Origin: Clostridia bacterium
GTDB lineage: Bacteria; Bacillota; Clostridia; UMGS1883
Direction of reading: 5' to 3'
DNA length: 45,469 nucleotides
Assembly (NCBI GenBank): GCA_017411435.1
Contig: JAFQQD010000058.1
Location: 1-45,469 of the forward strand
Part shown: positions 1 to 45,469 of the stretch, piece after piece
Numbering within the stretch: the stretch's first letter is position 1
Layout: the number at the start of each line of letters is the position of its first letter
Translations under genes and position numbers: made by a program
The notes under the pieces: model-generated
What the model saw: the letters and a program-made list of their open reading frames with translations, nothing else
What the model was told of the DNA's origin: nothing
Databases searched by the model: none

Positions 1-5
1 TATTT

Positions 6-18
6 ACTTTCCGATGCA
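6..18. other. attL core (left attachment site)
   Basis: ACTTTCCGATGCA here is identical to 41300-41312 at the end of mnmE. One mismatch further on, both copies continue with AAA. Only five bases of host DNA precede it in the window, so what lay downstream of mnmE before integration cannot be seen. Confidence 0.85.
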
Positions 19-82
19 GAAAATGAATTTTCAAGCGTAACAACCTAACAATCAAATATATAGGATATGGAATCGGAAGTAT

Positions 83-105
83 CAGTCACAGAATAGTCAC
101 AAATG
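83..105 (+). repeat. Putative integrase arm-type sites, left end
   Basis: AATAGTCACAAATG at 92-105 is repeated exactly at 41209-41222 next to attR, and a shorter CAGTCACA lies just before it at 83-90. Matching short repeats flanking both att cores are typical of arm-type binding sites of tyrosine integrases. The rest of 19-193 holds no gene that I can support. Confidence 0.55.
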
Positions 106-193
106 TAAACGGAAGTGTTTACATTGGAAACAGGGGAACGCATGGCGTGACTGATCCAACCGAGGGACAAATGTAGTGAAAAGGATTCGGAAA

Positions 194-700
194 TCAAAAC
201 GAATAACCGAATGTAACTCCGACCCCAACATAAGGCTGGCCACCTGCAGGAGTCCAGCCGTAACCGACCTGCGGACCGACGGTGAAGTTCCAACGCTTCT
301 GCCTCGTCACCGTCTTCTCCGTCGTGATGTACTGCGTCTGCCGGTAAATGTCGATATCGAGCAGGTTTGCCCTGTAACCCTCGATGACCGCCTTGTAGTC
401 CTCCGTCTCATAGACCTTCGTCTCGATCGGCACCTCAACCGGAACGCTATCCGGAGGCGGAGCCTCAACGCCGGAGGTGTCTGGCACGACCTTCACGAGC
501 CAGCAGGTGTCGATACGGCTGTTGTCGATGATCTCCGGAACTGGGACGGGCTTCTCTACTGTGTCGCGTATGGTCACGGTGTCCCTGACCTCGGAGACTT
601 CCGGTTTATCTATATACTTACTGCCGGTGAAGCACCCTAACAAAAAGACTATCAGGGATATAATTATGCAGATACATATTTTCGTGTAGTTATTCAACAT
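194..700 (-). CDS. Putative spanin-like lysis protein with C-terminal outer-membrane-like strands
   Basis: The protein has about 168 residues. A hydrophobic segment near residues 8-24 ends in LLGC, which could be a membrane anchor or an imperfect lipobox. A proline-rich, charged periplasmic-type linker and a coiled region follow. The last 30 residues are glycine- and aromatic-rich alternating strands ending GVTFGYSF, like the closing strand of an outer-membrane barrel. It lies directly after the amidase and holin genes, where spanins normally sit. I chose the ATG at 700 because the longer TTG start (739) lies within a hairpin. Family not recognised with certainty; spanin function is inferred from position and topology. 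Confidence 0.5.
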   Translation of the reverse strand: MLNNYTKICICIIISLIVFLLGCFTGSKYIDKPEVSEVRDTVTIRDTVEKPVPVPEIIDNSRIDTCWLVKVVPDTSGVEAPPPDSVPVEVPIETKVYETEDYKAVIEGYRANLLDIDIYRQTQYITTEKTVTRQKRWNFTVGPQVGYGWTPAGGQPYVGVGVTFGYSF

Positions 701-720
701 ATTTTCAGCCTGTTTTTCAA

Positions 721-760
721 AAATCCCTACCGCCTTCAAGTGGTTGGCAGATAGGGATTT
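721..760 (-). terminator. Hairpin between amidase and spanin-like gene
   Basis: AAATCCCTA (721-729) pairs with TAGGGATTT (752-760). On the minus strand the stem is followed by TTG and an A-rich run rather than a long U tract, so it may be a leaky terminator or an mRNA-stabilising end for the amidase message. Confidence 0.4.
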
Positions 761-763
761 AAG

Positions 764-1369
764 TTACTTCATCTTGTTTATGAATTTAAGTGTGCCGCGA
801 ATGTGGGTCTGAATGATTGCCTCCTTGCCCTCCTCGGAGAGTATATAGCGGACATCCTCTCGATTATCCTGAAAGAAGTTCTCGGACAGTAAGGCCACGC
901 AGCGCGTATGCAGCAGGATGTGGAAGTTATCCTCCCAGTCTGGCTCCTTGTTGCCGTTGTACTTCCGTAGCTTCCGGTCCGGCATGACCTCCGCAGCCGC
1001 CTCATACAGGCACTTCGCAAGGTCATCCGAGCCTGTCACTCCCTTCGTGGTATAGCAGCTCCAGCCGTTGGCGGAACGCCACTCAAGCGTATTGCCCGAA
1101 GCGTTCAGGTGGATAGACAGCAGGATGACATTCTCCTTGCCGTACCTGTCACAGTAGGCGTTCGCCCTCTGTGCCCGCTTCTTGAGAGCGACATCGTCCT
1201 CCTCCGGCACAAGCTCGAAGCTGTCATATCCGGCGTTCCGGAAACCGGCCACAAGCCTTGCAGCCATTTCACGCGCCCAAGCGTACTCACGCACAAGCCC
1301 CTCCGGAGACCGCTTGCCTGGGGTGTCCTTTCCGTGACCCGCATCTACAAGAATGATCGGCAGTCTCAT
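764..1369 (-). CDS. N-acetylmuramoyl-L-alanine amidase (endolysin, Amidase_3 type)
   Basis: This 201-residue enzyme should cleave the amide bond between N-acetylmuramic acid and L-alanine of peptidoglycan at the end of the lytic cycle. Zinc-site motifs of the Amidase_3 family are visible: DAGHG at residues 9-13, a glutamate in the REYAW segment near residue 28, SIHLNA near residues 85-90, and the C-terminal SENFF with the catalytic glutamate near residue 163. There is no signal peptide, so export probably depends on the holin. Its start overlaps the end of the holin gene by ATGA, indicating coupled translation. Confidence 0.9.
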   Translation of the reverse strand: MRLPIILVDAGHGKDTPGKRSPEGLVREYAWAREMAARLVAGFRNAGYDSFELVPEEDDVALKKRAQRANAYCDRYGKENVILLSIHLNASGNTLEWRSANGWSCYTTKGVTGSDDLAKCLYEAAAEVMPDRKLRKYNGNKEPDWEDNFHILLHTRCVALLSENFFQDNREDVRYILSEEGKEAIIQTHIRGTLKFINKMK

Positions 1370-1821
1370 TTCTCGTCCCTCCGCTTCACTACATCCGTAA
1401 GCAGCTCGACAAGCTCCTCTCGGCTGATCATCTTCGACATTATCTCGTTAGCCTTCTGCATTTCGCCCCTTATCTTCTGGTCGGCTTTCTCACGGACGCT
1501 GATTCCCTCGACGACAAGCAGGTATATCCCGAGCAGAAGCGTCACGACCGGAATGCCGTGTATCACCTCAAGATGGAAAAGCTCCAGCAGGTGGCTCAAA
1601 TGAATGAGCAAGTCCACGCCAGCAGCTATGAGCATGCCGCCCTCGTACATGATGAACTTGTTGAGAGTGCGTTTCAGACCATAGCTGCTCCTGACCTCGT
1701 GTCTCTGCTTTGCCTTCATGAGACCGCTGATAAGGTCGATGATCATTGCGAACAGGACCACGACCATTGACAGAACGACAATCCCTATCATCGCATCTGT
1801 CCCTTTCAAGAGTTCTAACAT
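1366..1821 (-). CDS. Phage holin family protein
   Basis: About 151 residues with three or more hydrophobic stretches (near residues 10-30, 60-80 and 90-110) and a charged C-terminal coiled tail of about 45 residues. This matches holins that permeabilise the inner membrane and free the endolysin. The start at 1821 lies two bases after the upstream stop codon; a longer in-frame start is possible. It overlaps the amidase gene by four bases. Confidence 0.7.
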   Translation of the reverse strand: MLELLKGTDAMIGIVVLSMVVVLFAMIIDLISGLMKAKQRHEVRSSYGLKRTLNKFIMYEGGMLIAAGVDLLIHLSHLLELFHLEVIHGIPVVTLLLGIYLLVVEGISVREKADQKIRGEMQKANEIMSKMISREELVELLTDVVKRRDEK

Positions 1822-1823
1822 AA

Positions 1824-2099
1824 CTATCGGAAAATGAGCCATAGCACGGCGATTAACAATCCAACGACAATCCCGACAATGTCGCAAATGAGGTCGCGCC
1901 ATTCGGGCGTACCTTTACGGCTTATGAGGTCGTAAAGTTCTTTGAGAGTACCTATGACTATCGCGATAATCACAGCAGCCCAGAGGGGCAGGAAAGCCCC
2001 AAAAACAAGGATGATCAGGGAGCATACAAGGAGGTGCAGCAGCCCGTCAGTTGAAACCCAGCTGAAAGCGCGTTTCAGGAAGTCGATAAACTTTCTCAT
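1824..2099 (-). CDS. Small membrane protein, possible second holin or antiholin
   Basis: 91 residues with hydrophobic segments at about 20-50 and 70-90, separated by a polar loop (KELYDLISRKGTPEWRDL). The loop resembles small predicted membrane proteins of the YfiM/DUF2279 kind, but I hold this loosely. It lies between the coiled-coil protein and the holin in the lysis cassette, overlapping the upstream gene by four bases. A holin-modulating role is inferred from position. Confidence 0.55.
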   Translation of the reverse strand: MRKFIDFLKRAFSWVSTDGLLHLLVCSLIILVFGAFLPLWAAVIIAIVIGTLKELYDLISRKGTPEWRDLICDIVGIVVGLLIAVLWLIFR

Positions 2100-2365
2100 A
2101 CCACGCCCTCCATTGCTCTCATGCCCTCAGCCTCCGCAGCCTCTCTCTCGAGCCTCTCCTGCTCACGCAACTCGACGAGGGTCTTCTTGTTTTCATTGTA
2201 CCTGGCGTATGCCTCGGAATACTCCTTGAACTCCTCCGGATAGTCCACGCTGAAGACCTTGCCGGTCTTTCCGCAGTGATTCTGTCTTTCGTCGCTCTTG
2301 GCCATTACAGCTCGGAGCTCGTTCTGCTCAATCTCAAGCTGCTTGATTCTGTTTGTTGTTTCCAT
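2096..2365 (-). CDS. Small coiled-coil protein of unknown function
   Basis: 89 residues, strongly charged and helical, with heptad-like Leu/Glu/Arg patterns. No signal peptide and no recognised domain. The start overlaps the 3' end of the reverse transcriptase gene by about 32 bases and its end overlaps the next gene by ATGA, so it is co-transcribed with both the retroelement and the lysis genes. Confidence 0.6.
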   Translation of the reverse strand: METTNRIKQLEIEQNELRAVMAKSDERQNHCGKTGKVFSVDYPEEFKEYSEAYARYNENKKTLVELREQERLEREAAEAEGMRAMEGVV

Positions 2366-3746
2366 AATACTGTGTGTTTAGAATGTTTGTGATCTGTCTG
2401 TGTCTCCTCCTGATCTTACGCTTCCGTATCTCCCTGTCCTTGTGCTTGCGGACGATTGTCGCTTTCAGCAGGTCATCGGAGAAATACAGATAACCGTCCC
2501 AGTACTGCATGATCTGGTCGGATATCCGCTTGCGTATGTTGTAGGACGCAAAGTGTTTCATCAGCCCGAAATAGGAGTTGATTATCGAAACGAATTTCTC
2601 AAGGTGACGCATCTTGCTGAAATGCCCCGAGGCATAGACCGTGTTGTAATAGTGGACCTTGCACTCGAGCTTTGCGACGGTGCGGTTGCTGATATACATT
2701 CTCCCGAACTTGACCACGCCTCCGAGCATCTTGATTCCGTGCTGGTACGGCTGTTCATGGTACTTGTGCGGGTGCATCCTCAGACCATGCTCCGCGATTT
2801 TCAGGCGGGTATGGAAGACAATCCGGTGCAGGTTGTCCTTGTCTCTCGATCCCAAGAAGAAGTCATCGACATAGTCCACGACCTTGACATCAGAGAACTG
2901 GAGAATGAACTTCACGATAGGTGCATTGACGAAGTTCGCGTCTGTCTGGCTCCAGAGGTTCCCGATAGCCAGACAGAGGAACCAGTCGAGGTTGAACGCG
3001 CTCTTGCTCGGCGCGAGATCAGCCCATTCGCATATAGGTGTCTTCCTGATACAGTGTTCGGTCGGCAGGTTGAATGTGGTTATCCTCATGAGGTACAGGA
3101 CCATGTCTTTGTCCGGCTCGTGGTAGTTCTCCATGACGAGCTCCACAAGAGCATCATAGAGCCTCCTCTTGTCTATCGACATGAAGAACGAGGCGATGTC
3201 GAACTTCGCGACGGTGCAGTCCTGAGTATATCCGCGAGAGAGCCTGTATATAGCATCACGGACAGCCATGAGAGCCGCGAGGTTTCCCTTGCCGACCCTG
3301 CATGAATACATTTCGTCCGGTATGCTTCCGCATCGGTTGAACAGGGGCTCAATCCTCATGACGAGCCAAGTCTGTATGACGCGGTCAGGAAAGTCAGCCG
3401 CTATGGCTTCCCTCAAGCACGGATATTTCAGCAGGAAGATAATGGACTTACCAGGCACATACTCGCAATAGTATGCGGCTCTGGCCAAGCGTAAGAGATT
3501 GTCCGCCTCGTTGATTCGGAAGCGGAGAGCGTTAGGAGTGTTGCGTTTGTTCTTATAGCAAACGCGAAGCGCGATACGCAAAGAGAGATAGAACTCCTCA
3601 AAGGTGTAGCAATTATCTCGAAAATCAGTGACGGGGCGCACGGAGTTACTGTTGTACTTGTTGTTGTTGTTCAGTTCACCGTTGTTGCCGTTGAAGATGA
3701 AGGCGTTGTTGCTACTGTACTCGCCAGATTTCGTTTCTGCAGACAT
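2334..3746 (-). CDS. DGR reverse transcriptase, reading frame includes the template repeat
   Basis: A 470-residue frame. Catalytic palm motifs are visible: FDIASFF (Asp183) and YVDD (292-295). The segment IGNLWSQ (261-267) has the SQ signature that separates DGR reverse transcriptases from group II intron enzymes. The enzyme copies the template RNA with errors at adenines and delivers the cDNA to the variable repeats. The frame opens at ATG 3746, and about residues 7-40 are encoded by the template repeat. No methionine follows until about residue 130, so the protein either starts before the template or uses an alternative start such as GTG at codon 37. The C-terminus is very basic. Confidence 0.93.
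   Translation of the reverse strand: MSAETKSGEYSSNNAFIFNGNNGELNNNNKYNSNSVRPVTDFRDNCYTFEEFYLSLRIALRVCYKNKRNTPNALRFRINEADNLLRLARAAYYCEYVPGKSIIFLLKYPCLREAIAADFPDRVIQTWLVMRIEPLFNRCGSIPDEMYSCRVGKGNLAALMAVRDAIYRLSRGYTQDCTVAKFDIASFFMSIDKRRLYDALVELVMENYHEPDKDMVLYLMRITTFNLPTEHCIRKTPICEWADLAPSKSAFNLDWFLCLAIGNLWSQTDANFVNAPIVKFILQFSDVKVVDYVDDFFLGSRDKDNLHRIVFHTRLKIAEHGLRMHPHKYHEQPYQHGIKMLGGVVKFGRMYISNRTVAKLECKVHYYNTVYASGHFSKMRHLEKFVSIINSYFGLMKHFASYNIRKRISDQIMQYWDGYLYFSDDLLKATIVRKHKDREIRKRKIRRRHRQITNILNTQYYGNNKQNQAA
3626..3726 (-). repeat. DGR template repeat (TR)
   Basis: 101 bp matching the two variable repeats at 4277-4377 and 29073-29170. Read on the minus strand it is rich in AAC codons, the usual way a template exposes adenines at codon positions 1 and 2. 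Every mismatch to either variable repeat is at a template adenine (13 for VR1, 7 for VR2). Beyond the conserved GTCACTG at its 3' end, the template continues with ATTTTCGA whereas both variable repeats continue with CTTTA. This is the IMH*/IMH difference that sets the direction of information flow. Confidence 0.95.
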
Positions 3747-3785
3747 AACTATAAATGATAGTGAAACGACCTTTTCAAAATAATC

Positions 3786-4196
3786 TTATAGGCTCTCTGC
3801 CGGCTCCCTGTAGGAACCGACACTCTCACCAGCGCGTTGAAAATACTTTCGCCACCTCTTGCCGTGACCTCGTATCTCTCCGATATGCGTATCGCAAATC
3901 GCCTTTTGCTCTATTGACATCAAGCCCAGCTCAAGAGCAAGGCTCGTCAGGTCATCGATAATATCCACCTCCGTAAGACAATCGGTGACATACTCTGCAG
4001 CTTTCGTCTTGTTCATCTGATTGTTTGCCTTGACGATCAAAGCCCTCATTTTATTTGTGGCTTTGATGATGTCGTCGCCGACGATGAATTTATATGCCCT
4101 GTCGAAGTTCTTCACCACGCAACAGAGATAGACGGAGAACGGAAACGCCTCCTTGTAGATGTCAAGCTGCTCGAGCTTATTTTGATTCTTTGCCAT
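3786..4196 (-). CDS. avd: Avd-like DGR accessory protein
   Basis: About 136 residues, all helical, with a basic surface typical of Avd, the four-helix-bundle partner of DGR reverse transcriptases that binds template RNA. It lies between the variable-repeat gene and the template/RT, the usual place for avd. I took the internal methionine (MAKNQNKLEQ, 4196) as the start because the longer frame at 4238 begins inside the DGR hairpin. Assignment rests on position, size and helical character; no single motif is decisive. Confidence 0.75.
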   Translation of the reverse strand: MAKNQNKLEQLDIYKEAFPFSVYLCCVVKNFDRAYKFIVGDDIIKATNKMRALIVKANNQMNKTKAAEYVTDCLTEVDIIDDLTSLALELGLMSIEQKAICDTHIGEIRGHGKRWRKYFQRAGESVGSYREPAESL

Positions 4197-4216
4197 AGTT
4201 GTCTTTGGGGTAAGGC

Positions 4217-4245
4217 GCTCCGTGACTCTGGAGAGCACACGGAGC
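4217..4245. other. DGR hairpin/cruciform downstream of VR1
   Basis: GCTCCGTG (4217-4224) and CACGGAGC (4238-4245) form a perfect 8-bp stem, with an inner CTC/GAG stem closing a 4-base loop. It begins 31 bases beyond the end of VR1. There is no T run in either direction, so it is unlikely to be a terminator. Hairpins just after the IMH are known to be needed for efficient DGR retrohoming in the Bordetella phage system. Confidence 0.75.
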
Positions 4246-4268
4246 TAAACGAAAAACGATTTAACGGT

Positions 4269-5585
4269 TTATAAAGCAGTGACGGGGCGCACGGAGCTAC
4301 TGTCGTACTTGCTGCTGTTGCCCAGACCACCGCTGCTGCCGTTGAAGACGAAGGCGTTGCTGCTACTGCACTCGCCAATAGTCCAAGGATAGTAACCGTG
4401 TCCGTAGCAAGTCGGATATCCCATTTTGACGAGGGTATCATTTACGAGGTCTTCCTTTGTGTCAGCTGCGTTGAGCCTTCGGGTGTTAATCATGTGGTAC
4501 ATTTCCACAGGAGACGGCAAGTGCCAAGCTCCAGCTTCAAGCCCCGTCGTGAATCCCTCAACCGACACGCCGTAAGTGTGAGCCCTGTGAGCCGCCGGAT
4601 AGCGAGGCTCCTGTGCCCCTCTTACGATTGTGCCGAGGCGTGCAGCAAGCAACTCGGTGTACTCCTTTCCGTCGCGAAGCATTGTGCCGTAATTGGACGG
4701 GAATTGCGCCATATGCTCACCGTCAAGGTAGTCCTGATATGTAGCATATTTCGCACGGAGATCGGCGCAGAAATCGAGGTTTTCAAACGAATCCTTATTG
4801 ACGATTGTAGAAGATCCCAGAGGAATGTTCGATGTAGGAACTGTGCCATTCACTGAATAATACTCCACGAACTTCGCCAAGTGGAAGCCAGCAAAGTATG
4901 AGTTTGCGCCGTTCTTTCTGCGGACATACTCCGTCGTGCCGATATAGGCGTATGTGGTCTGATAGTCCACATCATCCTGAGCCGCAAGAACGGCTCCGGT
5001 CACTTCCGTGATCTTTGCCGAAATATACCAGTTGTGAGACAGTATGATTCCGTTGTCTGTGGCGGTTGCGGTCCACTTCCTGTTCGGCTCCTGTGCGGCG
5101 GTTGCAAATGCAGCCGTGAGCTTGTCTGCGATGCTCGCAAGAGTAGAGCCAGCAGCCCAGTTCACGCTTATCGCATCGGTATTGGCTCCGGTCGTAGTCT
5201 TAACCGTGAGCGATCCGGCTGCAGCATTCGCGATGCCCGACAGCATAGCCTCAAACGGATGTCCCCAACGCTCCGAGTACTGCGTGATAGACATACAGAG
5301 GAGCGTCGCTCCAAGTCGCTTGAATACCACTCCGACCGGAACGAGGGTCGCGGCCAGCTGTGCCTTGACCAGAGTACGAGCCTTGACGAATCTGATTCGC
5401 GCCTCCACCTTGTCAAATACGACAAGGTCGCCCTCGTATGCAGACTGCTTTTCCACGAGGCAGTTCACGCCGTCATATACTACAGCCTTGTTTTCATCAA
5501 TGTAGGAAACAGCACTCTCGCTCTTGAGGCGTGCTGCATCAGCGGCATAGTCCGCTTTCTTTGAGTATTTTGTTACCTGTGCCAT
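4269..5585 (-). CDS. DGR-diversified tail fibre/receptor-binding protein (VR1 target)
   Basis: 438 residues. The N-terminal half is a phage-type stalk domain; the C-terminal half has the WHLPSPVEMYHM segment and a closing region typical of C-type-lectin or DUF1566-like folds used as DGR targets. The last 33 residues are encoded by VR1. Template Asn codons have become Ser, Gly or Asp, and Tyr has become Cys at one site. It follows the alanine-rich fibre gene and precedes avd and RT. The natural reading is a tip adhesin whose receptor specificity is retuned by the retroelement. Confidence 0.88.
   Translation of the reverse strand: MAQVTKYSKKADYAADAARLKSESAVSYIDENKAVVYDGVNCLVEKQSAYEGDLVVFDKVEARIRFVKARTLVKAQLAATLVPVGVVFKRLGATLLCMSITQYSERWGHPFEAMLSGIANAAAGSLTVKTTTGANTDAISVNWAAGSTLASIADKLTAAFATAAQEPNRKWTATATDNGIILSHNWYISAKITEVTGAVLAAQDDVDYQTTYAYIGTTEYVRRKNGANSYFAGFHLAKFVEYYSVNGTVPTSNIPLGSSTIVNKDSFENLDFCADLRAKYATYQDYLDGEHMAQFPSNYGTMLRDGKEYTELLAARLGTIVRGAQEPRYPAAHRAHTYGVSVEGFTTGLEAGAWHLPSPVEMYHMINTRRLNAADTKEDLVNDTLVKMGYPTCYGHGYYPWTIGECSSSNAFVFNGSSGGLGNSSKYDSSSVRPVTAL
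4277..4377 (-). repeat. DGR variable repeat 1 (VR1)
   Basis: 101 bp aligned without gaps to the template repeat at 3626-3726, with 13 differences, all at template adenines (12 A-to-G, one A-to-T in coding sense). It forms the 3' end of the fibre gene, followed by the IMH and stop codon. The bias to A-to-G suggests few or recent rounds of mutagenesis, or selection. Confidence 0.95.
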
Positions 5586-5593
5586 GATGACTG

Positions 5594-6211
5594 TTACTTG
5601 TTAGACCAGCTTCCCACAGAGGTGTTGCCGGTTGATTTATAGATTACATCGCCCTCGGTGTCGATGTACAGGCGACCTTTATCCAGAGGAATGTAGGTCG
5701 GAGCACCCGCACCGTGCGTCACGATATTGTTGCGTTTCCAGACATCGAGTTCATCCACGCTCAAACGAGGTATGATGACCTGACCTGTAAGGACCTGAAC
5801 CAAGAGATTTTCAAGGGTTTCAATCCTGCTGTGAGCCTGATTGAGTGCCTCGACAATCACTCTCATTTCCGGACCTCCTTTCTGTGCTGCAGAAGCAAGT
5901 GTCCCTGCTGCAGCTTCGGCGGATTGTCTTGCCGCCTCTGCCGAGTTCGCTGCCGCTGTCTTATGTGCCTGGGCGTTGTTCTCGCTCGTCTTTGCCTCAT
6001 TGGCCGACACGGCTGCGGAGGAAGCCTTTGTCGTGGCTGTCGCCGCCGCCTGCGTTGCCGCTTCAATATCCGCGATGAGCTTGTCAAACTTTGCGTTTAT
6101 CTGGGACGGATTGGCATACTTGACCTTACCGTCAGAACTGTCCTCGACAAGAAAGGCGTCATTTCCCTTGATCTCGTCGATTCTGTCGTAGTCTTTACTG
6201 AATTGTGGCAT
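5594..6211 (-). CDS. Alanine-rich tail fibre stalk protein
   Basis: 205 residues. The N-terminal 35 residues likely anchor to the virion. Residues about 45-105 are an Ala/Ser/Glu/Lys-rich heptad region typical of phage fibre stalks. A further coiled segment (HSRIETLENLLVQVL) and a small C-terminal domain (YIDTEGDVIYKSTGNT) follow, like many Bacteroidales phage fibre ends. It lies nine bases upstream of the DGR-diversified adhesin, so the two probably form one fibre. Confidence 0.75.
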   Translation of the reverse strand: MPQFSKDYDRIDEIKGNDAFLVEDSSDGKVKYANPSQINAKFDKLIADIEAATQAAATATTKASSAAVSANEAKTSENNAQAHKTAAANSAEAARQSAEAAAGTLASAAQKGGPEMRVIVEALNQAHSRIETLENLLVQVLTGQVIIPRLSVDELDVWKRNNIVTHGAGAPTYIPLDKGRLYIDTEGDVIYKSTGNTSVGSWSNK

Positions 6212-6229
6212 AGTATTGTTCTGTTTGTG

Positions 6230-6799
6230 TTAATCTCCGATAGCAACAAATCTCCTCACCTTCGGGCGGGGCTTTACGCCCTCGTCCTTCTGCCTGTCGC
6301 TCCAAAAGAGCAAAGTCCTCCGGAGGTATTCTTCCCCGATCTTCTTCGCCTCCCTTGACTGCGACATGATGATTTCCTGATCTATTGGCGTTGATAGATC
6401 ACCGTATTTCTGCGTAACGCCGAAGGCGGTGACATTGATTGAGTGGTGGCGTATGAATCTCGCATACGCGAAATAGCACAGGGCGGTCCGGAGACCTTCA
6501 AACCTCACAAGCTCTCCCTTTGAGTTGGTGTACTCACCGCCGTTCAGGAACTTGTGAAGATCAGCGGACATTTCGCCCTCTATACCAGAGAAAATTTCTC
6601 GGTCGGCGTCGTCTGTCAAGGCTTCGCCGTTGCCCGTCCTTATGAGACCGAGCGACGAGAACTCCTTATAAAGCTCCGCACCGATAGCAGGCAGGATGTC
6701 AAGCCTTTCCGCCTCCCTGATATATACATTCACCGCCTCCGCGTCTATATTCTTCGCGATTGGGCGGTATTTCCGGATGTCATCTACTGTGATTATCAT
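6230..6799 (-). CDS. Probable head-tail connector (neck) protein, DUF6712-like
   Basis: 189 residues. The opening (MIITVDDIRKYRPI) and mostly helical makeup resemble small adaptor proteins that sit under the portal in siphoviruses. The start codon overlaps the portal stop by four bases, consistent with stoichiometric assembly with the portal. The DUF6712 link is from memory of the family and not proven here. Confidence 0.6.
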   Translation of the reverse strand: MIITVDDIRKYRPIAKNIDAEAVNVYIREAERLDILPAIGAELYKEFSSLGLIRTGNGEALTDDADREIFSGIEGEMSADLHKFLNGGEYTNSKGELVRFEGLRTALCYFAYARFIRHHSINVTAFGVTQKYGDLSTPIDQEIIMSQSREAKKIGEEYLRRTLLFWSDRQKDEGVKPRPKVRRFVAIGD

Positions 6800-8067
6800 A
6801 TCCTCGTAAGCAAATAGTCGATTTCGTCCTCCTCCAGACCGTAAACCTTCATCAGGACAGCCTTTTTCGCCTCCGGCTTCTTCGTCTCGTCGAAAATGAG
6901 CTCCAGAACCTCCTTCATGTTACCTGCAAGCCTCTCCGCGATAGTCGCATTGACCCTGTAAACGCGTGGCAGGATGCCATAATTGCGGTCTGGGTTGATA
7001 CTGTCGTCGTACCAGTGCGAAAATATCTTCTCGAACTGCTGCGACAGCACCATTCTCTCGTCCTCGATGATTGAATTGTAGAAATCGTAAGCGTTTTTCA
7101 TGAGATCAGCGCCGAAATTCGCTCCGACATCCTCCGCACGAAGGATTGGGGGCTGCTGGAACGCTCTGCCGATAATCTGTGGCGTCTTTTCTTCCGTCGC
7201 GGTGAATTCCTTGTCGAAATTCTTGCCCTCAAACGGTATAAATTCAGGCTTTTGGTCTGCCGCCACCCTTGATATGTACATGAGCTTGCCGGCGTTCATG
7301 TCGCCCTGAAACTGCTTCAGCTCCTCCTTTGTCTCGTCCTCCTGCTCCTCGCTGTTGGCAGTGTTGTCGTAGTCGATGATCATTCCGGCTGGAAGAAAGT
7401 TGTTCTTCACATTCCTGTGAGTGATGTTCGACAGTCCCTCCTCTACGACCATGTCGGTCAGCACAGCCTCAAAGGTCGGCTTCGGGTAAACCCTCCTGCC
7501 GTCGCCAGAGTAGTACAGTATCTGACCTGTGTAGTTCTCCCAGCCTCCGGCTTCCTGCACCTGCTTCTGTATCACTTCCGGAGACGGGTCGAAGAAGTGG
7601 AACCACACCTGATCGTCCAGAGTGAATTTCCGGAGGGCGGTGTTCCTCTTGCCCCAGTCTGGGTGTGTACACAGCCTGTCAAACTCTCCGTTCTCGTCCA
7701 GCTGCTCGAAGCGCACCTGCTCAAACGGAATGTGAGTGGCCGACACAATCTGATACAAGGCGTTGTAATTGACATGCACGGCAAATCCCTTGAAGGTCGC
7801 GAAGTCTGTCGATACAAGTCGCAGCAGCTCGTCCATTTTCGTTCCGTTGTCATCCACGACGGCACGATAGAAGTCGCTTTGCGCGAAACCCCTGCCGATA
7901 AGGAACTTTATCTTGATGTCAAGACAGGACAGAGCCGTACCGCTTCCGCCCACAATCTCAAGAATGCGCTGCGGGTGGTCGTTGTTCGCACCGTAAGTCT
8001 GGATCTTGCACTGTTTGTTGTTCGTGGACTCTATTCGCTTTTCAGTTTTGAGTACGCTTGCTTTCAT
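6796..8067 (-). CDS. Portal protein
   Basis: 423 residues. The portal forms the dodecameric ring at one capsid vertex through which DNA is packaged. Features consistent with phage portals are an N-terminal clip/stem region, a long central helix region rich in Glu/Lys (EEQEDETKEELKQFQ), and a conserved-looking segment around QIIGRAFQQPPIL followed by C-terminal crown helices. It lies between the capsid genes and the connector gene. A strong hairpin with a U run just upstream probably lowers its expression relative to the capsid protein. Confidence 0.85.
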   Translation of the reverse strand: MKASVLKTEKRIESTNNKQCKIQTYGANNDHPQRILEIVGGSGTALSCLDIKIKFLIGRGFAQSDFYRAVVDDNGTKMDELLRLVSTDFATFKGFAVHVNYNALYQIVSATHIPFEQVRFEQLDENGEFDRLCTHPDWGKRNTALRKFTLDDQVWFHFFDPSPEVIQKQVQEAGGWENYTGQILYYSGDGRRVYPKPTFEAVLTDMVVEEGLSNITHRNVKNNFLPAGMIIDYDNTANSEEQEDETKEELKQFQGDMNAGKLMYISRVAADQKPEFIPFEGKNFDKEFTATEEKTPQIIGRAFQQPPILRAEDVGANFGADLMKNAYDFYNSIIEDERMVLSQQFEKIFSHWYDDSINPDRNYGILPRVYRVNATIAERLAGNMKEVLELIFDETKKPEAKKAVLMKVYGLEEDEIDYLLTRI

Positions 8068-8084
8068 ATCTTGCTCTTGTTTTG

Positions 8085-8116
8085 AAAAACCCGAAGCCTG
8101 TTTGCCAAGCTTCGGG
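8085..8116 (-). terminator. Intrinsic terminator upstream of the portal gene
   Basis: CCCGAAGC (8090-8097) pairs with GCTTCGGG (8109-8116); on the minus strand the stem is followed by TTTTT (8089-8085). It lies inside the late operon, so it is likely only partly effective and sets capsid-to-portal stoichiometry. Confidence 0.7.
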
Positions 8117-8138
8117 CTGCCAGATTTCGAGTAGGGTG

Positions 8139-8888
8139 TTAAGCCTCAAGTTTGGTCAGGGCTTCTGTCGCCTCCGCAAGGAGTGCCTCCGCATCCTTAA
8201 CCTTTGCCTGTGCCTCCGCGATTCTTTTCTCGTCCTTCACTTCGGCTTCCTCTGCCTCCTTGAGCTTGTTAAGCCAGAGGCTCAGATTTCTTTTCGCTTG
8301 AGAAACGGCGTTTTTAGCCACTTTCAGGTTTTCAGCGTGTTCGGCTTCACCTTGAGCGTCATCGCCGCTCTGAGGGGCGTTAGAATCACCGTCAGCGCCT
8401 TTCTCGCCGTTCTCCTCTGTGCCGTTCTCTCCCTCCGTGCCGTTCTGTCCCTCTCCAGTTTCGGTGTCATCGCCTTTGCTCTGGAGTGTGCCTGCGTCCG
8501 CAAGCAGCTCCTCGATGTTGTCCGGAAGTTTTGAGAATTTCTTTCTGCACGCCGGATTGGTCTTCAGGTGGTAAAGGGCGAGCTCGTCGGTCAGGTTGTG
8601 ACAGGTACAGAGCTTCGCGTTATCGTGGTTCACTACATCAATGAGCAGTGCGCCAGCCTTGAGTTCAAAATTTTTCTCCTGCATAGTTGTGATCTGTTTA
8701 ATTGTCATGAGGACAATGTATGCGTCCATCCAGCAGTCAGAGCAGGACTTGTTGAGCTTGAGTCCGGTTGCCCGCACATACAGCCTTTCAAGTTCCTGCC
8801 TGAAAGCGTGCTCGTGCTTGATCTTCTCGCGAAGCTCCTGCCGTGTCAGCTTTCCATACTTGTCCCTGAATGATAGAATTTCCTTCAT
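8139..8888 (-). CDS. Putative virion-associated protein, unknown function
   Basis: 249 residues. The N-terminal half is helical and contains CSDCW (near residue 49) and a second Cys-rich cluster (CTCHNLTDELALYH, CRKKF), suggesting a bound metal. The middle is acidic and rich in Gly/Glu/Asn; the C-terminal 60 residues form a charged coiled coil. It sits between two capsid-module genes, so a structural or assembly role is likely. I do not recognise the family. Confidence 0.55.
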   Translation of the reverse strand: MKEILSFRDKYGKLTRQELREKIKHEHAFRQELERLYVRATGLKLNKSCSDCWMDAYIVLMTIKQITTMQEKNFELKAGALLIDVVNHDNAKLCTCHNLTDELALYHLKTNPACRKKFSKLPDNIEELLADAGTLQSKGDDTETGEGQNGTEGENGTEENGEKGADGDSNAPQSGDDAQGEAEHAENLKVAKNAVSQAKRNLSLWLNKLKEAEEAEVKDEKRIAEAQAKVKDAEALLAEATEALTKLEA

Positions 8889-8890
8889 CG

Positions 8891-9457
8891 TTAAGCCTTG
8901 ACGAGAGCCTTGATAGCAGCCTCGGTCTCCTCAAGAGAGCCGGCATAGAACGAGAGAGGGAGCTGACTTTCCTTCGCGTTGTCGCCGCTGGCCAGAGTGA
9001 AGTTATAGATGACGCCGTCCGCATCTGTGGTAGGAGCGTCAAGGGCTGACATTTCCAGACCTGACTCATAGCCATAGATTTCGTACTTTGTCTCGTCATT
9101 GTGAACATCGACATTCTTGACGATAGCGACCACCTTGCCGTTTGCAAGTTCGTTCAGCTCTGTCTTGACCTGCTGGGTCTTGTTGAACACTCGGCAGAGG
9201 ACAGAATGGTCGAACATATTGCGATAGGTCTTCTTCGCAAGAGGGCTGTTACCCTCAAAGGCGTTCTTCTCCGAGGTGTACTCGTAGGCTGTCGCTCCGT
9301 CCTTCATGATGAACTCGCTGCAGACGCCGCCCGCTACCTGTGTAGCCTTGCGGTCAATCTCGTCATAGTTCGCCAAGATGATTGTCTTCTCAAGACCTGC
9401 AACGGAAGCGTCACAGCTCGCAAGTGCGAGATTGCTTGATATTTTTCCGCATTTCAT
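8891..9457 (-). CDS. Putative virion structural protein (tail tube or capsid decoration)
   Basis: 188 residues with a beta-rich pattern throughout and no transmembrane segment. It directly follows the major capsid gene and is separated from it by a strong hairpin, suggesting high expression. The body (VVAIVKNVDVHNDE, YEIYGYESGLEMS) resembles small phage structural beta-sandwich proteins of Bacteroidales phages. No other tail tube candidate is evident, so tube protein is possible; a capsid decoration role fits the position better. Confidence 0.5.
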   Translation of the reverse strand: MKCGKISSNLALASCDASVAGLEKTIILANYDEIDRKATQVAGGVCSEFIMKDGATAYEYTSEKNAFEGNSPLAKKTYRNMFDHSVLCRVFNKTQQVKTELNELANGKVVAIVKNVDVHNDETKYEIYGYESGLEMSALDAPTTDADGVIYNFTLASGDNAKESQLPLSFYAGSLEETEAAIKALVKA

Positions 9458-9479
9458 AATTTCCTGGTGTTAAGATTAA

Positions 9480-9505
9480 GAGGGCAGGGAAGTGTGCCTG
9501 CCCTC
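9480..9505 (-). terminator. Hairpin after the major capsid gene
   Basis: GAGGGCAGG (9480-9488) pairs with CCTGCCCTC (9497-9505), a 9-bp stem with an 8-base loop, 18 bases after the capsid stop codon. On the minus strand it is followed by TTAATCTTAA, a weak U tract. It may partly terminate transcription or protect the 3' end of the capsid mRNA. Confidence 0.5.
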
Positions 9506-9522
9506 GTGGTAAAGTTGAAGAA

Positions 9523-10599
9523 TTACTGGGCGTAAACGAGACGCTTGAAGTTGAGAAGTTCTGCATCCATCTGGTCCTTTGCCTCGATGCGGTTCTTGCG
9601 CGACATCTTGTCGTAGAATGCGTCGAGCTCTGCGAAGCCCTCCTCCGACACGATACCAACGGCGAGGTTACCGGTCTCACAAAGCACAGCTCTGTGCGGC
9701 TTGTAAAGCCTGTTGCCGAGGTTGTTGTACTGCGCAATCATCACATCCCAGATTGGCATAGGAATGATTGGAACATTGTGGATCATGAGGGCGTCGATTC
9801 CCTCGGTGAGGTTCTTGTACATAACCTCGTGATTCTTCGCGTCGCTCAAATACTGCTCGTAAGCGTCGGCGATTGACTGTGTCACCTTGAACGACATCGA
9901 CGGCTTCTGTCCGTTCTGCGGTGTACGCATTTCGAGCGGAGCCTTGTAGTACATATCGTTCAGGAGCTTGTACGCCTGCTCTGGAGTAATCTCCTGCTCT
10001 GCGAATGTGGCTCCGTTGTTTGCCGCAATCTCGACAGATACCGCGCCCTGAGTGATAGCGGTCTGGAGCTGCTTGAAGAAGCCGTCAAAGAGGTTGAAGT
10101 AATCCACATCCACACCTTCGGTGATGATACCGTCGCCGTCTCCGACATTGGCTGCATCTACATCGCCGAACCAGATCATGCGATAGATCATGTTCTTGAT
10201 TGCCTCCTCGAGGACCATTACAACGATAGCGATGTAGTCGGTATCAGTAAGGTCGTCCATGCGGATGCCGTTGTTCTTACAGTAGAGAGCCGCTGTGTCC
10301 TTGAGGTTGTCAGCGCACTCGTCGATGATGATTTCCCATGCCTTCGGCTTCCATGTCACCTTTCTGGTGTTGATAGCGAAATCGTGAGCAACTGGGTCAC
10401 AGCCCTGCTTTGCCTTTCCTACGAGACCGCCTCCGAACACGAATCCGATTTCCTTGTCGTACTCGATGCCGGTATGAATGGCATGGATGAAGTCGATTTC
10501 CGGAGCTGTCAATGCTGCTTCAAATACGAGCTCCTTGATGTCACGCACCTGCTCTGCGGTGAATGTGAACTTTGTGAGGTCTAATACTGGTTTTGCCAT
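9523..10599 (-). CDS. Major capsid protein
   Basis: 358 residues, the expected size for an HK97-fold capsid protein without a fused delta domain. It follows the protease/scaffold gene by six bases and ends before a hairpin, the normal capsid module layout. Helical N-terminus, mixed middle with several Gly/Asp loops (FGDVDAANVGDGDG), and a C-terminal region with VPIIPMPIWDV, similar to the P-domain strands of capsid proteins. Assigned by position, size and composition. Confidence 0.82.
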   Translation of the reverse strand: MAKPVLDLTKFTFTAEQVRDIKELVFEAALTAPEIDFIHAIHTGIEYDKEIGFVFGGGLVGKAKQGCDPVAHDFAINTRKVTWKPKAWEIIIDECADNLKDTAALYCKNNGIRMDDLTDTDYIAIVVMVLEEAIKNMIYRMIWFGDVDAANVGDGDGIITEGVDVDYFNLFDGFFKQLQTAITQGAVSVEIAANNGATFAEQEITPEQAYKLLNDMYYKAPLEMRTPQNGQKPSMSFKVTQSIADAYEQYLSDAKNHEVMYKNLTEGIDALMIHNVPIIPMPIWDVMIAQYNNLGNRLYKPHRAVLCETGNLAVGIVSEEGFAELDAFYDKMSRKNRIEAKDQMDAELLNFKRLVYAQ

Positions 10600-10605
10600 A
10601 GCTTT

Positions 10606-11661
10606 TTACTTTTTAGCGTTCTTGATCTTTTCCTTGATGCCAGCCTTACGCTCCTCGCGTGTAGGGGTTGGAGCCTCCTTGGTCGAGTTTGTCCTTCCCT
10701 TTGGCTTGAAGTTGCTGCGAGTCTCTTTCTTGAAGTCCTCGATAAGGTTTGTCGCCTCCTCGAGCATAGAGCGCAACTGGGCGTTTTCAGCCTTAAGTCT
10801 CTCCACTTCCTCTGAAAGGTTTGTCTCGTCATCTTCCTCTGCCTCCGGCTCCTTGATCTCGGAGATAGCTCCGTCAGCGATTGTCACGGTACGACCGTCC
10901 GGAAGTGTGAATGTGCCGTCTGGTGACGCCGCCATTCCGACCTCAAGGGTGTCGTCCTCTGATTCGGTTGTGAAAAGCACAGTTCCGTCTTCGTCGGTGT
11001 GCTCGAAGTTTGTGGCCTGCTCCTCCTGATTCAGGAAAGCGTTGATTCTTGACAGCAAGTCAGTGGCCGCCTGTTTGAGATTTTTTACTTTTGCCATATT
11101 ACTATTTGTTTTGAAATTGGTGTTGTAGCTGTTTATTCGGCTGATGAAGCCCCATTCCAGAAGCTCCTCCGCCGTCCTGATCTTCTCCTCATTCATGATC
11201 TCCTGCAGCTCCTCGAGGGATTTGTTCGTCCTCTCTGCATAAATGTTCAGGATTTTGTTCTGGAGCGTCCTTGTCTCCTCTGCCGCCTTTTCAAGGTCGT
11301 CTGCCGTTCCGGCGTAAGCACAGCCGTAAACCTTGTGAATGAGAGCCGAGCAATTCGGGTTTGCCGACCTGTTCTTCGCAGGTGCAGCGAGCAGGAGGGT
11401 GACAGCCATAGAGTGACAGTCTCCCTCGATGTTCATGTGAATATTCTTGCCGGATGTACGAAGACAGTCATAGATCGCAAGACCTTCGGCCACTTCGCCC
11501 CCAGGGCAATGAATGTCAAACTTGAAATCCGTTTCATCCGGATTGTCAGCAAGGAGTTTCTGCACGAACTCAAGCGAGAAAACTCCCTCTGTTCCGTCCC
11601 AGCAGTACCACCATTTGTGGTCTTCGTTGGCGACTACATTGTGTATTTTTACTGTTACCAT
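10606..11661 (-). CDS. ClpP/S49-like head maturation protease fused to scaffold domain
   Basis: Serine protease domain in the first 190 residues: a CPGG loop near residue 55, the nucleophile Ser in GDCHSMA (Ser84 from this start), and the catalytic His in SALIHK (about residue 109). From about residue 190 the protein becomes acidic and coiled (scaffold-like) and ends in a very basic tail. An in-frame ATG at 11097, preceded by an A/T-rich stretch, would give a separate scaffold protein (MAKVKNLKQ), as lambda does with C and Nu3. The start is ATG 11661 (MVTVKIH). Confidence 0.85.
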   Translation of the reverse strand: MVTVKIHNVVANEDHKWWYCWDGTEGVFSLEFVQKLLADNPDETDFKFDIHCPGGEVAEGLAIYDCLRTSGKNIHMNIEGDCHSMAVTLLLAAPAKNRSANPNCSALIHKVYGCAYAGTADDLEKAAEETRTLQNKILNIYAERTNKSLEELQEIMNEEKIRTAEELLEWGFISRINSYNTNFKTNSNMAKVKNLKQAATDLLSRINAFLNQEEQATNFEHTDEDGTVLFTTESEDDTLEVGMAASPDGTFTLPDGRTVTIADGAISEIKEPEAEEDDETNLSEEVERLKAENAQLRSMLEEATNLIEDFKKETRSNFKPKGRTNSTKEAPTPTREERKAGIKEKIKNAKK

Positions 11662-11679
11662 AAATCTCAAAGTGTTTCT

Positions 11680-11699
11680 ATTGTACGCACTTCAAGTGC
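11680..11699 (-). promoter_or_regulatory. Repeated element AGTGCGTACAAT with adjoining palindrome, upstream of protease/capsid genes
   Basis: ATTGTACGCACT (plus strand, 11680-11691) also occurs at 27137-27148 and 36723-36734. Here it overlaps a palindrome GCACTTCAAGTGC (11687-11699). A weak promoter-like pair (TTG, 19 bases, TTCCTTTG) lies just upstream on the minus strand. It may control a head-gene transcript that starts within the late operon. Confidence 0.4.
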
Positions 11700-11747
11700 A
11701 AAGGAAAGAAATAATTTTCAGAAAGCAATGCTCAACTTTTTGACCAC

Positions 11748-11981
11748 TCACAAATCCTGCGACATCTTGCGTATTATCTTACGCAGGTTCGGCTCGCTGA
11801 TAAAGCACTTCTGGGACACATGGCAATACGCCTCCATTTTCGATTTACCGGCGTTCAGAGCCGCGTTGTACAGCTCGTAGAGGTATATGTCTCGGTTGAT
11901 GCTTGGTGACAAAATCTTGGCTTTTATCATCAGTCTGCGGACCTCTGGGGTCAGGGATGTCGCTATTTCGTAAGTGGTCAT
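11748..11981 (-). CDS. Small helical protein, unknown function
   Basis: 77 residues, helical, with a pattern that could include a helix-turn-helix (LYELYNAALNAGKSKMEAY, then SEPNLRKIIRKM). It starts at ATG 11981, four bases after the tape measure stop codon, and ends before the protease promoter region. It could be a regulator of head genes or a small tail protein. No family recognised. Confidence 0.5.
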   Translation of the reverse strand: MTTYEIATSLTPEVRRLMIKAKILSPSINRDIYLYELYNAALNAGKSKMEAYCHVSQKCFISEPNLRKIIRKMSQDL

Positions 11982-11985
11982 AAAA

Positions 11986-14900
11986 TTACAGTTTTGAATT
12001 TTCCTCAATCATCGTATAGAGTTCATCCGCCTCTCGGACTTCCTTGATTGCGGTGTATATCTTGAGATTTTGCAGGGCTTCGGAAATCCTGCCTCCTACC
12101 TTATCGGCCAGAAGGTCGTAGTCGATAGGCTCCATGCCTTTGCCTTCGCCGGAATACCCTGTCATTGACCTCGCGGCATAGCCGGTTTCAGGGATGCCTC
12201 CGTGCTTGCCGATATAGGAGATCAGGTTAAGCAATTCCGGAAAGGCTCTTGACGGCTTGGCGCTGATAATCCTCTCGTCGTTCTCCGCCTCAATCAACAC
12301 GCCTCCGGCTTCATGAGTGGCACCCTTGACCAGACCTCCGTATCGAGCCTGAGGGATAGGAGCTGCGAGGGCTGTCGCGAGTTGAACCGCACCCAGAGCC
12401 GCCACCATTGCGGTCAGCGCGATCGTGCTCGCTCCGAAGTCTACCTTTGGAACTTCCGCCCAAATCTTCATGATAGCCATTGCTGTATTCAGTCCAATAT
12501 GGAAGACGCTCAACGCCTTTTCGCGGATAGCCTGCTGTCTTGCGATCTTGGCTTTCTTTGCATCCAGTTCCTCGTCCAGCTTCGCGACCTCCTTGTCATA
12601 CTGCTTCTGGCTGATCAATCCGGCACGGAGCTGCTTGTCGAGGCTTGTCTTCTGCTTGTTATTGCTCTCCTCTGCCTTTGCGACTTGGCTGTCTTCAAGC
12701 TGGGTCATGAGTTCGCTGACAGACGAAGCGAGGTCCATAGCATACGACGAGTATTCCTCGATTGCCGCAATCTTCCTCTGCGACGCCTCGACGGTTATCT
12801 CTGCAAGCTCCTGCTCGAGAGCCGCCCTCTGCTCGGCTGACAGGTTTGCCATTGCCAGCTCCTTCTGCAGAAACTCCTTCTGAATCTTGAGCTGCTCGTC
12901 TGCATTCTTCCATTTGAGCTGGAGTTCCTTGTTTGCGTTATGAACTCGCAGGTCGTATTCGAGCTGTGCAAGCTTCACCTCGTCGGCGTATGTGTTGAGC
13001 CCCTGCTTCTTCTTCTCCGAAATCAGCTTCTTCTGCTGCTCGATAGCGAGCTCCGTCTTCTCGATTTCGCTTGCGGAATACTGACGCTCGTCGTATCTGT
13101 ACGAATCCTCGACCATAGCCTGAATCTTCTTGATCGTATCGTCCTTTTCCTTGAGCTGGATGTCCTTGATAGCTTGAGCCTCCTGCTCATTGAGCTGCTG
13201 GATATAGAAGCTCTTTTCCTCTTCGGAAAGAATTTGACTGGCATTTATGCGCTCTCTGGCGAACTCAAATTCTTTTTGGGTATCAGTTATCATCGCCTGC
13301 ATCGTCTTGCCTCCTGCGAGGTTTATTGCATCTTCCAAGAGCTTTCTGCCAAACTCAACCGCCGCCAGCTGCTGCCCTTTGTAGAATGTCGCTTCTTCTG
13401 CTGCAAGAACTTCGAGCTGCTCCTTATGCTGTGCCCTCGTGATCTTTCCGAACTTGAGGTCCTGATCAAGCTTCGCTTTCGCCATACGCTGCTGCTCAAG
13501 GAACAGGTTTTTCTCCATTTTCATAGAGTTCTGCCACCTCTCGTATCCGTTCTCATGATCAGATTTACGGAAGTCCTCAAGGTACATGAAAGCCTGTTTG
13601 TATTTCTCCTGTCTGACCTTCTCGAGTTTTTCAAGATTGGCGCGTTCCCTCTCGTACGCCTTGTCGCTGGCTGACTGTGCTGCATTGTACCGGTTCTCGA
13701 CCTGCTGATAGTAAGCCTGATTTTCAGAAGCTATCGCGTCATTGAGGTTATTGACATGCTGGATATACGCCTTGTATGCTTCGTCCACCGCCGCCTGCTG
13801 TTCCTTCGTCTTCTCCGCATCCTTGCCTTTCTTGCGTATCAGTTCGTCAAGATATGCCTTTTGAGCCTCATAGTTCTCCAGTGCCTGTGCCTTGAGCTGT
13901 CCTTCTATCTTTTGTCGCTCCTTTGCGTTCTTGGCTGTTTCCTTGAGCGACTGTTCCTCGTACTCCTGTTTCTTCTTCTCGATCTGCTCCTTGGTCGCCC
14001 CAGACTGCATCATAGACATAAGCTCTCGCTGGTGGTTTGCGGCAAGTGTGGTCGCCCGTGCTTTCTCCTTCGCCTCAAGAGCCGCCAGAGAGTTCTCGGA
14101 CTTACGGAGGGCTTCGTCATACGCCGCCTGTGCCTTGTTTGCCTTATCCTGCGCATCGGAAGAATTCATGAGCCATGATACAAGCCCCACAAGGGCTGCT
14201 CCAAGGGCTATCACTCCGGAAATGATCAGGAATATAGGGTTTGCGTTCATCACGGCGTTCAGGGCTTTCTGCGCGACCGTCTGGGCTACCGTCGCACCGG
14301 TGGCGCTCGCCTTTGCCTTTGTCTCGAGAACTGTTGCTGCTACACCTGCCTTGACCTGCAGATTTTCTGCGATCTTCTGCACGATACCTTTCTTTTGGAG
14401 AGCCTGATACAGCTGTGTTGCGATAGACAGAGCCATTGTCGCAATCTGGAGCTTCTGCATGATACTCTGCATTTTCTTGGCTTCCTCGCTGTTGGCTCCC
14501 ATGACCATTGTATAGACGCTCATGGCTCCCATTACAGCGTTAAGACCACCGCTGCAGAATTCGAGAGAGTTCTGATTGTTCTGGGCTAATTCGTTAGCGA
14601 AGCCATGCAGTACCGCCTGTGCCTGGGCGAATTCCTCGGAATTCTCCTTGCCTTCCGCTGTTAGCTGGATCAGCGCCTGTGTTGCAGCATGGATATCATC
14701 TGTCGTGCTCTCTACCGCCATGCCGTAATTTCCGACATTGCGGGTATAGACGCCGTATGAGGCTTCCATTTCCTTGATCCTCTCATTCAGTTCATCCACC
14801 TCCTTGACCTTCTGCTCATACCCAGGGTCTGTGATAGCCATAGCCCGAAGCTGGTCCTTGGCCACTGAAAGCTGTGCGCACAGACCTTTCAGCGTTCCCT

Positions 14901-15216
14901 TGTACTTCTCCTCGGCGATGATTGTGTTCTGAACCATGCGGCTCTGTTCGCCGATCTCCTTGTTGAGAGCCTTGCGGCGTTCTTGTGCCATGACGAGGGC
15001 TGTCCTTTCGTCCTGCAGCGCCTTGAGTTCAGCTTCCGTCGCCTGCACCCCGTTACGGGATTTCTCCGCGATTGCAGCCTCCATTTCCTTGATAGTGGCC
15101 TTGTGCTGCTTTTCAGCCTCCACAACCGACTCCAGCTCGACCTGATACTCGGCTATGTTCGTGATTGCCTCCTTGAGATTGACCTTGACATCAAGGAGAA
15201 TTTGTTTTTTTGACAT
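11986..15216 (-). CDS. Tail tape measure protein
   Basis: 1,076 residues, the longest gene in the window. Long charged coiled-coil regions (about 1-220 and 360-800) surround hydrophobic segments (about 220-300 and 320-350, e.g. IISGVIALGAALVGLVSW) and a second hydrophobic region near 900-960. Tape measure proteins fix tail length and help DNA cross the cell envelope; the length implies a tail of roughly 150 nm by the usual rule of thumb (inference). A 102-bp gap precedes the gene. Confidence 0.92.
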   Translation of the reverse strand: MSKKQILLDVKVNLKEAITNIAEYQVELESVVEAEKQHKATIKEMEAAIAEKSRNGVQATEAELKALQDERTALVMAQERRKALNKEIGEQSRMVQNTIIAEEKYKGTLKGLCAQLSVAKDQLRAMAITDPGYEQKVKEVDELNERIKEMEASYGVYTRNVGNYGMAVESTTDDIHAATQALIQLTAEGKENSEEFAQAQAVLHGFANELAQNNQNSLEFCSGGLNAVMGAMSVYTMVMGANSEEAKKMQSIMQKLQIATMALSIATQLYQALQKKGIVQKIAENLQVKAGVAATVLETKAKASATGATVAQTVAQKALNAVMNANPIFLIISGVIALGAALVGLVSWLMNSSDAQDKANKAQAAYDEALRKSENSLAALEAKEKARATTLAANHQRELMSMMQSGATKEQIEKKKQEYEEQSLKETAKNAKERQKIEGQLKAQALENYEAQKAYLDELIRKKGKDAEKTKEQQAAVDEAYKAYIQHVNNLNDAIASENQAYYQQVENRYNAAQSASDKAYERERANLEKLEKVRQEKYKQAFMYLEDFRKSDHENGYERWQNSMKMEKNLFLEQQRMAKAKLDQDLKFGKITRAQHKEQLEVLAAEEATFYKGQQLAAVEFGRKLLEDAINLAGGKTMQAMITDTQKEFEFARERINASQILSEEEKSFYIQQLNEQEAQAIKDIQLKEKDDTIKKIQAMVEDSYRYDERQYSASEIEKTELAIEQQKKLISEKKKQGLNTYADEVKLAQLEYDLRVHNANKELQLKWKNADEQLKIQKEFLQKELAMANLSAEQRAALEQELAEITVEASQRKIAAIEEYSSYAMDLASSVSELMTQLEDSQVAKAEESNNKQKTSLDKQLRAGLISQKQYDKEVAKLDEELDAKKAKIARQQAIREKALSVFHIGLNTAMAIMKIWAEVPKVDFGASTIALTAMVAALGAVQLATALAAPIPQARYGGLVKGATHEAGGVLIEAENDERIISAKPSRAFPELLNLISYIGKHGGIPETGYAARSMTGYSGEGKGMEPIDYDLLADKVGGRISEALQNLKIYTAIKEVREADELYTMIEENSKL

Positions 15217-15318
15217 ATCGTTTGCTCTTTAGAAAATTTGACTACCTTTGCAGCATCTAACCCAGAAAAGTGACGCGGTCCCGTGCACGACCTCCGGTTG
15301 TGGCTGCTTATTTGATTT
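15217..15318 (+). ncRNA. Possible small plus-strand RNA in the gap before the tape measure gene
   Basis: TTTG (15221-15224), an 18-base spacer and TACCTTTG (15243-15250) form a near-consensus Bacteroidota promoter on the strand opposite to the late operon. Downstream, GCAGC (15250-15254) can pair with GCTGC (15303-15307), enclosing a GC-rich palindromic core (CGTGCACG), followed by a T-rich stretch. No ORF is present. This is a candidate only. Confidence 0.25.
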
Positions 15319-17748
15319 TTACAGACTTAACTCATTGGAAGGGTTATACTCCCAGTATCCGGTCTTTGATGCTGTCCTGCTTCTTATAGGGCACACATTT
15401 GAAATCATTTCCCATTTGCCGGATTCATTCCTGCGGAACAATGCTATCGACAATTCGGAAAGACCGTCCTTTGCTCGGTTGGTAAGCCTGCCGGACTTGG
15501 TGACAGCCTTTTTCTTATGCCTCATTGGAGGCAGGGAGATAGGGTCAAGAAGCTTGAACACAAGCGTCGCCCCGCCGTAAAATCCATTGACCTGCGAAGT
15601 CTCCGACAGCCTTCCGGTCTTTAATTGCTCATAGCCGATTATTCTCCAGCATGGCGTTCCGCCTCCTTCCTCTTTCCGGACCTGCTTATATCCGGCACAT
15701 TGCAGCACCTTGTCAAACCCAGCCGTCCTTGAGGTCTTTGAGTTTGTCTTCTCGCCGTACTTATTCGTGTACTTGAAGTATTTGCCCCTGCGGGCGTAAC
15801 CGTGACGAATCAGGCAGACGCGATAATCCTTGCTGTTGCGGATTGTGTTGATCTGTGCCGTCGTCTTGTTGGCCAGCGTTGCGACATAGTTGCCGTCGCT
15901 GTTCTTTATCACTGTAAGCTGCGGCTCTCCCGTGTCCTCGTCGTTGCGATCCTGAAGCTGCAGAAGCTCCACATCGGCGATTCCGTTCTCCTTGGTCGTA
16001 AGGGACAGAATGGCGTAATAATGCCCGAGGCTGTATGAGAATACCGGCGTCATCAAATCCAGATTCGCGAGCTGTACCGTGCTGATACGCATTGAAGCCT
16101 TGATGACCTTTGCGTTTCGTATCACATCGGAAAAGCCGGAATACCTATCAGCAATCAGGCGCGGCCACTCCAGACCGCGAAATGTCAGTTTCTCTCGGTT
16201 TCCCTCCACAGACTTCACCTTGAGGATTCGAGGAGTGACATCCGCATAGTCATACCCGCCGTCTTCGTTCGTCGTGTAGAGAGGAAGGCTGACCGTCTTG
16301 CCGTTGTCATCGGATGCAGCGAAGTCAAGGGACAGAAGCTCGCTCTCCGCACCGAGATTGTCGTCATCGATAGTGATATAACCGGATGCGTCCGTCTTTA
16401 CCGTGCCGTCCTCGGCATACTTAAAGATGTTCTTCTGGCTGTATGATCCAAACGAGTACTCCTTTGTCAGGCTGTCCGAACTTCCGAGCATCAGGGCGTC
16501 CGTAATATCCACCGCGTTCTCCCGTTGAGCATACAGGTCGTCGATGCTGACCAGACGGATCGTGCTTTCATCAGGACAGGTCGCGAACAGCCCCTCCATT
16601 TTCATGAGGTTTTTCAACAACTGCGACAGAGTCCAGTCCGGAAGATTGCGTATCATGGGATATACACCTCCATAGATCAGCTCCTGCTCCTTGTCGTAAT
16701 CCGGAATCAGTATCAGGTTCCCCTCCATTGTCGTAGTGCTTTCAATGGCAGAGCCAAACTCTCGCACCTTGATCATCAGGTGTGTATATTCGCTCACATT
16801 GAGGTTCAGTATCGTTTCCTTTCCGAAGATGTCCGAGCCGGTAGTATAGATAAATCTTGCTCCGGATTCGTTCTTATGCATCTGCACATACGCGAGCTGT
16901 TTCGGGTGGTTTCCGTCTTCATCAACCGCAAAGACAGCAACCTGCTGCGATGATACGCCCGTGTGCTTTGTGCATGAGTATCGGAATGAAGCTGGCACGA
17001 TAATCTGGAGAGTTTCATACGGCTCGACATCATACATGCCGTTTCCGATATACATTCCTCGAACATCATTCGCAGGAGCGCTCGTAAGGAAGTGGCACAT
17101 CATTCCCCAGGTCTTCGCGTATATGTCGTTTCCGGTCATTGCTCCCTGATTACGCTTGGCGTTGTCATCTGCCTGCTTTCCGGTTACGGGTATGCGATAA
17201 TCCGAAAGCAGCTCTTTATTCTCAATCGTCACGCCGGTTGTCAATTCGATACCCGCGAGCAGGGTTGATACCTTCATGACCGGATGCGGATAGCCCCCAG
17301 TATCAAGGTTCATCGCGAAGTTCGGAGTATTCACGGCATCGTCCCTCCAAGGGATGCTGATTTCCGCCTGACCGGCTGGACCCTTTATCTTGCGAAGCTT
17401 GTAATCGAGCAGCTTCTTGAACGCCGCGACATTTCCCCATGTGAAAGTGAACTTGATTTGCGTCTGGGTCACTGACATGAGTGTGCCGTAACCCGAGAAT
17501 ATCTGCACGCCGTCCCGATAGTATTTGACGGTGTGTCTGCGATAGGCGAATTTCGAGCTTCCGCTTGTCATCTGACAGTTATCTATCGCGTTCAGGTTAT
17601 TCCTCGTCACAGGGAAATTCACGGAGTTCGTGCGATTGCTCACGATGTTGTCGATATCCGTAAATATCGGCGACTGATAGACAAGGGAGGTGGGCTTGCC
17701 GCCTTCCTGATCCATCAGTATTCCGTTGATGTAAATCTGTTCTGTCAT
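15319..17748 (-). CDS. Tail tip/distal tail protein
   Basis: 809 residues. The N-terminus (MTEQIYINGILMD) and a beta-rich body with repeated YSFGSYSQ and FRGLEWPRL type strands are like large tail-tip proteins of Bacteroidales siphophages. The C-terminal 170 residues form a basic, aromatic-rich domain of unknown fold (YARRGKYFKYTNKYGEK). It lies between another tail protein and the tape measure, five bases after the former. Confidence 0.65.
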   Translation of the reverse strand: MTEQIYINGILMDQEGGKPTSLVYQSPIFTDIDNIVSNRTNSVNFPVTRNNLNAIDNCQMTSGSSKFAYRRHTVKYYRDGVQIFSGYGTLMSVTQTQIKFTFTWGNVAAFKKLLDYKLRKIKGPAGQAEISIPWRDDAVNTPNFAMNLDTGGYPHPVMKVSTLLAGIELTTGVTIENKELLSDYRIPVTGKQADDNAKRNQGAMTGNDIYAKTWGMMCHFLTSAPANDVRGMYIGNGMYDVEPYETLQIIVPASFRYSCTKHTGVSSQQVAVFAVDEDGNHPKQLAYVQMHKNESGARFIYTTGSDIFGKETILNLNVSEYTHLMIKVREFGSAIESTTTMEGNLILIPDYDKEQELIYGGVYPMIRNLPDWTLSQLLKNLMKMEGLFATCPDESTIRLVSIDDLYAQRENAVDITDALMLGSSDSLTKEYSFGSYSQKNIFKYAEDGTVKTDASGYITIDDDNLGAESELLSLDFAASDDNGKTVSLPLYTTNEDGGYDYADVTPRILKVKSVEGNREKLTFRGLEWPRLIADRYSGFSDVIRNAKVIKASMRISTVQLANLDLMTPVFSYSLGHYYAILSLTTKENGIADVELLQLQDRNDEDTGEPQLTVIKNSDGNYVATLANKTTAQINTIRNSKDYRVCLIRHGYARRGKYFKYTNKYGEKTNSKTSRTAGFDKVLQCAGYKQVRKEEGGGTPCWRIIGYEQLKTGRLSETSQVNGFYGGATLVFKLLDPISLPPMRHKKKAVTKSGRLTNRAKDGLSELSIALFRRNESGKWEMISNVCPIRSRTASKTGYWEYNPSNELSL

Positions 17749-17753
17749 GGCTG

Positions 17754-19187
17754 TTAGAATTGTGTGTTAATCATCGGGAGGAGCAGCGTGAACTCTATGC
17801 TGTGCGTTGCATCATGGCGGGCGTAATCAAGAGCCGACTTGTGGATAGACAGCTCAATCCATTTGCCTCGTGCCTCGTCGTACCACTCAATGAGAGGGGA
17901 GTAAGGCACAGCCGACAGGGCGTTGAACTCGGCGTCCGTCAGACCCTCCGCACCGATTGTCACCGTCGATTCGGTTGTCATCGCGTACACTTTCTGATTG
18001 AACTTCGCCTGTGCCACATCATTGATCACCGGAGTATATGAGCTCGTTGATTTTACGCTTGTGCTTATCTTCTGGCGAAGTGCGAACATAAAATAATCTA
18101 CACCTCCAAGACGGTTAATCCAGCGCAAATAAAACGGGTTTCTTGGAGTTCTGCGGGCAAATACCTTTGTGTCGAAGTTCGGCAGTGTCGTGATTGGCAG
18201 ACCTCTGTCATCGGTTATCTCCGAGAGGTTATGGTCAAGAAGCTTCTGCTCCAGATCGTTCACTCTTATTCGGGTGACAGCCTTCGACTCTATTTCTCCG
18301 CGTTCTGTCTCGATAGGCTGAGCCCCCGCGAGTATCGAGTAATCCAGCTCAAAACCCTTGTAGTAGTTAAGGTGCTCAAAGGTGGTCAGAACACTACCTA
18401 CATACCCAGTTCTGTCAGACGGCTCACCGATCTGTGCAACGGCATTGAGGGCGACAAAGGTCTCCGCATATCCGCTGCCTCCGATACCCTTTATCGTGAA
18501 CTTCGTAAACAGGGCGTTGTCCTTTACCAGCTCGGCTCCCTTGAAGTCCTTGAGGGAGGTGTTCAGCCATGTCTTGACCAGAGACGAAATGTCAAACCTG
18601 CAGACTCCCTTGTAGGATTCCGCTATCATCGTCTCATAGGAGCCGTTCTGCTTGTAGACGCAAAGGTGAACCGTCTCGATCGCTGTGTCTCGATATGCAA
18701 CCTTCATGTCCGGTGAACAGATGAAGTCAGAGCCGTAATAACTTGCTCCCTTGCGGATGTAGATATACTCATGGTCCTGCACATAGTCAGCACGCTCTCC
18801 CTCGAAGAACGATACTGACAGTATGCTGTAAATCTCGCCACAGATTCCGCTGATTCCCCACTCGTCATTTCCTGCCCCGATCTTACAGGTCAGCTCGCCT
18901 CTGTCCGTACTTACGACGACCACAAGAGGGGAGGCTGTCGGTCTTGAAAAATAGATGATGCGTCCGTCCTCGTTGTCAAAGTACACGAAGTTCGGAACAA
19001 TCTTCTGGGTTGGCTCGTAGGTGTCAATCTCATGCAGGAACTTCGTCCGCTTGAACACAATGGGATTGAACGCACAGCAATATGTCGGAGGGACTTCCCA
19101 GATTGCCACTCCGCCTGCGATGTTGTCTGCCAGTCTATCGCTCGTATTGAAAATCGCCTGGCTGTTTGATTTCAGAATGTTTCTCAT
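17754..19187 (-). CDS. Large tail structural protein
   Basis: 477 residues, beta-rich, no membrane segments. A segment LRWINRLGGVDYFMF is of a type seen in structural proteins of Bacteroidales phages. It is packed between a gp10-like completion protein and the large tip protein in one operon with short gaps. A distal-tail or adhesin-support role is plausible; the precise role is unknown. Confidence 0.6.
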   Translation of the reverse strand: MRNILKSNSQAIFNTSDRLADNIAGGVAIWEVPPTYCCAFNPIVFKRTKFLHEIDTYEPTQKIVPNFVYFDNEDGRIIYFSRPTASPLVVVVSTDRGELTCKIGAGNDEWGISGICGEIYSILSVSFFEGERADYVQDHEYIYIRKGASYYGSDFICSPDMKVAYRDTAIETVHLCVYKQNGSYETMIAESYKGVCRFDISSLVKTWLNTSLKDFKGAELVKDNALFTKFTIKGIGGSGYAETFVALNAVAQIGEPSDRTGYVGSVLTTFEHLNYYKGFELDYSILAGAQPIETERGEIESKAVTRIRVNDLEQKLLDHNLSEITDDRGLPITTLPNFDTKVFARRTPRNPFYLRWINRLGGVDYFMFALRQKISTSVKSTSSYTPVINDVAQAKFNQKVYAMTTESTVTIGAEGLTDAEFNALSAVPYSPLIEWYDEARGKWIELSIHKSALDYARHDATHSIEFTLLLPMINTQF

Positions 19188-19196
19188 ATCATTTTG

Positions 19197-19712
19197 CTAT
19201 TGCGGGGAATTGCCGAAGCCCTGAAACCCCTCTGTAAATAAATTCTCTACCTCGGTTGAATAGAAGCTCGTGAGTTGCTCTGTGAGCCTTTCTTCAAAGT
19301 TCTCGACCGCCGGAGAGAAGATGTCTTTTCTTCCTCCCTTGCGATACAGCCGTGAGCCGTATTTATTTAGCCTCCAGCGAAGCCATTTCGCTACACGGGT
19401 AAGTTGTTCAGGCGTAAGCCCAGAACTCGGGAAACCGCGTATTCTGCACCATTCCTCAAGGTTACGCTGGAATTCCTCGCGTTCTGCGTCCGTGCCTCTC
19501 TTTCGTGCCGGTCCGCTTCCGGTCTCAAGGGCTCCGAAATAAGCCCTGCCGTACAGTCTTGCAGTGTAGCCGTCCGCCTCTGGGACAACCTCCCTGTAAA
19601 GGGATTTCAAGGTCTTGCCCGTCACTACCTGTCCGGCTGCTCTCGAATTGCTCCTGATCTCCTCTATCGCGTCATCAAGAGCGGAAGCGATTATGATGTC
19701 TGCTTTTTTCAT
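19197..19712 (-). CDS. Tail completion protein, HK97 gp10-like
   Basis: 171 residues. The pattern VVTGKTLKSLYREV...LYGRAYFGALETGSGP matches the core of gp10/virion-morphogenesis proteins, where a helix with a polar end leads to a beta hairpin and a Gly-rich turn. The gene overlaps the upstream one by 38 bases. It likely acts at the head-tail junction or tail terminator. Confidence 0.6.
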   Translation of the reverse strand: MKKADIIIASALDDAIEEIRSNSRAAGQVVTGKTLKSLYREVVPEADGYTARLYGRAYFGALETGSGPARKRGTDAEREEFQRNLEEWCRIRGFPSSGLTPEQLTRVAKWLRWRLNKYGSRLYRKGGRKDIFSPAVENFEERLTEQLTSFYSTEVENLFTEGFQGFGNSPQ

Positions 19713-20172
19713 CCATTACCTTGCTATATCGTTTGTTGTACTTGAACAGCTCAAGGTCGTTGAACAGGATTCCGAAGACCTTTCCGTAATCCCATTTCAG
19801 GACCTCGTCCGGATCGACGGAGAATTTTGTCGCTATCGCCTGAATCGTGGCCAGACTTCCCACGCGTTTCGAGTACTCCTTTATTCCGGCTGCTATCTCG
19901 TCACTTGTCGGGTCATAGTGCAGCAGCTGTCCCTCTCGCTTGACCCAGTCGTAAAGTCCTTTCAGAATGTCATTCAGCACACGGACTCGCTTCTTTATCG
20001 GGAGCCACCTGCAGGAATACCCGTAAATCTCTTTGAAAGCCTTTTTGAGCTTGTAGTAATCAGTAAGGCTGTCATCCGCGAAGATTTCGCCGAGGGCTAT
20101 TCTATTGCCGTATGTGAATTCCCCGTCTGCCATATTGACAGTTCCGAGGACTATGTCTCCAATCCGTCTCAT
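19675..20172 (-). CDS. Unknown tail-module protein, possible assembly chaperone
   Basis: About 165 residues, helical. The start ATG at 20172 overlaps the upstream stop (TAATG arrangement). The C-terminal part (DPDEVLKWDYGKVFGIL) resembles small helical proteins often found before tail genes in Bacteroidales phages. I cannot identify the family. A lambda gpG-type chaperone is possible, but no slippery frameshift site is evident. Confidence 0.5.
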   Translation of the reverse strand: MRRIGDIVLGTVNMADGEFTYGNRIALGEIFADDSLTDYYKLKKAFKEIYGYSCRWLPIKKRVRVLNDILKGLYDWVKREGQLLHYDPTSDEIAAGIKEYSKRVGSLATIQAIATKFSVDPDEVLKWDYGKVFGILFNDLELFKYNKRYSKVMDEKSRHHNRFRS

Positions 20173-20606
20173 TACCAGCACAGCTTATAGGTGACACTGA
20201 ACCTCAGGAGGAGGCTGACGGCATTCGTATCGAAAAGGGGAGGCTGTGGAGTGATCGTGAAATCCTTTACAGGCGTAACCTTTCCGCATGAGTTCAGGCA
20301 CTCGATGAACGGGCGTATCGCTTCCTCCTCAATCTGCTCTCGGATTCGCTCCCTCTCGATTGCATCCGGATTCGGATTGTCAAGCGGTCCGAGCTTCATG
20401 AATGACAGCTCCACCGGAACAGTCTTCCTCATTCCTCCTGTTCCCTCCGAATAGTGGCCGTCGTTCAGCGTGTACTCCTCCCAGAAGATCAGGGGGAACT
20501 TGATGTCGTCAGCCAAGACATTCATCATCCTTTCAGTCTCAAACTCGAAACTGTAACCAGGCACTGCTTTTGAGCAGACCTCTTTGATAATTTCCAAGAC
20601 TTTCAT
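20172..20606 (-). CDS. Unknown neck or tail-terminator-like protein
   Basis: 144 residues from ATG 20606 (MKVLEIIKEV), 12 bases after the terminase stop; a longer start at 20636 overlapping terminase is also possible. Alpha/beta pattern ending in beta strands (SLLLRFSVTYKLCW), as in tail terminator and minor tail proteins of 130-160 residues. The position directly after terminase is unusual, as portal would be expected there. Confidence 0.5.
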   Translation of the reverse strand: MKVLEIIKEVCSKAVPGYSFEFETERMMNVLADDIKFPLIFWEEYTLNDGHYSEGTGGMRKTVPVELSFMKLGPLDNPNPDAIERERIREQIEEEAIRPFIECLNSCGKVTPVKDFTITPQPPLFDTNAVSLLLRFSVTYKLCW

Positions 20607-20620
20607 AATCGTATAGTGTT

Positions 20621-22096
20621 TTATGTCGTTTGCCATTTATTTCGTGTCTGACAGGCTTTCTTCTCACAAATGCCCGTGAGTACATCCGGAGCGTCATCGT
20701 GCGCATTTCTGCCCTCTTTTCGGAATCCCTTGACAGCCTTTGCGAATAGCGGCCACTTCCTTTCCCAGCCCTCAGGATAGTAGATTGTATTCTGAACCTC
20801 TGCAGACTTCGAGAAGATGCGGACATCCTTTGGCTCCGACTGTGTAAACCAAAGAATGTTGGTTCTTGAGTTCCCGAGCTTCTTGGCGTTCTTTTCTACA
20901 TTTCTCGCAAAACCTCGACCTCCGTTGTTGCTCTCGATGTTCGCCAGAGAAACCTGATCTCTCGTAATCATTCGTGCTGTCTCTGGCTCGGTGAACTCCA
21001 TAGGCTTATCCGTATAAAGCACATCCAGCAAATAACAGTCGCCATTATCATACTCCCTGTAATCAATCGAGCAGAGGAAGTCGGCTCCGGTGTCTGCCGT
21101 ATCGGTGTAGTTCTTGATCGTGTAGTTCCCAATCGGGAATGTCGCGTATGTCCTGAACTTCGTGTACATGAGACCTTCAAGAGGCGTCGGATTCTGCTGA
21201 TACTGGGTTTCATAGATGTACGGAGTTTTCTCCTCGAGTTCATGTAGTTCTTTGACCGTATGCTTGTGATCCCAGAGGGCTTTTTCGTTTCCCTCCTCAT
21301 CAATGCTCAATGCAGGGAGACAGATAACCTTCCATTTACCACCATTCTCGACAAGCCCTTCAAGCTCCTGCAAGTAGCCGCACATGTCGTGTTCGTGCAG
21401 CCTCTGCATGATTATCACGATAGGGGTATATCTGGAGTTAGTTCGGCTTCGTATCGTGTTTTCAAAGCGGTTGTTTACACGCTCACGGAGAGTATCGCTG
21501 ACCGCGTCCTCCGGCTTCAAAGGGTCGTCTATTATGACGGCTCCTGCGAACTTATATCCGTTCTTGGCAGGTATGAATTCATCAATCTCGTTTTCATCCC
21601 ATTCCTCGTCCTCGACTTCTGCATCAACCTGTCCGGCTCCGAATCCTGTCACCTGACCGCCTGTCGAGACCGCATACATCCCGCCACCTGCCGAGGTGTA
21701 CCACTTCTTGGCACTTCGCCCCACGATCTGGACCTCCGGAAACAACCGCTGGTAAGCATCGCTATTGATTGTCTCCATGATCGTCTTGGAGTTGTCCTTC
21801 ACGAGGTCGTCGGAATAGGACAGATGCAGGAATCGGCTCTGCGGATTGACCGCGAGACCTTTCGCGATGAAGGACTTTACGACAAGTTCGGTCTTTCCGT
21901 ATCGTGGAGGGATATTGAACATCACATACTGATATTCCGGATTGCCGGCCAGTATCTGATCAATGGCATCCGCTATTATCCTATGATGTTCACCGACAAC
22001 GAACTTTCGCCCTGTCGTCTCCTTGAATGTATATCGCGTGAAATTCAAAGTGTTTTCATCGACCCACGCCCTCGTAGCATCACGATCTGTCGCCAT
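20621..22096 (-). CDS. terL: Terminase large subunit
   Basis: 491 residues. The N-terminal ATPase has a Walker A-like motif PPRYGKTE (about residues 63-70) and a Walker B motif AVIIDD near residue 185. The C-terminal nuclease domain shows an acidic residue in CSIDYREYDNGD and the closing HDDAPD motif typical of the RNase H-like terminase fold. The enzyme cuts concatemeric DNA and powers packaging through the portal. The start ATG 22096 follows the small-subunit stop by one base; a longer in-frame start overlaps the small subunit. Confidence 0.93.
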   Translation of the reverse strand: MATDRDATRAWVDENTLNFTRYTFKETTGRKFVVGEHHRIIADAIDQILAGNPEYQYVMFNIPPRYGKTELVVKSFIAKGLAVNPQSRFLHLSYSDDLVKDNSKTIMETINSDAYQRLFPEVQIVGRSAKKWYTSAGGGMYAVSTGGQVTGFGAGQVDAEVEDEEWDENEIDEFIPAKNGYKFAGAVIIDDPLKPEDAVSDTLRERVNNRFENTIRSRTNSRYTPIVIIMQRLHEHDMCGYLQELEGLVENGGKWKVICLPALSIDEEGNEKALWDHKHTVKELHELEEKTPYIYETQYQQNPTPLEGLMYTKFRTYATFPIGNYTIKNYTDTADTGADFLCSIDYREYDNGDCYLLDVLYTDKPMEFTEPETARMITRDQVSLANIESNNGGRGFARNVEKNAKKLGNSRTNILWFTQSEPKDVRIFSKSAEVQNTIYYPEGWERKWPLFAKAVKGFRKEGRNAHDDAPDVLTGICEKKACQTRNKWQTT

Positions 22097-22097
22097 A

Positions 22098-22637
22098 TCA
22101 GTATTTCTTTTCAAGTTTGCCTCGGAACTCCTTGAGCTCCTTCGATGTCAGTTCTCGTGGCGGCTCGATGTTGGAAGCCTTGATCTCCGGACCTCGGAAG
22201 TTCTTCCAGTTGTCTGGGTCAAGGTTTGTCAGCAGGAAGATTGCAGCAGCCGTTTCAGGTGGATAATACTGTATCTCTCCGACCGCCTTGACGACACGCA
22301 TTTCTCCCATGATCTCCTTTACCTTCTTGCCGTTCTCATATATCACGACTTTCTCTGGGGCTTTCTCCTCGCGATAGGTCTGCTGCGTGAATCCAAGGGC
22401 TTTCTTCTTCAAGGCGTTCACGACCTCGATGACTGTCGTCTCCTTGAAGCACTCCTGCGCGTTTTTAATAGCAGAGGAGAAAGAGGGATTTTCCATCCAC
22501 ACCCTATATGTCTTCGGGTCAATCTTCACTGCTTCGCAGAACTGCTTTATCGGAGCACCGCCAGGCTGGGGATAGAGACCATTCTTCTCCACCCAAGCCA
22601 CACACTTCGAGAGCATTTCTGCATTAAATTTCGCCAT
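22098..22637 (-). CDS. terS: Terminase small subunit
   Basis: 179 residues. An N-terminal helix-turn-helix-like region (FCEAVKIDPKTYRVWM) should bind packaging-site DNA. A central helical region and the motif QYYPPETAAAIFLLTNLDPDNW, typical of the C-terminal part of Terminase_2-like small subunits, follow. First gene of the late operon. Its upstream region is shared with the divergent plus-strand island at 22674. Confidence 0.85.
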   Translation of the reverse strand: MAKFNAEMLSKCVAWVEKNGLYPQPGGAPIKQFCEAVKIDPKTYRVWMENPSFSSAIKNAQECFKETTVIEVVNALKKKALGFTQQTYREEKAPEKVVIYENGKKVKEIMGEMRVVKAVGEIQYYPPETAAAIFLLTNLDPDNWKNFRGPEIKASNIEPPRELTSKELKEFRGKLEKKY

Positions 22638-22673
22638 AACTTTATATAAATTAACAAAATAACATTAGAATTA

Positions 22674-22705
22674 TTTGCATAATAACATTTTGATTATTAT
22701 CTTTG
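22674..22705 (+). promoter_or_regulatory. Bacteroidota housekeeping-type promoter for the plus-strand island
   Basis: TTTG (22674-22677), a 20-base spacer and TATCTTTG (22698-22705) match the Bacteroidota consensus TTTG-N19-21-TAnnTTTG exactly. It faces away from terS and would express the plus-strand island in the lysogen. Confidence 0.8.
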
Positions 22706-22717
22706 TAGCACATTGAT

Positions 22718-22728
22718 AAAAGGAGGTG
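22718..22728 (+). promoter_or_regulatory. Unusually strong Shine-Dalgarno sequence
   Basis: AAAAGGAGGTG lies 5-6 bases before ATG 22734. Strong Shine-Dalgarno sites are rare in Bacteroidota, and other starts here lack one. It serves a frame interrupted after four codons by TGA. Confidence 0.6.
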
Positions 22729-22733
22729 TTATT

Positions 22734-22898
22734 ATGAAGATCAAATGAGGTAAGGTGAGGATGTCCAAGGAGAAAAAGGAAATGCTTGAGACGCTTTTGA
22801 TAGATATAGCATTATACCGACAGCTCCGAGCGACACACACCGAGGACCTTGACGACAAGATTGAACGACTGATAGAGGTCCTGAAGTGGATGGATTAA
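22734..22898 (+). CDS. Small plus-strand ORF with in-frame TGA after four codons
   Basis: The ATG behind the strong Shine-Dalgarno (22734) gives MKIK and then TGA (22746-22748). The same frame continues without interruption as GKVRMSKEKKEM... to TAA at 22898. The intact downstream part from ATG 22761 is 45 residues, helical and amphipathic (MLETLLIDIALYRQL, IERLIEVLKWMD). Either the first start makes a tiny leader with reinitiation at 22761, or a CGA-to-TGA change has broken a 54-residue gene. Function unknown. Confidence 0.5.
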
Positions 22899-22913
22899 GT
22901 TTAACTTTTAACC

Positions 22914-22932
22914 CCTCCCCGCATAGGGGAGG
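22914..22932 (+). other. Hairpin between small ORF and DUF5053-like gene
   Basis: CCTCCCC and GGGGAGG flank a five-base loop (GCATA). No U run follows. It may stabilise the message or act as a translational switch for the gene starting 21 bases further on. Confidence 0.4.
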
Positions 22933-22953
22933 ATTAAAATCAAGCATATATTT

Positions 22954-23352
22954 ATGAGTACGATTAAGAAACGATTCGACGCACTCAAGGCAGAGCTTCT
23001 TGCTTCGGAGTGCCCAGACCGCAAAGCGGAACTTTTCAACGAGCTTCAGGAGCTCATGATCTCCGGAGGCGAGGAGGCTGCTGAAGCATACCGCCAGAGC
23101 CTTGACGCGGACATAAAGAAAGCCGAGGAGGTCTCCATGCGCCAGAGCATTGAGTTTGTCTTGAAGTGCCTGTCCGTCGCGTTTGTAGCACGGGAGTATT
23201 TCGGCAAGTCCCAGTCTTGGCTTTACCAGAGGATCAACGGAAACATCGTGAACGGCTCTCCTGCGAAGTTCACTCCGGAGGAAAAGGAAAAGCTGAAAGA
23301 TGCGCTTCGTGACATAAGCGACCGTATCTTGGAGGCTGTTGATAAGATTTGA
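22954..23352 (+). CDS. DUF5053-like protein
   Basis: 132 residues. The C-terminal half (FVAREYFGKSQSWLYQRING, then AKFTPEEKEKLKDAL) matches the pattern of DUF5053 proteins common in Bacteroidales prophages, and reads like an HTH-type region where a partner helix recognises DNA or a phage protein. The N-terminal half is helical and charged. It is expressed from its own promoter against the flow of the phage operons and ended by a strong terminator, the layout of a moron gene. Biochemical function unknown. Confidence 0.7.
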   Translation: MSTIKKRFDALKAELLASECPDRKAELFNELQELMISGGEEAAEAYRQSLDADIKKAEEVSMRQSIEFVLKCLSVAFVAREYFGKSQSWLYQRINGNIVNGSPAKFTPEEKEKLKDALRDISDRILEAVDKI

Positions 23353-23375
23353 CATTGCGACCTGATTTGAGGAGT

Positions 23376-23412
23376 CCCCACCTTGACTGAACGAGGTGGG
23401 GATTTCTGTTTT
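23376..23412 (+). terminator. Intrinsic terminator of the plus-strand island
   Basis: CCCCACCT (23376-23383) and AGGTGGGG (23394-23401) form an 8-bp stem with a 10-base loop, followed by ATTTCTGTTTTT. Strong terminator for the plus strand. The tract is not T-rich on the minus strand. Confidence 0.85.
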
Positions 23413-23852
23413 TATAAACCGTGTACCATTTGATAGGCGAACCGCCAGTTTCGGCAGGTATGATACTCTGCCAGCTTGCCGTGAGGGTCAAGGTCGTAGC
23501 TCGGGAGCTCCTTGATGTCTATGCGTCTTGCATCCTGTATCACTATCTGCGTCCTGCCGTCCCAGTAAACAACCTGTGAGCCCTTTTCGTACTCAAAGGC
23601 GAGGTGCAGGTTATCTTCCCAGCGAAAGGGCGTTGTAACGCCGCAGAGGTAGTAATAACGGGCATAGGACTCAAAGAGCCTCAAGCCGATTGCATTCTTC
23701 GTCTGGACACCCCCAATCTTGAAGTATTGGGAGTATTGTCCGACGAGGCATTTCGCACAGTGAACGGACAGATCAAAGCCCGTCACATATTTCAGCCACA
23801 GGTAACGGAAATTCTCTGTGGTCTTAAAGAGCTCAAGCGTTGGAAACTGCAT
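23412..23852 (-). CDS. Unknown protein following the ParB-methyltransferase
   Basis: 146 residues from ATG 23852 (MQFPTLELFK), overlapping the ParB-methyltransferase gene by 20 bases; earlier starts are possible. Aromatic-rich (YLWLKYV, YARYYYLCG) with a CAKC pair near residue 30, followed by FEYEKGSQVVYWDGR. It is the last gene of the SAM/ParB module before the late operon and probably serves the same process. Family not recognised. Confidence 0.55.
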   Translation of the reverse strand: MQFPTLELFKTTENFRYLWLKYVTGFDLSVHCAKCLVGQYSQYFKIGGVQTKNAIGLRLFESYARYYYLCGVTTPFRWEDNLHLAFEYEKGSQVVYWDGRTQIVIQDARRIDIKELPSYDLDPHGKLAEYHTCRNWRFAYQMVHGL

Positions 23853-25236
23853 AGCGGTACGATTTTTCGATTGTCGATGATAGTCCATATCGGAAGCCGT
23901 TCGGCAGAGGCAGGTTCCACTCGAAACGAAGTCCGGCCACCACATCCTCGATAGGGACGCTCCGGTCCTTTACCGCGCAAATCTCGAATGCCTGCGAATT
24001 GAAGTGTATCTCGTAACGGGAACTCATGAGCTTCGCGATGTTCTCGATGTCCTGCCTGGTGTGATACTTCTGGTAGAACCATTCGCCGTTTCGGAAGATT
24101 CCACTGAAATGATTTTCGTCATAGAAGCGAATCAGGCTGTCTTCCGTCTTGATGACCTTTGTGTTGCTCCTCTTTTCCTCCGCCTCAAAGTTCCTTCCGG
24201 AAATGAATATCTGACCGCCCATACGGCAAAGCCCGTAAACGGTGTGAATGACCGACTTCTCAGCCTCCATTGAATCCACCGAGTTCAGGACGCTGTCGCA
24301 TATCACGACATCATACAGCCCCTGTGTCTCGATTTCCCTTGCGATCCGTCGGAAGTCGTCGGCATTGCCCTTGATGTCGATGTCGTTTGAGCCAGACTTC
24401 ATATGGTAAGGATCAACCGATGTGACCTTGAATCCCATTTTGACAAGCTTCTTTGAGTAGTCCTTCTGGCCAGCCCCGAAATCAAGAATCCTCAAGGTGC
24501 GGGGTTTGTCCTTGAGGTAGGGGAGCACATATTTCTCAAAAAGGAAGCTCTTGTTTGAATTCGCCTCTCCCTTGCGTCCGTCACGCAGGCGTTTCTTCTG
24601 CGCAAACCTCTGCTGATATGTCTTCTTCTCAAGAAGATCATAGCTGAAAACTCCATACTGTTTGGAAAGATAATTCACAGCCTTTGCCGCCTTGTCATCC
24701 GGAAGAACGAGCAGGTCGATATCCATTCCGGCCACTTTTGCAGCATACGCATACGCCGCACTCACGCGCACGGTGCCGTCCGGTGTGGCGATAGGACAGC
24801 CGAACTCTCCATATTTCAGGAGTAGCTTCGAGAGAACATTCACCCAGGCGTTCATCTTTCCGAAGTTCAGGACCTCGATGTCGCTATTCTTTACGCGCTG
24901 GAATTCTCCGACCTTCAAATCTCCCTTGATGCGGATGCTCGGAGCTTTCGGAGACACCTCGATTTCGCAGGCGTTGTGAAGCTGGTTGAAACGCACTTCG
25001 TCTGCGTAATTCAGATTTTTCAGAACATAAGCCGGAGTTTCCTCGTAGCCGAGTGCCGTCATCGCCTTTGTCCTCTGGTGACCTGCAATCAGGGTGCGGT
25101 TCTCGATGCGGACGATCACGGGCTTTATGATACCCAGCTCGCGGATGCTCTGCTTGAGCATTTCAAAGCTCTCGTCAGAAAGATACCGAGGGTTGTACTC
25201 GGCACCTTTCAAATCCTTAATCTTCACTGTCTGCAT
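23833..25236 (-). CDS. ParB-like domain fused to SAM-dependent methyltransferase
   Basis: 467 residues from ATG 25236. Residues about 1-120 form a ParB/sulfiredoxin-like domain with EYNPR and the GHQR motif near residue 55. A linker with its own alpha/beta character follows. From about residue 245 there is a class I methyltransferase domain with the SAM-binding motif LDFGAGQKDYSK and an acidic end of strand 2 (VTSVDPY). No NPPY/DPPY catalytic motif of N6/N4 DNA methyltransferases is visible, so the acceptor is uncertain. It follows SAM synthetase and a second ParB-like gene in one operon, pointing to a SAM-consuming DNA (or other) modification. Confidence 0.8.
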   Translation of the reverse strand: MQTVKIKDLKGAEYNPRYLSDESFEMLKQSIRELGIIKPVIVRIENRTLIAGHQRTKAMTALGYEETPAYVLKNLNYADEVRFNQLHNACEIEVSPKAPSIRIKGDLKVGEFQRVKNSDIEVLNFGKMNAWVNVLSKLLLKYGEFGCPIATPDGTVRVSAAYAYAAKVAGMDIDLLVLPDDKAAKAVNYLSKQYGVFSYDLLEKKTYQQRFAQKKRLRDGRKGEANSNKSFLFEKYVLPYLKDKPRTLRILDFGAGQKDYSKKLVKMGFKVTSVDPYHMKSGSNDIDIKGNADDFRRIAREIETQGLYDVVICDSVLNSVDSMEAEKSVIHTVYGLCRMGGQIFISGRNFEAEEKRSNTKVIKTEDSLIRFYDENHFSGIFRNGEWFYQKYHTRQDIENIAKLMSSRYEIHFNSQAFEICAVKDRSVPIEDVVAGLRFEWNLPLPNGFRYGLSSTIEKSYRYAVSNA

Positions 25237-25978
25237 AGCTATCCTCCTCACTGTTTTCGTCACCGTCGAAATAGCCACCTATGAGCTTCAGCACGAAGCC
25301 ATAGCTTGAGCCTGTCTTCTCGACATGACGGTCAAAGATACTCTGCAGACCTTCAAGCTCCGCCTCGGACATCTGAACCTTGTTTCCGCCGAACTGGAGA
25401 AGAAGACGCTGCGATGTCGTGCTTCCCTTTTCGGGTGAGTCGCTGGAGCTGCTTGACGAGCTGCTTTCGCCCTGTGCCTGATCTGCCATTTCCCAGACAT
25501 TGATACCCATATCCCCGAGTGCAAGGTCAGTCCATTCGTTTGCGAGCTTGTCCCAGTCGAACTTTCCGGCGTGGCCGTTGTCCTTCGCTGCAACCCTCTT
25601 GAGCGTGGCCACATCCGTACCCATAGGGAAGATGACGCTCGGGACATACTGGTGGTCGAGCTCCTCGGATGCGTTGTGCCTCATGTTTCCGCCGATAGCG
25701 ATACAAGCCTCGCGACCCTCAAGCGGATAGATGATACAGCCTCTTGCAAGGAACATTATCGGGTCTTCCTGTATCGAGGTCATGAGCCTGTCAAGGTCGT
25801 CCCTCGTCCATTCACGAGGATTTGACGGCACGCCGTCGAGCTGTCCGTCATTCCTCTCGATAGAGCCGGTCGGTATCAGTCCGTAATAGACCTTTTCGCC
25901 CTCCCATTCCTGGGGGCTGAGCTTGAAATCCTGCATCCACTGTGGAAGATCAGGATAATTGAGTTTTTCTTTTGCCAT
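25217..25978 (-). CDS. ParB-like protein with low-complexity linker
   Basis: 253 residues. The N-terminal 170 residues look like a ParB-type domain: NPREWTRDDLDRLMTSIQEDP, IYPLEGREACIAIGGNMR at the GxxR position, and AAKDNGHAGKFDWDKLANEW, the K-DN-G-FD-L-A pattern of phage ParB proteins. A Ser-rich linker and an acidic C-terminal domain follow. It overlaps SAM synthetase by one base and the ParB-methyltransferase by about 20, so the three are translated together. Confidence 0.75.
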   Translation of the reverse strand: MAKEKLNYPDLPQWMQDFKLSPQEWEGEKVYYGLIPTGSIERNDGQLDGVPSNPREWTRDDLDRLMTSIQEDPIMFLARGCIIYPLEGREACIAIGGNMRHNASEELDHQYVPSVIFPMGTDVATLKRVAAKDNGHAGKFDWDKLANEWTDLALGDMGINVWEMADQAQGESSSSSSSSDSPEKGSTTSQRLLLQFGGNKVQMSEAELEGLQSIFDRHVEKTGSSYGFVLKLIGGYFDGDENSEEDSYADSED

Positions 25979-27087
25979 TATATTCCCTCCATGTTAAGTA
26001 TTTCCCAAGGTCGGGTGCTGTCTCCAAACAGCCCCCTTTTGCACAGGTCTGCATAGATCGGCATGTCGAGCCCGTAACGATCACGGAGCAACTGCACGCC
26101 AAGTTCAAGTTCCCCTTGATTGAGCAGCTGTCCTCTTGATCCCGTTACCACATAATGGACTTCCTTTCTCCCGATGCAACAGCCAAGCTGAACCTCCACC
26201 CTTTCGCCGTGCAGGCGTGCCTGATGCATTGCCATTTCACGGGCAAACAGGTTCAGGGCAAGGTCAGCCTTGCTGCCGTCCTTTGTCCAAGGTGAGCCTC
26301 CACCGATTCGGCAGTTTCCGCCGTAGAAGTCCACAGCGAGTTTGCGTCCGGTTGTTCCGCAGTCTGCAATCGGACCGTGCTTGACAAATGAACCCGTGCC
26401 GTTTATAATGAGCTGCGGCTGCTTTGACTTCCAAGGGATCCAGCTGCCTTCTATTAGCTCGGAAACTTGTTTGAAAGCGACGAATTCATATAGATCCCTT
26501 GCAGCTTTTTCACTCTTTACGGGCGCGGCCACAATTATCTGCCGAAGCGCAGACTTTCCTGCAGCCGTCTCATACATCACCTGAACTTTGATATCCAGAC
26601 CGCAATCAAGTAGTCCTGATTTTGCCGCTCGGTATATGGTCTGTCCGAGGTAACGCGCAAAGCTGAAATCCTCCGGCAACTTATTGCTGATCGTCGGCTC
26701 TGCCATTCCGAAGAAGATACCCTGATCTCCCCAGCCGTCGTTATCGACACCCTGTGCGATGTCCGGAGACTGCTCCGTTATGAGTGTCCTGACAGAGAGG
26801 GCGTCCGCAAAGATCGTGTTCTCCGGACCCCACTTCTGGGCGTACTCCTTCGTGTAGCCGACTTCTCTCACGGCATCCATGACGAAACCTGCGATTTCCT
26901 GCTGGTCGAACTTTACTGTTGATGTCACTTCGCCTGCAAGGGTGACATCGTAGCCCTTTATCTGGACCTCTACGGCATACCGCACATTCGGGTCCCGTTC
27001 CAGATACCTGTCAAGCAGGTACTCGCTTATGTAGTCCGCCACCTTGTCTGGGTGGCCAACCGATACAAATTCTGAAATGCTTATCAT
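25978..27087 (-). CDS. metK: Phage-encoded S-adenosylmethionine synthetase
   Basis: 369 residues from ATG 27087 (MISISEF); an upstream in-frame ATG at 27138 is possible. It would make SAM from methionine and ATP. The family's active-site elements are present: GHPDK (11-15), the methionine-loop QSPDIAQGV, GDQGIFFG, a Lys in the GLDIKVQV strand, TTGRK, and the phosphate-binding TKDGSK with a following Asp. The canonical HGGG is here RIGGG. Only about 30% of positions look shared with cellular MetK by eye, so it is divergent but apparently catalytically intact. Confidence 0.88.
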   Translation of the reverse strand: MISISEFVSVGHPDKVADYISEYLLDRYLERDPNVRYAVEVQIKGYDVTLAGEVTSTVKFDQQEIAGFVMDAVREVGYTKEYAQKWGPENTIFADALSVRTLITEQSPDIAQGVDNDGWGDQGIFFGMAEPTISNKLPEDFSFARYLGQTIYRAAKSGLLDCGLDIKVQVMYETAAGKSALRQIIVAAPVKSEKAARDLYEFVAFKQVSELIEGSWIPWKSKQPQLIINGTGSFVKHGPIADCGTTGRKLAVDFYGGNCRIGGGSPWTKDGSKADLALNLFAREMAMHQARLHGERVEVQLGCCIGRKEVHYVVTGSRGQLLNQGELELGVQLLRDRYGLDMPIYADLCKRGLFGDSTRPWEILNMEGI

Positions 27088-27136
27088 CTTGATACTCTTT
27101 TGTGTTGCGTGCGACAAAGATAAATAAAATGCTTTC

Positions 27137-27148
27137 ATTGTACGCACT
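27137..27148 (-). promoter_or_regulatory. Repeated element AGTGCGTACAAT upstream of metK
   Basis: Second copy of the element at 11680 and 36723. The last bases overlap the upstream candidate start ATG 27138. A TATCTTTG (-7-like) motif lies 20 bases downstream on the minus strand, but no matching TTTG is found at the -33 position. Confidence 0.4.
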
Positions 27149-27509
27149 TAATTTGTTGAATTGTTGATTAACTCCCTCAAGAGCTCAACCGTCTTGTGAG
27201 TGTGCAGCTCCCATGGAACTGTCCGGACGACCCTCCAGCCGAGCCGTGCCGCCTCATTGTACTTCTCGATGTCGCCGATGAATCCAGCCCCTCGCGTATG
27301 CCGTCCTTTCGAGAATACGCCGCCCTCTTGTGGGAGGGGATCGCGTAATCGAATCGCCACAGCCTCGTCGGGTGGAACTGGAACTCCTTGACGACCTCCA
27401 TTCTCAACTCGCTCAGACAAATCGCTGTGAAAGTATCCGTCAAAGGGCGTTTATTTGCCCTCTGACGAACTTTCTTTGTCGGCTTGACCGCTTTATCGTT
27501 TTTTGCCAT
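27148..27509 (-). pseudogene. Frameshifted endonuclease gene
   Basis: The first frame starts at 27509 (MAKNDKAVKPT) and runs through QFHPTRLWRFDYAIPSHK. Homology then jumps to another frame, EGGVFSKGRHTRGAGF... WRVVRTVPWELHTH, ending at 27148. Together they read as one small nuclease of the type found in phage recombination operons. The expected stretch between SHK and EGG (with a catalytic acidic residue in a strand such as IAVE) is missing, so a deletion of a length not divisible by three near 27330 fits best. The product is likely inactive. Confidence 0.7.
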
Positions 27510-27526
27510 AAAGTCGCTGATTTAGG

Positions 27527-27949
27527 CTAAAACGGTAAGTCATCATCTGGTGGCGGAGTTTCTACAGGCGCGGCTGGTTCAGCCGGAGGTGCCGGCGGTG
27601 CGGGCTGTTGCTGCGAAAGCTGCCGAGCTCCTTGGAGATAGCCACGCTCCTCCTGTCCTCTGGTCGAGGAGATCAGGTTTATCTCGCTTACCATGACGCT
27701 CAAGGAAACACGCACTTCGCCGGAGCGTGTCGTGTATGTCCCTGCCGAGAGGTTGCCCCTCACGAATACCGATGTGCCTTTGGTCAGGTACTGCAGGAGG
27801 TTTCCGCCGTTGCCCCTCCACAGGGCGCTGACCCATACCGTCGTGTCCCTCTCTGTGTGGGCTATGTCGAAACTCACATAGTCCTTTCCGTTGATCTGTT
27901 TAACCTGGGCGTTCGCCCCGAGGTTTCCGATTATGTCTGTCTTTAGCAT
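27527..27949 (-). CDS. ssb: Single-stranded DNA-binding protein
   Basis: 140 residues from ATG 27949 (MLKTDIIGNLG). The OB fold is evident (VKQINGKDYVSFDIAHTER, TTVWVSALW, YLTKGTSVFVRGNLS), followed by a Gln/Pro-rich linker and the acidic tip DDDLPF that recruits replication partners. The larger open frame extends upstream without SSB character. It belongs to the early recombination and replication genes. Confidence 0.92.
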   Translation of the reverse strand: MLKTDIIGNLGANAQVKQINGKDYVSFDIAHTERDTTVWVSALWRGNGGNLLQYLTKGTSVFVRGNLSAGTYTTRSGEVRVSLSVMVSEINLISSTRGQEERGYLQGARQLSQQQPAPPAPPAEPAAPVETPPPDDDLPF

Positions 27950-27959
27950 ACTTTGTTGG

Positions 27960-28217
27960 TTATTTGATTTGAAACTTTGCGCCGCTGTCCGGTCCGCCCT
28001 GTATTGATACGCTCCTGATTGCTGTGTAATAATGCACGGAAGCATACGGCTCCCCATCGAAACTGTCTGCGCTGCAGATACCGTTCTGGGTTGGTCGCCC
28101 TCCCAGATCAACATCTTTCCAATAGCGACCGTTCTGATCTTTGTAAACTGGGCGACCCCAGCTGTCGCAACCCTCATAAGTGAGCGTGATGTCTTTTACT
28201 CTTGTATTCTTTTCCAT
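27960..28217 (-). CDS. Small unknown phage protein
   Basis: 85 residues, mostly beta-like, with Gly/Asp-rich loops (CDSWGRPVYKDQNGRYWKDV). It lies between ssb and a short helical protein with near-zero gaps. No family recognised. Confidence 0.55.
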   Translation of the reverse strand: MEKNTRVKDITLTYEGCDSWGRPVYKDQNGRYWKDVDLGGRPTQNGICSADSFDGEPYASVHYYTAIRSVSIQGGPDSGAKFQIK

Positions 28218-28219
28218 TG

Positions 28220-28411
28220 TCAAAATAGCGTTGGGTTGAGCACCGTGTCGATGTAGTTCCGGACATTTCGCTCCATTTTCTTGCTCTCTCCAAGAACTTT
28301 GGGGTCTCTTGTCCTGAAATACTCCTGCTGTTTGTCAAGCATCTGCAGAACACTCTTGCAGAAAGACTTGTGTACCGCTTCCGGACTCGGGCTGTTGTGT
28401 GTAGTATTCAT
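28220..28411 (-). CDS. Small helical protein, unknown
   Basis: 63 residues, helical and basic, overlapping the upstream ASCH-like gene by four bases (ATGA). No recognised domain. Confidence 0.5.
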   Translation of the reverse strand: MNTTHNSPSPEAVHKSFCKSVLQMLDKQQEYFRTRDPKVLGESKKMERNVRNYIDTVLNPTLF

Positions 28412-28992
28412 CGTCTGATCAGTTTGAATTCATAAACATAGACATACGGGTTTTCCTCCCATGTCCCTTTGCCGCACACTTTCTCGATAAGCTTCCGGAA
28501 AGCGTCCCGAGGCGTGGCGAACCACCAGCTCCTCTGCTTCATCGTACCATGTCGGGTGATGTAAGCCTGACCGTAAAAGCCGAACGGCGCGACAGGTCTT
28601 TCAGGCTCGAATTCTATTCCCTCTCTGGCGCAATCCTCGTCCGTGATGTCCTGCAGCTGCTCGACCCTCACTCCCGTGATGCGGATTCGGTGAGGCATGA
28701 GCTCCGGATCGACGAACATCTTGTTTGAAAATCCTGCGTGCTGTGCGAGGTCTTTCGGAGCATCCTCCCTCCAGTTCAGAATTCGGCTGTATGGCTGTGC
28801 AACCGCCAGTATTTCTCCGATCTTCCAAGGTGAAGCCTCCACAAGGTCGCGCTTCCTTGCCTCGAATGTGTGCCGATTTACGCCGAACTGGTGCAGAATC
28901 TTGGACGGGATCACTCGGCGAGTTAGGTCTTTCGTCTTCGCGATTACCGCATCTGTCAGTCCGACTTCATCATTAAACATTGCCTTTTTCAT
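28408..28992 (-). CDS. ASCH-domain-like phage protein
   Basis: 194 residues. The opening MKKAMFNDEVGLTDAVIAKT followed by KDLTRRVI, a central KIGEILAVAQPY strand and RIRITGVRVEQLQDITDED match the ASCH/PUA-like fold seen in phage early proteins (RNA or modified-base binding in other families). It follows the VR2-bearing gene and its DGR hairpin. Role unknown. Confidence 0.7.
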   Translation of the reverse strand: MKKAMFNDEVGLTDAVIAKTKDLTRRVIPSKILHQFGVNRHTFEARKRDLVEASPWKIGEILAVAQPYSRILNWREDAPKDLAQHAGFSNKMFVDPELMPHRIRITGVRVEQLQDITDEDCAREGIEFEPERPVAPFGFYGQAYITRHGTMKQRSWWFATPRDAFRKLIEKVCGKGTWEENPYVYVYEFKLIRR

Positions 28993-29009
28993 ATCGTTTC
29001 GGTTTAAGC

Positions 29010-29043
29010 CCTCCGGCAGACTCTGTCGAGCGACTGCCGGAGG
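29010..29043. other. DGR hairpin/cruciform downstream of VR2
   Basis: CCTCCGGCAG (29010-29019) and CTGCCGGAGG (29034-29043) form a perfect 10-bp stem, with an inner CTC/GAG closing a 4-base loop. It lies 29 bases beyond VR2. The stem sequence differs from the VR1 hairpin while the spacing and inner CTC-loop-GAG are kept, as expected if structure matters rather than sequence. Confidence 0.75.
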
Positions 29044-29052
29044 AACGGGGAA

Positions 29053-29520
29053 CTATTTAACGAATTGTAAAGCAGTGACGGGGCGCACGGAGTTACTGTG
29101 GTACTTGTTGTCGTAGTTCAGTACACCGTTGCTGCCGTTGAAGATGAAGGCGAGGTTGCTACTGTACTCGGGGTCTGGGTCCTCCTCGCAGGTCCAAATC
29201 CAGTTGTTATCCAGCCTTTCTCCGCCGATTAGCTCAAGGGCTTCATCGAGACCCTGAAACCTTGCGTCGTAGATGTCAAGACATTCGCGGCGAGTAGGAC
29301 ATCGGAATCCCTGCTCGTCAAAATCTTTCAAGCCGGCTGCCGCTTCCTGTGCCTCCTTGAACTCAAACCGTCCGGCAAGCTGATTCTTGTGAATCTTGAT
29401 TCCGGTGGTCTCGCTTGTCTGAATGATCACGAGCTGTGCGCTCTGTGGGTTCTCGACTTTCTTCCAGTCCTCAACTGCTACCAGTGTCTGGTCAGCAGGA
29501 TTTTCAATAAAAATTTTCAT
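29053..29520 (-). CDS. Second DGR target protein (VR2), small, in the early region
   Basis: 155 residues from ATG 29520 (MKIFIENPAD). Residues about 75-155 resemble a DUF1566/C-lectin-like domain: GFRCPTRRECLDIYD and NNWIWTCEED, ending in the VR-encoded segment (EYSSNLAFIFNG to VRPVTALQFVK). No signal peptide or membrane segment. It lies in the early operon next to an ASCH-like and a PcfJ-like gene, far from virion genes, so a cytoplasmic or non-virion variable protein is likely. Confidence 0.85.
   Translation of the reverse strand: MKIFIENPADQTLVAVEDWKKVENPQSAQLVIIQTSETTGIKIHKNQLAGRFEFKEAQEAAAGLKDFDEQGFRCPTRRECLDIYDARFQGLDEALELIGGERLDNNWIWTCEEDPDPEYSSNLAFIFNGSNGVLNYDNKYHSNSVRPVTALQFVK
29073..29170 (-). 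repeat. DGR variable repeat 2 (VR2)
   Basis: 98 bp aligned without gaps to the template; all 7 differences are at template adenines (changes to C, G and T all occur). It is followed by the same GTCACTGCTTTA as VR1, and similarity to VR1 (but not TR) continues for about 18 further bases. Confidence 0.95.
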
Positions 29521-29550
29521 CATGATTTGTTGATTAAATGGGTTAATGAA

Positions 29551-30924
29551 TTAAATTGCCATACTGTGTTTGCTTATGTTCCGAATGTGTTTCATGTTGG
29601 CATTCATGAGCCTTATGATTGTGTCGTGCTGAGGGCTCATCGTATTGTTCCTGCCTCGGCTCTGTAAGATCGTAAAGCTGGTCAGGCTGATTTCAAGCGT
29701 CTCAAGCCTCTCTCCGGTTGAAATCCTGTGAGCCGTCATGAGCAAGCTGTTGATGCTCTTGTAGTATTCACGCTGAAATATGCAATGGCTCATAGCCTTT
29801 CCCTCGGCATACACCGACTGCACGGTCGGCAGGCAGGTTATCTCTATGTCGCTGATCCTGAAGCATAGACCGATGTACGGTGCGATACGCTTCTGGTACT
29901 TCGGCTCGTAAGCCTCTATCTCCTGCAGCTGCTTTTCCGCAGCCTTTCTGTCTCTTATCCTGCGTACCCTCGCGGTCATGCGACCATGCACTCTCTCGAG
30001 GTCTTCCGGACAGAGGTAGTGAGGACTTCTGGTGTCAAGCCCCAGCTCAATGAGGTCGTCGATGTAGTCAAGCCACATCCGGAGGTCGGGGATAGTGTAG
30101 CCGTGACGGAGTGCAATCTTGATCGAATCGGCGTACTTCGGGAGCTTCCTGTGACAGTCACTTTTCATGAAGTGCCAGAATATGTCCCTTTGCCCGATCT
30201 TCCAGAGCGTCTCGTAATACGGGGTCTGCATCCACTTCGAGAGAGCGTCCGTCACCGAACATCCAGACCGCTTATAAAGTGATTTGACCTTTCTTGCATC
30301 AATGCCGTTTGAACGCAGATATTTCGCAAGTTTTATCTTCGGGAATATCCAGTTATCAGAGACATCGAAAAGGTCACCATAACTGAAATAACCGCCGCTT
30401 CTGGCATTGTGCGTCTGGATTCCGTAACCGGCTGTGTAGTCCCAGTGCATGAAGTTCCACCCTCTGCTGAACGGTCTCGATGTTATGATCTCACGCCCGT
30501 TCTCAAGAATCCAGTTCTGGTAAATCTCACTCATGCTGTAATCGGTCGGGCCGGACTTGTGGTTGCTCCGGAAGACCTCGAATGTGCGGACGACCTGAAT
30601 CCCGTCGAAGATGTCGAACACGGACAGGTAGTAGCAGGATGTCGCTCTTGTGGAGCTGTCCTTTCGCAGCTGCTTGACCTTGCAGACCTTTCCGCATGCC
30701 GGACATACATAATCCTCCGCCGACATCACGAGCCAGCTGTCGCACGGCTCTCGGTGTCCGCAGCACTGGCACCAGATTTCCTGATTGTTGCCCCTGTGCT
30801 GCCAGTAATAAGCCTCCGCGGCGAAGTGGTTGGAGTAGGCGTACTCTGATATTTCGTCCCAGATCGGCGGAAGTATATTCGCGTAATCGACGAACCGTCT
30901 TTCTATATTGCTTCTTGGTTTCAT
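29551..30924 (-). CDS. PcfJ-like protein
   Basis: 457 residues. Two CxxC pairs (CQCCG and CPACG) near residues 52-80 suggest a zinc ribbon. The C-terminal region with AMSHCIF, LLMTAHRISTGERLETLEISL and QSRGRNN matches the PcfJ-like family (first noted in conjugative plasmid pCF10, widespread in phages). Function not established. The start overlaps the upstream gene by four bases. Confidence 0.8.
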   Translation of the reverse strand: MKPRSNIERRFVDYANILPPIWDEISEYAYSNHFAAEAYYWQHRGNNQEIWCQCCGHREPCDSWLVMSAEDYVCPACGKVCKVKQLRKDSSTRATSCYYLSVFDIFDGIQVVRTFEVFRSNHKSGPTDYSMSEIYQNWILENGREIITSRPFSRGWNFMHWDYTAGYGIQTHNARSGGYFSYGDLFDVSDNWIFPKIKLAKYLRSNGIDARKVKSLYKRSGCSVTDALSKWMQTPYYETLWKIGQRDIFWHFMKSDCHRKLPKYADSIKIALRHGYTIPDLRMWLDYIDDLIELGLDTRSPHYLCPEDLERVHGRMTARVRRIRDRKAAEKQLQEIEAYEPKYQKRIAPYIGLCFRISDIEITCLPTVQSVYAEGKAMSHCIFQREYYKSINSLLMTAHRISTGERLETLEISLTSFTILQSRGRNNTMSPQHDTIIRLMNANMKHIRNISKHSMAI

Positions 30925-31319
30925 TGTTCGTCAGAGTTAAATTCATCTACCATAAACGCATATTCTTTCATGGCTTCCTCCTTGATCTTCTCCGTCCTCT
31001 GCTGCATTATCTCCAGCGTCTTGTCAAGGATTTCATCTTTCATGACATTCATAGCCTCAAGGAGGCAGTCTTCCGCAAATTCTGATTTGTCGAAATCTGA
31101 ATAGCAGTCGCTGTTACCGAAATATCCGGTGAAGCTTCGGAAATAGAGTGCCTTGACCTTTATGCCCCATGTGTTAGGATCGGTCGAGAAGCCGTCGCTG
31201 TGCTTGTCGATATCATGATAGGCTCGACACTCTTTCCGAGCTTTGCGCATTCTTTCGAGGCTTTTCTTGAAGCTCTTTACACTCTGTGTTCGCTTCTTGT
31301 ATTCTTCAAGTGCTTTCAT
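30921..31319 (-). CDS. Unknown charged helical protein
   Basis: 132 residues from ATG 31319, which overlaps the GNAT gene stop by ATGA (a longer start at 31337 exists). Charged, helical, with an aromatic central segment (VKALYFRSFTGYFGNSDCY). It lies between the GNAT and PcfJ-like genes with overlaps on both sides. No family recognised. Confidence 0.55.
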   Translation of the reverse strand: MKALEEYKKRTQSVKSFKKSLERMRKARKECRAYHDIDKHSDGFSTDPNTWGIKVKALYFRSFTGYFGNSDCYSDFDKSEFAEDCLLEAMNVMKDEILDKTLEIMQQRTEKIKEEAMKEYAFMVDEFNSDEQ

Positions 31320-31681
31320 AGTTCCTTTCGTAGCCAAATGTTTCTGAATGATTCCCCAGGTCTTAACAGGATTTCCCCTGTCGGCTCATAGCCTTTCTGC
31401 CTGTACCACATCACGAGCCAGCTTCCCTCTCTCGTCCATAGGAAGATGTGCTCAAAGCCCTCCTCCTTGACAATCTCCTCGCACAGCCTGATCATCTTTG
31501 TCGCGATGCCTCTTTTCCTGTGGCTCTTGCTCACATACAGGTCACAGAGTACCGGTGTGTTTCCCTCGATCCATATCGAGCATGAAGCCTTGCCGTCTTT
31601 CTTCATGAGCTTGAAGTATGTGCCAAGCTCGACGGTGCATTTCTGGACGATCACCTTTCTTCTGAACAATCTCTGCATCAT
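31316..31681 (-). CDS. GNAT-family acetyltransferase
   Basis: 121 residues. The acetyl-CoA pyrophosphate-binding motif RKRGIATKMI (about 55-64) follows the strand LCDLYVSKSH; the C-terminal region WYRQKGYEPTGE is the usual end of the fold. The substrate is unknown; a phage GNAT could acetylate a host or phage protein, or a small molecule. Overlaps the upstream gene by four bases. Confidence 0.75.
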   Translation of the reverse strand: MMQRLFRRKVIVQKCTVELGTYFKLMKKDGKASCSIWIEGNTPVLCDLYVSKSHRKRGIATKMIRLCEEIVKEEGFEHIFLWTREGSWLVMWYRQKGYEPTGEILLRPGESFRNIWLRKEL

Positions 31682-32016
31682 ATCTGCTCCTCCTTTGGGT
31701 TATGATCCACATTGTGGCCACAGTCAAACTCCGTATTCTCCAGCTCCAGCCTTTGGCGACGCTCCTTTCTCAAGCGGTTCAGCAGGTTCTGGATTCCTCG
31801 CCCGTCCTTGATGCCCTTGCCGGTACACCAGCCCTTGTACGGAAACACAGTGATCGTGTTGCCGTTGAGCTCAAATGTCAGCTTCTTGCCGTCAGGGTAC
31901 ACCGTCACCGGATAGCCCAGCGCCTCGATCTGCCTCTTGCAGTAGTCCATTCTGGACTGCTCCTTACGCTGGCGCTGCTCCTGATACCATTCTCTGATTT
32001 CCTCACAGTCTTTCAT
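31678..32016 (-). CDS. Unknown small protein with basic and Cys/His residues
   Basis: 112 residues. Two basic helical segments flank a beta region (KLTFELNGNTITVFPYKG); the C-terminus has CGHNVDHN. Could bind nucleic acid. No family recognised. Confidence 0.5.
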   Translation of the reverse strand: MKDCEEIREWYQEQRQRKEQSRMDYCKRQIEALGYPVTVYPDGKKLTFELNGNTITVFPYKGWCTGKGIKDGRGIQNLLNRLRKERRQRLELENTEFDCGHNVDHNPKEEQI

Positions 32017-32018
32017 GG

Positions 32019-32750
32019 CTATTCCTCCTCAAAACTGAATAATGTCGCCTCTGCCTCCAGCTCCTTGCGTTTCTTTTCAAGCTGCTCCTGCTTTTTCTGC
32101 TCGGCTTGTTTACGGCGTTTTTCAGCCCTTTCAGCCTCGTCCTTGATGCGTTGCTCCGCTTTGCGCCTGTAATCGGCTTCAACGGCTTGTTTTGCCTCGA
32201 TTTCAAGGCGTTTCTTGTCTTCCTCCGTCAGTTCCGGATTGGTGACAACCACATCGTATCGTGGAGTGTTCGTAGGAGCCGTCAGACCCTCGTCGTAGTA
32301 ATGCAGAGCCATTCCGTAGATTTCCGGATCGGTCCACACTTGCCGCTTCCTGTTCTTGGAGACCTCGCTGGCGATGTAGTCGCCGCATCCCTTGATGGAC
32401 TTGTCTATGCCTCCGTCTTTCTCGATCTTTGCTGCATACTTCTCGGCAAAAGCCTTGTCTTTGCTGGCAGTTTCATCGAGGTACTTTTTGAGTTTTGCTT
32501 CGTATGCGTTCATATCCTTGTCATTGATTGTTGGTACATAATAGTATCGGTTGATTGTTCTTCCTCGCCTGATGTGTCCGGCTGCTTCAAGCCTCTTCAG
32601 GGCTTCCTGCCTGTCGCTTCGGCTCATGCCTGGGGTGTTCGTTCCCAGCTCCAGCTCGTCGCAGATGACGGGGTAAAGCTTCGCGGACTCCTTGAACAGG
32701 CATACCAGCCGGATCGCGTCGAGGACTTTCTTGTCGAGGTCGTTCATCAT
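32019..32750 (-). CDS. PcfK-like protein with N-terminal winged-helix region
   Basis: 243 residues. Residues 1-75 read as a winged-helix domain (SDRQEALKRLEAAGHIRRGRTINRYYYV). Residues about 90-200 match the PcfK-like pattern: CGDYIASEVSKN, TDPEIYGMALHYYDEG, VVVTNPELTEEDKKR. A Lys/Glu-rich tail of about 45 residues follows. PcfK-like and PcfJ-like genes often co-occur, as here. Confidence 0.7.
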   Translation of the reverse strand: MMNDLDKKVLDAIRLVCLFKESAKLYPVICDELELGTNTPGMSRSDRQEALKRLEAAGHIRRGRTINRYYYVPTINDKDMNAYEAKLKKYLDETASKDKAFAEKYAAKIEKDGGIDKSIKGCGDYIASEVSKNRKRQVWTDPEIYGMALHYYDEGLTAPTNTPRYDVVVTNPELTEEDKKRLEIEAKQAVEADYRRKAEQRIKDEAERAEKRRKQAEQKKQEQLEKKRKELEAEATLFSFEEE

Positions 32751-33697
32751 CTTATTACGAAATTGACGGTGAATCCCTCGATGTTAGGACCGAACTGTAA
32801 GATCAGCTGCCTCGCATAGTCGGAGCATGCAAAGATGTAGAGCACCTGTCCGTCGGTAATCCTGCTCTGCATGTCCCTGACCTCACGGACGAGCCTCCAG
32901 CGTTCCTCGTTGCCGGCGTTCCGTGCGTTGATGTATGCAGCCTTGAGGTACTGCAGGGGCTTCTCGTCCTTGTACACCCTGTCAGTAGGGTCTTCGACAT
33001 TCCACTTCCTTGCAAGTGCCTCCTTGCTCTTTACCGGCTGTCCGCCGATCATCCAGTTCGTAGGGGAGTAGTGCGCCAGGAATCTGGCCACTTCATGAGC
33101 CGCTCTGCGGCTGTTCTTCTCAAAATGGAAAATTATAAAAAAGCTCTCTATGTCCTCTCCCGCGCATGCGGTATAGATAGACTTATCTTGATTATTTAAG
33201 TTTGTTAATTTATTGAATATATATTTATTTATTGCTTCCGAGCTGCTTAAGCAACCTCCAAGCATTTGCTTATCATTTGCTTCTGCGTTGCTTGATGGTT
33301 GTTCAAGCGGTGCTACTTCGCCTGCTTGAGCAGCCCTGTGCGCTTGAGTTACTATGCCTCCAGCTCTGCCGGCTTCGCTTCTTTGGGCGGATACTTTCGC
33401 CTTATGCTGAATCCTTGCAAGCGCCGACACATTCCAGAACTTCTCTCCGTCATTCTGGAACAGGTCGAACTCGGTGACAACCCTCTCGATATCTGCAGGG
33501 GAACAGTAGCGAAGATCAAAGGCAAGCATCTTGAAGTTCATTGGCAGGTAGCCCTCCTGCTCCCAGAGCATTTCGACCAAGTCCCACCAGATAGCCTTGC
33601 CGATACCTCCCATTTCCAGCACCATTCCCATGAGCTTCGGGTCGTTGCGAGCGCCGAGGTCGTGTGTAAGGTACGGTCTACTGTCTTTCTTCGCCAT
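32747..33697 (-). CDS. DUF4373-like replication-associated protein
   Basis: 316 residues from ATG 33697 (MAKKDSRPYLTHDLG). The N-terminal domain (RNDPKLMGMVLEMGGIGKAIWWDLVEML) fits the DUF4373/Lin1244 family of phage and plasmid replication proteins with winged-helix folds. A Ser/Ala/Gln linker (160-200) precedes a C-terminal DnaD-like helical region (DIESFFIIFHF...). Likely binds the phage origin and helps load the helicase; there is no helicase gene here, so the host enzyme would be used. Confidence 0.65.
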   Translation of the reverse strand: MAKKDSRPYLTHDLGARNDPKLMGMVLEMGGIGKAIWWDLVEMLWEQEGYLPMNFKMLAFDLRYCSPADIERVVTEFDLFQNDGEKFWNVSALARIQHKAKVSAQRSEAGRAGGIVTQAHRAAQAGEVAPLEQPSSNAEANDKQMLGGCLSSSEAINKYIFNKLTNLNNQDKSIYTACAGEDIESFFIIFHFEKNSRRAAHEVARFLAHYSPTNWMIGGQPVKSKEALARKWNVEDPTDRVYKDEKPLQYLKAAYINARNAGNEERWRLVREVRDMQSRITDGQVLYIFACSDYARQLILQFGPNIEGFTVNFVIR

Positions 33698-33890
33698 TGT
33701 CTGTCCTCCTTTCGATTTCGAGTTTCTTGAATTCTTCCGTACTGATCTCCGGACGCTCTGCCAGCTTCCTGCGCAGAATCTTTGACTTCCGGATTGTCTC
33801 ACGAACCCGACTGCTGTTGCTTTCAATCTGAGGAAGCAGTGCAAGCATACGGATAAGCTGGTCGCGTTGGTTGTTCGTGATCAGTATCAT
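33678..33890 (-). CDS. Small basic helical protein
   Basis: 70 residues, almost entirely charged helix (SRVRETIRKSKILRRKLAERP). It overlaps the replication gene by about 20 bases. May bind DNA. No family recognised. Confidence 0.5.
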   Translation of the reverse strand: MILITNNQRDQLIRMLALLPQIESNSSRVRETIRKSKILRRKLAERPEISTEEFKKLEIERRTDNGEERQ

Positions 33891-33894
33891 AGGG

Positions 33895-34518
33895 CTATTT
33901 GATTATCAGGGTCTTCGATTCCTTGCGTTCAAATCCCTCCGGAAGTGTCTCCAGCTTGCCGGCAACGCTCTTGCTGATCTTCGGCGTAAGGGACAGCCAG
34001 TCCGGCAGGGTCGCGGCCAGCTTGTCGATAGCCTCCTTGTAGTCTTTCATCGCGAGTGCCTCGTCCACATCCACCGACTTGCTCGTCTGAAAGTAGATGC
34101 TGAACATGCCGCCCGTCTGCTTCTTGTCGAACTTCTTGACCTCCGCGATCTTCATAGCCGCCTCCATGTTCTCACGAATCCATGCCAGCGTCGCCTCTTT
34201 CTTCTTGATTGCTGCGTCGTACCTTGCGAGGACCTTCTTCTGTTCCGCCTCCATTGCTTTCCTCTCGCCCTCTATCAGGTTGCGCTGTGCCTCGACATTC
34301 TTGTACCATGCGGCATACTCGCCAGGGAACCTCACGAATTCCTCCGCTACCTGTCGCTTGATTTCCTCCAATGCCTCAAGCTCTGCCGACTTCTCATCGG
34401 TCTCGGCTGTGACCTCTCCGCCGTTAGCCTCGTACATTTCCTCAAGGGCGGCTCTTGCCTCCTCGTATCTCATTGATACCTCGGCGGCTCTTTGTGATAG
34501 TTTGTAGATGTTTTCCAT
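33895..34518 (-). CDS. Gp157-like phage protein
   Basis: 207 residues. A long N-terminal coiled coil (about 1-140) carrying KKKEATLAWIRENMEAAMKIA is followed by FDKKQTGGMFSIYFQTSKSVDV, the conserved core of the Siphovirus Gp157 family. Gp157 has been linked to phage resistance phenotypes and to recombination operons, but its function is not established. It sits next to the annealing protein. Confidence 0.82.
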   Translation of the reverse strand: MENIYKLSQRAAEVSMRYEEARAALEEMYEANGGEVTAETDEKSAELEALEEIKRQVAEEFVRFPGEYAAWYKNVEAQRNLIEGERKAMEAEQKKVLARYDAAIKKKEATLAWIRENMEAAMKIAEVKKFDKKQTGGMFSIYFQTSKSVDVDEALAMKDYKEAIDKLAATLPDWLSLTPKISKSVAGKLETLPEGFERKESKTLIIK

Positions 34519-34522
34519 ACCG

Positions 34523-35269
34523 TTATGAATTTTGAGTTTGTTGTGATCTTCTTACTCCGTTAGCCATTTTCTCAAGCTCAAGGAATACATCGCCGGACTC
34601 CCACTCAAAGGCGTTCCAGAGTGAGGTGCGGGCGTTGGCATACGCCTCCTTGTCGGCTGGGTTGTACCCTGCGAGCCATACGACCTCCTTGCTGTGGGCT
34701 CCGGTCTGGAGGGCGTGCATCGTTACACGCGTCTTTGCCGCCTGCTGGGGCTGTTGCTGCTGTGAACCCTGCTGCCTGCCGGCTGATCGTCCGGTCTGTC
34801 CGCGCTGCTCCGCCTCCTCCTGCAGGGTGTACTTCGTGCGGTCTTTCTCGAAATAGACATCCGCCGCGATACCCAGATTCTTGCAGGCTACCGACATCGC
34901 GTCCGTCATAGCCATTTTCCAAGCCTCGTCGTTCTGCTCCGTGCCGACGCCCTTTCCCACGAGCTTGTTTCCTCCGACGCCGACAACCGGCTTGCTCCAT
35001 TCTCCGGAGCTGGTCTTGTAGTACAGGTGTACCTTGACATAGGCTCCGACCTCTCCTGCAGAAGTCTCGTTCGTCCAGCGTTCCACCTCCTCGATGTACC
35101 AGCCCTCGCCGCATGGTCCGAACTTCTCCGTCAGTACCTTGATTCGCCATACCGGATTGATGTCGGTATAGCCCTGAAGCTTGCCGCCCTTGATAGGCGT
35201 CTTCGCCTCTGCCGGACACGCCCTCCAATACTCGTAGAGTTCCAGATTTTTCTTCTTCTGATCTTCCAT
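34523..35269 (-). CDS. Rad52/Sak-type single-strand annealing protein (DUF1071-like)
   Basis: 248 residues from ATG 35269. Residues about 20-150 have the annealing-protein pattern: GYTDINPVWRIKVLTEKFG, GEVGAYVKVHLYY, then VGTEQNDEAWKMAMTDAM and NLGIAADVYFEKD. A Gln-rich linker (160-185) precedes a C-terminal helical domain. It probably anneals single-stranded phage DNA coated by the phage SSB. Confidence 0.75.
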   Translation of the reverse strand: MEDQKKKNLELYEYWRACPAEAKTPIKGGKLQGYTDINPVWRIKVLTEKFGPCGEGWYIEEVERWTNETSAGEVGAYVKVHLYYKTSSGEWSKPVVGVGGNKLVGKGVGTEQNDEAWKMAMTDAMSVACKNLGIAADVYFEKDRTKYTLQEEAEQRGQTGRSAGRQQGSQQQQPQQAAKTRVTMHALQTGAHSKEVVWLAGYNPADKEAYANARTSLWNAFEWESGDVFLELEKMANGVRRSQQTQNS

Positions 35270-35280
35270 TGTCACTGTGT

Positions 35281-35502
35281 TTAGTGGGTTGCCGTATAGG
35301 TGTCGGCTTCCCTGTTAATCTCCTGTTTCGTGTAAACCCGTTTCGATTGCAGCCACTCCGCAATCTCGGTCTTCTTGAACCTTACCGCCGATCCCAGCTT
35401 GTAGTGGGGTATCGCCTTGTCCTTGACAAGGTGGTAAATGTGTGATATGCTCAACTGGGTCAGCCCTGCGACCTCGTTGATCGTCAGCATTGTCTCTACC
35501 AT
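35281..35502 (-). CDS. Excisionase/MerR-like helix-turn-helix protein
   Basis: 73 residues from ATG 35502. The helix-turn-helix LTINEVAGLTQLSISHIYHLV and the wing KLGSAVRFKKTEIAEWLQ match the excisionase (HTH_17) family. It is 5.8 kb from the integrase gene, so it may be a directionality factor or an early regulator. It overlaps the zinc-ribbon gene by seven bases. Confidence 0.78.
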   Translation of the reverse strand: MVETMLTINEVAGLTQLSISHIYHLVKDKAIPHYKLGSAVRFKKTEIAEWLQSKRVYTKQEINREADTYTATH

Positions 35503-35783
35503 GACTGTTCCTCCCATATCAATCCGGTGCCGTCGCACTCCTCGCATTTCTCCATTTCGAGCCTGTGCCATTTCTGACCTCTGCTCCTCGCTTCCTCGGC
35601 TGTCTCCGGTATGCAGCTCCAAGCCTCGAAGGTGACTGTCGTCTCCTCCTCGGTCTCGAGGTTCATAGCCCAGTAGGCTACCGCTCCGCTGCCTCCGCAT
35701 GTCGGACATTCAATCTGCCTCGGCTGCTCACCGCATACCGGACATTTGTGGCTGTTGATCCCCATACATACATCGCAATACAT
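35496..35783 (-). CDS. Zinc-ribbon protein, DnaJ-like cysteine repeats
   Basis: 95 residues. Cysteine pairs CDVC, CPVC, CPTCGGSG and CEECDGTG, the last two in the CxxCxGxG form of DnaJ zinc domains, should bind two or more zinc ions. Likely an adaptor in early gene control or protein interactions. Function unknown. Confidence 0.7.
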   Translation of the reverse strand: MYCDVCMGINSHKCPVCGEQPRQIECPTCGGSGAVAYWAMNLETEEETTVTFEAWSCIPETAEEARSRGQKWHRLEMEKCEECDGTGLIWEEQSW

Positions 35784-35784
35784 G

Positions 35785-36000
35785 TCATGCCTCCTGCTGC
35801 TCCAGCAGCTTCTCCGCCCTGCGTCTTGCCGACCAGATAGCCGACGGACTGTGCAGGTTGTATTTCTTCATCAGCGCCTGTGTGACCATTGTGTGGCTCT
35901 GGCCAGGGATTGATGTCATTTCGTTCCAGTCCTTGAGTATCGCCAAGTCCTGCTTTTCCTTTGCCGCCCTGTAAGGGGTCTTGAGTAATGTCTTTGTCAT
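35785..36000 (-). CDS. Small putative DNA-binding protein
   Basis: 71 residues from ATG 36000 (MTKTLLKTPYR). The pattern VTQALMKKYNLHSPSAIWSARRRAEKL looks like a helix-turn-helix with a basic recognition helix. No family recognised. Confidence 0.55.
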   Translation of the reverse strand: MTKTLLKTPYRAAKEKQDLAILKDWNEMTSIPGQSHTMVTQALMKKYNLHSPSAIWSARRRAEKLLEQQEA

Positions 36001-36004
36001 TGTC

Positions 36005-36526
36005 TTATCTCCTATCTTGCAAAATACCCTCAAGAGAATGGCACTTGTGGAAACGCGGGCTGATCTGTCTTGCGACATCGTCTCCCCAGATGTCCGCTAC
36101 GATCAGGACCGCCTCCATGTCGCCGTCCCATGCGATACAGCTCTCATGATTGTTGCACTCGTGCACATAGACCTCGTAAGGGTCGCACTCCGTCGCTATC
36201 TTCTGACGGTGTGCCTCGTGCCACTCCTTGTAACGCTCCAGACCGTCCTTTGTGCAGAACCCGCCTCCGGCCAGCCTCACGAGCCTCTCTCCGTCCTTGA
36301 GGGGGCGTATCTTCTTCATGCCCTCGGCGAACTGCTCGGGGCTGAATGCAAAGAACATATCGAACTGGTCTGTGTCAAGGTGGTAGGCTTCGTCACGAAG
36401 CTCCCTGTATCGCTTGAGTGTCTCGGCGTTCCGGATTCGCAGAAAGCCGTCGTTCTCCCAATCCGGCTCCACTTCCACCGCTGTTCTCTTGAGTGTTGTT
36501 ACTATTGTTGTTGCTGTGTTTTCCAT
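36005..36526 (-). CDS. Conserved phage protein of unknown function
   Basis: 173 residues, mixed alpha/beta. Distinct pieces are QFDMFFAFSPEQFAEGMKKI, a Gly-rich turn (RLAGGGFCTKDGLERYKEWH) and YVHECNNHESCIAWDGDMEA. I believe similar proteins are widespread in Bacteroidales prophages and plasmids, with no known function. Confidence 0.6.
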   Translation of the reverse strand: MENTATTIVTTLKRTAVEVEPDWENDGFLRIRNAETLKRYRELRDEAYHLDTDQFDMFFAFSPEQFAEGMKKIRPLKDGERLVRLAGGGFCTKDGLERYKEWHEAHRQKIATECDPYEVYVHECNNHESCIAWDGDMEAVLIVADIWGDDVARQISPRFHKCHSLEGILQDRR

Positions 36527-36544
36527 ATCCTCGATGATTGATTG

Positions 36545-36724
36545 TTATTTCTTTTTCCTGTCCTGATCTTCCGCCCTGAACGCCAGAGCCATTATTGCGC
36601 TGATCGCTGCCGTGAAGAAGTGATGTCTCGCTCCGCAGAAGATCGCGGTTATCAGGCAGGCTATCGCGAGGATAGCCCATATCGCCTGAAATACTTTTTC
36701 CTGTGTGACCTTTGGTGTTTCCAT
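36545..36724 (-). CDS. Small two-segment membrane protein
   Basis: 59 residues from ATG 36724 (METPKVTQEK). Two hydrophobic segments (about 12-28 and 33-48) and a basic end suggest an inner-membrane hairpin protein. The start codon overlaps the third copy of the AGTGCGTACAAT element. Early expression suggests a role in host takeover or superinfection exclusion; this is a guess from position. Confidence 0.55.
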   Translation of the reverse strand: METPKVTQEKVFQAIWAILAIACLITAIFCGARHHFFTAAISAIMALAFRAEDQDRKKK

Positions 36725-36734
36725 TGTACGCACT
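36723..36734 (-). promoter_or_regulatory. Repeated element AGTGCGTACAAT at the membrane protein start
   Basis: Third copy of the 12-bp element; the final AT of AGTGCGTACAAT is part of the start codon ATG. Confidence 0.4.
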
Positions 36735-36761
36735 GATTTGGTAAATAGGGGGAAAGGTCGT

Positions 36762-37061
36762 TTACAGGGTTTCGCAAGCCGCCTCGATAGCATCGACTTT
36801 CTGCATAGCCGTCTGGTATGCTTCCTCGGCTGTGTCGAAGTCGGTATTTTCGAGCTTGTCACGGAGCAGTGTCGGAATCGGGCACGGATAGCTGAAATCC
36901 ACCTTGAATTTCACGCCCTTGTCAGTCTTGGCGTATGCGACATCGAGACTGAACTTTGTTCCCTTTGCCGAAGTGGCCTTGATCTTTACCTCGGAGAATG
37001 TCGCTTCTCCACCTGCGATTGCAAGGAGCTGGTCCATTGCGTCTTTGATCTGTTCTTTCAT
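36762..37061 (-). CDS. Unknown early protein
   Basis: 99 residues, alpha/beta, acidic C-terminus, no membrane segment. Middle strands KIKATSAKGTKFSLDVAYA and KVDFSYPCP. No family recognised. Confidence 0.55.
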   Translation of the reverse strand: MKEQIKDAMDQLLAIAGGEATFSEVKIKATSAKGTKFSLDVAYAKTDKGVKFKVDFSYPCPIPTLLRDKLENTDFDTAEEAYQTAMQKVDAIEAACETL

Positions 37062-37123
37062 TGTTGTACTGATTTAGTGGTTTGTTTAACTTTTGAACTG
37101 TTTTCCTGTCTTGGCTATATCTT

Positions 37124-37201
37124 TTATCGTCTCCGGAGAGTTCGGGGCTCTGAGGGCTTGTTTTTGCCCTTTCCGGCGGTGTCAGTCCTCTCGCGGAACA
37201 T
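37124..37201 (-). CDS. Possible very small ORF in the gap before 37061
   Basis: 25 codons from ATG 37201 (MFRERTDTAGKGKN...), overlapping the end of the upstream gene. Basic. It is the only open frame I can offer for the otherwise empty stretch 37062-37181, and it may be chance. Confidence 0.2.
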   Translation of the reverse strand: MFRERTDTAGKGKNKPSEPRTLRRR

Positions 37202-37424
37202 TGCACTCGTCAAACCATTCCTCCATTACCTCTGCGGACTTCCTGATCTTTCGGTGTGCCTCCATGAGCTGCTTGTCGCTTGCTTCTTCCGCATCGGACG
37301 CTTCTTGAGTGCCCCATCCGTCGTTTTCCATTATGAGCCTTTCCGCTTTCTTTCGCAGGATTTCGGCTGCCTCAAGGTGTGCCAGTGCTGTGGCAAGGTC
37401 TTTCTTGATAATTTTGATGTCCAT
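37182..37424 (-). CDS. Small charged coiled-coil protein
   Basis: 80 residues, helical with alternating acidic and basic patches. Early operon, no recognised domain. Confidence 0.5.
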   Translation of the reverse strand: MDIKIIKKDLATALAHLEAAEILRKKAERLIMENDGWGTQEASDAEEASDKQLMEAHRKIRKSAEVMEEWFDECNVPRED

Positions 37425-37431
37425 GTCCTGA

Positions 37432-37764
37432 TTATTTAAGTGAGTTGATCATAAGTTCCAGACGCTTTTCAAGGTTCTCTATGTCCTTGACTATGTCCTG
37501 AAAATTGAACGCTGTCTCAAGTGCCATGACGCTCTCGTTCAGCTGGATTATACTGAAAAACCGGCTCTGGAATTTGCGGAGCTCATTGAGCTGCGTACTT
37601 ATCCTGATGAATGAGGCGAACTGCTCGTCTGTGAGGCTTACTGATTTGGTGTAATAGAGGCTGTTCGGTGTGATTCCCCAGTAGAACTCCCTCTTTCCGT
37701 CCTTACCTTTGATCTCAAAACCTACGGTCTGAAAATCGTCGTTCTTTACGATAGTTGCTTCCAT
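37432..37764 (-). CDS. Unknown early protein
   Basis: 110 residues: an N-terminal beta sheet region (VGFEIKGKDGKREFYWGI) followed by long helices. Second gene of the early operon. No family recognised. Confidence 0.55.
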   Translation of the reverse strand: MEATIVKNDDFQTVGFEIKGKDGKREFYWGITPNSLYYTKSVSLTDEQFASFIRISTQLNELRKFQSRFFSIIQLNESVMALETAFNFQDIVKDIENLEKRLELMINSLK

Positions 37765-37766
37765 GG

Positions 37767-37916
37767 TTAAAATGCTGCTTGAAGTCTCAAATGTCTCAAT
37801 ACCTCACGAAGTTCGCTGTCGGTGTACCTTTCAGCCATGCCTCGGCTGATCCCGTTGTGGTTCATGGCTATCTGGATAGCCCTTTCCCGTGTTACCTTGA
37901 TTGCTTTCTTTTTCAT
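37767..37916 (-). CDS. First small protein of the early operon
   Basis: 49 residues (MKKKAIKVTRERAIQIAMNH... QAAF), basic helical N-terminus then SELREVLRHLRLQ. It starts about 50 bases after the early promoter and ends two bases before the next start. It could be an anti-repressor or Cro-like factor, but that is only from position. Confidence 0.6.
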   Translation of the reverse strand: MKKKAIKVTRERAIQIAMNHNGISRGMAERYTDSELREVLRHLRLQAAF

Positions 37917-37971
37917 TGCGTTTCACATTTTAATTTGTATTTTTGTTTGTGTTTTAATCAAAATGTCAATG

Positions 37972-38003
37972 CAAATATAAAACGCAGAATTGAAATAAAC
38001 AAG
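37972..38003 (-). promoter_or_regulatory. Early leftward promoter
   Basis: On the minus strand, CTTG (38003-38000), a 20-base spacer and TATATTTG (37979-37972) match the Bacteroidota promoter consensus. It would drive the whole early operon and faces the repressor gene. Confidence 0.7.
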
Positions 38004-38070
38004 TATTTATTTGCTTTGGACAAATATAAAATTGTTAAATTCAAATTAAAACTTGTTCAAATAATTGATC
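38004..38070. promoter_or_regulatory. Lysis/lysogeny switch: candidate operators
   Basis: The gap between the early promoter and the repressor gene holds an inverted repeat TATTTG (38008-38013)/CAAATA (38021-38026) and a second copy of CAAATATAAAA (38021-38031; the first overlaps the -7 box at 37972). Repeats over and beside the early promoter are likely repressor sites. I did not find a confident rightward promoter. Confidence 0.45.
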
Positions 38071-38460
38071 ATGAAAGGTTTGACTATAAAAGAAATTTTG
38101 CGAAAAAATGGGATTACTTTAATCTCTGTCGCTGAAAAACTTGGAGAATCAAGTCAGAATTTGAGTGCGCTACTGCAAAAGGATGATTTGCGGACGAGCC
38201 TTGTTGAAAGAATATCCGAGGCTACAGGGATTCCTATTGCTGCTTTCTACGGTGAAGCATATTCATCCGCGACAGCATCTGGCAACAGCGTGGCAGTTTC
38301 TGGTGACGGCAATTCCGTAAACGCAATCTCTGAAAGATTTATGACTCTTCTGGAAAATAAAGACCGCCAGATCGCAAAGAAAGACGAGCAAATTGATAGG
38401 CTCCTTGGTCTGCTCGAGACAAATGCTGGGATATCTGCAAACGAAGCCAACAAACAATAA
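38071..38460 (+). CDS. CI-like transcriptional repressor (XRE helix-turn-helix)
   Basis: 130 residues from ATG 38071. The helix-turn-helix covers about residues 5-55 (IKEILRKNGITLISVAEKLG, then QNLSALLQK). The C-terminal part has a Ser/Gly-rich stretch and a coiled coil (ENKDRQIAKKDEQIDRLLGLL) for dimerisation instead of a LexA-type peptidase, so RecA-driven self-cleavage is not expected. It is divergent from the early operon, the standard position for the prophage repressor. Confidence 0.85.
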   Translation: MKGLTIKEILRKNGITLISVAEKLGESSQNLSALLQKDDLRTSLVERISEATGIPIAAFYGEAYSSATASGNSVAVSGDGNSVNAISERFMTLLENKDRQIAKKDEQIDRLLGLLETNAGISANEANKQ

Positions 38461-38475
38461 TCAAATTTCAAGGAT

Positions 38476-39531
38476 ATGGATTTCAAAGACTCAATCAAAC
38501 AGATCAGCGAGCGAATTGAAAAGCTCTGCGACAACCTCCAGACGGAGGAAGCAACAAAGAACGCACTGATAATGCCATTCCTGACCGCACTCGGTTATGA
38601 TGTCTTTAACCCTCTGGAGGTAGTTCCGGAAATGACCTGCGATATCGGGACAAAGAAAGGCGAGAAGATTGACTATGCGATAATGAAGGACGGTGAGCCT
38701 ATTATCTTGATCGAGTGCAAGCATTGGAAAGAGGACCTGAATCTGCATGATAATCAGCTGCTCCGCTATTTCAATGTCAGCAAGGCAAAATTCGGAGTTC
38801 TGACCAACGGTATTGTGTACCGCTTCTATACCGACCTCGAGGATAAGAATAAAATGGACGCGAAGCCTTTTCTTGAAGTTGATTTGAGACAGCCGAAGGA
38901 TATACAGGTGGAGGAGCTCAAGAAATTTCACAAGTCATATTTCAATGTCGATGCAATCTTGAGCACAGCTTCCGAACTCAAGTACATGGGGGAACTGAAA
39001 GCAATAATTTCGCAGGAGTTTGCAAACCCTTCCGAGGATTTCGTTAAGCTGTTCGGCAGACAGGTTTACAGTGGCCAGTTCAATAAGCGTGTAGTGGAAC
39101 AGTTCACGCTCCTCACAAAACGAGCCATCAGTTCATACATTTCCGACCAGATTTCAGACCGCCTCAATGCTGCAATGATGAAGACAGAGGAGACGGAAGA
39201 TCCGAAGCCTGTTGCGGAGGCTGTCGAGGATGAGCCGGCAATAGTCACAACGCCTCTGGAAATGGAGGGCTTCTATGTCGTTAAGTCAATCCTCCGCGAT
39301 CTTATTCCTGCAGACCGCATTACATTCAAAGATACACGCGACTACTTCCGCGTGACAATCGACGGAAAGGTTACGAAAGGCGTGTGCCTGCTTCGTTTCA
39401 GCAACGAGGACAACCTGCGAGTGGGCTTCTATGACGAGAACTTCAAGGAGACGCGATACAAACTGTCTTCCGTAGATGATTTGTACCAGTTCGCGGACAA
39501 AATAAAGGAAGCAGCCTCAAAGTACATTTAA
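38476..39531 (+). CDS. Orphan HsdR-N-like (PD-(D/E)XK) protein
   Basis: 351 residues. The N-terminal 130 residues match the type I restriction HsdR N-terminal nuclease fold: TKNALIMPFLTALGYDVFNP, DYAIMKDGEPIILIECKHW (the D...ExK active site) and FGVLTNGIVYRFYT. Helicase motor domains are absent. Residues about 150-220 are helical; the last 90 residues form a small beta-rich domain. Expressed with the repressor in the lysogen, it is a candidate defence or superinfection-exclusion gene. Confidence 0.75.
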   Translation: MDFKDSIKQISERIEKLCDNLQTEEATKNALIMPFLTALGYDVFNPLEVVPEMTCDIGTKKGEKIDYAIMKDGEPIILIECKHWKEDLNLHDNQLLRYFNVSKAKFGVLTNGIVYRFYTDLEDKNKMDAKPFLEVDLRQPKDIQVEELKKFHKSYFNVDAILSTASELKYMGELKAIISQEFANPSEDFVKLFGRQVYSGQFNKRVVEQFTLLTKRAISSYISDQISDRLNAAMMKTEETEDPKPVAEAVEDEPAIVTTPLEMEGFYVVKSILRDLIPADRITFKDTRDYFRVTIDGKVTKGVCLLRFSNEDNLRVGFYDENFKETRYKLSSVDDLYQFADKIKEAASKYI

Positions 39532-39537
39532 TCGGTT

Positions 39538-39567
39538 TTGAGCCTCTTTCATCCGAGGGAGGCTCAA
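39538..39567 (+). terminator. Hairpin after the HsdR-like gene
   Basis: TTGAGCCTC (39538-39546) and GAGGCTCAA (39559-39567) form a 9-bp stem, followed by a moderately T-rich stretch. A second hairpin, AGCCC (39589-39593)/GGGCT (39600-39604), follows. Together they probably terminate or attenuate transcription before the next gene. Confidence 0.55.
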
Positions 39568-39628
39568 GGCTTCATCTTTACAACGAAAAGCCCAGAATCG
39601 GGCTGAAAACAACAAAATCAGAGACAAT

Positions 39629-39901
39629 ATGCAGACAGAGGAAAGTCAGGCAATAATCAGACGCTTCTTTCAGGCGATTTACTACCTCAAGGACGAGAAG
39701 ATCATAAGGGGAAAGGCTACATTCGCGAAGAAATACCAGATCAACCGCCTCAACCTCTCAAAGCTCGAGAGAAACCACGCCTCGGACATCTTTCAGGTGG
39801 CATGGCTCGGCTACCTCGTCAAGGATTACGGAGTGTCATCCACTTGGCTGCTCACAGGACGGGGAACAGTAATGCCAGTAAAGCAAAAGAATTGCAAATA
39901 A
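39629..39901 (+). CDS. Small regulator-like protein
   Basis: 90 residues. The N-terminal region (ATFAKKYQINRLNLSKLERN) resembles a lambda-repressor-type helix-turn-helix, and the ending YGVSSTWLLTGRG is common in short phage regulators. The last gene of the rightward lysogenic cluster, convergent with integrase. Confidence 0.6.
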   Translation: MQTEESQAIIRRFFQAIYYLKDEKIIRGKATFAKKYQINRLNLSKLERNHASDIFQVAWLGYLVKDYGVSSTWLLTGRGTVMPVKQKNCK

Positions 39902-39923
39902 TGTCAAGAAATTGACAAAATCT

Positions 39924-39986
39924 GCAATTCTGGAACACTTTTCGGCAATTTTGGTACGCTTTCCGGCAATTCTGGACCGGAAACGG
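39924..39986. repeat. Three tandem 21-bp repeats
   Basis: Three head-to-tail units starting at 39924, 39945 and 39966, each opening GCAATTNTGG. Units one and two agree over most of their length; unit three diverges in its second half. The 21-bp period puts each copy on the same face of the helix. Located between the convergent regulator and integrase genes; probable protein-binding sites. Confidence 0.65.
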
Positions 39987-40002
39987 GAAATTTCGGAACA
40001 GA

Positions 40003-41157
40003 TCAAAGCCCCTCGATCTGCGGAATCTTCGAGACAGCCTCCTGCTTCTTCTTATCCATGAGCTTCGCGTAAATCTGCGTCGTCTGGATCTCCTTATGAC
40101 CCAGAAGCTTCTGGACGGTGTATATGTCAGCCCCCAAGTCCAGCATCAGCACCGCAAAGGTATGTCTCGCACAATGGAAGGAAATCTCCTTCATCACACC
40201 CGCACGCAACGCCCACATACGCAGCTCCGTGTTCATATTCGAGTTGTATCGGAAATTCCGGAAGACAAGCTCCTCCGGCTTGCCCCGCTGTCCCATGTAG
40301 CGGACAGCCTGGGCGTTGATGTCAAGATACTCCTGCGACTTGGTCTTCTTCTGCCGGAAGATGACCCTCGTGAACTCTCCCTGCTGCACTACATTCTGCC
40401 AGCGGAGCCTCATGATGTCGCACTTCCTCAATCCCGTGAGGCAGGAGAACAGGAACGCCTCCTTGAGAGCCGGATAACGGCACGGGGCGGCGGTCATCGC
40501 ACGCAGCTCCTCAATGGTCAGGTACTCGCGCTCGGTCTCCTCCTGTGGAAAGCCCGAAATGCCGTCCATTGGATTGATCGGGATGATATGCTTGCTGTGG
40601 GCGTGGTTCAGGCAGGCTCGGAGCTTGTTGAAGTATGAGACCTTGCTGTTCTGGGACAGAGGCTCGCGGACATTCAGCTCTCCGTCCTTCGTCTTCCTGT
40701 TCTGACATACCGCCCTCTTGTCAAGATAATGCTTGAACGCCTCGACCCATTCGGGCGTGACATCGCGAAAGGTCATCTTCCTGTTCGTGATGAAAATCTC
40801 GAGGTGCTGCAGGCATGAATACCAGTTGCCCCAGTTGCCCCTCGATTCTTTTGTGCCGAGCCTCTCTTCGCACATGTACCGGAAGTAGTCCAGAAAGATA
40901 GTGTCCTCCTTGTAAATCTTCTCGAACCCGAAGCGGTTGTTCTGGAGCTCGACGACCCTCTTGCTCCGGACAGCCTCGGCGAGTGCGAGTGTCTGCCTGT
41001 TCTTCTCCCTGTCCTCCCTTGTCTTCTCCGGAATCAGGTACATCTTGAGGAATTCATACGAACGGACGCCGTTGATGTAGACATCCAGAAAAAGCGACTC
41101 CCTGCCGCTTGCCATCCTGCGACGGCGAAGCCTTATCGGCTCTTTTGCTCTTGCCAT
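40003..41157 (-). CDS. int: Tyrosine integrase
   Basis: 384 residues. Arm-binding and SAM-like core-binding domains are followed by a catalytic domain with all six signature residues: Arg244 (TGLRK), Lys273 (QKKTKSQE), His328 and Arg331 (HCARH), His354 (LLGHKE) and the nucleophile Tyr363 (TQIYAK). It catalyses integration at the mnmE 3' end. The gene ends away from attR, with 143 bases of repeats between its start and the att core. Confidence 0.95.
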   Translation of the reverse strand: MARAKEPIRLRRRRMASGRESLFLDVYINGVRSYEFLKMYLIPEKTREDREKNRQTLALAEAVRSKRVVELQNNRFGFEKIYKEDTIFLDYFRYMCEERLGTKESRGNWGNWYSCLQHLEIFITNRKMTFRDVTPEWVEAFKHYLDKRAVCQNRKTKDGELNVREPLSQNSKVSYFNKLRACLNHAHSKHIIPINPMDGISGFPQEETEREYLTIEELRAMTAAPCRYPALKEAFLFSCLTGLRKCDIMRLRWQNVVQQGEFTRVIFRQKKTKSQEYLDINAQAVRYMGQRGKPEELVFRNFRYNSNMNTELRMWALRAGVMKEISFHCARHTFAVLMLDLGADIYTVQKLLGHKEIQTTQIYAKLMDKKKQEAVSKIPQIEGL

Positions 41158-41170
41158 GATTTGTTTCTTT

Positions 41171-41222
41171 TGTGACTATTTGCGTTTCCGGTCACAAAGT
41201 AACAACAAAATAGTCACAAATG
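41171..41222. repeat. Putative integrase arm-type sites, right end
   Basis: AATAGTCACAAATG at 41209-41222 is identical to 92-105. An inverted copy of AATAGTCACA is at 41171-41180, and a partial GTCACAAA is at 41191-41198. They lie between integrase and attR. Confidence 0.6.
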
Positions 41223-41226
41223 AAAA

Positions 41227-41280
41227 CAAAAGGAAGATAAAAGAAACACAAACTGACTGTGTTCTATTAGCTTCCTTTTG
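41227..41280. terminator. Nested inverted repeat downstream of mnmE
   Basis: CAAAAGGAAG (41227-41236)/CTTCCTTTTG (41271-41280) enclose AACACA (41245-41250)/TGTGTT (41258-41263). On the minus strand the inner stem is followed by TTTCTTTTATC, so the prophage may supply a terminator for mnmE in place of the original one. Confidence 0.5.
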
Positions 41281-41297
41281 CTCCGATTTGCTTAAAA

Positions 41298-42725
41298 TCA
41301 CTTTCCGATGCAAAAATTAGCAAAGATATTCCCCAGCACCTCATCGGTTGAAATCTCTCCTACAATTGAGCCGATGTGGTAGATCGCTTCGCGGATGTCC
41401 TGGGCGGCGAGGTCGGTGGGGAGGCCGGCGGCGAGGCCTTCGCGGACACGGAGGAGGGAAGTGCGCGCGTCGTTGAGAGCCTGGACATGACGCTGGTTTG
41501 TGACGAGGGTGGTGTCGCTGTCACCGAGAAGATTGCGCTGTGTGGAGGCGAGATGAGCCCTGAGCTCTGAAATTCCGGCTCCTGTTCTGGCTGAAATCGG
41601 GATTATCGGTATCTTGCCTGCAACTCCTTTATTTTCAAGCTCTGAAACTATAAAGTTTGATGTGGTAACATTATTGTTAACCTCTGAAATATCGGTTTTG
41701 TTGAGCAGAATTACTAAATTCTGAATTGAGAAATCCACTTTGCCGATGATCTCCCTTACTGTCTCGCAAGTGCTTTCGAAGTCACGGGTCAGGTCTACCA
41801 TTCCGAGCACTATCGACGCCTCGGAGATCTTCTTGAATGTCCTCTCGATTCCGATTTTTTCGACAGTTTCTGTCGTTTCGCGAAGTCCGGCTGTGTCGAT
41901 GAAGCGGAAGAGTATTCCGTCTATGTTCAGGGTCTCTTCAATGGTGTCGCGGGTGGTGCCGTGGATGTCGGAAACGATGGCGCGGTCTTCGCCGAGGAGG
42001 GCGTTGAGCAGGGTGCTCTTTCCGGTGTTGGTCGCTCCGGCGATCGCAACCGGCACTCCGTTCTTAATGGCATTGCCGAGGCGGAATGAATCGATCAGAC
42101 GGCTGACGTGCGAGATGATTTCTGCAAGCAGGCTGTCGAGTCTCGCCCTGTCGGCGAACTCCACTTCCTCTTCGCTGAAGTCAAGTTCGAGTTCCATGAG
42201 TGAAACGAGCTCCAGAAGTTCTGATCTCATTGAACGCAGTTCAGATGAAAAGCCTCCTTTCATCTGCTTGAAGGCAATCCTGTGCGCTGTTACATTCTGA
42301 CTTGAAATGACGTCTGCAACCGCCTCAGCCTGAGCAAGGTCCATCTTGCCGTTCAGGAACGCCCTTTGTGTGAATTCACCGGGTTCTGCAGCTCGTGCGC
42401 CGGCTTCGTACAGCAGGTCCATAAGGGTTGATGCTATATACGATGAAGCATGGCACGAAATCTCTGCCGAGTTTTCTCCTGTGTATGAATGAGGCGCCCG
42501 GAACACGCTGACAAGGACTTCATCCAGGATTTCTCCGGATGATGTATGGACTGTACCGAACTTTATGGTATATCCGTCGGCGTCAGCTATGTTGCCGCGA
42601 CGGCAGGTGACAACCTTGTCGACAATGGTCAAAGCGTCAGAGCCGCTGACTCTTATCACGGAAACAGCACCTGTTCCAGGTACCGTTGCCGGGGCGCATA
42701 TCGTATCTTCGTTGTGTATATACAT
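41298..42725 (-). CDS. mnmE: tRNA modification GTPase MnmE
   Basis: 475 residues, complete. MnmE with MnmG modifies U34 of tRNAs reading codons ending in A/G. N-terminal tetrahydrofolate-binding domain (about 1-120), helical domain, and G domain with GATNTGKST, DTAGLRET and NKTD. The C-terminal FCIGK supplies the conserved cysteine. The prophage recombined in the last codons without changing the protein: the stop codon overlaps the att core. Confidence 0.97.
   Translation of the reverse strand: MYIHNEDTICAPATVPGTGAVSVIRVSGSDALTIVDKVVTCRRGNIADADGYTIKFGTVHTSSGEILDEVLVSVFRAPHSYTGENSAEISCHASSYIASTLMDLLYEAGARAAEPGEFTQRAFLNGKMDLAQAEAVADVISSQNVTAHRIAFKQMKGGFSSELRSMRSELLELVSLMELELDFSEEEVEFADRARLDSLLAEIISHVSRLIDSFRLGNAIKNGVPVAIAGATNTGKSTLLNALLGEDRAIVSDIHGTTRDTIEETLNIDGILFRFIDTAGLRETTETVEKIGIERTFKKISEASIVLGMVDLTRDFESTCETVREIIGKVDFSIQNLVILLNKTDISEVNNNVTTSNFIVSELENKGVAGKIPIIPISARTGAGISELRAHLASTQRNLLGDSDTTLVTNQRHVQALNDARTSLLRVREGLAAGLPTDLAAQDIREAIYHIGSIVGEISTDEVLGNIFANFCIGK
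41300..41312. other. attR core in the last codons of mnmE
   Basis: ACTTTCCGATGCA covers the codons for C-I-G-K and the first base of the stop codon of mnmE. Identical to attL at 6-18. Confidence 0.88.
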
Positions 42726-42750
42726 ATAGTCTTTATGTAACAGATTCTTC

Positions 42751-42781
42751 TTGCAAAATTACCACAAAATGCCTATCTTCG
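42751..42781 (+). promoter_or_regulatory. carAB operon promoter
   Basis: TTG (42751-42753), a 20-base spacer and TATCTTCG (42774-42781), one base off the TAnnTTTG consensus. It overlaps almost completely with the opposing mnmE promoter. Confidence 0.65.
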
Positions 42782-42784
42782 CAA
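42754..42784 (-). promoter_or_regulatory. mnmE promoter
   Basis: On the minus strand, TTG (42784-42782), 20 bases, TAATTTTG (42761-42754), matching the consensus. Start of transcription would be about 20-25 bases upstream of the mnmE ATG at 42725. Confidence 0.65.
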
Positions 42785-42805
42785 GAATTTAAAAGGGAAG
42801 TGACT

Positions 42806-42916
42806 ATGTGTAAACGTACAGACATCTGTACATATCTGAGTGTGAACGCATTACAAGCTGATGCACAGTCCGATGTTTTCCCTTTTTCAATCGTTTTCGA
42901 CCATTTTCTCTATTGA
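42806..42916 (+). CDS. Leader peptide of the carAB operon
   Basis: 36 residues (MCKRTDICTYLSVNAL... VFPFSIVFDHFLY), ending with TGA inside the loop of the downstream terminator. The later codons are U-rich. Translation of such a leader up to a terminator is how pyrBI attenuation couples ribosome position to UTP level in enterobacteria. The peptide itself is probably not functional. Confidence 0.6.
   Translation: MCKRTDICTYLSVNALQADAQSDVFPFSIVFDHFLY
42816..42831 (+). promoter_or_regulatory. Early hairpin in the carAB leader, possible pause site
   Basis: GTACAG (42816-42821) and CTGTAC (42826-42831) with a four-base loop, near the beginning of the leader ORF. A pause hairpin is a normal part of attenuation systems. 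Confidence 0.45.
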
Positions 42917-42934
42917 GGACTGGTCGTTTTTTTT
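42898..42934 (+). terminator. Intrinsic terminator (attenuator) before carA
   Basis: CGACCA (42898-42903) and TGGTCG (42921-42926), with an inner CTC/GAG pairing, are followed directly by eight T residues (42927-42934). It lies between the leader ORF and carA and so must be read through for carA expression. Confidence 0.8.
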
Positions 42935-42982
42935 GTCCTGTCGCAGGCAGGAGGCATGAAGTTAATTTAATTGATATATAGA

Positions 42983-44092
42983 ATGAAACTTAAAGCAACA
43001 CTTCGTCTGGAAAACGGCATGGAATTCCATGGGTATTCGTTCGGCAGCGTAAAATCTGTCGGTGGTGAAGTCGTTTTCAACACATCGATGGTGGGTTACC
43101 CTGAGCAGCTTACTGATCCGACCTACAACGGTCAGATCCTTTGTCTGACCTATCCGCTGATCGGAAATTATGGCGTTCCTTCTGAGGAGCTGATGGCGGA
43201 AGGCCTTTCTTTGAATTATGAGTCTGAGAGGATTCAGCCGCAGGGTCTCGTTATTTTTGATTATTGTGAAGACTACAGCAACTGGGAGGCAGTAAAAGGC
43301 CTCGAGCAGTGGATGAAAGAGCAGGACCTTCCGGGTATATGCGGCATCGATACAAGGGAACTTACAAAGATATTGAGGGACAAGGGATCGATGAAGGGAT
43401 ATATTGTTCCTGAAGGTACGACTGTTCCTGAAAACCTGCCTGTCCCTACGCCTGAAGCTGTTTCATGCAAGGAAGTGATGGTATACAAGGCTCAGCCAGC
43501 GAAGGAAGTGGAGAATGTCAATGGCAGCAAGGCAGCGGTGACCGACGGAAAGAAGGTCGTTGTTGTCGACTGCGGTGCAAAGCACAGCATCATCAGAGGC
43601 CTTGTCGCTCGTGGTGCTGAGGTGATAAGGGTCCCATATGACTATGACTACACTGAGATGGACTACGACGGTGTATATGTTTCCAACGGTCCGGGATGTA
43701 CCTGCAACTACGGCAAGACCGTCGAGGTTCTCCAGAAAGTGCTTGCCGGATCAAAGCCAGTCTTCGGCCTCGGCCTTGGTTACCACCTGATCGCCAAGGC
43801 GGCAGGATGCGAACTTGTAAGGCTCCAGCATCCTCACAGAAGTTCAAACCAGCCTGTAAGAAAGGAAGGCAGCAACCGTACGTACATTACTTCGCAGAAT
43901 GTTTACCGCGCAGTAAAGGCTGCTTCCGTCCCTTCTGACTGGGAAGTCTTCTTCACAAACCTCAATGATGGGGCAGCCGATGGAATCCGCCATAAGACAA
44001 GGCCTTTCATCGGACTGAACTTCGTTCCGGAGGTATGCGTCGGACTTACCGAGAATGCTACACCGCTTGATGAATTTATCTCGAAATTGTAG
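42983..44092 (+). CDS. carA: Carbamoyl-phosphate synthase small subunit, glutaminase site lost
   Basis: 369 residues from ATG 42983. The N-terminal carA domain (GYSFGS, FNTSMVGYPEQLTDPTY) and C-terminal class I glutamine amidotransferase fold are both present. In the amidotransferase the nucleophile elbow FG-I-C-LG is FGLGLG (Gly264 for Cys), and the catalytic HPE is VPE (Val348 for His). The subunit should not hydrolyse glutamine; it may still support the large subunit, with free ammonia as nitrogen source, as in vertebrate CPS1. Confidence 0.9.
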   Translation: MKLKATLRLENGMEFHGYSFGSVKSVGGEVVFNTSMVGYPEQLTDPTYNGQILCLTYPLIGNYGVPSEELMAEGLSLNYESERIQPQGLVIFDYCEDYSNWEAVKGLEQWMKEQDLPGICGIDTRELTKILRDKGSMKGYIVPEGTTVPENLPVPTPEAVSCKEVMVYKAQPAKEVENVNGSKAAVTDGKKVVVVDCGAKHSIIRGLVARGAEVIRVPYDYDYTEMDYDGVYVSNGPGCTCNYGKTVEVLQKVLAGSKPVFGLGLGYHLIAKAAGCELVRLQHPHRSSNQPVRKEGSNRTYITSQNVYRAVKAASVPSDWEVFFTNLNDGAADGIRHKTRPFIGLNFVPEVCVGLTENATPLDEFISKL

Positions 44093-44098
44093 TTTACA

Positions 44099-44203
44099 TG
44101 TCATGTCGAGCGTAGCCGAGACATCTTTTATTATAGATTTCTCCACTCGCTTCACTCGCTTGATAATCGACGAAGTCGCTGAAGCGAATGCGTAAGAATG
44201 ACA
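44099..44203. repeat. Palindromic interspersed repeat between carA and carB
   Basis: About 105 bp starting TGTCAT and ending ATGACA, with internal partial inverted repeats such as TCGAGCGTAGCCGAGA and CTCGCTTCACTCGCTT. This is the style of small interspersed palindromes of Bacteroidota genomes. No coding potential. Copy number elsewhere cannot be seen in this window. Confidence 0.5.
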
Positions 44204-44220
44204 GTGAAATAGGTAAGATT

Positions 44221-45469
44221 ATGATAGACAACAGCATAAAGAAAGTCATCGTGCTCGGTTCGGGAGCACTCAAGATCGGTCAGGCCGGAGAGTTTGACTA
44301 TTCTGGATCACAGGCCCTCAAGGCTCTCAAGGAGGAAGGTATCGAGACCATCCTCATCAACCCGAACATTGCAACTGTGCAGACTTCAGAACAGGTTGCC
44401 GACAAGGTATACTTCCTCCCTGTGACAGCATACTTTGTAGAGAAGGTCATCCAGAAGGAGGCTCCTCAGGGAATCCTCCTCGCATTCGGTGGCCAGACAG
44501 CCCTGAACTGCGGTGTAGAACTCTATGAGGCTGGTATCCTCGAGAAATATAATGTAAAGGTGCTCGGTACTCCTGTCCAGGCCATCATGGATACCGAGGA
44601 CCGTGAGTTCTTCAACGCAAAGCTCGCTGAGATCAACGTTAAGACCATCAAGTCGCACGCGGTTGAGACAGTGGAGGCTGCCAAGGAGGCTGCCGAGGAA
44701 CTTGGATATCCAGTCATCGTCAGGGCTGCATATGCGCTCGGAGGACTTGGCTCCGGTTTCTGTAACAATGAGGAGGAGCTCGTTACACTTTGCGAGAGCT
44801 CGTTCTCATTCTCTCCTCAGGTGCTCGTGGAGAAGTCTCTCAAGGGTTGGAAGGAGATCGAGTATGAGGTGATGCGCGACCGCTATGACAACTGCATAGC
44901 TATCTGTAACATGGAGAACTTCGACCCGCTTGGAATCCACACAGGTGAGTCTATCGTGGTCGCTCCTACACAGACTCTCAGCGCCAAGGAGTGCCAGTTC
45001 CTCCATGACCTCGCAATCAAGATGGTACGCCACATCGGAATCGTGGGTGAATGTAACGTACAGTATGCCTATGACACCGATTCAATGGAATATTACGTCA
45101 TCGAGATGAACGCCCGTCTGAGCCGCTCTTCGGCTCTTGCATCCAAGGCTACCGGATTCCCGATCGCCTTTGTTGCAGCCAAGATAGGCCTCGGTTACGG
45201 TCTCTTCGACATCAAGAATTCAGTGACCAAGCAGACACCTGCGTTCTTCGAGCCAGCACTCGACTATGTTGTCGCTAAGATCCCTCGTTGGGACCTCTCC
45301 AAGTTCACAGGCGTATCACGCAAGATCGGATCAAGCATGAAGTCTGTCGGTGAGGTAATGTCTCTCGGACGTAACTTCGAGGAGATCATCCAGAAGGGAC
45401 TCCGTATGATAGGACAGGGTGCGAACGGTTTCGTCGGCAACAAGGAAATCAAGGTCGACGATATCGACA
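44221..45469 (+). CDS. carB: Carbamoyl-phosphate synthase large subunit, partial (3' end outside window)
   Basis: First 416 residues. Motifs of the first ATP-grasp half are intact: [58 protein letters not shown] and [17 protein letters not shown]. The Gly-rich signature is of the eukaryotic CAD/CPS1-like and Bacteroidota type rather than the E. coli type. It forms carbamoyl phosphate from bicarbonate, ATP and ammonia for pyrimidine and arginine synthesis. The second half is beyond 45469. Confidence 0.95.

Follow-up and report, generated by a model that had tools for sequence, protein, structure and literature searches.

The analyzed window, a stretch of 45,469 nucleotides, very probably carries a complete two-target diversity-generating retroelement (DGR) of a Bacteroidota prophage, in which one transcript would be both the template RNA and the message for the reverse transcriptase (RT), and mutagenic cDNA would be directed into two variable repeats, VR1 and VR2. 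Among the known mechanisms by which bacteria and phages diversify proteins in a programmed way, DGRs are the principal one. At the level of sequence, we can observe all parts of the system, adenine-only differences in both VRs, a template repeat (TR) in frame with the RT, and a covarying RNA element. The copying and homing steps are reconstructed by analogy with Bordetella phage BPP-1. A single transcript would run through avd, the 5' element, TR, and the RT gene, providing both template RNA and RT message; the RT with Avd would make a cDNA of TR, misincorporating opposite template adenines; and the cDNA would replace the homologous 3' ends (VR1 and VR2) of both lectin-like target genes. The features involved are the following.

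6-18, plus strand: attachment-site-like repeat ACTTTCCGATGCA, contig start
2334-3746, minus strand: DGR RT, 470-aa ORF
3626-3726, minus strand: TR, inside the RT ORF
3729-3777, minus strand: conserved structured RNA element with a covarying two-helix model, directly 5' of TR
3786-4238, minus strand: Avd-like accessory protein, with a GTG at 4238 and its first ATG in frame at 4196
4269-5585, minus strand: target 1, 438 aa, Lcl_C/DUF1566-like C-terminus
4277-4377, minus strand: VR1
5594-6211, minus strand: weakly tail-fibre-like protein (phrog_8713, E 6e-5), just upstream of target 1
29053-29523, minus strand: target 2, 156 aa, Lcl_C-like, next to a PcfJ-like gene of the early (non-structural) region
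29069-29170, minus strand: VR2
40003-41157, minus strand: tyrosine integrase, adjoining mnmE (41298-42725)
41300-41312, plus strand: attachment-site-like repeat ACTTTCCGATGCA, mnmE 3' end

In an ungapped comparison, VR1 differs from TR at 13 positions, all of them template adenines (12 A>G and one A>T); the repeat coordinates and the differences listed in the sequence-only reading are exact to the base. With 35 adenines among 105 positions, the chance probability of this pattern is 1e-7. The whole 105-nt repeat (3622-3726 and 4273-4377) contains 14 differences. The additional one, A>C at 3625/4276, is shared by VR2 and by the VRs of sister phage L021, which suggests a fixed difference between IMH and IMH* and not a product of mutagenesis; in both phages, IMH and IMH* are distinct at the 3' boundary (A in TR, C in both VRs). 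TR and VR2 differ at eight positions, the IMH marker included, and again all eight are template adenines. The other 67-70 template positions, which are not adenines, show no differences in VR1 or VR2. In a survey of related RTs, in which 133 loci had a TR/VR pair that could be used, the template adenines differ in 42% of cases and other bases in 0.6%, a figure shaped by the design of the TR/VR scan, which restricts non-adenine mismatches. The A>G excess in VR1 (P 6e-4 versus pooled rates) may reflect chance or selection. A different mutation chemistry was considered and dropped: at least 80% A>G is seen in 4 of 128 other loci, and VR2 is unskewed.

The RT matches RVT_1 (E 1.9e-9) and phrog_1423 (E 5.9e-52) and has DGR-type hallmarks, the catalytic YVDD and the SQ motif AIGNLWSQ. 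The Avd-like protein matches phrog_3206, "Avd protein of DGR" (E 3.4e-20); it scores 34.9 bits against the NCBIfam Avd model, below the cut-off of 80, and the Pfam bAvd match is likewise below cut-off. Both proteins are what they had been taken for from the letters alone. The phage genes (terminase, portal, tape measure, endolysin, and an integrase beside mnmE/carA) and the two 13-nt attachment-like repeats support a prophage of a Bacteroidota bacterium at the mnmE 3' end; the contig lacks the left host flank. Taken with the TR/VR pattern and the two protein families, they uphold the initial proposal of a prophage DGR with adenine-specific diversification.

The second target, 25 kb from the cassette, had been overlooked. 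Both VRs lie at the 3' ends of their target genes. Position suggests that target 1 is a tail tip or fibre protein, which plausibly binds host surfaces, and target 2, encoded among early genes, may be a non-structural protein. The label of fibre gene given to target 1 by the sequence-only reading is plausible from position: the gene adjoins the weakly fibre-like one, but no family match, to a fibre or otherwise, was found over the full length of its 438-aa product. The C-lectin fold proposed there is a probable one, with support at the family level. Target C-termini match Lcl_C/DUF1566 in 47 of 54 cases among relatives, and a profile matches the C-terminal domain of Legionella Lcl (8q4e) with E 4.4e-5, the Lcl_C match in the window being weak (E 2e-4 to 4e-3, below cut-off). 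The expected placement of variable residues on the protein surface did not follow: the AF2 model of the target 1 C-terminus (pLDDT 59; VIA Z 2.7 to 8q4e) is too poor for it, and full-length AF2 of target 1 with four sequences gave no usable model (pLDDT 44). The Foldseek/VIA comparison of the C-terminal model, a weak Lcl match only, was discarded as proof of the fold.

The structured RNA element consists of an outer helix (3769-3763 with 3737-3731) and an inner hairpin (3762-3758 with 3752-3748, loop 3757-3753), and the RT start codon (ATG, 3746-3744) sits in its junction. Across 18 relatives, 98.6% of cells are paired, 10 of 12 pairs have changed on both sides, and none of 500 shuffled controls matched this pairing and covariation. 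A model trained without the window recovers the element at 3729-3777 (E 1.2e-4), and 49 related loci contain it, with one match each and 95.9% paired. In the window's own element, all model pairs are compatible and the outer helix forms, the minimum-energy fold being without the consensus inner hairpin (z -0.9 over 49 nt). Rfam 15 gave no match in window positions 3000-4500, even at E 1, and one tRNA as its sole match in seven relatives; no published description of the element was found in a search that did not cover Handa et al. 2025 (Nature 638:1122). We infer that the element serves the template RNA as a handle or as a boundary, by which the RT is bound, primed, or stopped. Alternatively, the element may act in the mRNA, by controlling translation or stability of avd/RT, rather than in the retrohoming template. 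Its location between avd and RT and the RT start codon that it holds in the window fit such a role; however, the element stays directly 5' of TR even at loci whose RT has its own ATG past TR, and PMC12875486, citing Handa et al., has BPP-1 RNA from both flanks of TR acting in cDNA synthesis or termination. A role in the mRNA instead of the template is rather unlikely.

It is rather improbable that this is a genuine DGR now silent, its differences left by past diversification before or since lysogeny. The system is known from one genome, and VR1 retains 21 of the 35 template adenines, as silence would allow; but the genes for RT, Avd, and the two targets are all intact, and neither VR has accumulated the non-adenine differences that decay would produce. 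A homolog near enough for population comparison was not found (best RT 58% identical). Single-protein IMG/VR scans with the RT, target 1, and target 2 yielded no close relatives, after which relatives were recovered with alignment queries; megablast of window positions 1-20000 against phages gave no match, and the host's genus and family contained no close RT and no target 2. Sister phage L021, with an RT 58% identical, has the same two-target layout. All 17 differences in its VR1 are at template adenines, as are 13 in its VR2, which has three more at the 5' edge.

The initial description treated TR as a part separate from the RT gene, but TR falls within the RT ORF, overlapping its 5' end. 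In this DGR branch, unusually, the template also forms part of the RT gene. Read in the RT frame, which is also that of VR, TR encodes GEYSSNNAFIFNGNNGELNNNNKYNSNSVRPVT, residues 8-40 of the RT; the RT core starts from about residue 49, ~20 nt past TR, with no ATG between the two. In the RT clade of the window (SH-aLRT 95), TR is in the RT frame with no intervening stop in 17 of 17 members, an ATG between TR and RT core is absent from 16 of 17, and a terminator is present in none. Against an expectation of 1/3, the shared frame has a probability of 8e-9 assuming independence, while the members are not independent. These counts make it improbable that the RT is translated from a start past TR and that the open TR-RT frame is accidental. 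Such a start would find parallels in the neighbouring phage clade, where 31 of 33 members have an ATG between TR and RT core, and non-ATG starts are present in the window (GTG in TR, TTG within the RT core). Accidental open frames also exist elsewhere: apparent TR-RT fusions in clade 3 (L130, L138, and L162) were rejected as accidental, a terminator or an own ATG following TR. That TR and the VRs are ordinary duplications under selection, with no RT-driven process, can be dismissed, since nothing beyond the existence of repeats speaks for it, whereas the differences within them fall without exception on template adenines, RT and Avd adjoin, and more than 130 related loci show the same pattern.

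Bacteroides phages and prophages are amply documented carriers of DGRs (PMC6199706, PMC8143477, PMC8008677), and the literature already has examples of a TR that overlaps the RT ORF and of phage DGRs with two targets. Bacteroides uniformis phages Bacuni F1, F2, and F4, for which tropism change was reported, are also Bacteroidota phages with two DUF1566 targets, of which one adjoins the cassette and the other lies far off, the order Avd, TR-containing ORF, RT, and a VR coding for the last ~35 residues (PMC8143477); the 5' RNA element was found in Bacuni F2 (L014, 29.5 bits). Their RTs, however, are 34-36% identical to that of the window, and their TR lies in its own ORF, the RT having its own ATG past TR. 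BPP-1 (NC_005357) has the same one-strand order (target/VR, avd, TR, RT) and adenine-specific TR/VR differences, but its TR and brt are separated by a 144-nt spacer that folds and recruits RT-Avd (PMC12875486); in the window, such a non-coding spacer is absent and the RT ORF runs across TR. The 5' element model had no significant match in BPP-1. The Quimbyvirus DGR (PMC8008677) similarly combines one structural and one non-structural C-lectin target, but its RT is split over three frames, unlike the single ORF here, and its second target, within a defence island, is encoded on the opposite strand, whereas both our targets are on the RT strand. An overlap of TR with the 5' end of the RT ORF also characterizes DGR structural group 3 (Schillinger et al., 2012; PMC3521204); in our case, TR and RT have one reading frame, conserved throughout the clade. 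Gut phages nd4/nd12 with tentaclins (PMC10743442) likewise have one TR and two C-lectin targets, one VR being near the 5' end of its gene, in contrast to the two 3' VRs here.

The window adds one two-target prophage DGR to the known set. It also brings to light a conserved RNA element that immediately precedes the template at about 50 related loci, and a clade with a fused TR-RT frame. To our knowledge, BPP-1 is the one DGR in which recognition of the template RNA has been examined in depth, and the window raises the question of how it proceeds without a spacer between TR and the RT gene. Tentatively, we suggest a Bacteroidota phage DGR clade without a separate template RNA. Here, the 5' element might replace or complement the BPP-1-type 3' spacer, TR would be translated within the RT, and the RT message would be the template, so that template and RT sequences are tied and one TR serves two lectins, one of the virion and one early and non-virion. 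In locus L101, a target-2-like lectin is fused to the RT. We rejected it as a natural fusion protein, because the close relative L191 carries the lectin gene alone; the likelier origin is VR2-TR recombination or a chimeric assembly across the repeat.

The cassette is a real and complete DGR. Parts of a DGR, adenine specificity, a reading frame shared by TR and RT, and a conserved RNA are all established from the sequence. The kind of system is already known; it is the architecture of this subtype that merits a closer look. The repeats, 3622-3726 (TR) and 4273-4377 (VR1), have the same orientation and a spacing of 651 nt. As the sequence-only reading had stated, over 101 nt they differ at 13 positions, each a template adenine, 12 of them A>G; read on the minus strand, the remaining one is A>T. 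The probability of 13/13 differences falling on A by chance is 1e-7, given 35 A among 105 positions. Family searches also bore out the RT and the accessory protein Avd proposed in that reading. Extending the comparison to 105 nt adds a 14th difference, A>C at 3625/4276, which also occurs in the second variable repeat, VR2, and in both VRs of the sister phage L021. Hence it probably represents the IMH* versus IMH boundary marker and is improbable as a product of mutagenesis.

VR2 was identified by a scan of the window for further VRs with template adenines left free. It matches 67/70 fixed positions at 29069-29170 (minus strand) and occupies the 3' end of target 2, an ORF of 156 aa adjoining a PcfJ-like gene. 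All 8/8 differences between TR and VR2 are at template A (three C, including the IMH marker, three T, and two G), and the three remaining mismatches lie at the outer edge, outside the repeat. The host genome contains no further copy. The A>G skew of VR1 (window 4277-4377) is unusual (12/13, P 6e-4 versus pooled relatives); VR2, with the same TR, is unskewed.

The nearest relative, L021 (IMG/VR 3300032038_000266), has the same contig layout, and its RT is 58-59% identical to that of the window. In its VR1, 17/17 differences are at A. Its second target, located ~27 kb away, is 53-54% identical to target 2, and the VR of this target has 13 differences at A and three at the edge. A more distant clade member, L074, has two VRs too. 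Two targets, one of them off the structural module, are likewise observed in Quimbyvirus (PMC8008677) and in Bacuni phages, where the layout is nearly the same as in the window (PMC8143477). Target 2 may work outside the virion. In an Alistipes MAG (CALUNH010000034.1, locus L101, 7536-9263), a target-2-like lectin and a DGR RT are fused in frame via TR into a single ORF of 575 aa, with neither Avd nor VR1 nearby. Because the lectin gene stands on its own in a close relative, L191, this fusion may reflect a deletion in which VR2 recombined with TR, or it may be an assembly chimera.

The C-terminus of the 438-aa target 1, which ends in VR1, aligns with >100 other DGR targets in the comparison set in an iterated profile search, and 47/54 targets tested match Lcl_C. 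A four-homolog profile matches the Legionella Lcl C-terminal domain across the VR (E 4.4e-5). The AF2 model of the C-terminal 214 residues (pLDDT 59) contains a beta-hairpin over the VR and weakly matches the same Legionella structure. Target 1 would bind host surfaces; the name "fibre" derives from its position alone.

The RT ORF (470 aa, ATG at 3746) passes through TR in the frame in which VR is read in the target. Since there is no ATG from TR to the RT core in the window, only a TTG inside the core, translation of the RT most likely starts in or before TR. Across the 133 related loci for which a TR/VR pair could be used, the TR-RT arrangement follows the RT phylogeny (12 label changes versus 26 in shuffles). 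In the clade of the window (17 rows, SH-aLRT 95), TR is open and in the VR frame in 17/17 rows, 16 assigned by script and L074 by eye, as the script had used its other target. Between TR and the RT core of these rows, stops and terminators are absent from all (0/17 each), and ATG is absent from 16/17. In the neighbouring phage clade, an ATG follows TR in 31/33 loci. In a third, mostly cellular clade (among loci L118-L179), terminator-like hairpins separate TR from RT in 22/36, so the template RNA is apparently transcribed on its own there. Overlap of TR with the RT ORF has been on record since 2012 (PMC3521204).

Upstream of the TRs we observed a shared RNA element: an A-rich AAANGG, an outer helix, an inner hairpin (loop often CAUUU), and GUUAAGANCAAG. 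In an alignment of 18 relatives, with the window and L021 left out, RNAalifold predicted 12 pairs, ten of them with changes on both sides. Paired cells amount to 98.6% (74% in shuffled and <=46% in slid alignments), the covariation score is 0.72 versus 0.23 shuffled, and no shuffle matched the observed pairing or covariation. A covariance model built without the window has its sole significant match in the 45 kb at 3729-3777 (minus strand, E 1.2e-4). Over 1.37 Mb it matches 49 loci, once in each, just 5' of TR wherever a TR was found. In the alignment of these loci, which is fitted to the model, pairing reaches 95.9% of cells and covariation 0.87 versus 0.23. The RT ATG of the window falls in the element junction (GUUAUG versus GUUAAG in relatives). 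In single-sequence folding of the window, the outer helix forms and the inner hairpin is not in the minimum.

The element has no Rfam match, and BPP-1 gives no significant match to the model. In BPP-1 the structured RNA lies in the spacer 3' of TR (PMC12875486), whereas that of the window is 5'. Other hairpins precede TR in more distant DGRs (L117, L147, L110, L173, L132, L134, L137, and L157). Some resemble the two-helix plan of AAAAAGG with an outer helix and an inner hairpin, a hint that the element has a wider distribution than the model's matches show. The RT message would also serve as the template, with the 5' element as a handle or boundary of this RNA. By analogy with BPP-1, where RT-Avd copies TR RNA with errors and the product homes into VR, error-prone copying by RT-Avd would be followed by homing into VR.

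The prophage carries genes for terminase, portal, tape measure, Clp-like protease, endolysin, SSB, and integrase, along with a holin-like gene; after them come the host genes mnmE and carA. A 13-mer occurs twice:

6-18, second copy of the 13-mer ACTTTCCGATGCA
41300-41312, 13-mer ACTTTCCGATGCA at the mnmE 3' end

Because the 13-mer at the mnmE 3' end recurs at 6-18, the window probably contains the entire ~41-kb prophage; the window is the complete contig, with the host flank seen on the mnmE side and the left flank beyond the contig. An S-adenosylmethionine synthetase lies beside a ParB_N and methyltransferase fusion protein (25978-27147 and 23833-25278, both minus strand), and the pair may be a modification module. 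Near the integrase, on the opposite strand, an HSDR_N-type nuclease-like gene (38476-39531, plus strand) is possibly a cargo or defence gene.

Follow-up and report, generated by a model that had tools for sequence, protein, structure and literature searches.

Hairpins downstream of both VRs of a phage-borne DGR as very probable DNA-level target-recognition structures

How DGRs choose their targets and avoid their templates is only partly understood, and the rule that a hairpin marks the target was tested in a single phage. In Bordetella phage BPP-1, efficient homing depends on a hairpin or cruciform downstream of the VR (Guo et al. 2011, PMC3240598). Homing is lost when the stem is broken and recovered when it is restored, i.e. 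pairing matters and stem sequence does not, while both the sequence and the size of the loop matter (PMC3240598). Phage DGRs were described with 7-10 bp stems and GRNA loops at 4-34 bp from the VR (PMC3240598). Likewise, a 2026 reconstitution in E. coli required the stem-loop for full efficiency and suggests that it keeps the target open (PMC12875486).

The stretch of DNA analysed here (the window) is an entire 45-kb contig from a metagenome-assembled genome, probably a temperate phage given its terminase, tape-measure and integrase genes. The reverse transcriptase (RT) is of the DGR type, with matches to RVT_1 and phrog_1423 (E 5.9e-52), and Avd was recognized through phrog_3206, its Pfam bAvd score being under the cut-off (Table 1). 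TR/VR pairs differing at adenines only were found for both VR1 and VR2; in VR1, 14 of the 35 TR adenines are changed and nothing else, possibly with the IMH/IMH* divergence as the final mismatch. Exactly three copies of the IMH (CTCCGTGCGCCCCGTCACTG) are present in the window, one each in TR, VR1 and VR2. Target gene 1 is 53% identical to its homologue in the related locus L010, and target gene 2 has a weak Pfam Lcl_C match under the curated cut-off. The TR (window 3622-3746), in frame in the RT N-terminus, codes, like the VRs, for the C-type-lectin-like peptide SNNAFIFNGNNGELNNNNKYNSNSVRPV, an arrangement also seen in L006, L009 and L010; TRs overlapping the RT ORF define an already described DGR group (PMC3521204). 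In an Alistipes MAG contig (CALUNH010000034.1; L090:9653-11377), a 575-aa RT ORF opens with a complete target-like domain, 46% identical to window target 2, and the reading frame stays open across the TR and into the RT. The result is a reverse transcriptase fused to a target-like domain whose VR position acts as TR. Elsewhere in the window, two inverted repeats (18 nt, 94%; 29 nt, 79%) at 41164-41290, directly upstream of the integrase gene (40003-41157), are possibly operator or attachment-arm sites, and a possible attachment region lies at 39888-40000, beyond the integrase 3' end, where an inverted repeat of 20 nt (85%, 4-nt loop) precedes TTTCCGGCAATTCTGG-type direct repeats.

Table 1. Coordinates of the DGR features in the window.
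Feature	Position	Strand	Remarks
DGR reverse transcriptase ORF	2334..3746	-	470 aa; motifs YVDD and IGNLWSQ
Template repeat (TR)	3622..3726	-	in frame within 5' part of RT ORF
Avd accessory protein	3786..4196	-	phrog_3206, E 3.7e-20
VR1 target hairpin	4217..4245	-	8-bp stem GCTCCGTG/CACGGAGC
VR1 spacer, IMH to hairpin	4246..4276	-	31 nt; contains target-1 stop codon
Target gene 1	4269..5585	-	438 aa; VR1 encodes C-terminus
VR1	4273..4377	-	differs from TR at 14 positions, all TR adenines
IMH of VR1	4277..4296	-	identical in TR and VR2
VR2 target hairpin	29010..29043	-	10-bp stem CCTCCGGCAG/CTGCCGGAGG
VR2 spacer, IMH to hairpin	29044..29072	-	29 nt; contains target-2 stop codon
Target gene 2	29053..29523	-	156 aa; remote from DGR core
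VR2	29069..29170	-	differs from TR at 8 positions, all TR adenines, and at 0 others

A first-pass annotation of this DNA had placed a hairpin beyond each VR, and both its coordinates and the distances of 31 and 29 nt from the IMH proved exact. The two hairpins lie past the stop codon of the respective target gene and end 17-20 nt ahead of the next ATG. On the minus strand, they read GCTCCGTG-TG-CTC-TCCA-GAG-T-CACGGAGC (VR1) and CCTCCGGCAG-TCG-CTC-GACA-GAG-T-CTGCCGGAGG (VR2). The inner CTC-N4-GAG cap reported for both is indeed present, its fuller form being a bulged GCTC-N4-GAGT mini-hairpin: in VR1, a 1-nt T bulge plus G.T (alternatively a TG/T internal loop) underlies the apical CTC-TCCA-GAG, and in VR2 a TC bulge underlies the apical GCTC-GACA-GAGT. 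Caps are identical at 11/13 positions and spacers at 22/29, therefore the entire 3' cassette is homologous between VR1 and VR2. The stems had been described as different yet perfectly paired, hence covarying. They do carry three two-sided pair changes and a paired 2-bp insertion in VR2, but they are not unrelated and have a common CTCCG core; the differences are genuine compensatory change, from two sites only. DNA-fold z-scores were -3.6 (VR1) and -5.1 (VR2) for the isolated hairpins, and -2.8 for either flank of 85-88 nt vs -0.4 for that of the TR, where DNA folding found no such hairpin, in agreement with the earlier statement that the template lacks one nearby. The idea that the stem GCTCCGTG copies the IMH (CTCCGTG) was dropped, as the window contains 16 copies of this 7-mer and one related target, L226, has the same stem and a different IMH.

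For comparison, about 210 loci with related RTs were collected from viral contigs, genomes and phage records, TR/VR pairs were detected by script via adenine-specific differences, and 103 non-redundant VRs with distinct flanks formed the comparison set. Viral contigs scanned with the single RT protein gave no relatives, an exact-IMH search gave no matches, and the genomes of the family, order and class held no relative at the set cut-offs; relatives were reached through alignments of distant RTs. A strong stem (perfect, 8 bp or longer, 5 or more G/C, 5-85 nt downstream) was present at 48/103 VRs (47%) vs 5/103 TR flanks (5%), 95/1949 other ORF ends (4.9%) and 20/2060 random sites (1%), an enrichment of about tenfold over TR flanks and other ORF ends, and a looser criterion (7 bp, 4 G/C) gave 64/103 VRs vs 15/103. 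The median distance from VR to hairpin was 33 nt (7-bp stems). The mean DNA-fold z was lowest in VR flanks (-2.9), compared with -0.9 in TR flanks and -0.7 at ORF ends (VR vs TR flanks, Wilcoxon p 2e-11, with relatives that are not independent samples). Many VRs below the strong-stem threshold have shorter stems, e.g. TCCCCC-GTAA-GGGGGA or ACCGC-GAA-GCGGT, and a distant minority (e.g. L011, both VRs of L013, L026, L066, L087) shows no clear hairpin in the scanned range. With strong stems in 47% and few VRs devoid of any, the hairpin is common but not universal. Diversified targets without a hairpin had been named beforehand as evidence against a role in target recognition. This minority is nevertheless compatible with such a role because hairpin-less BPP-1 targets keep reduced, non-zero activity, and it agrees with the activity that stem mutants retain in BPP-1 and in E. 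coli. In many Bacteroidota DGRs, the spacer between IMH and hairpin in the VR 3' flanks is built of pyrimidine-rich CTTTAA/TTTAACT-like repeats.

The nearest RTs by identity were those of L010 (58%), L090 (50%) and L170/L171/L172/L212 (49-51%); in the RT tree, which did not include L170, strong support unites the window, L010, L171, L172 and L212 in a single group. Two phages among the close relatives also carry a second, remote target resembling target 2; in L010's phage, this second target is L226. A hairpin is present at every one of the eight target sites examined in this group (window VR1 and VR2, L010 VR1, L226, L170, L171/L172, L212 and L236), with a spacer of 29-31 nt except in L236 (longer, about 36 nt). 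The L226 hairpin reads TCCGCTCCGTG-TTG-CTC-TACG-GAG-T-CACGGAGCGGA and that of L010 TCCGCGCGGCA-TT-GC-CGTA-GT-GC-TGCCGCGCGGA. The L170/L171/L212 type has GGCGCGG-CGGY with a bulge and a CCG/CGG or CCCCG/CGGGG tip, and L236 has CCCG-G-CCCGGT-TC-GCCCC-GGCGA-GGGGT-TG-ACCGGG-A-CGGG. The two-tier shape is found throughout the group, the mini-stem of L010 VR1 being reduced to two pairs. The exact CTC/GAG tip is restricted to 3/8 sites in two phages (window VR1 and VR2; L226) and absent from L010 VR1 and the L170/L171/L212 group. The first-pass annotation had proposed a conserved cap for this DGR and suggested testing related ones for it and for stem covariation: the cap is common to both window targets and L226, but it does not extend to the other relatives and was rejected as a family rule. 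Stem covariation was borne out in the window clade and in an independent one.

In the window clade, the aligned hairpins of window VR1, VR2, L226 and L010 have Watson-Crick pairs in 40/40 stem cells and two-sided changes at five pairs, in an alignment made by hand with the stem in mind and thus biased towards the stem; L171 vs L212 adds one further C-G to T-A change. A cleaner test is offered by the independent clade, in which 11 hairpins with the tip GGC-GNNA-GCC align gap-free. The three tip-closing pairs are invariant and 5/5 outer pairs show two-sided changes, with 97.7% of 88 cells paired; as the hairpins were chosen for pairing (at least 7/8) and GGC closing pairs, this percentage and the three invariant pairs are partly built in, while the variety of pair types is not. 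The covariation score of this clade was 0.714 vs 0.161 when shuffled and at most 0.18 when slid.

Taken together, both hairpins are very probably cis-acting target-recognition structures of one DGR, i.e. DNA hairpins or cruciforms formed by an inverted repeat that lies about 30 nt past each VR's IMH. The Bordetella-type reading given to them in the first-pass annotation is supported by the association with VRs and not with the TR, the conserved distance, the compensatory changes and the Watson-Crick pairing. Chance inverted repeats can hardly account for them. Stems as good as that of VR1 do occur in 1.2% of random 85-mers of the window, i.e. about 1%, and such as that of VR2 in 0.13%, but the hairpins are found at 2/2 VRs, at equal distance, with a common tip and conserved in relatives, and the comparative data already refute chance. 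It is also very unlikely that the common cap is a relic of a VR 3' cassette copied between the targets and the hairpin has no role. The similarity of spacers and caps would agree with such copying. Divergence between the stems, however, consists of two-sided changes and a paired insertion, against unpaired changes in loops and spacers, and relatives at about 50-58% RT identity retain hairpins at the same distance.

We regard it as improbable that the hairpins are RNA elements, i.e. intrinsic terminators or mRNA stem-loops between the target gene and the next gene. In favour of this reading, each hairpin sits between a target stop and the next start (in the window, the ATG follows after 17-20 nt), a T run is seen behind many VR hairpins in other DGRs, and terminators are exploited by group IIC introns (PMC3240598). 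In the window, however, neither hairpin is followed by a T run, the VR1 hairpin is not among the terminator-like sites called around VR1, the VR2 flank as read gives no such site either, and an Rfam search gave no match; the terminator and Rfam-family readings were rejected accordingly. Moreover, the two VRs that the hairpins adjoin are separated by 25 kb and precede different genes, and the TR has no such hairpin behind it. The composition of the stems points the same way. In VR stems, 2.9% of pairs are G-T and 1.9% A-C; the terminator-like hairpins from these loci have 9.0% (p 2e-6 for the G-T difference) and 3.5%, respectively. VR stems therefore gain hardly any pairing from G-T: it is tolerated by terminators of these loci, but in VR stems it is hardly more frequent than A-C mismatches. 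Indirectly, this avoidance favours a DNA-level structure, since the opposite strand would carry A-C. Although the stems otherwise avoid G-T, the apical mini-stem has retained one such pair (G.T, sense strand) at its base, above the T bulge of 1-2 nt, in window VR1, window VR2, L226, L010 and L236; this pair would leave the two cruciform arms unequal.

Loops were sorted into GNNA, TCCA, 5-10 nt loops with TT, and 3-nt loops. On the RT tree, these classes require 16 changes vs at least 21 in 200 shuffles (mean 27), so loop class follows the RT tree, an exploratory result because the classes were defined after the loops were inspected. The tip is probably the part of the hairpin that is read by sequence. 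A tentative extension, possible rather than probable, is that it serves as a lineage-specific address, with the bulged mini-hairpin T(N)-G.T-CTC-N4-GAG replacing the GRNA tetraloop and being read by the cognate RT/Avd. Such reading would fit the loop classes following RT phylogeny and the common tip of both targets here. Each DGR lineage would then rewrite only targets with its own tip while the stems drift freely, and tip swaps between DGRs would redirect them.

For the DNA hairpins as recognition structures, we infer extrusion in vivo, recognition of the tip and an effect on homing. The inverted repeat probably extrudes in supercoiled or replicating DNA, and the extruded hairpin would either keep the adjacent IMH/VR open or recruit the RT-Avd-cDNA complex, after which A-mutagenised cDNA from the TR would replace the VR. 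The TR, devoid of a hairpin, would be spared from rewriting. For the basal stem, pairing would suffice, while the tip, in which GCTC-N4-GAGT sits on a T bulge of 1-2 nt, is probably shared by the two targets because they depend on a single RT/Avd. Our comparison supports the hairpin as a general DGR feature with true DNA-level compensatory changes. The lineage-specific tip types make target specificity directly testable and can aid in finding remote targets in genomes.

Hairpins of this kind were established in BPP-1 by Guo et al. (2011), and those of the window are therefore a variant of a known element. As in BPP-1, an inverted repeat downstream of VR and IMH forms a GC-rich stem of free sequence within the 7-10 bp range (8 and 10 bp), and the distances of 31 and 29 nt are within the published 4-34 bp. 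Unlike in BPP-1, the stems of the window continue into a bulge and a 3-4 bp mini-stem before the 4-nt loop (13-14 nt tip), so that a GRNA loop directly on the stem, as in BPP-1, is not seen; of the apical loops, GACA (VR2) fits GRNA, whereas TCCA (VR1) and TACG (L226) do not. A lineage-specific loop rule on a VR-associated hairpin is shared with the DUSEL4 nanoarchaeal DGR (PMC4372165), where a 3-nt GRA loop lies inside the target gene, in contrast to the intergenic, two-tier tips of the window. Likewise, group IIC introns depend on a DNA stem-loop for targeting (PMC3240598), but their target hairpins are terminators with T runs, which the window hairpins lack. The beta-hairpins described in the tentaclin paper belong to the protein and have no bearing here. 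No description of a two-tier tip was found in the open-access papers that were read; what is new is this mostly non-GRNA tip, conserved in the present DGR clade, together with the evidence that tip type follows RT lineage.

Follow-up and report, generated by a model that had tools for sequence, protein, structure and literature searches.

A second variable repeat, about 25 kb from its reverse transcriptase and among replication genes, in the DGR of a Clostridia prophage

Phage DGRs are known as a means of changing the tail. A second DGR target lying beside replication genes across divergent phages raises the question of recognition inside the host cell: which intracellular feature would change as fast as a phage receptor? 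The question is posed here by a prophage in the window, i.e., the whole stretch of 45,469 nucleotides that was analysed, in which the integrase gene occupies 40003-41157 and the right end carries host-type mnmE and carbamoyl-phosphate synthase genes. The prophage DGR consists of a single set of reverse transcriptase (RT), template repeat (TR), Avd-like gene and a tail-type target bearing the first variable repeat (VR1), all on the minus strand, while a second variable repeat (VR2) forms the 3' end of a small gene, whose product we call P0001 (Table 1).

Table 1. Features of the prophage DGR, of its two target sites and of the genes around the second target (window coordinates)
Feature	Position	Strand	Basis or remark
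DGR reverse transcriptase ORF	2334..3746	-	470 aa including TR-encoded N-terminus; RVT_1 E 1.9e-9, phrog_1423 E 5.9e-52, YVDDF read in translation
TR (template repeat)	about 3622..3723	-	repeat search; in frame within RT reading frame
Avd-like accessory protein	3786..4238	-	150 aa; 23S_rRNA_IVP E 8.9e-5 and bAvd E 1.8e-4, both under gathering score
Hairpin 3' of VR1	4217..4245	-	8-bp outer stem; DNA fold z -2.74; hairpin scans
IMH-like 3' element at VR1	4255..4276	-	18/22 identical to 29051-29072
VR1	4273..4374	-	14/14 mismatches to TR at template A
VR1 target gene, probable tail adhesin	4269..5585	-	438 aa; adjoins tail-fibre-like gene 5594-6211; weak Lcl_C E 0.011 at 351-435
Single-strand DNA-binding protein	27527..28177	-	PF00436 E 8.7e-12
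Downstream neighbour of VR2 gene, phrog_874 (unknown function)	28408..28992	-	E 2.1e-27
Hairpin 3' of VR2	29010..29043	-	10-bp outer stem, short inner stem, 4-nt loop; DNA fold z -2.56; hairpin scans
IMH-like 3' element at VR2, common to VR1	29051..29072	-	at and past end of TR homology; 18/22 identical to 4255-4276
VR2 target gene (P0001), stand-alone C-type-lectin-like (Lcl_C/DUF1566-like)	29053..29523	-	156 aa; ORF with VR2 at 3' end
VR2, second variable repeat	29069..29170	-	8/8 mismatches to TR at template A
PcfJ-like protein, upstream neighbour of VR2 gene	29551..30924	-	PF14284 E 2.1e-27
PcfK-like protein	32019..32750	-	PF14058 E 1.2e-15
Exonuclease, recombination module	34523..35275	-	phrog_7838 E 1.9e-32

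The RVT_1 and phrog_1423 matches of the RT, with the TR close by, mark the element as a DGR. Note that the TR, translated in frame, is the N-terminus of the RT ORF (3622-3746, EYSSNNAFIFNG...); the RT alignment of a related phage in IMG/VR (G401) likewise extends across the TR-encoded stretch, the TR of MT835523 lies inside the RT ORF, and two further relatives (G432 and G433) have a stop codon in the corresponding stretch.

A repeat search recovered three minus-strand copies, namely the TR, VR1 and VR2, and when every A of the TR was masked and up to three mismatches were allowed, the pattern matched exactly three places of the 2.0-Mb assembly, where its reversed form, used as control, had no match; no fourth copy was found. 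Mismatches to the TR are confined to template adenines in both variable repeats, a pattern with a hypergeometric probability of 3.9e-8 for VR1 and 1.1e-4 for VR2 (35 A in the 102 bases of the TR). The earlier note, made from the letters alone, had counted seven VR2 differences between 29073 and 29170, all at template adenines that had become C, G and T, at about 25 kb from the only RT, which would thus serve two targets. All of this was borne out, and the full repeat adds an eighth substitution, giving three A to C, three A to T and two A to G. The eighth lies at the 3' boundary and is common to VR1, and it may belong to a difference between target site and template and not to mutagenesis. Only four substituted sites are common to VR1 and VR2 (of 14 and 8, respectively), which is no excess over chance (P 0.40). 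The share of A to G also differs between the two repeats, with 12 of the 14 substitutions in VR1 (4273-4374) versus 2 of the 8 in VR2 (29069-29170; Fisher P 0.008).

The likeness of the two target sites extends past the TR, since the IMH-like elements at their 3' ends agree at a level equalled in only 2 of 200,000 random window pairs, at a place where the TR itself differs. This extension is what would be expected if the VR1/VR2 repeat were a plain gene duplication or conversion rather than a product of DGR homing; the A-only differences of each VR from the TR, largely at different sites, contradict such an origin, as does the placement of the two target domains in separate clades (see below), and we consider it hardly credible. 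Within about 30 bases downstream of both VRs lies a hairpin with a two-part stem, and the two hairpins have unlike stem sequences while pairing is retained. In the accessible text on the phage BPP-1 (Guo et al., PMC3240598), a hairpin after the VR is required for efficient homing, and the structure of the stem matters while its sequence does not. The order of parts seen here, with a VR followed by an IMH and a DNA hairpin, resembles the BPP-1 target site, in which the hairpin needed for homing is GC-rich, but the phage DGRs described in that text have a 7-10 bp stem and a 4-nt GRNA loop, whereas the stems found here are in two parts and their 4-nt loops read TCCA and GACA, the loop at VR1 lying outside the GRNA consensus. 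A lone hairpin has little meaning in this prophage, because the window holds 17 hairpins with a stem of at least 8 as against 6-12 in shuffles; the evidence lies rather in the pair at both VRs and in the recurrence among relatives. Indeed, in related records a stem of at least 7 was found downstream of 15 of the 16 remote VRs (counting distinct phages only, 12 of 13) and of 23 of the 35 near ones, as against 606 of 10,200 random 90-base windows. Neither stem is followed by a run of T, and for this reason a reading of the two hairpins as terminators was put aside. Neither the shared 3' element nor the hairpins had been noticed in the earlier note. Altogether, VR2 carries a whole target site (VR, IMH-like 3' sequence and hairpin, the last with a putative function), and, as judged from the sequence, it is a complete second target of the single DGR of the prophage, an observation stronger than first stated.

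The second target lies outside the structural module, with the PcfJ-like, phrog_874 and single-strand DNA-binding protein genes as neighbours, and it is co-directional with the replication and recombination genes that surround it, a gene order and strand from which it may be taken as an early gene. Two neighbours had been named beforehand: the PcfJ-like protein was recognised as such (PF14284, E 2e-27), whereas the ASCH-like one, which we took to be 28408-28992, matches phrog_874 and no Pfam ASCH model at E<=1. Further downstream, at 23833-27147, a ParB-methyltransferase fusion lies beside another ParB-like gene and an S-adenosylmethionine synthetase carried by the phage, as if for DNA modification; the fusion is about 4 kb downstream. 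In the lysogeny region, a plus-strand gene (38476-39531) encodes an HsdR N-terminal domain (phrog_4225 endonuclease). The PADLOC defence models had no match to P0001 or its close neighbours, and the window therefore gives no positive sign of counter-defence; nor did the searches bring up a homolog of P0001 whose function is known.

With respect to the protein itself, P0001 matches Pfam Lcl_C (PF07603) at E 2.1e-4 and 22 bits, under the gathering score of 34.9, and among four relatives two scored 18 and 24.9 bits and two had no match, so that P0001 has a fold-level likeness to Lcl_C only and is not counted as a member of PF07603. An AF2 model built from a 55-row alignment, which was used instead of one from a 5-row alignment (pLDDT 44.8), reached a pLDDT of 71.3, with the VR half under 60; given this weak half, the geometry of the VR hairpin is left out of our claims. 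The best PDB match of the model, over most of the protein, is the C-terminal domain of Legionella Lcl (8q4e; Z 8.1, 3.1 A over 114 residues), but with 19% identity, and the next row is a C-type lectin (Z 5.1); a C-type-lectin fold is thus predicted for P0001. The viral model library gave as its best match an uncharacterised siphovirus protein of 107 aa (40% identity). Lcl is a surface protein. The earlier note had seen no virion features, signal peptide or membrane segment in P0001. In agreement with this, a hydropathy scan (no dedicated predictor) found no signal-peptide-like or membrane segment in any of 11 early targets, and domain searches found no recognised tail or virion-attachment domain in P0001.

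Single-sequence searches gave no close relative of P0001 in the viral-contig, genome-contig or phage sets, nor did a two-row alignment among genome contigs, and among 391 genomes of the class only its own genome carried it. Homologs with 37-53% identity were found in four further phages (G401, G432, G433 and G434 of IMG/VR), those beyond G401 by an alignment-based scan in which a conserved core was required, and the proteins of all five phages measure 152-157 aa. G401 (38.6 kb, with direct terminal repeats) is largely collinear with the prophage and has an RT 58% identical to its RT, and its P0001 homolog (53% identity) is located 28 kb from that RT, between the RecT and YqaJ recombination genes. 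The other three homologs are 37-44% identical to P0001; in G434, DUF2800 and DNA polymerase A (PolA) are neighbours, and in G433 a VapE-like gene, an antisense ORF standing in PolA's place in the ORF list. The RTs of G432 and G433 are 26-28% identical to that of the prophage, i.e., at the level of protein identity the VR2 gene of these two phages is better conserved than the RT that mutates it.

The comparison of VR2 with its own TR covers G401, G432 and G433, as no RT was found in the G434 fragment. At non-A positions VR2 agrees with its own TR at 64/65, 59/61 and 62/62 sites, respectively (97-100%), and fits the TRs of the other phages more poorly. Over remote VRs as a whole, identity to the own TR at these positions is 96-100%, against 69% on average for other TRs; the test is independent for these three phages, which were found by protein likeness, and partly built in for the sister family described below, whose remote VRs were found by TR matching. 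Because VR2 fits the own TR in each case, homing into VR2 would have recurred in each lineage. It had been proposed that a VR2 constant in all relatives while VR1 varies would mark a fossil target; in the three phages with a template VR2 tracks its own TR, and it is not the fossil of one event. No close pair exists within the P0001 family in the sets searched, which leaves intraspecies variation of VR2 without a direct view. Among 31 IMG/VR records, picked for a similar RT and for length out of 80 loci retained from 421 confirmed relatives (G410 and G411 being the same phage in the stretch compared), 10 have a remote VR, 17 a near VR only and 4 none, proportions that do not stand for a phage-wide frequency.

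Variation of a remote VR between close phages can be seen in a widespread sister family, of which the Bacuni phages are the type: in their genomes, a remote DUF1566-type target adjoins DNA polymerase A, and over 795 bases of the remote gene F1 and F2 differ at 16 positions, every one of them at 563-638, within the VR. With six proteins as queries, IMG/VR gave 190 confirmed relatives, and of the 80 that were kept, 47 have replication markers as neighbours, 2 have tail and RT genes, and 31 have none of the markers. PolA, where present (44 loci), is always upstream on the same strand (44/44), with a median gap of 400 bases. The VR differs in 58 of 77 close pairs and is identical in 19 (a hand count from the listing); as an example, one near-identical pair has 16/115 differences in the VR and 0/1438 outside, while in 4 of the 58 (L290 versus L285-L288) the VR differs less than the rest. 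Over 22 pairs chosen from the 77, every one with VR differences, pooled pN/pS was 0.32 outside the VR and 3.8 inside, suggesting that the non-VR part of these genes is under purifying selection. In L280, L281, L282 and L284, the early-target VR is unchanged while the flanks differ, and perhaps their DGR has fallen silent. Elsewhere among the relatives, the remote target of G416 lies outside a clear replication module. L157 (IMG/VR 3300031998_000217, 9994-10383) has as remote DGR target a stand-alone Lcl_C protein of 129 aa above the Pfam cut-off, with 22/22 mismatches at A and a phosphoribosyltransferase gene nearby, and in L315 (Bacteroides phage BS-TP1, record 77864-80613) a DUF1566 target stands near a second gene annotated as reverse transcriptase family (product: tail protein), so that this phage may have two DGRs.

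These comparisons bear on whether VR2 could be a mere side effect of DGR homing, passive or decaying, that serves no selected function. The smaller number of substitutions in VR2 than in VR1 and the invariant group among the sister loci would suit such an origin, yet it must be set against the tracking of the own TR in each phage, the persistence of the hairpin downstream of 12 of the 13 distinct remote VRs, the low pN/pS of the sister genes outside the VR in the chosen pairs, and the retention of the gene while the RT falls to 26-28% identity, and we hold it to be very improbable.

A 42-row tree of the lectin domain from which the VR had been left out (built by a quick method, with many weak forks, and omitting F2, F4, G411, G406, G420, the remote row of G416 and the near row of G419) groups the five P0001-family targets in one clade (SH-aLRT 100) and eight Bacuni-type early targets in a second (SH-aLRT 94), with the 29 near targets elsewhere. 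The remote or near label changes twice on this tree versus 11.2 times in shuffles, and none of 500 shuffles was as low. Since the two clades stand apart from the tail targets, the early target is an old separate protein and not a recent copy of the tail target. Early targets thus appear to form old lineages linked to replication modules, in most relatives with recognisable neighbours. The conservation of a second target in related phages suggests that P0001 probably meets a changing partner inside the host cell, and we find an intracellular partner a plausible interpretation of VR2.

We propose that one DGR (RT, Avd-like protein and TR) homes mutagenised cDNA into two sites. The first is VR1 in the tail adhesin; the second, reached in trans across some 25 kb, is VR2, which closes the 3' end of a small gene of the replication and recombination module. 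P0001 would be made together with the replication genes, as a presumably cytoplasmic protein with a single domain of predicted C-type-lectin fold, and its diversified beta-hairpin would bind a host-internal partner. Most likely P0001 would serve in counter-defence or host takeover, its partner varying among hosts, so that the same DGR activity would allow the phage to enter new hosts and re-tune P0001 to the host interior. This is the best explanation we can offer, to which we give about an even chance, and intracellular counter-defence is within it a best guess. Against it stand the 31 of 80 sister loci with no marker gene and the 2 beside tail and RT genes, the invariant VRs of L280, L281, L282 and L284, and the setting of the remote target in G416. 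To our knowledge, moreover, lectin-fold DGR targets with a known ligand bind extracellular ligands.

Second in our ranking, and rather unlikely, is that P0001 is a component of the virion or surface, such as a second receptor- or mucus-binding protein, whose gene lies in the replication region by chance and with which both targets would tune adsorption. P0001 is indeed of the same fold class as the tail targets; in the accessible texts, other two-target phage DGRs include two probable virion proteins (PMC10743442, which states the role of the two targets as unclear, and PMC11792537, with Faecalibacterium prophages that have two variable regions), and the authors of the Bacuni study read both targets as adhesion proteins (PMC8143477), a reading that also counts against our explanation. 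However, a virion or surface role fits poorly with early targets free of signal-peptide-like and membrane segments, with the absence of a recognised virion-attachment domain, with the shared orientation, across divergent phages, of these genes and PolA, primase, RecT or YqaJ, and with an early-target lineage apart from the tail targets. In third place, and less likely still, P0001 would act on phage proteins, either the phage's own replication and recombination machinery or proteins of rival phages during superinfection competition. The persistent linkage to PolA, primase, RecT and YqaJ would agree with this, and hypervariability would suit the binding of many rival variants, but a diversifying contact with an own conserved polymerase makes little sense, and the neighbours vary by family (PcfJ, RecT, PolA).

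Returning to an intracellular binder of host proteins as the preferred reading, we advance tentatively, and with less confidence than the explanation for this prophage, that phages of the gut and rumen maintain an old lineage of dedicated intracellular binders, hypermutated by DGRs and travelling with replication genes, an antibody-like repertoire against variable host immune or replication proteins that is drawn from the same template as the tail. If true, entry and intracellular takeover would be re-tuned together. The P0001 family, a small and near-bare lectin-like domain, should be easy to express and usable as bait, and as the sister family occurs in isolated phages (Bacuni, Bacteroides uniformis), the question is directly testable there.

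Among published systems, the closest in the accessible text is the Quimbyvirus DGR (Benler et al. 2021, PMC8008677), which pairs a tail target with a distal target that lies near defence genes and is read as non-structural. Both cases have one DGR with two C-lectin targets, the second distal and outside the structural module, and adenine-specific variation, and a Bacteroidetes-linked phage is a further point of likeness. By description, the second target of Quimbyvirus differs in lying in an opposite-strand, defence-related island, and its RT is frameshifted, whereas in the prophage the VR2 gene is co-directional with replication genes, has no PADLOC match nearby and is served by an RT in one frame. 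The accessible part of PMC12629997 (Nature 2025) reports four species of gut prophage, likened here by description, in which a second VR lies distally, close to counter-defence genes, and in that of PMC8144416 secondary targets are part of the method. The remote second VR of Bacuni and its F1/F2 differences are described in PMC8143477, in whose accessible text the word 'early' is absent. Bacuni F1, F2 and F4 resemble the prophage in having two DUF1566-type targets, one of them remote, next to DNA polymerase A in the replication region, a TR close to the RT, hairpins after both VRs, and remote VRs that differ between F1 and F2; they differ in that the remote target has 224 aa with an extra N-terminal segment, is about 25% identical to P0001 and belongs to the other clade. 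In the literature searched (subscription papers and supplements being outside its scope), no account of the linkage to replication modules or of the P0001 target family was found. Phage DGRs whose second target is distal and probably non-structural, together with the idea that this target serves phage-host conflict, are thus already in print, as far as the accessible texts of PMC8008677 and PMC12629997 go, and what is new here is the P0001 target family, the paired anatomy of the target sites, the replication-module setting and the old early-target lineages.

Follow-up and report, generated by a model that had tools for sequence, protein, structure and literature searches.

The closest described counterpart of the leader examined here is that of Escherichia coli pyrBI, in which a promoter is followed by a short open reading frame (ORF), pyrL, that overlaps an intrinsic terminator, with a hairpin and then a U-rich stretch just 5' of it. 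Pausing in pyrL was found in one study to be independent of both the hairpin and NusA in vitro (PMC9291695), and a ribosome positioned at a stop codon in E. coli keeps a terminator repressed up to a separation of ~27 nt, full termination requiring more than 27 nt (PMC4824070). For carAB itself, pyrimidine control has been reported in Pseudomonas aeruginosa, where attenuation is a possible mode and the promoter region of carA holds a leader peptide (PMC4997734). The same source refers to a genome-wide survey predicting attenuation of carA in P. syringae; the main text of the P. syringae survey (PMC2965389) mentions carA once and Bacteroidetes not at all. Pyrimidine attenuation with a carA leader peptide is already proposed for Pseudomonas. 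The carA motif RNA of beta-proteobacteria is described as an extended imperfect hairpin 5' of carA, with a promoter before the motif, and as a riboswitch candidate (PMC8632094). Within Bacteroidota, leader-peptide attenuation has been reported as likely before amino-acid operons of Flavobacterium psychrophilum (PMC9723704), and unvalidated leader sORFs have been reported in Bacteroides thetaiotaomicron (PMC7366714). The open-access literature, as weak evidence, yielded no description of UTP-type attenuation of carAB in Bacteroidota.

Here we describe a leader upstream of carAB in a contig of 45,469 nucleotides, the whole of which is referred to below as the window. As in pyrBI, an ORF overlaps or abuts a terminator before a pyrimidine gene and a U-rich stretch lies just 5' of that terminator; the leader differs from pyrBI in preceding carAB, in placing its stop codon within the terminator or shortly 5' of it (the pyrL stop lies beyond the terminator, 43 nt from the stem start), and in showing no visible sequence similarity to pyrL. 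At the level of description, P. aeruginosa carAB shares the leader peptide and the possible pyrimidine attenuation in a different phylum, and the carA motif RNA shares the hairpin and the upstream promoter but has no leader ORF in the description available. The F. psychrophilum attenuators share the short ORF, the attenuation and the phylum; unlike them, the window leader has no regulatory codon run, and has a U-rich stretch instead. On balance, we consider it fairly probable that carAB is controlled in cis by ribosome-dependent, UTP-responsive transcription attenuation of the pyrBI type.

Layout of the carAB leader

The features of the locus, all on the forward (+) strand of the window, are as follows, with the kind of evidence in brackets where it applies.

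42751-42781, +: Bacteroidota-type promoter, TTGC, 19-nt spacer and TATCTTCG (sequence)
42791-42800, +: 5' arm of the lock helix, AAAAGGGAAG, adjoining the leader AUG on its 5' side (fold, consensus fold, permutation p 1.5e-4)
42806-42916, +: leader ORF of 36 codons, ATG at 42806 and TGA at 42914-42916, MCKRTDICTYLSVNALQADAQSDVFPFSIVFDHFLY (ORF, kept in relatives)
42848-42864, +: conserved hairpin GCATTA-CAAGC-TGATGC, candidate pause hairpin ~11 nt 5' of the first T-run
42875-42897, +: U-rich stretch directly 5' of the terminator (U enrichment, helix)
42877-42886, +: 3' arm of the lock helix, within the U-rich stretch
42898-42934, +: intrinsic terminator, stem 42898-42903/42921-42926, inner stem 42906-42910/42915-42919, eight T at 42927-42934
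42983-44092, +: carA, carbamoyl-phosphate synthase small subunit (ORF; leader-bearing relatives 64-83% identical)
44188-45469, +: carB, large subunit, extending beyond the window end (ORF; identity from translation)

The transcript 5' end would be expected at ~42787-42790, judging from the promoter, which a generic sigma-70 scan of the window did not report. The terminator (42898-42926 plus the eight T) has a predicted energy of -13.2 kcal/mol and a z of -4.2, equalled by none of the shuffles, and its loop contains the leader stop codon TGA; the fold of the full leader has a z of -3.5. An ATG near 44223 is the likelier start of carB. No Rfam family matched the window leader at the gathering threshold, and the sole match at a relaxed threshold was a chance-level miRNA on the opposite strand.

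Two observations concern the surroundings. The gene mnmE (window 41298-42725) is divergent to carA and, by eye, is so too in several relatives with different leader types, which suggests an old gene pair. REP-like repeats (GTCATGTCGAGCGTAGCCGAGACATCT..., CCCGATCAGGTCGGGAATGACG...) lie in the carA-carB gap (window 44093-44222) and, in L010 and L087-L089, in the gap between attenuator and carA.

Origin of the contig and sampling of relatives

Genus mates of the assembly carry a carA only ~40% identical to that of the window, and carA upstream regions in the family of that genus have TATAAT-like boxes. Sequences of carA 64-83% identical to the window's and preceded by the same leader were found in Bacteroidales genomes, most of them of ruminant-gut origin. 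On another contig of the assembly (G000:C15; the window is G000:C51) lies a second MnmE gene, genus-like and 42% identical. Because of these identities and the second MnmE, the window contig is probably Bacteroidales DNA binned with an unrelated genome; the attribution to a Bacteroidota genome in the earlier note is right for the contig, which is grouped with a genome whose relatives carry carA and MnmE only ~40% identical to those of the window.

Conservation was therefore tested in the Bacteroidales family reached via locus L012 (genome G026), with a sample of 105 carA upstream regions from that family and its neighbours. In about half of them (54/105, 50 distinct) a promoter -7 box, TANNTTYG, lies 72-160 nt 5' of an intrinsic terminator. 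These leaders sort into 12 sequence types. Type A comprises 14 sequences including the window, with peptides that mostly start MCKR; types B, C, D, F, H and K encode other peptides.

Leader ORF and stop placement

The earlier note had read from the window alone a 36-codon ORF with its stop codon in the loop of a terminator, and had called for an alignment of relatives. Both features are borne out, as close relatives share the ORF and terminator and the alignment shows a frame reaching the terminator more often than chance would give. An ATG-started ORF of at least 22 codons extending to the terminator is present in 22/25 representatives versus 9.1 expected from dinucleotide shuffles (nominal p 2e-8, the sequences being related), in 9/12 types versus 3.9 expected (p 0.002), and in 7/7 long-leader types versus 2.3 expected (p 3e-4). 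Types C and H are hit by the covariance model of type A as well, and this partial homology among leader types makes even the type-level p-values optimistic.

In the long-leader types, the stop codon falls between 14 nt 5' of the stem and 21 nt inside it; the ORF continues past the terminator stem in L026, L028 and L142 and ends before it in L010 and L013. By analogy with E. coli, the stop positions of the main types would lie within the distance at which a stop-bound ribosome suppresses a terminator.

Over the leader up to the terminator loop, the 14 type A sequences align without gaps. Variation at the three codon positions is 0.175, 0.196 and 0.186; because these vary equally, selection on the peptide sequence is not visible. 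Candidate peptide motifs (Y..VNAL.DNA in type A, P.GA in type B) were rejected, being explained by RNA hairpins with no third-position excess. What is conserved is the open frame and the place of its end, which fits a leader read for timing, not for its product. Types E, G, I and J have short leaders or no U-rich stretch despite a terminator, and other relatives have no leader. Type E (L097, L107, L116, L120, L133 and L138) consists of short leaders of carA whose terminator is similar; they lack a U-rich stretch as well as a window-like ORF reaching the terminator, and may represent different or decayed control.

The U-rich stretch

Base composition was compared between the 25 nt ending 3 nt 5' of the terminator stem and the remaining leader. 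In line with the U-rich stretch of the window (42875-42897), mean U content is 0.47 versus 0.24, and it is higher before the stem in 7/7 long-leader types (t-test p 6e-4, Wilcoxon p 0.016). Over the same 25 nt, C is unchanged (-0.01), and A and G are lower. The stretch is absent from the short-leader types E, G, I and J, which may be decayed or operate in another way. Some of the U-richness could be a by-product of pairing with the A-rich 5' arm described below.

The ORF and stop placement would suit any signal that alters leader translation, so that the leader might sense something other than UTP, whether a charged tRNA such as that for arginine, a small molecule that targets the nascent peptide, or how fast translation proceeds overall. 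Arginine is one candidate, since carAB also supplies arginine synthesis, and carA in some relatives apparently follows an argH-like gene (by eye). However, no leader type has the regulatory codon run of a his- or trp-type attenuator, and the consensus fold shows no conserved competing antiterminator pairing. Arginine attenuation was rejected for lack of conserved Arg codons, which differ between leader types, and stalling at the early Arg codon would have the wrong sign for such control, since the terminator would stay unblocked. An arrest peptide is likewise at odds with a peptide that, by the codon-position values above, is unconserved beyond its RNA. Sensing of a non-UTP signal also leaves the U-specific enrichment unexplained, and we regard it as unlikely.

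RNA structure of the leader

The early hairpin that the earlier note placed at 42816-42831 is perfect in the window alone, with relatives keeping 1-5 of its 6 pairs, and is absent from the consensus fold. The pyrBI-like arrangement that the note proposed loses that element and otherwise survives the comparison: the ORF, its stop placement, a stretch rich in U (not C) and the terminator are retained across divergent leaders, and before carA only. A different hairpin, at 42848-42864 (GCATTA-N5-TAATGC), has its six pairs intact in 14/14 type A sequences, with U-G replacing U-A in three, and recurs in the divergent type C; in type B, a different hairpin, GYRCC-tetraloop-GGYGC, lies nearby (by eye). 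Its role as a pause hairpin stays a candidate one, because pyrL pausing is hairpin-independent in vitro (PMC9291695).

A second structure, missed by the earlier note, is a long-range helix in which the bases just 5' of the leader AUG (42791-42800) pair with the U-rich stretch (42877-42886). This lock helix is recovered independently by RNAalifold, and two of its pairs show compensatory changes; the pair immediately flanking the GGG/CCC core, inspected by eye, is A-U in the window and L090, U-A in L010 and L088, and C-G in L089 and L011. In a test that pooled types A, B and C and exchanged arms between relatives (20,000 derangements), native arms paired better than swapped ones (p 1.5e-4); the type-mean z was -1.06 (p 0.003), and a control region gave +0.39. 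In most cases the 5' arm extends up to the AUG, and the 3' arm is mostly found 10-35 nt 5' of the terminator. Another candidate pairing, of the AUG region with ACAUAU (A1 columns 19-24 with 43-48), was rejected, being broken by codon-2 changes.

A comparable fold is predicted for E. coli pyrBI, where CGGGAGGA, which holds the pyrL ribosome site, would pair with UCUUCCCG of the U-rich stretch around the hairpin GCGUCUGAAAAAAGACGC. For this one sequence, the leader fold has a z of -2.2 and the duplex alone a z of about 0, and the E. coli helix is a prediction only, because the duplex is no better than shuffles. A helix between AUG and U-rich tract was not found in the portions of the pyrBI literature consulted.

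A conserved long-range helix enclosing inner hairpins and conserved core nucleotides could also be read as a riboswitch aptamer for a compound of the pyrimidine pathway, with the ORF incidental, and the carA motif, an extended imperfect hairpin preceding beta-proteobacterial carA, is itself a riboswitch candidate (PMC8632094). Yet no pairing competing with the terminator arms is conserved in the consensus fold, the core sequences of types A and B differ, the leader lacks an Rfam match at the gathering threshold, and the ORF and its stop placement are conserved beyond chance. We judge a riboswitch to be improbable, slightly more so than the sensing of a non-UTP signal through the leader peptide.

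Distribution of the element

The type A covariance model found matches in 12/398 family genomes, every one just 5' of carA, and no leader or terminator of the carA kind was seen at pyrB and pyrE of the same genomes. Because it is absent from these genes, the element is not a general pyrimidine regulon. An order-wide search found the leader to be rare outside the family, with a few promoter-terminator arrangements of other kinds, and in other relatives carA apparently follows argH- or pyrG-like genes and has no leader (by eye).

Some of the remaining upstream regions have features of their own. L015/L093 and L019 carry a strong terminator-like hairpin (TCTGGTGGGGTG..CATCCCATCAGA-T5-6) directly 3' of the carA promoter; no leader ORF is evident there, and the hairpin may be a further carA attenuator. 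In the order-level relatives L213, L229 and L237, the carA promoter is followed by a terminator of the GCRTTT...AAAYGCA type, unlike that of the window, which may mark an attenuator type of its own. In L244-L258, the interval from the pyrE promoter to the start codon contains a recurrent stretch like GCAAATATAGGCAGAAGAACTGAAAAACAATCAAAA.

PyrR regulates pyrimidine operons by attenuation in many Gram-positive bacteria, and a protein such as PyrR bound to the leader RNA might in principle control the terminator here. This is very improbable, given that no leader contains a PyrR loop with at least 10/12 consensus bases and that the element is absent at pyrB and pyrE of the same genomes. An unregulated, constitutive terminator or processing hairpin with a chance ORF, to which types E and I, for example, might point in retaining the terminator without ORF or U-rich stretch, is just as hard to credit, since ORF, helix and U-rich stretch are co-kept beyond chance.

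Proposed mechanism

Under the UTP-responsive attenuation favoured here, polymerase would start near 42787-42790 and transcribe the leader, and a closely following ribosome would reach a stop codon located in the terminator stem or no more than 14 nt from it. Bound there, it would cover the 5' arm of the stem, and transcription would enter carAB; with no ribosome near, the terminator would form and transcription would end. That leader translation would prevent termination is well supported. We infer UTP to be the signal: at low UTP, polymerase would move slowly through the U-rich stretch, with the hairpin at 42848-42864 perhaps setting a pause, allowing the ribosome to catch up, so that carAB expression would presumably rise as UTP falls. 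The product of the regulated genes is carbamoyl phosphate, the first step of pyrimidine synthesis.

Once made, the U-rich stretch would pair just 5' of the AUG and close the leader start, leaving late ribosomes unable to rescue the transcript. The stretch may thereby have a dual role, slowing polymerase at low UTP and, after its synthesis, shutting the landing site of the leader ribosome; we put this forward tentatively, as a possibility that is rather less than even. If the dual role is true, UTP would set a time window for ribosome loading, a kinetic gate and not a chase alone.

Implications

If the dual role holds and the same helix forms in E. coli pyrBI, where it could be tested with one compensatory mutant pair, it would represent an unrecognised general design of UTP attenuators. 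Translation initiation in Bacteroidota rarely uses Shine-Dalgarno pairing. If UTP-responsive attenuation of carAB is confirmed, Bacteroidota would couple polymerase to a trailing ribosome at the first step of pyrimidine synthesis, and the leader would provide a natural test of transcription-translation coupling in this phylum.
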